Assembly: GCA_013202335.1 (NCBI GenBank)
Contig: JABMQR010000066.1
Location: 1-25,794, forward strand
Direction: 5' to 3'
DNA: 25,794 nt
Source of the DNA: Bacteroidota bacterium
GTDB lineage: Bacteria; Spirochaetota; Spirochaetia; JABMQR01
The position numbers and the translations under genes are program-made. Positions 1 to 25,794 of this stretch are shown in pieces. The notes under the pieces were generated by a model. That model searched no databases, had not been told where the DNA came from, and saw only the letters and a program-made list of their open reading frames with translations. Positions within the stretch are counted from its first letter, which is position 1. Each line of letters starts with the position of its first letter.

Positions 1-2
1 AG

Positions 3-1778
3 CAGTTTAGATTTCAAAGTATTTTTTTAAAGATTTTTATTCTCATAGTTTTAGTCAGTATTGTTCCTTTAATTTCATCTGTTACATTTCTGTACAAACA
101 GCTGGAATCTATCATAACAGAGGAAATGAGTAGAGTTTACCTGAACAGGATTGAAGCTTCTGCAAAAACCGGAGACATTTTATTTAATAGTATTGATAAA
201 AACTCCTACAATCTGGGGATAAACAAATCTGTTGCAGACCTTATGGACATGGAACTCAATCCTCTGGAATATAAAAATAAAACAATTGATGGCCTTACCC
301 TGCTGCTAAATGCTTCAATCGATGTATTTATCGATTCTATTTACATTTATTCAGAAAATAGCAATTATGTTATTTCATCATCAGGTGAAAAAAATTATTT
401 AGATGATTTTTCTGACAATTTTATACAAATAGATATTAAAAAAAAGCTTGAGCAAAGCAGATCAATATTGCTTTCCAGAAAAAAACCTGTATTTTGGGGT
501 GATGAGAATACAGTTAAAGTCCTGTCAAAATATTACAGTATCCCTCTTTTGTCGAAAGAAAAAAAAGGACTATTGGTTGTCAATATAAAAGCAGACAAAT
601 TCCTGAAAGAAGTTTTTAATATCAGCCAGGATATGTCCATAAGCAGTGAGAAGTTCTATATATTGGATTACGATGGATTAATCCTTCATGGAAGTGAACA
701 GGAAGAAAATGAAACAAATCTAACGAATTTACATAACATTCCGGAAGCTATTATTTTAGAAGCAATTAATAAAACTTCAGGATATTATGTAAGCAATAAT
801 TTTATATTTACATTTGTAAAGTCTTCAAAAACAGGGTTGATTTACCTCTCTGCTTTGTCGACGATTGAATATGAACAAAAGATTAATAATGTATTATTTG
901 TAATATACATACTAATTTTGGTAAATATTATTGTTATACTTATTCTTGCTTTTATTGTTTCCTATCAGATTTACAATCCTGTTAGAAACCTAATCTCTAT
1001 TTTAGATTCAGATGGAAGAAACAGTATTCTGGGACTTGAGAAAAATGAGGGCATGGATGAGATAAAATATCTCTCTCGTAATTTAATAAACACTATAGAC
1101 CATAGAGCCAAACTTGAAAAAGAATTGCTGCAGAAAATGTATGATTTGAGGATTTCACAGGTTGAGGTCCTGCAGGCCCAGATTAATCCTCATTTTTTAC
1201 GTAATACACTGGCCACCATAAGCTGGCTGGCTGCAGGGCTTACCACAGGTGAGAATGAAGTAACCCATGTAATTGGTCTTTTAAACAATATGCTTTCCAT
1301 ATCCATTAGTAAGATGGGAAACCTTATAAGTCTGGAAGAGGAAATATCCCATGCATGCAGATATGTAGAAATCCAAAAGTACAGATTCCTGGATATGTTT
1401 GAGGTCCACTGGGAAATACCCGCAGAGTTATATAATTATAAACTTATAAAAATTTCGTTACAGCCATTAATTGAAAATTCAATTCATCATGGAATTAAAC
1501 CTAAAAAAAGCTTTTCCAGGATTATTATTGCTGCCAGAGAAGAGGGTGGAAATATTATACTGTCAGTTCACGATACAGGATTGGGTCTGTCTCCGATGAA
1601 ACTGGAAAAATTAAATAAAGGCTTGGGACAGGATTTTATAGAGAGCCGGGAACATATTGGACTCTTTAATGTGCATAAAAGATACAGAATATTGTTTGGT
1701 AAAGATTATGGTGTTCATATAAAAAGTTCCGAAAATCATTCTACAACAGTAACAATTGTAATACCAAAGATAAAATAA
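3..1778 (+). CDS. Sensor histidine kinase, YesM/LytS type (5' end outside window)
   Basis: This membrane sensor kinase probably controls the sugar transporter that follows. The reading frame is open from base 3 with no start codon before ATG 126. The extra residues include a hydrophobic stretch (roughly bases 24-93), so the gene begins upstream and ATG 126 is internal. Visible parts are the N-terminal membrane segment, an extracytoplasmic region of about 250 residues, a second membrane segment (about bases 890-965), and a His_kinase domain with QINPHFLRNT (His codon 1191-1193). A GHKL ATPase follows, with LIENSIHHGI (N box) and HDTGLGLS (G1 box). Most relatives have NPHFLYNTL, so Arg after Leu is a minor variation. 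YesM-type kinases usually pair with an AraC-type YesN response regulator; none is visible, and it may lie to the left. The first permease starts 107 bases downstream. Confidence 0.9.
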   Translation, partial: QFRFQSIFLKIFILIVLVSIVPLISSVTFLYKQLESIITEEMSRVYLNRIEASAKTGDILFNSIDKNSYNLGINKSVADLMDMELNPLEYKNKTIDGLTLLLNASIDVFIDSIYIYSENSNYVISSSGEKNYLDDFSDNFIQIDIKKKLEQSRSILLSRKKPVFWGDENTVKVLSKYYSIPLLSKEKKGLLVVNIKADKFLKEVFNISQDMSISSEKFYILDYDGLILHGSEQEENETNLTNLHNIPEAIILEAINKTSGYYVSNNFIFTFVKSSKTGLIYLSALSTIEYEQKINNVLFVIYILILVNIIVILILAFIVSYQIYNPVRNLISILDSDGRNSILGLEKNEGMDEIKYLSRNLINTIDHRAKLEKELLQKMYDLRISQVEVLQAQINPHFLRNTLATISWLAAGLTTGENEVTHVIGLLNNMLSISISKMGNLISLEEEISHACRYVEIQKYRFLDMFEVHWEIPAELYNYKLIKISLQPLIENSIHHGIKPKKSFSRIIIAAREEGGNIILSVHDTGLGLSPMKLEKLNKGLGQDFIESREHIGLFNVHKRYRILFGKDYGVHIKSSENHSTTVTIVIPKIK

Positions 1779-1885
1779 CAGGACAAGAGTAATTTACTAC
1801 TACTAAAATCGCTAAAAGTGTACCATTTCATTCCTTAAAAAGAGGACTTAAGATGAATTATAGATAAATGCAACAAGGAGATAGA

Positions 1886-2794
1886 ATGCACACCACTTTG
1901 TGGAAAAGAGTTTTAAGGAATAGATGGATATATCTGGTAATGGCCCCTGCTATTATCTTTGTAGTTATTTATAGATATATGCCAATTTACGGTATGGTAA
2001 TTGCGTTTAAAGATTATAAAGTCCCATTAGGTATTTTAGGCAGTCCATGGGCAGGATTAAAGCATTTTATAAGAATGTTTAGTAATCCTACTTTTATTCA
2101 GGTAATCCGAAATACTTTTATAATAAGTTTATCTAAAATCTTATTTGCATTCCCTGCCCCGATTATATTTGCATTGTTTTTAAATGAAATCAGAATTCTT
2201 AAGGTCAAGAAAATTTTTCAAACCCTGAGTTATCTTCCTCACTTTGTTTCCTGGGTTGTAGTTTTCGGACTTTTTAAGAGATTTTTATCAATAAATGGGC
2301 CAATCAACTTTATTATCACCAGAATGGGGAATGAACCGGTTATTTTTCTTAATGAATCCAGTTTTTTTGTCCCACTGCTTGTTTTAAGCTCAATCTGGCA
2401 TAATGTCGGGTGGGGTTCCATTATTTATATGGCAGCAATTACCGGAATAGATCCGCAATTGTATGAAGCCGCGGAAATTGACGGAACAAACAGATTCGGT
2501 AAAATGTTACACATAACCATACCATCTCTTATACCTGTCATTATTACTGTGTTTCTCTTAAGACTTGGTTATATCTTAAATGCCGGTTTTGACCAGGTTA
2601 TTAACTTTTATAATCCTACAGTTTATAGTGTTGGAGATATAATTGATACCTATGTCTACAGAACAGGTCTTATAAACCTTGACTTTTCCTATGCAACTGC
2701 AATTGGCATTTTTAAAAATATTCTTGGATTATCTTTTCTGATTATTGTTAATAAAGTTGTCAATTCCCGAAAAGAGGGTGGCGGTTTATGGTAG
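1886..2794 (+). CDS. ABC sugar transporter permease, LplB/YtcP-upstream type
   Basis: Inner-membrane permease of a CUT1-type carbohydrate importer, the first of a pair. It has six predicted membrane spans, beginning with YLVMAPAIIFVVIYRYMPIYG, a typical LplB opening. The cytoplasmic loop that contacts the ATPase is clear: EAAEIDGTNRFGKMLHITIP, near residue 194. Start choice: AAGGAG at 1875-1880 sits five bases before ATG 1886. An in-frame ATG at 1868 has no ribosome site, and it follows directly on a four-codon mini-frame (1853-1867, MNYR) that does have AGAGGA upstream. The protein is 302 residues, normal for the family. It overlaps the next permease by seven bases, so the two are translated together. 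The substrate is unknown; the family imports oligosaccharides. Confidence 0.93.
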   Translation: MHTTLWKRVLRNRWIYLVMAPAIIFVVIYRYMPIYGMVIAFKDYKVPLGILGSPWAGLKHFIRMFSNPTFIQVIRNTFIISLSKILFAFPAPIIFALFLNEIRILKVKKIFQTLSYLPHFVSWVVVFGLFKRFLSINGPINFIITRMGNEPVIFLNESSFFVPLLVLSSIWHNVGWGSIIYMAAITGIDPQLYEAAEIDGTNRFGKMLHITIPSLIPVIITVFLLRLGYILNAGFDQVINFYNPTVYSVGDIIDTYVYRTGLINLDFSYATAIGIFKNILGLSFLIIVNKVVNSRKEGGGLW

Positions 2795-3684
2795 GAGTAA
2801 AGAGAGGGTCCAGGCTGGAAAATACAGCATGGAATATTATCCTGGTACTTGTGGTAGGTGGATTTTCAATAGCTATACTTTATCCTTTCTGGATTATGAT
2901 TGTGGATTCTTTCAGCACATCCGAGTTTGCTGATAAAATCGGTTTAAAACTCTGGCCGGATAAATTTATTCTTAATAATTATAAGGAAGCCTTAAGTGCG
3001 GATATTCTTGGCAGGGCGTATTTTAATACCATCGCAAAAACTGTGTTTGGCACTTTTCTTACTGTTAGTATGACATTAGGACTTGCTTATGGTCTTTCCA
3101 AAGCAAAATTACCATTTGGGAAAACTCTGTCAATTTTAGTTGTTATTACGATGTTTTTTAATGGAGGGATCATTCCTACATTCCTGCTAATGAGAGGAAT
3201 AGGTCTGATAAATAACCCCATCGGTCTTGTTTTCCCTTTTTTAATAAATGCCTATGCTGTCTTTATTATGCGTTCTTTTCTAAGAAATATTCCGGATTCA
3301 ATAGAGGAGAGTGCTATCATCGATGGAGCAAATGAACTCCAAATTCTTGTATATCTGATACTTCCACTTTCCAAACCGATTGTTGCAACTGTTGCTCTCT
3401 GGACTTGTGTTCTTCATTGGAATGAATGGTTTTATGCGATGATTTACTGTCCAGCGCCGGATTTCACAGTCCTGCAGCTTCTGTTAAGAAGAATATTAGT
3501 TGAAAATCAGTTTGCATCTACTTTTGAAATTGCAGATACGATTACGGCTAATGCAGAGAGATTTTCACAGGATTCCATTACTGCCGCTACCCTTTTTGTC
3601 AGTATAGGACCGATCATTCTGGCTTATCCGTTTTTTCAAAGATTTTTTATTACAGGTGCTGCATCCGGATCAATAAAAGGCTAA
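2788..3684 (+). CDS. ABC sugar transporter permease, YtcP/LplC type
   Basis: Second membrane subunit of the importer, forming a heterodimer with the preceding permease. It is 298 residues with six predicted spans. Its EAA-type loop, EESAIIDGANELQILVYLIL (residues 173-192), is the docking site for an ATPase. ATG 2788 lies within the end of the preceding gene behind a GAGGGTGG ribosome site. The C-terminus ends in GSIKG, matching the GSVKG end of the paralogue at 12538-13416. The binding-protein gene follows after 47 bases. No ATPase gene is nearby; such systems normally borrow an MsmX-like ATPase encoded elsewhere. Confidence 0.93.
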   Translation: MVGVKRGSRLENTAWNIILVLVVGGFSIAILYPFWIMIVDSFSTSEFADKIGLKLWPDKFILNNYKEALSADILGRAYFNTIAKTVFGTFLTVSMTLGLAYGLSKAKLPFGKTLSILVVITMFFNGGIIPTFLLMRGIGLINNPIGLVFPFLINAYAVFIMRSFLRNIPDSIEESAIIDGANELQILVYLILPLSKPIVATVALWTCVLHWNEWFYAMIYCPAPDFTVLQLLLRRILVENQFASTFEIADTITANAERFSQDSITAATLFVSIGPIILAYPFFQRFFITGAASGSIKG

Positions 3685-3731
3685 AAACTTCTGTAAGAAG
3701 TTTACTAATAAATCGTAAGAAGGAGAATTAC

Positions 3732-5300
3732 ATGAAGGTAAAAGGAAAAGTTTTAATGCTGCTGCTTGTCTTTCTTGTTGCCATAACGGCAAATTTACTT
3801 GCAGGTGGTCAACAGGAGGAAGCTGAATCTGAAGAACCAGGCAGAATGCATATAACCTGGTTGCCTCATAATCCTAAAGGGTATATCAATGAAGAGAATT
3901 CACCTACTGAAATATATGTAGAGGATAAATTCAATATTGATATTGATATCGTTCCAGTGGATAAATACAACCTTGATATGATCAATATTTATCTTGCAAC
4001 AAATGATCCTCCTGATATTATGGATGGCTTATCCCATGAACGTGATGATCTTATTAATATGGATAGACTGGGATTGATAAGAGAAATTACGAAGGACATG
4101 ATTAAAGAAAACGCACCGGACATGTATAAGTTAATAATGGAGCATGCTCCTGTAAAAGCCTGGTACGATGTTTCGATTGACGGCAAAATAATGGCCGTTC
4201 CTGCAATAAATATTGCTGTCGCCTCTCCACAGCATTTTGCCTTGAGAAATGACTGGGTTGAAAAAGCCGGTGTAACTGATCCTATGGAAATTGATACTCT
4301 TGAAGAATTTGAGGAACTTCTTATTAAAATAAGAGAAGGGGATCCAAATGGAAACGGCCTGAAAGATGAGTTTCCTATTTCTATCTGGACACAGAGTCAT
4401 AAACTGAATGATACTATAAGTCCCCTGTTTGCAGCTTATGGGCTCAGAGCGATGGACTGGAAAGAAGAAAATGGTGAATTAATTTATGCACATGTACATG
4501 ATAACTATAAGGAAATGCTTATACTATTACAATCGTGGTATAAAAAAGGACTTATTGAACCTGAATTTCCCATTGATAAAAGAAATGATGTGAAGAAAAA
4601 AATGATGTCAGGATTAATCGGCGGTTATGCCTCAGGTAATGCCTGGGTTCAGGAACTTACCAATAATCCATTTGGACTCTTAAAAGAGCAGGACCCCAAT
4701 CTTGGTGCTGCATGGTTTCCTGATTTACAGGGACCATATGGTAAAGGTGGAATGGCGAGAAGTGCATCTTTCGGTAGAAAAATGATGTTCGGTGCACAAA
4801 CCAGTGATGATAAAGTTGTTAAAATGCTGCAGGTAATGAATGAAATTCTTACAAATCCGGAAGTTTATAAAAGAGTTAACAGCGGAATTGAAGGCAGGGA
4901 CTATACCATGAAGGATGGTATTATACATCCAAAGCCCGAGGCATCCAAATTTGAATATTTGGTAAAAGAAGGAATGAAAGCATTCGAGATGATTAACTGG
5001 ATTGCAGGCAGCAATGTAGATATAAGGTTAAATTATGAAAGAAAGCTCGCAATAGATTTTGCTGTTGAAAACGTTACTCCATATTTTGAAGTGTTTACAG
5101 TAGGTCCCGAGGCAGATGTTGCTGATCAATATTATCAAATTGCCGAAGATTTAAGGCCAATGGAAGAGGAATTCTTCTACAAAATGATTATCGGCAAGGG
5201 CGATATTGATTCAGAATGGAAAAATTATGTAGATACATGGTATAAGTCCGGTGGAGACAAATTAACTGAGTGGACTAATTCCGCTCATTATGGAAGATAA
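3732..5300 (+). CDS. ABC transporter solute-binding protein (COG1653, LplA-like)
   Basis: Periplasmic sugar-binding component of the first importer, 522 residues, within the usual range for LplA-like proteins. A good AGGAG ribosome site precedes ATG 3732. The signal peptide has a hydrophobic core followed by NLLAGGQQEE. There is no cysteine where a lipobox would need one, so signal peptidase I cleavage after LLA or LAG and a soluble periplasmic protein are more likely than a lipid anchor. The mature part has the elements of large oligosaccharide-binding proteins, including an EFP-type calcium-like segment (DPNGNGLKDE, around residues 203-212). A stem-loop follows the stop codon. The ligand cannot be read from sequence; other members bind pectin- or xylan-derived oligosaccharides. 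Confidence 0.9.
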   Translation: MKVKGKVLMLLLVFLVAITANLLAGGQQEEAESEEPGRMHITWLPHNPKGYINEENSPTEIYVEDKFNIDIDIVPVDKYNLDMINIYLATNDPPDIMDGLSHERDDLINMDRLGLIREITKDMIKENAPDMYKLIMEHAPVKAWYDVSIDGKIMAVPAINIAVASPQHFALRNDWVEKAGVTDPMEIDTLEEFEELLIKIREGDPNGNGLKDEFPISIWTQSHKLNDTISPLFAAYGLRAMDWKEENGELIYAHVHDNYKEMLILLQSWYKKGLIEPEFPIDKRNDVKKKMMSGLIGGYASGNAWVQELTNNPFGLLKEQDPNLGAAWFPDLQGPYGKGGMARSASFGRKMMFGAQTSDDKVVKMLQVMNEILTNPEVYKRVNSGIEGRDYTMKDGIIHPKPEASKFEYLVKEGMKAFEMINWIAGSNVDIRLNYERKLAIDFAVENVTPYFEVFTVGPEADVADQYYQIAEDLRPMEEEFFYKMIIGKGDIDSEWKNYVDTWYKSGGDKLTEWTNSAHYGR

Positions 5301-5312
5301 ATAAATATAAGT

Positions 5313-5344
5313 AAGTTCTGGACTTTGTACGAAGTTCAGAGCTT
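5313..5344 (+). terminator. Stem-loop after the first binding-protein gene
   Basis: AAGTTCTGGACTT (5313-5325) pairs with AAGTTCAGAGCTT (5332-5344) around the six-base loop TGTACG, giving 13 pairs including two G-U pairs. It begins 12 bases after the stop codon. The following T-rich stretch is weak (TCCTTAAAACTTT), so it may terminate transcription inefficiently or mainly protect the 3' end of the message. Confidence 0.55.
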
Positions 5345-5368
5345 TCCTTAAAACTTTACCATGGTGTG

Positions 5369-5395
5369 CCCCCCCCTTTTTTGTACCGGGGGGGG
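5369..5395. repeat. C8...G8 hairpin
   Basis: Eight C (5369-5376) face eight G (5388-5395) around an 11-base T-rich loop. This would form a very stable hairpin on either strand. It has no T tract on its 3' side, so it is not a textbook intrinsic terminator, although it lies in a normal terminator position between two separate transcription units. The homopolymer runs may vary in length. Confidence 0.6.
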
Positions 5396-5530
5396 ATTAG
5401 GTATAAGTTGAATATATTAGCGATCAGGAAAAGATCCGGCAGGAAAAGTAAATTTCTGTTTACAAAATATAGATGGATGAAATCAACAAAATGTTCCAAA
5501 ATAACTTAATTACTATTTTTAATATACCTT

Positions 5531-6901
5531 GTGAATAAAAATATACCAATACTCGGTCCTACAGTAATAAAAGAAGTTTATCAGGTATGGATGGTTGCCT
5601 GGCCTCTTATTATTACCAATATTCTGAATGTAGCAGTGGGTCTGGTCGATCTTAAAATGGTCGGCAGCTTAGGACTCGCTTCGATTGCCGCTGTTGGTAT
5701 CTCACGGCAGGTTATGAATTTGCTGATGGTACTGATGCTGGCTATCAGCGGTGGAAGTTCTGTTCTAATAGCCAGAGAGCATGGAGCTGGAAACCTGGAA
5801 AAAGTTGGAATAATTGCCTCCCGTTCAATTGTATTTATGTTGATGGCTGCGATTTTCATTGTTTCCCCAATGGGATATTTTTTTTGCAAACCTTTTCTGC
5901 TTCTACTGGGGGGAGCTCCTGATGTTGCCGCACTTGGACAGGATTACCTTCGTATCCTTTTTGCCGGAAGTATTTTTACAATGTTCAATTTTGCTGTCAG
6001 TGGAGTACTGCTCGGAATTGGAAAAACAAAGGTATCCCTTGTACTCCTTATTGGAGTAAATGCCCTCAATATTCTGTTTAATTATCTACTTATTTTTGGT
6101 GTCGGCCCCCTGCCGGAACTTGGCATACGCGGTGCAGCTCTGGGCACAGTTATTGCCAGGGGATTAGGTATGTTAGCCGGTATCTGGATTACACTAAGCA
6201 AGCGGTTCCTGATCCAGGCAAAGTATCGCAGAGGATTTCAATTTGACCGGCAGCTTTTAAGCAAAATTATCCATCTGGGGGGGCCTCGTTCACTGCAGGG
6301 AATCGTCCGTAATTTTTCGAGATTAATGACAATAAGAATCATTACACTGCTTCCGGATTCTACACGAGCAGTTTCGGCATACAGTGTAGCAATGCAGGTG
6401 CGTATGATTTCAAGTTTTGTAGGGCTTGCATTCATGTCTGCTGCCATGACAAGAGTCAGCCAGAATATTGGTGCCGGGAAGATCGATACTGCCGAAAAAA
6501 GTGGATGGATCGCTGCAATCATTGCAGCCTTGTTTATGACGGTTTTCGCGGTTTTTTTCTTCCTTTTTCCCGAGTTAATAATGGGATTCTTTACTAAAGA
6601 TAAAGAGGCAATCGCCCTGGGAAAGTCCTTTTTCATGATCGTGGCCTTAACTGAACCGTTTATGGCCCTTGCATTCGCTCTGGGTGGTGCTCTTCGGGGT
6701 GGAGGTGATCCCATTCCCCCTTTTATCTACTCCAGTATCTCAGATCTTATAGTAGTAATAGCAATTAGCTATCTACTCGCGGTAGTATTTCAGCTGGGCT
6801 TTTCCGGAATTGCGCTTGGTATAGCCATAAGTGTGCTTACACGGGCCATTCCAACGATGTTGAGATATCAACAGGGCAAATGGAAAACGAAAAAGATTTA
6901 G
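5531..6901 (+). CDS. MATE family cation/drug efflux transporter
   Basis: Twelve-span secondary transporter of the MATE family (NorM/DinF/VmrA type), which exports cationic or drug-like compounds by exchange for sodium or protons. Its length of 456 residues is typical. Visible signs are the N-terminal VWMVAWPLIITNILNVAVG, the GLVDLKMVGSLG segment (the usual D-x-x-M-V/I-G element of TM1-2) and the duplicated half beginning near FQFDRQLLSKIIHLGGPRSL. The start is GTG 5531; an in-frame stop at 5507-5509 leaves no good alternative upstream, and no convincing ribosome site is seen. It stands alone between the two transporter operons, and nothing in the sequence ties it to sugar use. Confidence 0.93.
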   Translation: MNKNIPILGPTVIKEVYQVWMVAWPLIITNILNVAVGLVDLKMVGSLGLASIAAVGISRQVMNLLMVLMLAISGGSSVLIAREHGAGNLEKVGIIASRSIVFMLMAAIFIVSPMGYFFCKPFLLLLGGAPDVAALGQDYLRILFAGSIFTMFNFAVSGVLLGIGKTKVSLVLLIGVNALNILFNYLLIFGVGPLPELGIRGAALGTVIARGLGMLAGIWITLSKRFLIQAKYRRGFQFDRQLLSKIIHLGGPRSLQGIVRNFSRLMTIRIITLLPDSTRAVSAYSVAMQVRMISSFVGLAFMSAAMTRVSQNIGAGKIDTAEKSGWIAAIIAALFMTVFAVFFFLFPELIMGFFTKDKEAIALGKSFFMIVALTEPFMALAFALGGALRGGGDPIPPFIYSSISDLIVVIAISYLLAVVFQLGFSGIALGIAISVLTRAIPTMLRYQQGKWKTKKI

Positions 6902-6904
6902 TAC

Positions 6905-6925
6905 AAATAGTCCCTTTCTATTTTT
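6905..6925 (+). terminator. Weak terminator candidate after the MATE gene
   Basis: AAATAG (6905-6910) can pair with CTATTT (6918-6923) and the T run continues to 6925. The six-pair stem is AT-rich, so this is only a candidate. It begins four bases after the MATE stop codon. Confidence 0.3.
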
Positions 6926-6953
6926 AATCCCTCAATTCGAAATTGTTATTAGT

Positions 6954-7100
6954 TTAATTATAAGCAATAAACAAACCTGCAGTAAATCCAACACAAATAA
7001 TTATGAATACCAGAAAACTGGTATCTTTAAAATAGGTTAATCTAATAATACCGCAAATAAATCCTAAAATAAGAGATAAAAAGGTAAGATATAATGTCAT
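6954..7100 (-). CDS. Small two-span membrane protein, 48 residues
   Basis: Translating the minus strand from ATG 7100 gives 48 residues, too short for a usual gene caller. The sequence is almost wholly hydrophobic: a first span around residues 3-19 (LYLTFLSLILGFICGII), a short polar turn (RLTYFKDTS, 20-28) and a second span around 29-45. It ends in AYN. Small helical hairpins of this shape include XapX-like and holin-like proteins, but I cannot assign a family. There is no Shine-Dalgarno site. A promoter, GCGACA-16-TATAAT, would start transcription near 7107, about seven bases before the ATG, so translation may be nearly leaderless. It occupies the 356-base gap between the MATE gene and the AraC-type gene, which otherwise holds only regulatory sequence. 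Confidence 0.5.
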   Translation of the reverse strand: MTLYLTFLSLILGFICGIIRLTYFKDTSFLVFIIICVGFTAGLFIAYN

Positions 7101-7103
7101 ATG

Positions 7104-7145
7104 ATTAGCGACAATTATAATTAGGTATTTTAAATTGTCGCTGAT
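7104..7145. promoter_or_regulatory. Inverted repeat spanning the small membrane protein promoter
   Basis: ATTAGCGACAATT (7104-7116) is mirrored by AATTGTCGCTGAT (7133-7145), with 13 matching positions, one of them T-G, and a 16-base spacer. On the minus strand the -35 (GCGACA, 7136-7141) lies in one arm and the -10 (TATAAT, 7114-7119) partly in the other. That is what an operator bound by a dimer or tetramer would look like. No candidate regulator can be named. Confidence 0.5.
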
Positions 7146-7213
7146 TAGGAAGGACCCTGATAAGACAAAGATGCTTCCGGGGTATGATGATGTTGTCTAT
7201 GATTATAAAGTAG

Positions 7214-7244
7214 TTGTTAAGATTTTATATTTCTAGTATACTAG
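7214..7244 (+). promoter_or_regulatory. Promoter of the AraC-type gene with overlapping palindrome CTAGTATACTAG
   Basis: TTGTTA (7214-7219), a 17-base spacer and TATACT (7237-7242) form a reasonable housekeeping promoter. The perfect 12-base palindrome CTAGTATACTAG (7233-7244) covers the -10. Its core TAGTATACTA matches TNGTNNACNA, the general operator pattern of FadR-subfamily GntR regulators. It also shares the GTATAC centre of the sites at 14207, 14408 and 23594. The gene's TTTAGGAG ribosome site follows directly. Confidence 0.5.
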
Positions 7245-7257
7245 TTTAGGAGTTGAA

Positions 7258-9639
7258 ATGCCTCTTCGTAAATCACTTATTTTAAAAAGGAAAGCGAGTT
7301 TTTTTTATAAATTAATTATTTCTGTTGTACTTGTTGCAGTTTTCCCCCTTTTTATTGGAACTATCTTATACTACCGTTTTTCAGTTCAATCACTGGAACA
7401 AAAAATATATACTATAAATGAAGCATATCTGGAGCAAATGGCAAATTCTCTGGATATTGTTTTGACTAATGTTTTAGATGTATCAAAATTACTTTTAATC
7501 GATCCTGTTTTTAAATCTTATTCAGATTTTCCTGAAAAGGAATATTATTTGTCTTTTATAAACCGGGCCTCTGATTTCTCGGCAGATGACAGAAAAGGAT
7601 TAATCAGCTATTTGGATTTGCGTAACAGAATAACAGAAAAAATTGAATTGTTACCAATATTAAATGAATTCATAGACTCAGTGCATTTTTATGATGCCAC
7701 AGACAATACTATCTTCAGGTCCGGGGAACTTCCCCAAATACTTACTAATGCAAGAGAAATTCAATGGTATGCGGATGTTTTAGAGGATACAAATTCTTTT
7801 CCATATATAATGGATACCAGAGTAGTCTGGGACCATCGTCATGGGGACAGGCAAATCCTGACCATTGTATATAAAAATGTACTGGATAATATTCCCTTTT
7901 TTATAAATCTGGATATAGATTTTTTATATAAAAATATGGTTGATAATAAAATCTGGACAGAGAATACATTTTTCTTTGTTATGTCTGACTTTGAAGATCT
8001 AATATTGTTTGATACCGGTCAGAAGAAAGTTGTTGCTGATCTGGCTGAATTATCTCAGAATTCTCCGGGATCTGATGAAAAATACCGGGTAATAAAACAC
8101 GAAGAAGAAGAATATTATGTCAACACTGTAGAAGTAAAGAAAATGAACTGGAACTTCTTCAGTTTTATTAATAGAGATCAATTCAGGAATGAGTTTAATC
8201 TGCTTCGTATATTTGTATTTATCATGGCTTTTTCAATTTTGTTCCTGATATTAATCCTTGGATATTTTTATTCTAAATTTATGTACCGTCCTGTGGAAAA
8301 TCTTGTCCGCTATATAAAAAGAATGTCTGATATCTCAGAAGGTAAGGATCAGGGTGATTTGTTTTATATTAAGAATTATGTTGAATATGCCACCAGGAAA
8401 AACATTGACTTACAGAAACAGCTTGCAGAGGCTATGCCGGCTTATAAAAAAGATTTTTTATCCGATTTACTGAAGCCCCACGATTACAGTTTAGCAGAAA
8501 TAAGGGAAAGAGTGGCTTTGTTGAACATAAATCTTGAATTGGAACATGTTCTTGCAATGGTAATCTTAATTGATGATAACACTTATCAAAGATTAGTGTT
8601 TAAAGACCAGCTTGTATTTAGACTATCGCTGGCAAAAATTGTTCAGGACAGTCTGCAGGAAAAGTTCATTGGGGAAATGATAGAGCTGGAATCACATAAG
8701 TTTGTCTGCATATTAAATACAAGGAATGAAAAACTGACTGCTGTTTACAATATGGCGGAATCAATAATTCAGAATATTCAGGTTGCTTTAAAATGTGAGT
8801 CTAATGTTGCGGTTGGATCATATGGCCGTAGTATCTTTGATCTCTTGAAATCTTATTATGAAGCAGAAGAATTATTGAAGTATCAATTGGTATTTGGTAA
8901 AGGAGTCGTTCTTCATAGAAAATATATCGAACAAAGCTATGATGATGCTGAACCAAATGATATATCTGAATCAATACATAATTTTATAGACAGTGTTAAG
9001 AATGGTAAAATCAAGGATGCAAGAAAAAGAATTTCAATTATTATCTCAGAACTTTTTATGCCCGAAAACAGATTTTCCGATTTAAAAATTCAGCAAACAG
9101 GCATAGATATTTTAAATAGAGTATTGGCTGCATTGGACGAACTTGGTATTGATCAGACAGAGCTGTTTACTGATAGTGAAAATTTGTATTTTAAGATACA
9201 GAATCTGAATGGAAACCTGCAATTTGAATCATTTTTTCATGATAAACTGGATGCTATACAAAATTACTTAAACCAATTTCCCGGTAGTCGAAAAACTAAA
9301 AATATAGAAATAATTTGCAGAATACTGGAAGCTGATTATGGTGAGAATATGAATTTAAATACCCTTGCAGATAGAATAAATCTTAATCCCTCATATGTCA
9401 GTAGAATATTTAAACAGTCAACCGGCACTTCATTTGTTGATTATTTAACAGACTTAAGAGTTGAAAAAGCAAAAGTGCTGTTAGAAACGAGCAACATGAA
9501 TGTTAAGGGAATATGTTTACAGGTTGGATACTGGAATACAAATTATTTTATCAAAGTATTCAAGAAAAAAGTTGGAAAGACACCCGGAGAATTCAGGCGG
9601 GATTTGAACCTTAAGCAAATGGATAAAATTGTTAATTGA
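7258..9639 (+). CDS. Membrane-bound AraC-family regulator with extracytoplasmic sensor region
   Basis: One-component regulator, 793 residues, that probably senses a sugar outside the membrane and activates the adjacent transporter operon. Order of parts: N-terminal membrane span (about residues 17-37), an extracytoplasmic region of about 275 residues of Cache-like length, a second span (about 315-337), a linker and middle cytoplasmic region, and a C-terminal double helix-turn-helix of AraC type (about 680-783). The last contains MNLNTLADRINLNPSYVSRI and the second-helix pattern GYWNTNYFIKVFKKKVGKTP. The start is supported by TTTAGGAG before ATG 7258. Similar proteins sit beside LplA/LplB/YtcP transporters in Paenibacillus and spirochaetes. 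This operon therefore uses a one-component sensor, whereas the first importer is preceded by a YesM-type kinase. Confidence 0.92.
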   Translation: MPLRKSLILKRKASFFYKLIISVVLVAVFPLFIGTILYYRFSVQSLEQKIYTINEAYLEQMANSLDIVLTNVLDVSKLLLIDPVFKSYSDFPEKEYYLSFINRASDFSADDRKGLISYLDLRNRITEKIELLPILNEFIDSVHFYDATDNTIFRSGELPQILTNAREIQWYADVLEDTNSFPYIMDTRVVWDHRHGDRQILTIVYKNVLDNIPFFINLDIDFLYKNMVDNKIWTENTFFFVMSDFEDLILFDTGQKKVVADLAELSQNSPGSDEKYRVIKHEEEEYYVNTVEVKKMNWNFFSFINRDQFRNEFNLLRIFVFIMAFSILFLILILGYFYSKFMYRPVENLVRYIKRMSDISEGKDQGDLFYIKNYVEYATRKNIDLQKQLAEAMPAYKKDFLSDLLKPHDYSLAEIRERVALLNINLELEHVLAMVILIDDNTYQRLVFKDQLVFRLSLAKIVQDSLQEKFIGEMIELESHKFVCILNTRNEKLTAVYNMAESIIQNIQVALKCESNVAVGSYGRSIFDLLKSYYEAEELLKYQLVFGKGVVLHRKYIEQSYDDAEPNDISESIHNFIDSVKNGKIKDARKRISIIISELFMPENRFSDLKIQQTGIDILNRVLAALDELGIDQTELFTDSENLYFKIQNLNGNLQFESFFHDKLDAIQNYLNQFPGSRKTKNIEIICRILEADYGENMNLNTLADRINLNPSYVSRIFKQSTGTSFVDYLTDLRVEKAKVLLETSNMNVKGICLQVGYWNTNYFIKVFKKKVGKTPGEFRRDLNLKQMDKIVN

Positions 9640-9775
9640 AAATCGATAGCTATATTAGTTTGAATAATTATTATCAATTTGAAAATAATGTTTTATTTCA
9701 CAAATGAGCCGGGTATTAATGGAACTATTTTTAGGTTATGAAACTTTTTTTACATCTATTTCCCCGGAAAATAAT

Positions 9776-9788
9776 TGTAAGAATTACA
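9776..9788. promoter_or_regulatory. Short dyad TGTAA-GAA-TTACA upstream of the second binding-protein gene
   Basis: A perfect five-base inverted repeat with a three-base centre lies about 60 bases before ATG 9847, in the 207-base gap after the AraC-type gene. It could be a regulator site, but short AT-rich dyads occur by chance. I found no strong promoter in this gap. Confidence 0.2.
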
Positions 9789-9846
9789 TCATTTTCTTCT
9801 GAATAATATCGTGATAGCCTGAATCAATATTTTATAGGAGGACACT

Positions 9847-11421
9847 ATGATGTTGAAAAGAATGATTATTGCATTCTTGTTGGTAGTTTTAATAATTACT
9901 GCAAGCTTTGCAGGAGGTCAAAAAGAACCGGCAGCTGATGCAGAAGGGCCTACAAAAATAGTAGTGTATGGAAATGGCGGCTTTATGCGTGCCCGGCTGC
10001 GTACCATATCTACTACAGATGAGATGAAACTTCTTATGCATGACTGGATTCAGGAGAATACCGGTTATGACGTAGAGGTTATTGCTCCCGGTACCACATC
10101 GGATCAGGATGCACAGAAAATAAATCTGCTCCTGGCATCCGGAAGTCAGTTGGATGGTTTTTGGGGTGACTGGCCGGATTACTATTCTCAGGGCGCAATT
10201 CAGCCATTAACAGAATATTTTAAAACTGTTGGTACTCATATCCTGCCTGCATGGCCTCAGTCATCCGTAGATGCTTTAACCAAAGATGGAGAGATCTGGG
10301 GTATCCCGAGGGTTACACCTATGCTGGTTGCTCCAATCTATTTCAGAACCGACTGGCTGGCAGAACTTGGAATGGATATGCCTGACACTATCGATGATAT
10401 GACAGCATATCTTGCAGCTGTTCAAAAAGCAAAACCCGCCGGGGACAGAACTATCCCTCTATTATTGAATACAAAAGGTATTCATGGAGCAGTTCCAATG
10501 TACGATGCATTACTGGGTGCTTTTACAGAATACGGATATTCCAATTGGATGGATTCTGATGGAAAATTAAAACCGTATATACTTCAGCCAGGAATGGTAG
10601 ATTTTGTAAAACAGCTGAATGAATGGTTCGAAGCCGGTTATATCTATCCGGAATTTGCTTCACTGGATCAAAACCGTATAAGAGACCTTATCGCTTCTGC
10701 TGTAGTAGGAATGACAATCTCCACAACTACAGACACATCTTCCACTGATTCTGAAATGAGAAAGATTGATCCTGAAGCAGACTTTGATATCAATCCTGCG
10801 GGAATTACCGGACCAAAGGGTCTTGCAGAAACTGTAAAGGCTGCCGGATATCAGGCTCAATTAGTGCCTGCTACATCCAAGCATCCTGAAGCTATTGTTG
10901 CTATACAGGATTTTCTCTACCAGGATCCGGCAAATTTTCTTTCTTCAATGTATGGAACTCCGGAAACAGGAAACTGGGAATGGGATGAATCCAAAGGCGG
11001 CAGAGAAGCAGTTGCTTTTAAAGGTGAATATAAAGATTATGCCGGTGATTACAGCTGGTCTGTTTCCCTTCCTGCATGGGTTGGTGTAGGTTTAATTAAT
11101 GACCGTGAAGATACAAATTACAAACAGCACCACTACTTTGGAATCAGCGGTATTGGTCGAACCCCTCCTGATGTTACGAATACAGCCAGAGGGAAAATGC
11201 GACTGGACGCATATGTACTCTATGATCAGAATGTACTGGAAGAAGAAGTTCCCGGTCTTGCGGATCTGCAAAGAATGATGGACGAAGAAGTATTCAAGTT
11301 TATCCTGGGATCAAGAAACGTTAATGAATGGGATGATTTTATTGGTGATCTTTATTCTGCAGGGATGGATGATTGGATAAGCGCACATACAAAAATATAT
11401 AAAGAAGCTAAAGGATTGTAA
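9847..11421 (+). CDS. ABC transporter solute-binding protein (COG1653, LplA-like)
   Basis: Binding component of the second importer, 524 residues. A strong AGGAGG site (9836-9841) precedes ATG 9847; ATG 9850 is an equally possible start. The signal peptide core ends in TASFAGGQKEP. As in the first system, the cleavage region (SFA|GG) has no lipobox cysteine, so the protein is probably soluble in the periplasm. The region DFDINPAGITGPKGLAETVK and the tryptophan-rich C-terminal part fit large oligosaccharide-binding proteins. It differs clearly in sequence from the protein at 3732-5300, so the two importers likely have different ligands. A hairpin follows and may set a higher level of binding protein than permeases. 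Confidence 0.9.
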   Translation: MMLKRMIIAFLLVVLIITASFAGGQKEPAADAEGPTKIVVYGNGGFMRARLRTISTTDEMKLLMHDWIQENTGYDVEVIAPGTTSDQDAQKINLLLASGSQLDGFWGDWPDYYSQGAIQPLTEYFKTVGTHILPAWPQSSVDALTKDGEIWGIPRVTPMLVAPIYFRTDWLAELGMDMPDTIDDMTAYLAAVQKAKPAGDRTIPLLLNTKGIHGAVPMYDALLGAFTEYGYSNWMDSDGKLKPYILQPGMVDFVKQLNEWFEAGYIYPEFASLDQNRIRDLIASAVVGMTISTTTDTSSTDSEMRKIDPEADFDINPAGITGPKGLAETVKAAGYQAQLVPATSKHPEAIVAIQDFLYQDPANFLSSMYGTPETGNWEWDESKGGREAVAFKGEYKDYAGDYSWSVSLPAWVGVGLINDREDTNYKQHHYFGISGIGRTPPDVTNTARGKMRLDAYVLYDQNVLEEEVPGLADLQRMMDEEVFKFILGSRNVNEWDDFIGDLYSAGMDDWISAHTKIYKEAKGL

Positions 11422-11428
11422 TCTTAAA

Positions 11429-11455
11429 TTATCAGCCCCTTAATGGGGCTGATAA
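11429..11455 (+). terminator. Intercistronic hairpin (attenuator or 3'-end protector)
   Basis: TTATCAGCCCC (11429-11439) and GGGGCTGATAA (11445-11455) form a perfect 11-pair stem with loop TTAAT, seven bases after the binding-protein stop. The following sequence is AT-rich but has no T tract. In binding-protein operons such hairpins usually allow partial read-through and stabilise the upstream message. Confidence 0.7.
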
Positions 11456-11493
11456 ATATAAATTTAAATTGGAGTTATCGGAAGTACATTTTA

Positions 11494-11517
11494 ATGCTTC
11501 TGTTTTTAATTGTATGA
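11494..11517 (+). CDS. Possible seven-codon leader cistron MLLFLIV
   Basis: GGAAG (11480-11484) lies nine bases before ATG 11494, which opens a seven-codon frame. Its TGA stop (11515-11517) overlaps ATG 11514, the best start of the permease, as ATGA. The permease start has no ribosome site of its own, so coupling from this mini-cistron would explain how it is translated. The frame is too short for coding statistics to help. Confidence 0.3.
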   Translation: MLLFLIV

Positions 11518-11600
11518 ATAAACTAACTGACATTAATATTAATAAACTAAACAGTACTAATATCAGTAAACTTGACAGAATTAATATTAATAAACTAAAT
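11505..11600 (+). repeat. Four tandem 24-base units at the 5' end of the permease gene
   Basis: Units at 11505-11528, 11529-11552, 11553-11576 and 11577-11600 share the pattern NNNATTAATATTAATAAACT. Units 2 and 4 are nearly identical over 20 bases. In frame they encode eight-residue repeats of the form (x)(I/T)NI(N/S)KL(N/D): DININKLN, STNISKLD and RININKLN, preceded by a diverged NCMNKLT copy. The unit length is a multiple of three, so gain or loss of a copy keeps the frame. Confidence 0.8.
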
Positions 11601-12518
11601 AAGACTTCACTCAGGAATAAAATTGCAAAATATTGGCTTTTATATGCATTGATTTTGCCGGGATTACTGTATGTATTGATTTTTCGTTATATCCCTTTAT
11701 TAGGCGTGCTCGTTGCATTTAAAAAAGTCCCGACATTTGCCACAATAGAACAAATAATGGCAGCTGAGTGGGTTGGATTGTATCAATTTAAAAAATTTGT
11801 ATCTTCCTATTATTTCTGGAATATTTTAAGAAATACATTTTATTTAGCTGGTTTAAGGATGATTTTTGAATTCGGTCTTCCAATTATACTGGCACTTTTG
11901 ATGAATGAATTGAAAAGTGTAATTTTTAAGCGGGTTGTGCAGACAATCTCATATATGCCCTATTTTATTTCTACCGTAGTCCTGGCAGGACTGGTTTTTA
12001 ATGTGTTATCCCTTCAGTCAGGTATTATCCCTGAAATCGTTAGAAGATTGGGGGGAGATGTAAGGTATTATTTAGGGGATATACGGTCTTTTCGCCCCGT
12101 ATTACTATCAGCAATTATATGGAAAAATATTGGCTGGGGCACAATCATTTATCTGGCAGCTCTATCCGGAATTGATCAGCAGTTATATGAAGCTGCGCGT
12201 ATTGACGGGGCGAACAGATGGGTTCAAACATTAAAAATCTCCCTGCCTTCAATATCATTTGCAGTAGTAATAATGTTTTTGTTAAGAATCAGTGTTGTCT
12301 TAAACCAGGGATTTGAAGAAACATTATTGCTGTATTCACCCGCTGTGTATGAGGTCTCAGATCTTATTGATACTTATGTGTATCGTGTTGGTCTCCTGCA
12401 GAACCAGGCTTCTTTTGGCGCTGCAGTTGGATTATTTAAATCTTTGCTTGCTTTATGTCTGGTTTTACTGTCCAATCTTGTAGCTAAAAAGTATTCAGAC
12501 CATAGTTTATATGGGTAA
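11514..12518 (+). CDS. ABC sugar transporter permease, LplB type, with repeat-bearing N-terminus
   Basis: First membrane subunit of the second importer. From YALILPGLLYVLIFRYIPLL onward it is a normal LplB-type permease with six predicted spans and the ATPase-contact loop EAARIDGANRWVQTLKISLP. Unlike relatives, about 35 polar residues precede the first span; they consist mainly of eight-residue repeats of the ININKLN type. I chose ATG 11514 (334 residues) because its ATG overlaps the TGA of a seven-codon leader that has a ribosome site. An in-frame TTG at 11469 would add 15 residues but has no ribosome site either, so the start is uncertain. The substrate is unknown and presumed to be an oligosaccharide. 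Confidence 0.88.
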   Translation: MNKLTDININKLNSTNISKLDRININKLNKTSLRNKIAKYWLLYALILPGLLYVLIFRYIPLLGVLVAFKKVPTFATIEQIMAAEWVGLYQFKKFVSSYYFWNILRNTFYLAGLRMIFEFGLPIILALLMNELKSVIFKRVVQTISYMPYFISTVVLAGLVFNVLSLQSGIIPEIVRRLGGDVRYYLGDIRSFRPVLLSAIIWKNIGWGTIIYLAALSGIDQQLYEAARIDGANRWVQTLKISLPSISFAVVIMFLLRISVVLNQGFEETLLLYSPAVYEVSDLIDTYVYRVGLLQNQASFGAAVGLFKSLLALCLVLLSNLVAKKYSDHSLYG

Positions 12519-12537
12519 TAAGAGATAAGTATTAATA

Positions 12538-13416
12538 ATGAAAACAGTATCGTTATCCAAAGGTGAAAGAATTTTTAATTTAGTTAATGTAACATTAATG
12601 ATTGGAATTATGGGCATATTCCTTTTTCCATTTTTATCTGTTGTTATGAGCTCTTTTGTATCAACACAAGAATATTTATCCAGAACAGGAATGATCCTGA
12701 TCCCTGAAAAATTTGATTTTTCTGCATACACCATGATATTGAGGAACAAACTTATTTATTCCGCATATACAGTTACTATTTTCAGAACTGTTGTTGGAAC
12801 CTTTTTGCAGATATCTGTAACTACTGCCATGGCTTACGGTTTATCAAAAAATGATTTACCCGGCAGGAGGGTTATTCAATTATTGCTTGTTATGTGTTTG
12901 ATTTTTCCTGTGCAGATTATACCTCAATTTTTATTGGTAAAAAGTCTTGGATTGATTAATTCTGTCTGGTCCATGATTTTCCCATGGATGATGAATATTC
13001 AGTATATATTTTTAATGATTGCTTTCTTTAAACAGATCCCTGTAAGCCTTGAAGAAGCTGCAATCATAGACGGCTGCTCTCATGTCGGGATATTCTTTAG
13101 AATAGTTTTGCCATTAAGTCTCGCTTCAGTAGCTACAATATCCCTTTTTTACGCTGTATGGCATTGGAACTCCTGGTTTGATGCCCAGATGTTTATAAAT
13201 AATTTAAAATTATATCCTATGCAGAATTTACTGAAGAGGATATTGGAAGTTCCTCAATTAGGCGATATCGGAGGCGGTGTTGTAGATGAGCCGCTGCCTG
13301 CAGAATCGATAAAAGGTGCTGTAATAGTCATTACCACTTTACCTATTCTATGTGTTTACCCTTTTGTTCAAAAATATTTTGTAAAGGGATTCATGATGGG
13401 TTCTGTAAAAGGATAA
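12538..13416 (+). CDS. ABC sugar transporter permease, YtcP/LplC type
   Basis: Second permease of the second importer, 292 residues with six predicted spans. The EAA loop reads EEAAIIDGCSHVGIFFRIVL (residues 172-191), and the protein ends in GSVKG as usual for this subfamily. It starts 19 bases after the preceding stop. The ribosome site is weak (AAGAGATAAG at about 12520-12529), so coupling to the upstream gene is likely. No ATPase gene follows. The transcription unit appears to end at the hairpin at 13441-13468. Confidence 0.93.
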   Translation: MKTVSLSKGERIFNLVNVTLMIGIMGIFLFPFLSVVMSSFVSTQEYLSRTGMILIPEKFDFSAYTMILRNKLIYSAYTVTIFRTVVGTFLQISVTTAMAYGLSKNDLPGRRVIQLLLVMCLIFPVQIIPQFLLVKSLGLINSVWSMIFPWMMNIQYIFLMIAFFKQIPVSLEEAAIIDGCSHVGIFFRIVLPLSLASVATISLFYAVWHWNSWFDAQMFINNLKLYPMQNLLKRILEVPQLGDIGGGVVDEPLPAESIKGAVIVITTLPILCVYPFVQKYFVKGFMMGSVKG

Positions 13417-13440
13417 GAAAACTTTTCTCCTTAGTTTTTA

Positions 13441-13468
13441 CCCCTTTGGAATGTAAATTCCAAAGGGG
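13441..13468 (+). terminator. Terminator of the second transporter operon
   Basis: CCCCTTTGGAAT (13441-13452) and ATTCCAAAGGGG (13457-13468) make a perfect 12-pair stem with a GTAA loop, 24 bases after the permease stop, followed by GTTTATCT. It lies between convergent genes. The T-rich side favours plus-strand termination; the minus-strand reading lacks a T tract. Confidence 0.75.
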
Positions 13469-13534
13469 GTTTATCTGGATAAGTGGTTACATGAAATTGA
13501 TGAAGTAAGTCGATATTGAAGCATCAAAGAAAAG

Positions 13535-14173
13535 TCAGACATTCTCGCTTATATAGCGTTTGATTTTCCTGGAAAGGTGCCCGTTGATAAACGCAGCCCC
13601 GTCCGGATCCTTATTTATTAGATAGTCAAGGATTTTTTGATGCTCTTCCTGTGTATCTACACCCAGGCTATGATTCATAATCTGATAGAACATATGGCTG
13701 CTTCTAAGGTTAAGACGTTCGAAGAGCTGAATAAGCAGATCATTTCCTGACATGTGAACAAGCTGGAGATGAAACTGGTAATGAACCTGGGCGAATTTCA
13801 TCATATCTATAGGATCACTATCGACAAGATTATCCATCTGTTTTTTAATTTTTTCCATTCTCTGGAAATCTCTGTCTTTTAAATTCTCAATAGCCAGGGT
13901 GAAAGAAAGATGTTCAAGAGAAGCGCGAACCTGCATCAGATCGATGAAATCTTTCTGTGTTTCATTTTTTACATAGGTACCGGATTTTGGCTTGATAATG
14001 ATCAAACCATCATTTTCAAGACGCTTCAGAATTTCCCTGATCGGTGTTCGGGAGCATTCGTATTCCCGTGCGAGCTGTATTTCCGACAGCTTCTGTCCGG
14101 GACGAAACTCATCTGTAAGGATTTTTGATCGGATGGTTTGGTAAATGTCATCGGATCTATTGTTTTTGTCCAT
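13535..14173 (-). CDS. GntR-family transcriptional regulator, FadR subfamily
   Basis: DNA-binding regulator, 212 residues, with an N-terminal winged helix (about residues 8-75, including RTPIREILKRLENDGLI, the hallmark GntR recognition region) and an FCD effector domain. The FCD domain carries histidines in the expected metal or ligand positions (FAQVHYQFHLQL, then EEHQKIL and NGHLSR). FadR-type proteins bind small organic acids, often sugar acids; E. coli NanR is one. Start choice: AAGGAAAGAAG precedes ATG 14173. An upstream in-frame ATG at 14218 would place coding sequence over the promoter and operator. The gene is divergent from the lyase gene at 14435. A consensus FadR-type site lies in the spacer of its own promoter, so it probably represses itself and the catabolic genes. 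Confidence 0.93.
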   Translation of the reverse strand: MDKNNRSDDIYQTIRSKILTDEFRPGQKLSEIQLAREYECSRTPIREILKRLENDGLIIIKPKSGTYVKNETQKDFIDLMQVRASLEHLSFTLAIENLKDRDFQRMEKIKKQMDNLVDSDPIDMMKFAQVHYQFHLQLVHMSGNDLLIQLFERLNLRSSHMFYQIMNHSLGVDTQEEHQKILDYLINKDPDGAAFINGHLSRKIKRYISENV

Positions 14174-14197
14174 ATGTCTTCTTTCCTTTATGCAACA

Positions 14198-14226
14198 ATT
14201 TAACATCTTAGTATACAAGATGTCAA
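14198..14226 (-). promoter_or_regulatory. Promoter of the gntR gene with internal operator (14207-14219)
   Basis: On the minus strand TTGACA (14221-14226), a 17-base spacer and TTAAAT (14198-14203) form a good promoter 25 bases before the start codon. The spacer contains CTTGTATACTAAG (14207-14219). This fits the FadR-type pattern TNGTNNACNA and nearly matches the perfect palindrome found before the divergent lyase gene. A protein bound here would block RNA polymerase, implying autoregulation. Confidence 0.7.
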
Positions 14227-14378
14227 CAAGATATTTTCCGGCTGCAAATTATATGAATATTCCATGATAAATATCTACTGCTATTTCTTAGAAAATTTTA
14301 GTCTGAAAGGCTGGTTAATCTGATCTGACAGGACTTTCTGTATTTACCGCTGAATCATGCTTACTAGTAGGTTAAAAC

Positions 14379-14407
14379 TTGACAGGCAATATCTTTTAAT
14401 GTATTAT
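14379..14407 (+). promoter_or_regulatory. Promoter of the lyase-sulfatase-oxidoreductase operon
   Basis: TTGACA (14379-14384), a 17-base spacer and TATTAT (14402-14407) form a near-consensus housekeeping promoter. The predicted transcription start is at about 14414, inside the palindrome that directly follows the -10. Confidence 0.75.
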
Positions 14408-14419
14408 CTTGTATACAAG
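14408..14419. promoter_or_regulatory. Perfect palindrome CTTGTATACAAG, probable GntR operator
   Basis: A perfect 12-base dyad lies immediately after the -10 and across the likely transcription start, 15 bases before ATG 14435. Related copies occur in the gntR promoter, twice near the minus-strand sulfatase promoter and just after the nanA promoter. Its position predicts repression. Confidence 0.75.
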
Positions 14420-14434
14420 TTAATGAGGGTGTGT

Positions 14435-15355
14435 ATGAATAAATCAAAAAAAGAAATAAAAGGATACATAGCTGCAGTCATAGCACCAATGAAGGAAAAT
14501 GGTGATATTTTCCCTGAAAGAATTGTTGATCTGGCAGACTATCTGATTTCTTCAGGTATAGATGGATTATATGTGAATGGGACCACTGGAGAAGGCCCCT
14601 CTCTGACTCTGGAAGAAAGGAATGAGATGACCGATTCCTGGTGTCGTGCTGTTAAAGGCCGGGTACCGGTGATTGTGCATGTGGGAGACAACTCTCTGCC
14701 GGCCGCCAGGCGGATGGCGCGATTTGCTGCCGATGCAGGTGCAGATGTTGTTGCCGCGTTGCCTCCCTGGTACTTCAAACCGGCTACACTGGAACTGCTT
14801 GTAGATTGGATGAAGGTAATCGCCGGAGAAGCATGGGACCTCCCGTTCTATTATTATCATCTTCCGGGAGTTACGGGAGTGGAGTTTGATATGGTCCGCT
14901 TCATGGAACTGGCTTTGAAGGAAATTCCAACTTTTCGTGGGATCAAGTTCAGCTCTTTAAACATTCCCGAATGCCAGGCCTGTGTAGATGCGGGGGGAGA
15001 TGTAGCTAATGTGTTCTGGGGTTGTGATGAAGCGATTCTTACAGGATTCAGTATAGGCTGCTCCGGAGGTGTGGGCAGCACATACAACTTCGCTTTGCCC
15101 CTTTACATCAAAATAAGAGACGCATGGGCAGGCGGAGAACTGGAGATTGCGCGGCAACTCCAGTCCAGAGCTGTAGATCTGGTCAGGATCTGTGGAAAGT
15201 TTGGCGGTCAGCGGGCTTTCAAAGCTATGATGAAGATCATCGGGATGGATTCCGGTCCCAGTCGTCTCCCCATCCTGACTCTAAGCGGGAAAGAGATGAG
15301 TGAATTGGAGATGGATGTAAGGAAGATTGGCTTTTTTGACTGGGGAGTGGAGTAG
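14435..15355 (+). CDS. N-acetylneuraminate lyase-type aldolase (NPL-like, DapA superfamily)
   Basis: Class I aldolase, 306 residues, of the DapA/NanA superfamily. Its motifs resemble animal-type N-acetylneuraminate lyase (NPL) more than E. coli NanA: YVNGTTGEGPSLTLEER (residues 47-63), PFYYYHLPGVTGVEF with catalytic Tyr141, and RGIKFSS with Schiff-base Lys171. Asp198-Glu199 (CDEA) and Ser215 (GSTYN) correspond to sialic-acid-binding residues of NanA. The expected reaction is cleavage of N-acetylneuraminate, or a close 2-keto-3-deoxy acid, to pyruvate and an N-acetyl sugar in the cytoplasm. Start choice: GAGGGTG precedes ATG 14435; starts upstream would run through the promoter and operator. 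One base separates its stop from the sulfatase start, so they are translated together. The exact substrate is inferred. Confidence 0.88.
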   Translation: MNKSKKEIKGYIAAVIAPMKENGDIFPERIVDLADYLISSGIDGLYVNGTTGEGPSLTLEERNEMTDSWCRAVKGRVPVIVHVGDNSLPAARRMARFAADAGADVVAALPPWYFKPATLELLVDWMKVIAGEAWDLPFYYYHLPGVTGVEFDMVRFMELALKEIPTFRGIKFSSLNIPECQACVDAGGDVANVFWGCDEAILTGFSIGCSGGVGSTYNFALPLYIKIRDAWAGGELEIARQLQSRAVDLVRICGKFGGQRAFKAMMKIIGMDSGPSRLPILTLSGKEMSELEMDVRKIGFFDWGVE

Positions 15356-15356
15356 A

Positions 15357-16841
15357 ATGACCGAAGAGAAGACAAAACCCAATGTACTCTGGATCGGACT
15401 GGATCAGATCCGGTACGATACGATCGGCTATTATGGAAATCAGTTCTGTAAGACTCCTTCCATAGATCGACTGGCGGAAAATAGTGTCAACTTTTCCAGG
15501 GCCTACACCACCTGCAGCCTCTGCACGCCAGCCCGGGCTTCCATGTTTACAGGTCAGTACGCTTTCAGGCACGGGATGGGTACGAATTGTGATATGTATC
15601 ACTCTCTTGCAGATGAGCTTCCGGACCCCTCCCGGCTTCTGCATCATCATTTTCTTGATGCAGGATACAGATGCGGATACGCCGGAAAGTGGCATGTGGG
15701 GACAGAAAAAGGCCCGGGAGACTATGGTTTTGAGGGGATGAATCTACCTGGATATGGCAACATTCAGGCCGATGATGGATTTACTACTTACCTGAAGGAA
15801 AACAGCCTTTCTTTTAAACCTGTACCGGAAATTTTTCTCAATCCTGATCGGCAGACTCTAATTGGAGGGCGCTGGGGAGGTCCCCAGGAGTCCACACCGG
15901 CTCATTACCTGGCCAACTACACAATGGATATGATCGATTCCTTTACATCTTCTGCAGATCCGTTCTTTGTTACCTGCCAGTTCTGGGGACCCCATGGACC
16001 TCATATGCCTTCGGATGAATTTTATGGGCTTCATGATCGGGATACTCTTCCACCCTGGGTCAATTTTGATGAAGATCCCGAGTCGAAGCCAAGGAGGATA
16101 AAGAGAGAACGGGACAGTTTTTACAGGAACCACCCGAAGGACTGGGATGCCGGAAAGGAGATTGCCGGTCTCTATTATGACTGTACCAGTATGATCGACC
16201 TGGAAATCGGGAGGCTGATCGACTCTCTGAAAGAAAAAGGTCTTGTAGAAAACACTATCGTTGTTCTGTCAACCGATCATGGTGATATGACCGGTGCCCA
16301 CGGCGGTTTGATTGATAAAGGTCTTCCTTATGAAGAGGTCCATCATATACCTCTTCTTTTTTACTGGAAAGGGAAGTGGAATACCGGTTTCAGGAGCGAC
16401 CTGGCTCTAAATATGGATATCATGCCTACCTTGATGGATCTCTGTGGTATCGATTTACCCGATGATATTGATGGAAAAAGCCTCGTCCCGGCACTTTCAG
16501 ATCTGTCTGACAGGAAGAAAAGGGAAAATGTACTGCTTGAGTTTCACGGACTCAGATTCCTCTATTCCCAGCGAGCAATAGTAACCGACGACGGCTGGAA
16601 GTATATCTTTACTCCAGGGGATTATGATGAGGTCTATAATCTGAAAGAGGATCCTGCTGAACTCCGCAATCTCATAGATAATCCGGCCAGTAGTGGAAAA
16701 GTGGCCGATTTACGGGACCAGATTCGGAAAGCCACCGCAGATGCGGGAGATCCTCTTCGAGACTGTGTGAGTAAGTTCTTCGGCATCTGGTCTACAGGTT
16801 CGGGTCAGATCGATGCCTCCAGGTTCTTCGATAAAAAATGA
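15357..16841 (+). CDS. Type I sulfatase (S1 family), cytoplasmic
   Basis: Formylglycine-dependent sulfatase, 494 residues. The activation motif C-T-P-A-R (Cys56-Arg60, in CSLCTPARAS) marks the Cys to be oxidised by a maturase. Other visible elements are the N-terminal metal ligand region PNVLWIGLDQIRYDTIGYYG, GKWHVGTEKGPGDYG, and STDHGDMTGAHG with the late metal-binding Asp-His pair. The protein starts directly with the catalytic domain and has no signal peptide, so it should act inside the cell. Start choice: GGGGAGTGGAG (15342-15352) precedes ATG 15357; an in-frame TTG at 15327 lies inside the lyase gene. ATGA overlap (16838-16841) couples it to the next gene. Its place behind a sialate-lyase-like gene suggests it desulfates an imported sugar acid or its product. 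The sulfatase subfamily is not determined. Confidence 0.93.
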   Translation: MTEEKTKPNVLWIGLDQIRYDTIGYYGNQFCKTPSIDRLAENSVNFSRAYTTCSLCTPARASMFTGQYAFRHGMGTNCDMYHSLADELPDPSRLLHHHFLDAGYRCGYAGKWHVGTEKGPGDYGFEGMNLPGYGNIQADDGFTTYLKENSLSFKPVPEIFLNPDRQTLIGGRWGGPQESTPAHYLANYTMDMIDSFTSSADPFFVTCQFWGPHGPHMPSDEFYGLHDRDTLPPWVNFDEDPESKPRRIKRERDSFYRNHPKDWDAGKEIAGLYYDCTSMIDLEIGRLIDSLKEKGLVENTIVVLSTDHGDMTGAHGGLIDKGLPYEEVHHIPLLFYWKGKWNTGFRSDLALNMDIMPTLMDLCGIDLPDDIDGKSLVPALSDLSDRKKRENVLLEFHGLRFLYSQRAIVTDDGWKYIFTPGDYDEVYNLKEDPAELRNLIDNPASSGKVADLRDQIRKATADAGDPLRDCVSKFFGIWSTGSGQIDASRFFDKK

Positions 16842-17553
16842 TAAGTGTTAATCAGGAAGTCAGTGATGAAATTCTCCGGACTGCTTCGGCCGAGGCAGAT
16901 ATGGCTGGTATCGCTTCTGTGGAATCCTTTAATGGATGCCCTGAAGGTTCCCATCCGACAGATATTTTTCCCGGATGTCGTTCGATTGTAGTCTTTGCCT
17001 TTAAACACCTGGACACCCTTGCCCGTTCATCAAACAAGAACTGTCAGGCACTATCACAGGATCTGACAAAACACATGGTCATGCATGGAGCCTACAGGAT
17101 TGCCCGGGCACTGGAAGAAAGGGGTTTTCTCGGATTTCCGGTAATCGGTTCGATAAAAATCTGGCCGTTTGAGGGGACGGAGGATTCTGACGGGAGGATA
17201 TCTCTGAGGCATGCGGCTGAAGCTGCCGGTATCGGTGTAATCTCCCGGATTGGAATCGTTCTTACTCCCGATTTGGGCCCAGGATTCAGCTTGGGGCAGT
17301 TCTGACAGATTGTGATCTGATTCCAACCCTGCCTCTGGAAGAGGACCCCTGCATCGGTTGTGACATCTGTATCAGGAAATGCCCCGCCGGGGCGATAGAG
17401 AATCCGCCGGTCGGTGTACGATATCTTAGTGTAGATCAGGATAAATGTCTGAATTACCGAAGAAGGGAAGGGGGGACCTCTCCCCTGGGGTATACCAATC
17501 AGTGCGCCTTATGCCGCTCAGTCTGTCCTGTCGGCAGAATAAGGCACAGCTGA
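16838..17553 (+). pseudogene. Frameshifted 4Fe-4S reductase-like gene (epoxyqueuosine-reductase-like)
   Basis: ATG 16838 overlaps the sulfatase stop as ATGA. The first frame gives 155 residues with features of QueG/reductive-dehalogenase-related proteins: PGCRSIVVFAFKHLD, a central helical part, and RISLRHAAEAAGIG. It then stops at 17303-17305. The continuation lies in another frame from 17296: AVLTDCDLIPTLPL, then a ferredoxin cluster CIGCDICIRKCP and a second partial cluster CALCRSVCP, ending at TGA 17551-17553. The family expects LGAVLTD at the junction; the sequence reads TTGGGGCAG, so one G is missing from the run at 17293-17296. This is a real frameshift, a homopolymer sequencing error or, less likely, programmed -1 shifting. 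The joined product would be about 239 residues, without the HEAT-repeat tail of true QueG. Its role in the operon is unknown. Confidence 0.85.
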
Positions 17554-17600
17554 ATCGAACAGAAGACCGAAATCAGCGGTAGACGAATGAAGGGACAACC

Positions 17601-18599
17601 ATGATTGAGATAGGCCTTATTGGCGCCGGTTTTTTCGGTGAGATGCATGCCAAAGCCATTGTCGATGTAGCGGGAATCAGACTCAAGGCCGTTTCCAGAA
17701 GAAATAAAGATGAACTGGAGAAGATAGCCGCTAAGTATGGAGCAGAAGGTTACCGGGACTGGCAGGAGCTCCTGGCAGATTCAAATATCGATGCCGTTGT
17801 CATAGCGACACCACACCATCACCACACCGAAATTGCTCTGGAAGCAGCCGCTGCCGGCAAAGCCATTTTACTGGAGAAGCCATTGGCTCCCTCCCTGCAG
17901 GAATGCCTGAAGATAGGTGAAGCTGTCAGGAGAAATCAAATAAAGTTTATGGCAGGTTTTGTCAATCACTTTGCCCGGGCTTACCGTCTGGCCAAAGAAA
18001 TGATCATGGCCGGAGAGATCGGCAAACCTGTAATTGGAAGAAGCGTAATGTATAAGAGATGGATGGAACCTAACCGCCGCAGCTGGCACCTCGATCGCAG
18101 CATCGGAGGCGGTATGTGGCTCACAGCGGGAATACATTGTCTGGACCGTCTGACCTGGCTGATTGATCAGCGGGTCGAGAGCGTCAGTGCTCATTTCGGA
18201 ACAGCCTTTCACAGGCAGCAGGCCGATGATCATCAACTCATGCTGCTGCGTTATTCCGGGGGAATTGCTGGAATAGTCAGCTCTGTAGGTTATTCAACAG
18301 GTGCACCGGACCATGAAACCGAGATAGTTGGCACCAGAGGAATTATGCGGATTGATGCTGAGCGCGGTATCAAAATCGGAAAGAATGAAGTCTGGCAGGA
18401 GATTCCGGATACCGGAAGCGTGGATGTAATGCATGAAGCTTTGGTCCGACAGTGGTCTTCTTTTCGGGATATCATGATTAACGATGCAGAGAATTCTGCC
18501 TCTATCGATTTCGCCCTGCACATCATGGAAGTGGTCTTTGCGGCCGAACAATCGGCTCGTGATAAAACCGGGATTTCGATACCTGACAGGAGGATTTAA
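17601..18599 (+). CDS. Gfo/Idh/MocA family oxidoreductase
   Basis: NAD(P)-dependent sugar or sugar-acid dehydrogenase, 332 residues. The Rossmann motif GAGFFGEMHA (residues 8-17) and the family signature ILLEKPLAPS (Glu-Lys-Pro; Lys is near the active site) are clear. WHLDRSIGGGMWLTAGIHCLDRL carries the usual catalytic-region Gly-Gly-Gly and His. AAGGGAC precedes ATG 17601. It follows the frameshifted Fe-S gene after 47 bases and precedes a second member of the family by eight bases. Known relatives in sialic acid pathways (NanOx of Ruminococcus gnavus, E. coli YjhC) interconvert anhydro sialic acid and Neu5Ac. Sequence alone does not prove that activity here; inositol or other sugar dehydrogenase activity is equally possible. 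Confidence 0.9.
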   Translation: MIEIGLIGAGFFGEMHAKAIVDVAGIRLKAVSRRNKDELEKIAAKYGAEGYRDWQELLADSNIDAVVIATPHHHHTEIALEAAAAGKAILLEKPLAPSLQECLKIGEAVRRNQIKFMAGFVNHFARAYRLAKEMIMAGEIGKPVIGRSVMYKRWMEPNRRSWHLDRSIGGGMWLTAGIHCLDRLTWLIDQRVESVSAHFGTAFHRQQADDHQLMLLRYSGGIAGIVSSVGYSTGAPDHETEIVGTRGIMRIDAERGIKIGKNEVWQEIPDTGSVDVMHEALVRQWSSFRDIMINDAENSASIDFALHIMEVVFAAEQSARDKTGISIPDRRI

Positions 18600-18607
18600 T
18601 AACTGAT

Positions 18608-19684
18608 ATGGGTATACATATTGCACTTATCGGTATGTCTCATCCTCATGGAATTCCGTATCTGGAAACACTGCAGAGTCTGAAGGATGTAGAAAGTATT
18701 TATATCTGGGACGAGGACTACAAAGTTCTGGGGGAAATTAAAAGTCAACGTCCCCATAAGATTGCCGGATTCTACAAGGATATTGCCGGGATACTGGTAG
18801 CCCCCCATGTGCAGGCCGGACTGATCGCTCTACCAACAAATCTTATCCCCCCTGTGGCCGGGGAGTTTTTACGCTTAGGTAAGCATGTGCTGGTAGAAAA
18901 GCCGGGTGCCAGACAAGCCGCAGAATTGGCACCAATGGTAAAGCTGGCCGGGGACAGGGGACTGTTGTTTTCTGTCAGTTATCCGCGGCGCTGTAATCCG
19001 GTGGCTTTGGCGATTAAAAACAAAATCAGTATGGGAAGTCTGGGGCGGATCGTCAGCTTCGAAGCCCGCCTGATTGCCTCGCAGGTTAAGTTTCGTAATC
19101 CTGATATGTGGCTTTTTAAAAAAGAGATGGCCGGGGGCGGGATTCTGTCCTGGTTGGGATGCCATTTGATAGATCTGCTGCGTTTCTGGCTGGGGGATGA
19201 AGTTGAGTCTGTATCCTGCCAGTCGGCTAATCTGAGCGGCGAGCCGATCGATGTGGAAAACACGATCTGTATGACTCTTCGGTTCTCTCGTGGAAGTATT
19301 GGTACCATGCGGCTGGGGTATCATCTTCCGGTCAGTAAAGCCGGGTATGTAGGCGGCAGCAAAGATACCTACCTGTGTGTCGAAGGTACCGACGGATTCG
19401 TGCGTTGGACACCCAGGGGAGAACAGTCAGAAGAGTATGAGTTTCAAAGTGTGCAGTCTCCAAACCGGGGTAATGGACTGACCAGAGAGTTTATTGAGAC
19501 AGAGGAAAAAAAGGGCTACTGTGGTTATGAAGGCTGGGCCTTTGTGCGGCAATTTGTTCAAGCTGTGGATTCCGGAATCACTGCTGCGGTCGTCAACGGC
19601 CAGGACGCCTTAAACACATTGAAAGTGATCGATGCTGCTTATCTGGCCAGCGAAAACGGCCGGACCGTAATCCTGGACCATTAA
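18608..19684 (+). CDS. Gfo/Idh/MocA family oxidoreductase, divergent nucleotide-binding loop
   Basis: Second putative dehydrogenase of the operon, 358 residues. The family signature HVLVEKPGARQ is present, as is the GGGILSWLGCHLIDLLRFWL segment. The N-terminal loop reads ALIGMSHPHGIPYLETL instead of G-x-G-x-x-G, so cofactor binding may differ or be weaker. AGGAGG (18588-18593) lies 14 bases before ATG 18608, rather far. The gene is the last of the plus-strand operon and converges on the EamA gene 35 bases downstream. Two such enzymes side by side often act in succession (oxidation then reduction) or on two epimers. I cannot tell the substrate. Confidence 0.85.
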   Translation: MGIHIALIGMSHPHGIPYLETLQSLKDVESIYIWDEDYKVLGEIKSQRPHKIAGFYKDIAGILVAPHVQAGLIALPTNLIPPVAGEFLRLGKHVLVEKPGARQAAELAPMVKLAGDRGLLFSVSYPRRCNPVALAIKNKISMGSLGRIVSFEARLIASQVKFRNPDMWLFKKEMAGGGILSWLGCHLIDLLRFWLGDEVESVSCQSANLSGEPIDVENTICMTLRFSRGSIGTMRLGYHLPVSKAGYVGGSKDTYLCVEGTDGFVRWTPRGEQSEEYEFQSVQSPNRGNGLTREFIETEEKKGYCGYEGWAFVRQFVQAVDSGITAAVVNGQDALNTLKVIDAAYLASENGRTVILDH

Positions 19685-19719
19685 AGGCTGCTGAGTGCAG
19701 AAACTCAAAATTTGAACTT

Positions 19720-20646
19720 TTAGGTTCTGTTGGCCCGGGAAGCTCTAAGTGAAGGCAGTATAATTGCCAGATAGCAGCCTGTAAGGATAACGGCTCCGGA
19801 AATCCACTGATACAATGAAAGCGTCTCTTTCAGCAGCAGATAACTGAAAATGGAAGTAACTACCGGTGCGGCCAGGCTCAGAACATCATGATAGATGATC
19901 CCGCTGTTTCTTATAATAAAAAAAGCAATCCCCATTCCGGTGAAAAGACCGAACACTCCCGAAAAGATAAGCATACCGATCTCTCCGGGAGAATATCCTG
20001 TAAGAGAAGGTCCACCTTCAGTGAACCAGGAGATAAGAAAAAAGAAAATGCAGGACCAGAAGGAGGTGAATATGCTTGTTGTATGCACTGAAATCCCGGC
20101 AATATTTTTCTTGATCATGATATTCTGGAATCCCCTGACAATGATAACTATGGAAAAGAAAATCCAGGCGCTAACATAATTATTTCCATTCTCACCCCGA
20201 CTTCCGGATTGAATAAAAAAATATGTCCCGGCGAGAACCAGTATGAGACCTGCTTTGAAGAGGCGGGAACCAAAAAGTTTTCGCTCTTCTTTGAAAACTG
20301 ACATGGTCATAATGATTATAAAAGGCAGACTCACCACTTTGACCAGACTGCCTGTGGTGGCATCCGACAGGGAAATGCCTCTGATAAAGGCATACATGTT
20401 AAGTGTAAGGAGGACGGCTATTATCAGGCTGCCAAGAAGGAATCTTCCCGAACGAATGGCTGTCATTATCTCACTTCCCTTTTTCCTTAGAAAAAGAAGA
20501 ATCAGAAGTCCCAGAAATCCGGAAAGAAATCTCCAGGCATTCATGGTTGCACTTTCGAAGCGGACCGAAAGGTATCTGAGTATAATTATTGAAATTGAAA
20601 TCAGAATGACATAAGTAACAGAAATAGACAGATTTTTAACTTTCAA
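19720..20646 (-). CDS. EamA-family (DMT superfamily) membrane transporter
   Basis: Ten-span membrane protein, 308 residues, built from two EamA repeats, a family of metabolite exporters or exchangers. Visible parts include a first span ISVTYVILISISIIILRYLS and, in the second half, WISGAVILTGCYLAIILP near the C-terminus. The start appears to be TTG 20646, whose bases overlap the TGA of the upstream sulfatase (TTGA, four-base overlap). No later in-frame ATG would keep the first span. Coupling to the sulfatases suggests it moves a substrate or waste product of the same pathway, but its direction and cargo are unknown. Confidence 0.87.
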   Translation of the reverse strand: MKVKNLSISVTYVILISISIIILRYLSVRFESATMNAWRFLSGFLGLLILLFLRKKGSEIMTAIRSGRFLLGSLIIAVLLTLNMYAFIRGISLSDATTGSLVKVVSLPFIIIMTMSVFKEERKLFGSRLFKAGLILVLAGTYFFIQSGSRGENGNNYVSAWIFFSIVIIVRGFQNIMIKKNIAGISVHTTSIFTSFWSCIFFFLISWFTEGGPSLTGYSPGEIGMLIFSGVFGLFTGMGIAFFIIRNSGIIYHDVLSLAAPVVTSIFSYLLLKETLSLYQWISGAVILTGCYLAIILPSLRASRANRT

Positions 20647-22085
20647 GGATTCTGTATTTCCCTGATAAGCGGATCAGCCGTATTGTCCATCCAGTTTATT
20701 AGTTTCTCGTGAAGAGTTGCAGCTTGAATCTGATATTCCTGCTTATCTTCGAGGTTTTCCATCTCATAAGGGTCCTCTTTCAGATCATAGAGTTCCTGTC
20801 GGTCATCCCTGTTCCAGATATATTTATACCTGCCATCGGTAACCATCCTCCATTCCTTTTCACCATGGAAGGGACCTAAGGGTTTATGTTCGCTGAACAG
20901 GTCCCTGGTTGTTGTATTTTTCTGCTCAGTATGATTTCCCAGCAGATCGATACCTTCATACACTTCCGGACATTCCAGGTTTGCTGCCCTAAGAATTGTC
21001 GGAGGAATATCGAGCAGAGAGGCCCCCTCGATACTGCATTTGTCTCCCTGAATTGTAGGGCTGCTGATAATTAGAGGGACCTTCAGAGATTCTTCGTAGG
21101 CCTGCATCTTATGCCAGAGTCCATGCTGACCAAGCATCTCTCCATGATCACTGGTGTAAATAACCATGGTGTTGTTGAAGATGCCCTGACTGTCCAGTTC
21201 ATCCAGAAGCCGGCCCACCTGGTGATCGATGAAGGACACGAACCCGTAGTAAACAGCAACACTCTTTTTCCATGCTTCCCAGTTATCTCCATGGTCCAGC
21301 CATAACTGACGGTAAAAGCTATCCTTTTTTGACTCCGGCTCTCCATCCGATGGGTGGAAATTCGGCGGCTCGGGAATATCATCAGGGGAATACATACTGT
21401 ACCAGGGCTCCGGAATCATGAAAGGGGGATGAGGTCCGTTGAATCCACAGGTAATAAAGAACGGCTTGTCTGCAGGGCGCTCTTTAAGATACCCCAGGGC
21501 TATGTCCGTAATCCAGGAATCGTTGACTTTTTCCGGTTTTACAGGATTTACTTTGGTTTTTGGAATGGACATATGGGGAACCCTCCGGGAACGAACCTCA
21601 GGATCTTTAAGAGGCCATCCTGTTTCGGGTAATCCATTGTGGGTAAGCCATCTTACATAATCCTGGTTGTCAAAGCCGTGGGCATCTTCAAACCAGTCTG
21701 TAATTATGTCGTTGCCCAGATGCCATTTGCCTGCATATGCCGTGTAATATCCCCCCTTTTTCAGTGCATTTGTTAGTAGAGGAGGTTCCCTCAGAGAGGT
21801 CGTGTTGATCATCATGTCAGTTTCTATGCCTGCTTCCATATAATCCCGTGCGCCCAGTGCTTCCTCTTCCAGAATCCCTTTTGCCTGATGAGAATAAAGG
21901 CTTGTAAAAAGAGAGGCCCTGGCGGGCCCGCATAAAGGACAGGGTGTGATGGCATTATCGAAGGATATACCGTTTTTCTGCAACCGGTCGATATTGGGAG
22001 TTTTCACCGGTGCTTTTCCGGCAAATCCCAGGCAGTCCTGTCTGTGCTGATCAGCAATGATAAGCAGGATATTATTAGGTATCAT
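20643..22085 (-). CDS. Type I sulfatase (S1 family), cytoplasmic
   Basis: Second formylglycine sulfatase, 480 residues. The activation motif C-G-P-A-R (Cys52-Arg56, in CPLCGPARAS) is intact. The N-terminal metal ligand segment is NNILLIIADQHRQDCLGFAG. AYAGKWHLGND and YTSDHGEMLGQHGLWHKMQ provide the conserved Lys/His and late Asp-His ligands. It has no signal peptide. ATG 22085 is preceded by AAAGGAAC. It lies 48 bases downstream of the first minus-strand sulfatase and overlaps the EamA gene, so the three form one operon. It clearly differs from both other sulfatases, suggesting a different sulfate position or substrate rather than a recent duplication. Confidence 0.94.
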   Translation of the reverse strand: MIPNNILLIIADQHRQDCLGFAGKAPVKTPNIDRLQKNGISFDNAITPCPLCGPARASLFTSLYSHQAKGILEEEALGARDYMEAGIETDMMINTTSLREPPLLTNALKKGGYYTAYAGKWHLGNDIITDWFEDAHGFDNQDYVRWLTHNGLPETGWPLKDPEVRSRRVPHMSIPKTKVNPVKPEKVNDSWITDIALGYLKERPADKPFFITCGFNGPHPPFMIPEPWYSMYSPDDIPEPPNFHPSDGEPESKKDSFYRQLWLDHGDNWEAWKKSVAVYYGFVSFIDHQVGRLLDELDSQGIFNNTMVIYTSDHGEMLGQHGLWHKMQAYEESLKVPLIISSPTIQGDKCSIEGASLLDIPPTILRAANLECPEVYEGIDLLGNHTEQKNTTTRDLFSEHKPLGPFHGEKEWRMVTDGRYKYIWNRDDRQELYDLKEDPYEMENLEDKQEYQIQAATLHEKLINWMDNTADPLIREIQNP

Positions 22086-22133
22086 TATTTTTGTTCCTTT
22101 TGTGCTGAAGTATTTGAATAGTAGTTTGTCTGT

Positions 22134-23576
22134 TCATGAGAATCTCCACCCCCGTTGGGCGCTTAATCCCCTGTTGGGAGGAAAGGTATACTCCTCCACA
22201 GGCATTCCGGTGAGTCTGTCTTCGGTGATCCAGTCCAGGTCCGATCCATACAGTTCATCAATTAGAAGCAGAGAGAGTTCTGTTAACACTTCTTTATATT
22301 CGGTCCTTTTCGAAAGATCGGTGAGTTCACGGGGATCTGCTTTCAGGTTAAAAAGGTGGAAATGGTTTCCGGCAGGATAATAGATTAGTTTCCAGGATCC
22401 TTTCCTGATCATTCGCTGGGCTCTCTGGTCTTCAAAGTGCTCTCCATAGTAGTGGTTTCTGGTTTCCTCTCCCACCAAAGATTTCCCTTCTGCTGTTGCA
22501 GGCAAATCGATTTCACACATTGTAAGGAGAGTGGGGAGAATATCCTCGTGGCCGCATAGACGGGAATCTACTGTTCCGGGAGTTTGGAATCTGTATTTGG
22601 CTGTATCAACCAGGATCATGGGAATTTTTGCGGAATATTCGAAAAAATACGGCTTTGCCCATAAATAGTGGTTACCGAGCATATCCCCATGGTCGGAGGT
22701 GAATAGAAGAATTGTGTTATCCAGGAGGCCTTCCTCTCTCAAAGTTCCTATCAGCAGCCGGATCTGATGATCGATATAGGTACATTGGGCGTAAAAACCC
22801 ATCCGGCTTCTCTCAATACTTTTATCGTCTCCCGGTGACGGCTTCTGATGACGCCTTATCTTCAGTGCCTGGGGTAGAGATTCATCATCACACCAGCTTC
22901 CGTGAAAAGGCGGATCTGCCCCTCTGTGTTCATATAAGTTAAGATATTCGGCCGGGGGTGTAACCGGAGGATGAGGTGCAGAGTAGGAGCAGTACCAGAA
23001 TGCAGGACGGGTAGGATCTCTTCGCACAATTGTGCGGCACATATTTCGGGTTGTCCAGTTTGTCGGGTGGAGTTTTTCAGGCAGATGCCATGGACGGCAC
23101 AGATATTCATTGTTTCCCATTCCATGGGTAAGTTCCTGTCCGGTATATCCCTCTTTTGCAAGATCCATTTCATAATCATCTTTTATCATCCCTAAATGGT
23201 GTCTGCCCTCTTCATTTAAGAGAACATCATCAAAGCCTGCCCGGTCTCTCTGGGGATACACGTGCATCTTACCAACAGCAAAACTCTGGTACCCTCCTGA
23301 GCGGAAACATTCGGCCAGGGTTGGAATATACTTTGGCAGGGGGAGTGTTTCATTGAATAAACGGTCTCCATGGGTTTTAGCTGCTGTTCCTGTCATGATT
23401 GATCGCCGGGCAGGTATACATGTGGGAGTCTGGGCATAGCACTGATCGAATCGAACTCCGCTGTGACAGAGTTCATCCAGTGTAGGTGTCTCGATGAAGG
23501 AGTTTCCGGCTTCGCCCATCAGAAGTCCCGGCCAGTGATCTACACAGATCATGAGTACGTTGGGTTTTTCTGTCAT
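22134..23576 (-). CDS. Type I sulfatase (S1 family), cytoplasmic
   Basis: Third formylglycine sulfatase, 480 residues, first gene of the minus-strand operon. The activation motif is C-I-P-A-R (Cys53-Arg57, in TPTCIPARRSIMTG). The opening PNVLMICVDHWPGLLMGEAG has Asp13-His14 where others have Asp-Asp or Asp-Gln. AVGKMHVYPQRDRAGFD and FTSDHGDMLGNHYLWAKPYF complete the active-site pattern. It has no signal peptide. AGAGGA precedes ATG 23576. The promoter (TTGACT-16-TATACT) overlaps an operator-like GTATAC palindrome, so it is probably controlled together with the divergent nanA. Sulfatases of this DHW type occur in polysaccharide loci, but the target cannot be named. Confidence 0.94.
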   Translation of the reverse strand: MTEKPNVLMICVDHWPGLLMGEAGNSFIETPTLDELCHSGVRFDQCYAQTPTCIPARRSIMTGTAAKTHGDRLFNETLPLPKYIPTLAECFRSGGYQSFAVGKMHVYPQRDRAGFDDVLLNEEGRHHLGMIKDDYEMDLAKEGYTGQELTHGMGNNEYLCRPWHLPEKLHPTNWTTRNMCRTIVRRDPTRPAFWYCSYSAPHPPVTPPAEYLNLYEHRGADPPFHGSWCDDESLPQALKIRRHQKPSPGDDKSIERSRMGFYAQCTYIDHQIRLLIGTLREEGLLDNTILLFTSDHGDMLGNHYLWAKPYFFEYSAKIPMILVDTAKYRFQTPGTVDSRLCGHEDILPTLLTMCEIDLPATAEGKSLVGEETRNHYYGEHFEDQRAQRMIRKGSWKLIYYPAGNHFHLFNLKADPRELTDLSKRTEYKEVLTELSLLLIDELYGSDLDWITEDRLTGMPVEEYTFPPNRGLSAQRGWRFS

Positions 23577-23593
23577 ATAGAATCCTCTTTAAA

Positions 23594-23623
23594 CTAGTAT
23601 ACATCAGGTTTTGGAAGAGTCAA
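23594..23623 (-). promoter_or_regulatory. Promoter of the sulfatase-sulfatase-EamA operon with overlapping operator-like site
   Basis: On the minus strand TTGACT (23618-23623), a 16-base spacer and TATACT (23596-23601) lie just before the ribosome site of the first sulfatase. GATGTATACTAG (23594-23605) overlaps the -10. It keeps the GTATAC centre and one half of the palindrome seen at 14408 and 7233. Confidence 0.6.
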
Positions 23624-23648
23624 TAGGTATTAGCATAATATTATGAAA

Positions 23649-23660
23649 CATGTATGCAAG
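23649..23660. promoter_or_regulatory. Operator-like site CTTGCATACATG (minus strand)
   Basis: It matches CTTGTATACAAG at 10 of 12 positions and lies about 25 bases upstream of the sulfatase -35 element, in the divergent region before nanA. As a second site it could support cooperative binding or looping. Confidence is moderate because it is imperfect. Confidence 0.4.
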
Positions 23661-23818
23661 TGAAGCTCTATGGAAAATGGAACTCCCCTTAAGAATTTGA
23701 TGTTGGGGTGTAAAAGAATCAGTAGATACTGGTGTATTCGATTATACTAGTGGAATTTTGTGATTAAATAGCCTGGAATCAGGATTGTTTAGAAAAGAAG
23801 AATAATTAAAAATGTGAC

Positions 23819-23847
23819 TTGATTTATATTGTAAAAGCATTTATACT
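23819..23847 (+). promoter_or_regulatory. Promoter of nanA-yhcH
   Basis: TTGATT (23819-23824), a 17-base spacer and TATACT (23842-23847) form a good promoter, with a predicted start near 23854 and an operator-like palindrome directly after. The 316-base gap 23577-23892 holds this promoter, the divergent sulfatase promoter and three operator-like sites; I see no gene in it. Confidence 0.65.
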
Positions 23848-23855
23848 TATCAGAT

Positions 23856-23867
23856 CTTGCATACAAG
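23856..23867. promoter_or_regulatory. Operator-like palindrome CTTGCATACAAG before nanA
   Basis: It differs at one position from the perfect palindrome at 14408-14419 and has the same place relative to the promoter: at the transcription start and upstream of the ribosome site. An in-frame TTG at 23857 lies inside this site and is therefore not a credible start for nanA. Confidence 0.65.
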
Positions 23868-23892
23868 AAATGTGATAATAGCAGAGGCCAAT

Positions 23893-24777
23893 ATGGATAT
23901 AAGTAGATTTAAAGGTATTTTTCCAGCACTTCTAACCCCTTTCGATGAAAAGGGTAAAATAAACAGAGATTCAGTTCAGAAACTGGTTGATTACTGCCTG
24001 GACCAGGGTGTTGACGGGTTCTATGTCGGCGGGAGCACAGGTGAAGCCTTTCTGCTCACACTTGAAGAAAGAAAGGAACTCATTGAAGCGGCATTGGAAG
24101 CAAATGCCGGCCGGAAGACTGTTATATGTCAGGTTGGTGCTGTTGGTACCGCAATGGCCATCGAACTGGCAAAGTGGGCGGAGACAAAAGGAGCGGATGC
24201 AATTTCAGCTGTAGCTCCCTTCTACTATCCCTTTACCAAAGACCAGGTTATCAACCATTATATGGCTGTAACGGACAGCGTTTCGCTGCCAATGATTGTT
24301 TATAATATTCCAGGACTCTCAGGCGTCAATCTTACAGAAGATGACTTCAAGCGTCTGTATAAACACAAGAGGATAATCGGTGTTAAGCACACCCACCATA
24401 ATCTCTTTGAAATGGAAAGGATCAAGTCGATCGATCCTGAACGGCTGATCTTTTTCGGATTTGACGAGGTGACCCTTGCAGGTATCTCCATGGGTGCAGA
24501 TGGTGCGATCGGCAGCACCTTCAACCTGATGGCTGGAGACTTTATCAAGCTGAAAAAATTGTTTTCAGAAGGTAAGAACACAGAAGCGCTGGAAGTTCAG
24601 AAGGGAATCAACGAGATTATAAGCGTCTTTCTCCCACTGGGGATTTTTGCTGCCCTGAAATATGCTCTAACCTCCCGAAGGGATATTCCCATGGGCGATG
24701 TTCTGGCTCCTTTTACACCACTGGATGAAAAAGGGAAGCGAAAGGTCGACGAGGCCCTAGAAAAATATGGTATATGA
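23893..24777 (+). CDS. nanA: N-acetylneuraminate lyase
   Basis: Cytoplasmic aldolase that cleaves N-acetylneuraminate to N-acetylmannosamine and pyruvate, 294 residues (E. coli NanA is 297). The match is unusually exact: YVGGSTGEAF (residues 44-53), SAVAPFYYPF, VYNIPGLSGV with catalytic Tyr137, and GVKHT with Schiff-base Lys165. Thr167, Asp191, Glu192 and Ser208 fall at the same numbers as the substrate-binding residues of the E. coli enzyme. Start choice: AGAGG (23883-23887) precedes ATG 23893. The gene overlaps yhcH by 11 bases. It differs clearly from the other lyase at 14435-15355. No nanK or nanE is in the window, so later steps would be encoded elsewhere. Confidence 0.94.
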   Translation: MDISRFKGIFPALLTPFDEKGKINRDSVQKLVDYCLDQGVDGFYVGGSTGEAFLLTLEERKELIEAALEANAGRKTVICQVGAVGTAMAIELAKWAETKGADAISAVAPFYYPFTKDQVINHYMAVTDSVSLPMIVYNIPGLSGVNLTEDDFKRLYKHKRIIGVKHTHHNLFEMERIKSIDPERLIFFGFDEVTLAGISMGADGAIGSTFNLMAGDFIKLKKLFSEGKNTEALEVQKGINEIISVFLPLGIFAALKYALTSRRDIPMGDVLAPFTPLDEKGKRKVDEALEKYGI

Positions 24778-25225
24778 TAGAATTGACAACCTGAAGACCT
24801 ACAAGGGTCTTTTTCCCTTGATCTTGGGATTGGATGGATTTATCAGCAGGAACAATCTGGCTGCTCTCGATGACGGAGAGCATGAAATTGTTGGCAAAGA
24901 TCTGTTAGTCAGGGTGATGGAGTATGAAACTGTTGCAGAGGATGCATCAGTCTATGAATGTCATCGTGATTATCTTGATCTGCATCTGATTCTTAAAGGC
25001 AGGGAGGGAATTTCCTGCCTGGTGAACGATAAGCTTTCAATAAATCGGGAATACAACAAAGAGGAGGATACAATACTTTTCGAAGGAAATGAGGGGAAGA
25101 AACACCATTTGATCCCCGGCGACTTTCTTCTTCTGTTTCCTCATGAAGCCCATCTTCCCGGTCTGTCAGTTAATAATGTATCTGAAAAAGTGAGGAAAGC
25201 TGTTTTCAAAATACGACACCCCTAG
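24767..25225 (+). CDS. yhcH: YhcH/YjgK/YiaL family protein, sialic acid anomerase-like (NanQ)
   Basis: Small cupin-fold protein, 152 residues, of the YhcH/YjgK/YiaL (DUF386) family. E. coli YhcH (NanQ) speeds the opening and anomer change of sialic acid, supplying the form used by NanA. Family landmarks are YECHRDYLDLHLILKGRE (residues 62-79) with the His and Glu that would bind metal or substrate, LFPHEAHLPG with the second His pair, and the C-terminal KAVFKI. ATG 24767 lies within the end of nanA (overlap of 11 bases), so the two are translationally coupled. The pairing supports a true sialic-acid role for this nanA. Confidence 0.92.
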   Translation: MVYDRIDNLKTYKGLFPLILGLDGFISRNNLAALDDGEHEIVGKDLLVRVMEYETVAEDASVYECHRDYLDLHLILKGREGISCLVNDKLSINREYNKEEDTILFEGNEGKKHHLIPGDFLLLFPHEAHLPGLSVNNVSEKVRKAVFKIRHP

Positions 25226-25235
25226 ATAATATTGA

Positions 25236-25256
25236 ACACCGGCGTGTAGGCTTTTT
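25236..25256 (+). terminator. Weak terminator candidate after yhcH
   Basis: ACAC (25236-25239) can pair with GTGT (25244-25247) around CGGC, followed by AGG and a short T run (25252-25256). The stem is very short, so this is only a candidate. It starts 11 bases after the yhcH stop. Confidence 0.25.
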
Positions 25257-25323
25257 AAAAGACACTAATGATTACTCTTGTAATCTTAAATGTGGAAACT
25301 TTCATCGTTCCCAAAATTGCCGA

Positions 25324-25344
25324 AAATTGAACTATGTTCAATTT
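25324..25344. repeat. Perfect dyad AAATTGAAC-TAT-GTTCAATTT
   Basis: Nine-base arms with a three-base centre form a perfect inverted repeat in the 259-base gap between yhcH and the XRE gene. No strong promoter is evident nearby, so it could be an operator or the remains of one. Nothing else recognisable is in 25226-25484, apart from a small GATTAC/GTAATC hairpin at 25270-25285. Confidence 0.5.
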
Positions 25345-25484
25345 CTACTGAAATTCCTCCAAGGCCTCTCTTCTCCTCTACTAACAAGACAAAGAGATGT
25401 TTTAAATATATTCCAGAAATTGATTTATCTGTTCTTGGAGTGCAGAAAACTTGCCGAAGATAAGTTCATTTACAGGGAACTAGA

Positions 25485-25736
25485 CTACTTTCCCTGGAAG
25501 AAGCTCCGGAATGAGGACTCTATCTGTTCTGTGATCCCGGATTTAAGTTCCTCTTTCAGTAAACCAAGCCTGGTTGATTTATCAGTTTCAGAGTTTTCTT
25601 CCAGGAATAACTGGTATGGTTCGATACCGAAGGCCTGGGCAAGTTTGTTAATGGAAACTGATGATGGAAACTTCTTACGGGTTTCTATTGAGGCAATGAG
25701 GCTGGTAGATACCCCTGCAATTTCAGCAAGCTTCAT
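25485..25736 (-). pseudogene. XRE-family helix-turn-helix regulator, N-terminally truncated or decayed
   Basis: The product from ATG 25736 is 83 residues: MKLAEIAGVSTSLIASIETR (recognition helix region of an XRE domain), then KLAQAFGIEPYQLF, a typical end of the domain, and a helical tail. The first helix of an XRE domain is missing. Reading further upstream in the same frame gives MILWLIGKNLLK from 25793, an in-frame TAA (25755-25757), then QNCRTP running into MKLAEIAG. This suggests a former start near 25793 and a later nonsense change or small deletion. A functional short protein from ATG 25736 cannot be excluded, and no ribosome site is clear there. Homologous proteins are small sugar- or stress-linked repressors; no role can be assigned. 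Confidence 0.55.
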
Positions 25737-25794
25737 GGGTGTACGACAATTTTGTTATTTAAGCAGATTTTTTCCGATTAGCCATAAAATCATC

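Follow-up and report, generated by a model that had tools for sequence, protein, structure and literature searches.

Does the locus described here encode a pathway for the consumption of sulfated sialic acids, and do its sulfatases act on the sialic acid itself? Known nan loci for sialic acid catabolism (nanATEKQ of E. coli, nan of R. gnavus, nanLET of B. fragilis) have in common with this locus a sialate lyase, a YhcH protein, an FCD-type GntR regulator and a Gfo/Idh/MocA oxidoreductase (as RgNanOx and YjhC). Unlike them, it contains three cytoplasmic sulfatases and two lyases of different types, and the window, that is, the whole analysed stretch of 25,794 nucleotides, shows no recognisable sialidase, NanE or NanK. 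We tentatively read the region as a single regulon under GntR control that serves the catabolism of sulfated sialic acid. This reading ranks best and is nearly tied with the scavenging of mixed host glycans considered below; the locus is a good candidate, as yet unproven, for such a pathway. Computed for the locus were the enzyme classes, the lyase signatures, the intracellular nature of the sulfatases (no signal) and a common operator-like site. The genes are the following.

9847..13416, plus strand: candidate uptake system, an Lpl-type ABC importer (lipoprotein and two permeases; ORFs named by sequence reading)
13535..14173, minus strand: GntR-family regulator with an FCD domain (Pfam GntR 67.5 bits, FCD 73.8 bits)
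14435..15355, plus strand: aldolase 1, an NPL-type sialate lyase (NPL1), by nearest PDB entry, signature residues and neighbours of relatives
15357..16841, plus strand: sulfatase S1, Cys-type, no export signal (PF00884, Cys motif)
16838..17550 (end approximate), plus strand: 4Fe-4S protein with a weak QueG/RdhA-like C-terminus
17601..18599, plus strand: Gfo/Idh/MocA oxidoreductase 1, Gfo1 (profile search, structure matches)
18608..19684, plus strand: Gfo/Idh/MocA oxidoreductase 2, Gfo2 (profile search, structure matches)
19720..20646, minus strand: EamA-type transporter (PF00892)
20643..22085, minus strand: sulfatase S2, Cys-type, no export signal (PF00884, Cys motif)
22134..23576, minus strand: sulfatase S3, Cys-type, no export signal (PF00884; nearest solved structures 9koq and 7oz8)
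23893..24777, plus strand: aldolase 2, a NanA-type sialate lyase (PRK04147, signature residues)
24767..25225, plus strand: YhcH/YjgK/YiaL protein, possible sialic acid anomerase (TIGR00022)

The genes named in a preliminary description of this DNA are open and lie where it had placed them. Profile search assigned two DHDPS-fold aldolases, one YhcH protein, three PF00884 sulfatases, one GntR-FCD regulator, and the two Gfo/Idh/MocA proteins and one EamA transporter that it had claimed. It had overlooked the 4Fe-4S gene, which overlaps the S1 stop by ATGA and is broken by a frame change near 17278-17305. The EamA gene and S2 overlap by 4 bases. The starts at 14173 (GntR; ORF listed from 14218), 14435 (aldolase 1, as in P0001; a longer ORF is listed), 15357 (S1; a longer ORF is listed) and 23893 (aldolase 2; the listed ORF begins at 23857) were chosen as the likelier ones.

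Both aldolases retain the sialate-lyase signature G[ST]TGE, Y, K, G-x-DE, GSTYN/GSTFN. In aldolase 2, aligned to 8u8w, the residues are GSTGE, Y, K-x-T, G-x-DE and GSTFN; it passes the NanA model PRK04147 (325.9 bits, cut-off 281) and falls below TIGR00683 (279.9 against 382). Aldolase 1 has the N-acetylneuraminate lyase signature of the NPL type in the alignment to 6arh. This N-acetylneuraminate lyase, which we take to be human NPL, is its closest solved structure (193 bits), followed by 6h4e and 5afd. Since aldolase 1 is below both NanA cut-offs (PRK04147, 146.1 against 281; TIGR00683, 119.8 against 382), it is not classed as a bacterial NanA equivalog. Of 19 loci with relatives of NPL1, 12 either have AGE, BNR or YhcH genes nearby or belong to annotated sialic acid gene sets, a count that has no chance control. 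The neighbours in these 19 loci include AGE (N-acylglucosamine 2-epimerase) in seven, BNR (sialidase-like) in four, YhcH in one and an annotated set of sialidase, NagA and NanR in one. KDG/KDPG and DapA types were ruled out by the signature. Thus both proteins are probably aldolases of the sialate-lyase type, as had been proposed, and action on KDG/KDPG-type acids only, which would have spoken against the proposal, is disfavoured by their sequences.

The anomerase of the preliminary description stands in part. The protein belongs to the YhcH family (TIGR00022, 105.5 bits, cut-off 45.5), but its assignment as NanQ was rejected, as the stricter model NF040884 is missed (93.6 against 160), and we class it as YhcH/YjgK/YiaL only. 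Likewise, Gfo1 and Gfo2 are not called NanOx or YjhC, as neither RgNanOx nor YjhC is the closest solved relative: Gfo1 matches 6z3b and 6o15, neither as the best, and Gfo2 matches 6o15 weakly.

All three sulfatases score above the PF00884 cut-off and have intact C-x-P-x-R motifs (CTPAR, CGPAR, CIPAR). The sulfatase domain starts at residue 5-8 from the likely starts of S1, S2 and S3, and therefore no signal peptide fits; the description of three intact Cys-type enzymes without export signals holds. No formylglycine maturase (FGE or anSME) was recognised within the window. The structures matched by S1 and S2 are those of many sulfatases, PsS1_NC being the best, and indicate no substrate. The closest solved structures for S3 are 9koq, an arylsulfatase of E. 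faecium, and then 7oz8 (232 bits). The latter is BT1918 of B. thetaiotaomicron (SulfAtlas family S1_46), the closest characterised relative of S3, though a distant one, and periplasmic unlike S3. The portions of PMC10154612 and PMC10154620 used here describe BT1918 as a 3-O-sulfo-GlcNAc (3S-GlcNAc) sulfatase with a role in heparan sulfate breakdown. As to whether these sulfatases fall in clades with proven unrelated substrates, S3 thus goes half way, given its distance from BT1918, and S1 and S2 give no verdict.

This relative of S3 agrees with a quite possible alternative, a regulon for the scavenging of host glycans. The lyases would act on unsulfated sialic acid and the sulfatases on other sulfated sugars released together with it from mucin-like or glycolipid material (e.g. 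3S- or 6S-GlcNAc, 6S-Gal), with one regulator sensing the mixture. Sulfatases adjoining sugar importers are of an already known kind. Plasmid loci of E. faecium, Salipiger, Paracoccus and Paraburkholderia contain an S3-type sulfatase beside an importer, plus a regulator, and no annotated sialic acid genes. Three relatives of S3 with about 50% identity lie in import loci without sialic acid genes. Around the E. faecium relative (34%) are genes for GntR, PTS and beta-galactosidase, as well as for a SPASM protein, possibly a sulfatase-activating enzyme. An S1-like gene of Arthrobacter (34%) occurs with SIS, ROK, hexose kinase and aldolase genes, and one of Cetobacterium (30%) follows GntR and PTS genes. 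The inspected plasmid tblastn records were 4 of 18 for S1, 6 of 28 for S3 and, via its own match, 0 of 21 for S2. In Klebsiella the plasmid match to S3 is an incomplete gene surrounded by IS elements, in Chelativorans it adjoins conjugation genes, and the Halorussus match to S1 has no recognised sugar genes alongside.

The preliminary description had proposed to look for co-occurrence of these sulfatases with nanA or yhcH. Among the best 120 matches per search, with contigs told apart by their lengths, at least 11 other contigs have relatives of both S1 and S2, against one (95962 bases) with relatives of NPL1 and S2. The S1-S2 pair recurs, mostly, among the matches listed, on contigs without NPL1, again in line with scavenging. 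A DHDPS-type neighbour was seen at 2 of the 80 listed S2-relative loci (L045 and L055); the 92 loci scored comprise these and 12 that had been retrieved with the aldolase itself as the query. Against scavenging, neither a glycosidase nor any gene for hexosamine or galactose catabolism was recognised next to the sulfatases of this locus.

Wider searches added few close relatives. The scan of genome contigs with S2, by generic patterns, gave relatives of at most 33% identity among the matches listed. S2 was absent from 344 Spirochaetota at 1e-70 and from plasmids at 1e-80, and it occurred in one of 251 Chloroflexota at 1e-90 (41% identity, no relevant neighbour found). At 1e-100, S1 was found in none of the 50 genomes behind the listed S2-scan loci, none of 248 genomes of the family of the Phaeobacter genome and none of 210 of its class. 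It was also absent from 46 genomes of the order of the Spirochaetaceae genome at 1e-90 and from three genomes of a further set, and one of 118 genomes of the class of the Phycisphaerales genome had it at 1e-85 (39% identity, apparent export signal). These nulls for S1 and S2 prove little, as the samples include no genome known for a close relative and, in sulfatase-rich genomes, the scoring covered a part of the initial candidates. Two scans of viral contigs gave no relative. At 1e-3, where any DHDPS-fold protein is admitted, NPL1 matched all 12 genomes searched; it matched one of 10 at 1e-40, 3 of 344 Spirochaetota at 1e-55, and 14 of 246 Planctomycetota (15 places) at 1e-65. Fourteen of the 15 planctomycete places were examined with flanks (G729 was left out; several contigs are short), and sulfatases were present in 4 of the 14. 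We do not count them as support, because these genomes are presumably sulfatase-rich and the copies look exported by eye.

Two further loci bear on the preferred reading, a regulon for sulfated sialic acid, and on a chemical variant of it. The plasmid locus of Pseudoalteromonas sp. HL-AS2 (NZ_CP133572.1) has a relative of NPL1 (36%) with a sialidase, NagA, NanR and symporters; no sulfatase is annotated in the stretch examined, and uptake is by TonB receptors and SSS symporters rather than an ABC importer. A plasmid of Sinorhizobium chiapasense (NZ_CP133152.1, 416787-442238) encodes two Cys-type sulfatases, one of them a relative of S1 (52%), as well as a pair of DHDPS-fold proteins, an ABC importer read by eye and a GntR regulator that scores best, though below the cut-off, with the NanR model. 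It differs in that the DHDPS-fold proteins have no sialate-lyase signature, the importer is of the Dpp type, and a predicted cluster for pseudaminic acid biosynthesis lies next door.

The linkage of this S1 relative to DHDPS-fold proteins of another subgroup would suit a different sulfated 2-keto-3-deoxy acid, e.g. sulfated Kdn or a related nonulosonate. No nanE, nanK, nagA or nagB was recognised within the window, and because Kdn is cleaved to mannose, a lack of genes for ManNAc would be accounted for. However, the missing nan and nag genes may sit elsewhere in the genome, and both aldolases carry the N-acetylneuraminate-lyase signature, with relatives neighbouring AGE, BNR or nag genes. We regard this substrate as improbable.

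The GntR protein was not accepted as NanR, as it misses the NCBIfam cut-off (54.4 against 260 bits), and it is classed as GntR-FCD only. The candidate sites are the following.

7233..7244: operator-like palindrome CTAGTATACTAG, directly ahead of an AraC-type regulator (7258-9639)
14208..14219: operator-like palindrome with 2 mismatches, in the GntR leader
14408-14419, plus strand: perfect operator-like palindrome CTTGTATACAAG, upstream of aldolase 1, after promoter-like TTGACA-17-TATTAT (element 14379..14419)
23594..23623, minus strand: promoter-like TTGACT-16-TATACT, S3-S2-EamA unit; includes an operator-like site with 3 mismatches (23594-23605)
23649..23660: operator-like site with 2 mismatches, in the S3/aldolase 2 intergenic region
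23856-23867, plus strand: operator-like palindrome CTTGCATACAAG, upstream of aldolase 2, after promoter-like TTGATT-17-TATACT (element 23819..23867)

The window contains five sites of the GntR-type palindrome CTTGTATACAAG with at most two mismatches, against 0.97 expected, and none of 100 shuffles reached five. Given the chosen gene starts, all five are non-coding (0.13 expected), and none of 2000 simulations gave four or five. Two of them accompany the lyase promoters, one is in the GntR leader, one separates the sulfatase unit from the lyase unit, and one precedes the importer's regulator. In locus L132 the palindrome is not above chance, and the operator sequence was not found in the literature searched. 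The recurrence strengthens the earlier suggestion of one shared regulator, which would be the GntR protein binding at these sites, and on the same ground we rejected mere proximity as the link. The AraC-type regulator precedes the second ABC importer of the window, and through the site at 7233 both may belong to the GntR regulon. Very improbably, the region joins a sialic acid unit and a functionally separate sulfate-ester or sulfur-scavenging unit: there are four transcription units on both strands, and relatives of these sulfatase clades occur in unrelated loci, but S1 stands directly behind NPL1 in one apparent operon, S3 and aldolase 2 share a divergent intergenic region, and the operator-like site recurs.

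Under the sulfated sialic acid reading, the steps may be ordered as follows. No glycoside hydrolase was recognised among the window ORFs scanned, a part of the total, and therefore a monosaccharide taken up from outside is the simplest substrate. A small sulfated sialic acid would enter via the Lpl-type importer, whose lipoprotein has no NCBIfam match. YhcH may open the ring, and cleavage by one of the two lyases would yield pyruvate and ManNAc. Neither a kinase nor an epimerase for ManNAc was recognised within the window. The cytoplasmic sulfatases would remove the sulfate either ahead of the lyase step, acting on the sialic acid, or following it, acting on ManNAc or the epimerised hexosamine; in the second case ManNAc would carry a former 9-O- or 7-O-sulfate at O6 or O4. 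Oxidised, anhydro or dehydrated forms would be processed by the Gfo/Idh/MocA enzymes.

The claim that the sulfatases act on sialic acid found no support: among the matches listed, relatives of S1 and S2 are mostly on contigs without the lyase, three of S3 (about 50%) are in non-sialic import loci, and one relative of S1 is with non-sialate aldolases. It is rather unlikely that the pathway is dedicated to sulfated sialic acids, taking up the free sulfated sugar and desulfating it in the cytoplasm by S1, S2 or S3 as genuine sulfatases of sialate (or sulfo-ManNAc) that each serve another sulfate position.

Sea urchins and vertebrates, mammals included, are reported to contain sulfated sialic acid, and genes for sialic acid sulfotransferases are widespread in deuterostomes, according to the portions of PMC9304399 used here. 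The preliminary description had thought of a marine bacterium, for which the present analysis gives no indication. In the part of a 2023 review cited here, the authors are aware of no report of a microbial sulfatase that acts on sulfated sialic acid (PMC10017367), and the portions of the literature searched contain no sialate sulfatase; a positive activity would therefore be new. If the preferred reading is true, S1-S3 would complete the turnover cycle of a sugar modification that has been little studied and would be tools to detect and remove sialate sulfate. Under host-glycan scavenging too, the regulon would be a clear case of desulfation inside the cell coupled to the use of sialic acid.

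The genes of the candidate pathway are real and complete, as judged by reading the open reading frames of the window, and form the following units.

First unit: GntR-FCD regulator gene.
Plus strand: aldolase 1 (NPL1, 14435-15355), Cys-type sulfatase S1, [4Fe-4S] protein gene (16838-17550, in two frames split near 17278-17305), Gfo/Idh/MocA oxidoreductases Gfo1 and Gfo2.
Minus strand: Cys-type sulfatases S3 and S2, EamA transporter.
Plus strand: aldolase 2 (23893-24777), YhcH.

The start of the 4Fe-4S gene, overlooked in the preliminary description, overlaps the stop codon of S1. The C-terminal match of its product to QueG/reductive dehalogenase is weak, and the split of the frame would reflect either a pseudogene or an error in the sequence. 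The YhcH protein is assigned to the YhcH/YjgK/YiaL family and scores below the cut-off of the NanQ model (93.6 vs. 160), so that of the proposed NanQ-type anomerase only the family assignment stands. An apparent partial helix-turn-helix gene follows on the minus strand and runs off the contig end (25226-25794, by eye). The window also holds two complete Lpl-type ABC importers (1868-5300 and 9847-13416, read by eye). Accompanying genes encode a sensor kinase (126-1778), an AraC-type regulator bound to the membrane (7258-9639) and, between the two importer sets, a MATE-family transporter (5531-6901).

Aldolase 2 scores above the cut-off of the NanA model PRK04147 (325.9 vs. 281) and below that of the stricter TIGR00683 (279.9 vs. 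382), and its best match among solved structures is an N-acetylneuraminate lyase. NPL1 is below the cut-offs of both models; its nearest solved relatives, 6arh (human), 6h4e (putative) and 5afd (chicken), are each named N-acetylneuraminate lyase. The lyase motifs define sialate specificity. At each of the five motif positions inspected, both aldolases carry the residues typical of the lyase, as do 22 of 26 aligned relatives (20 locus genes and 6 database proteins); those from L115, L117, L131 and L133 deviate at one or more positions.

Loci of NPL1 relatives were compared in 3 Spirochaetota, 1 Phycisphaerales, 14 further Planctomycetota and 1 Pseudoalteromonas plasmid. N-acylglucosamine 2-epimerase relatives occur in 7 of these 19 loci, BNR-repeat (sialidase-like) relatives in 4, YhcH in 1 and an annotated sialidase/NagA/NanR set in 1. 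The epimerase and BNR queries came from two of the loci counted. Because at least one such neighbour is present in 12 of the 19, a count without a chance control, NPL1 is, with reservation as to these counts, a member of a family used in predicted sialic acid loci. The assignment of both aldolases to the sialate lyase type is supported. The epimerase relative is recurrent near NPL1 relatives in Planctomycetota (L120, L124, L126-L129), mostly with a protein of about 900 residues between them.

The GntR/NPL1 and S3/aldolase 2 intergenic regions share a near-identical stretch, ATCTTGTATACAAG vs. ATCTTGCATACAAG (14 bases, one mismatch; 0.2 expected from shuffles). This stretch is a GntR-type palindrome, also contained in the operator of B. 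subtilis GntR. In the two regions it follows a sigma-70-like promoter, 0 and 8 bases past the second hexamer. With at most two mismatches, CTTGTATACAAG occurs five times in the window (0.97 expected; five reached in none of 100 shuffles). All five sites are in non-coding DNA, which makes up 9.8% of the window (0.13 expected; four or five reached in none of 2000 simulations), given the gene starts we chose; with the longest listed frames, three sites would be located at the 5' ends of those for NPL1, GntR and aldolase 2. Two sites served to derive the motif, and the remaining three are independent:

GntR leader.
A further site in the S3/aldolase 2 intergenic region.
Perfect CTAGTATACTAG palindrome, directly upstream of the AraC-type regulator gene (7258-9639) ahead of the second ABC importer.

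A weaker site with three mismatches overlaps the S3 promoter; at this threshold the window contains 23 sites, mostly in coding DNA. The shorter core TTGTATACAA with two mismatches is not clearly enriched (24 vs. 16.7; reached by 8 of 100 shuffles). These predicted operators support one regulon that includes the sulfatases, as initially proposed, and perhaps also the importer.

The context of the sulfatases is largely against specificity for sialic acid, as far as gene neighbourhoods indicate. Contigs were considered shared if longest-contig size and source coincided between the 120 best hits per search. Among these, S1 and S2 relatives occur together, outside the window, on no fewer than 11 contigs (16497, 29627, 10597, 7111, 7126, 30862, 14531, 33147, 64141, 263694 and 23793 bases), some with Chloroflexi and Anaerolineae names, whereas NPL1 and S2 relatives share one contig (95962 bases) and NPL1 and S1 relatives only the window. 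An NPL1/S1 match at 7931 was discarded as the sources differ, and NPL1/S2 matches at 1817 and 2178 as too short for both genes. S1 and S2 thus seem to be a long-standing pair that in most cases lacks a close relative of NPL1. The nearest relatives of S1 and S2 with a group name are labelled Spirochaetales, and the suggested marine origin is unsupported.

A plasmid of Sinorhizobium chiapasense carries an S1 relative (52%) together with a further Cys-type sulfatase, two DHDPS-fold proteins, a GntR regulator (best model NanR, cut-off missed, 109.8 vs. 260) and a Dpp-type ABC importer, read by eye. Unlike the aldolases of the window, both DHDPS-fold proteins lack the sialate lyase signature in the same alignment. 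This set and the predicted pseudaminic acid biosynthesis cluster that it adjoins, with PseB and PseI above cut-off, lie at L132:2128-13482 and 15736-21342. S3 relatives (about 50%) in Salipiger, Paracoccus and Paraburkholderia are in import loci without sialic acid genes; the loci of two further ones were uninformative. The S3 relative of E. faecium (34%), an arylsulfatase, is in a plasmid locus with GntR, beta-galactosidase, a mannose-type PTS, a SPASM protein and a TauE-type exporter, apparently for uptake of a sulfated sugar. Since S1 and S3 relatives occur in such loci, sulfatases adjoining sugar importers are of an already known kind.

Published work describes sulfated sialic acid together with the sulfotransferases that form it (PMC9304399). 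According to a 2023 review, no microbial sulfatase acting on this sulfated sugar had been reported to its authors' knowledge (PMC10017367), and our literature search, which covered listings and passages and few subscription papers, found none.

The sialate lyases and their common regulator are thus better supported than when proposed. The central suggestion, that the sulfatases act on sialic acid itself, is about as likely as their acting on other, co-released sulfated sugars within a regulon for scavenging host glycans.
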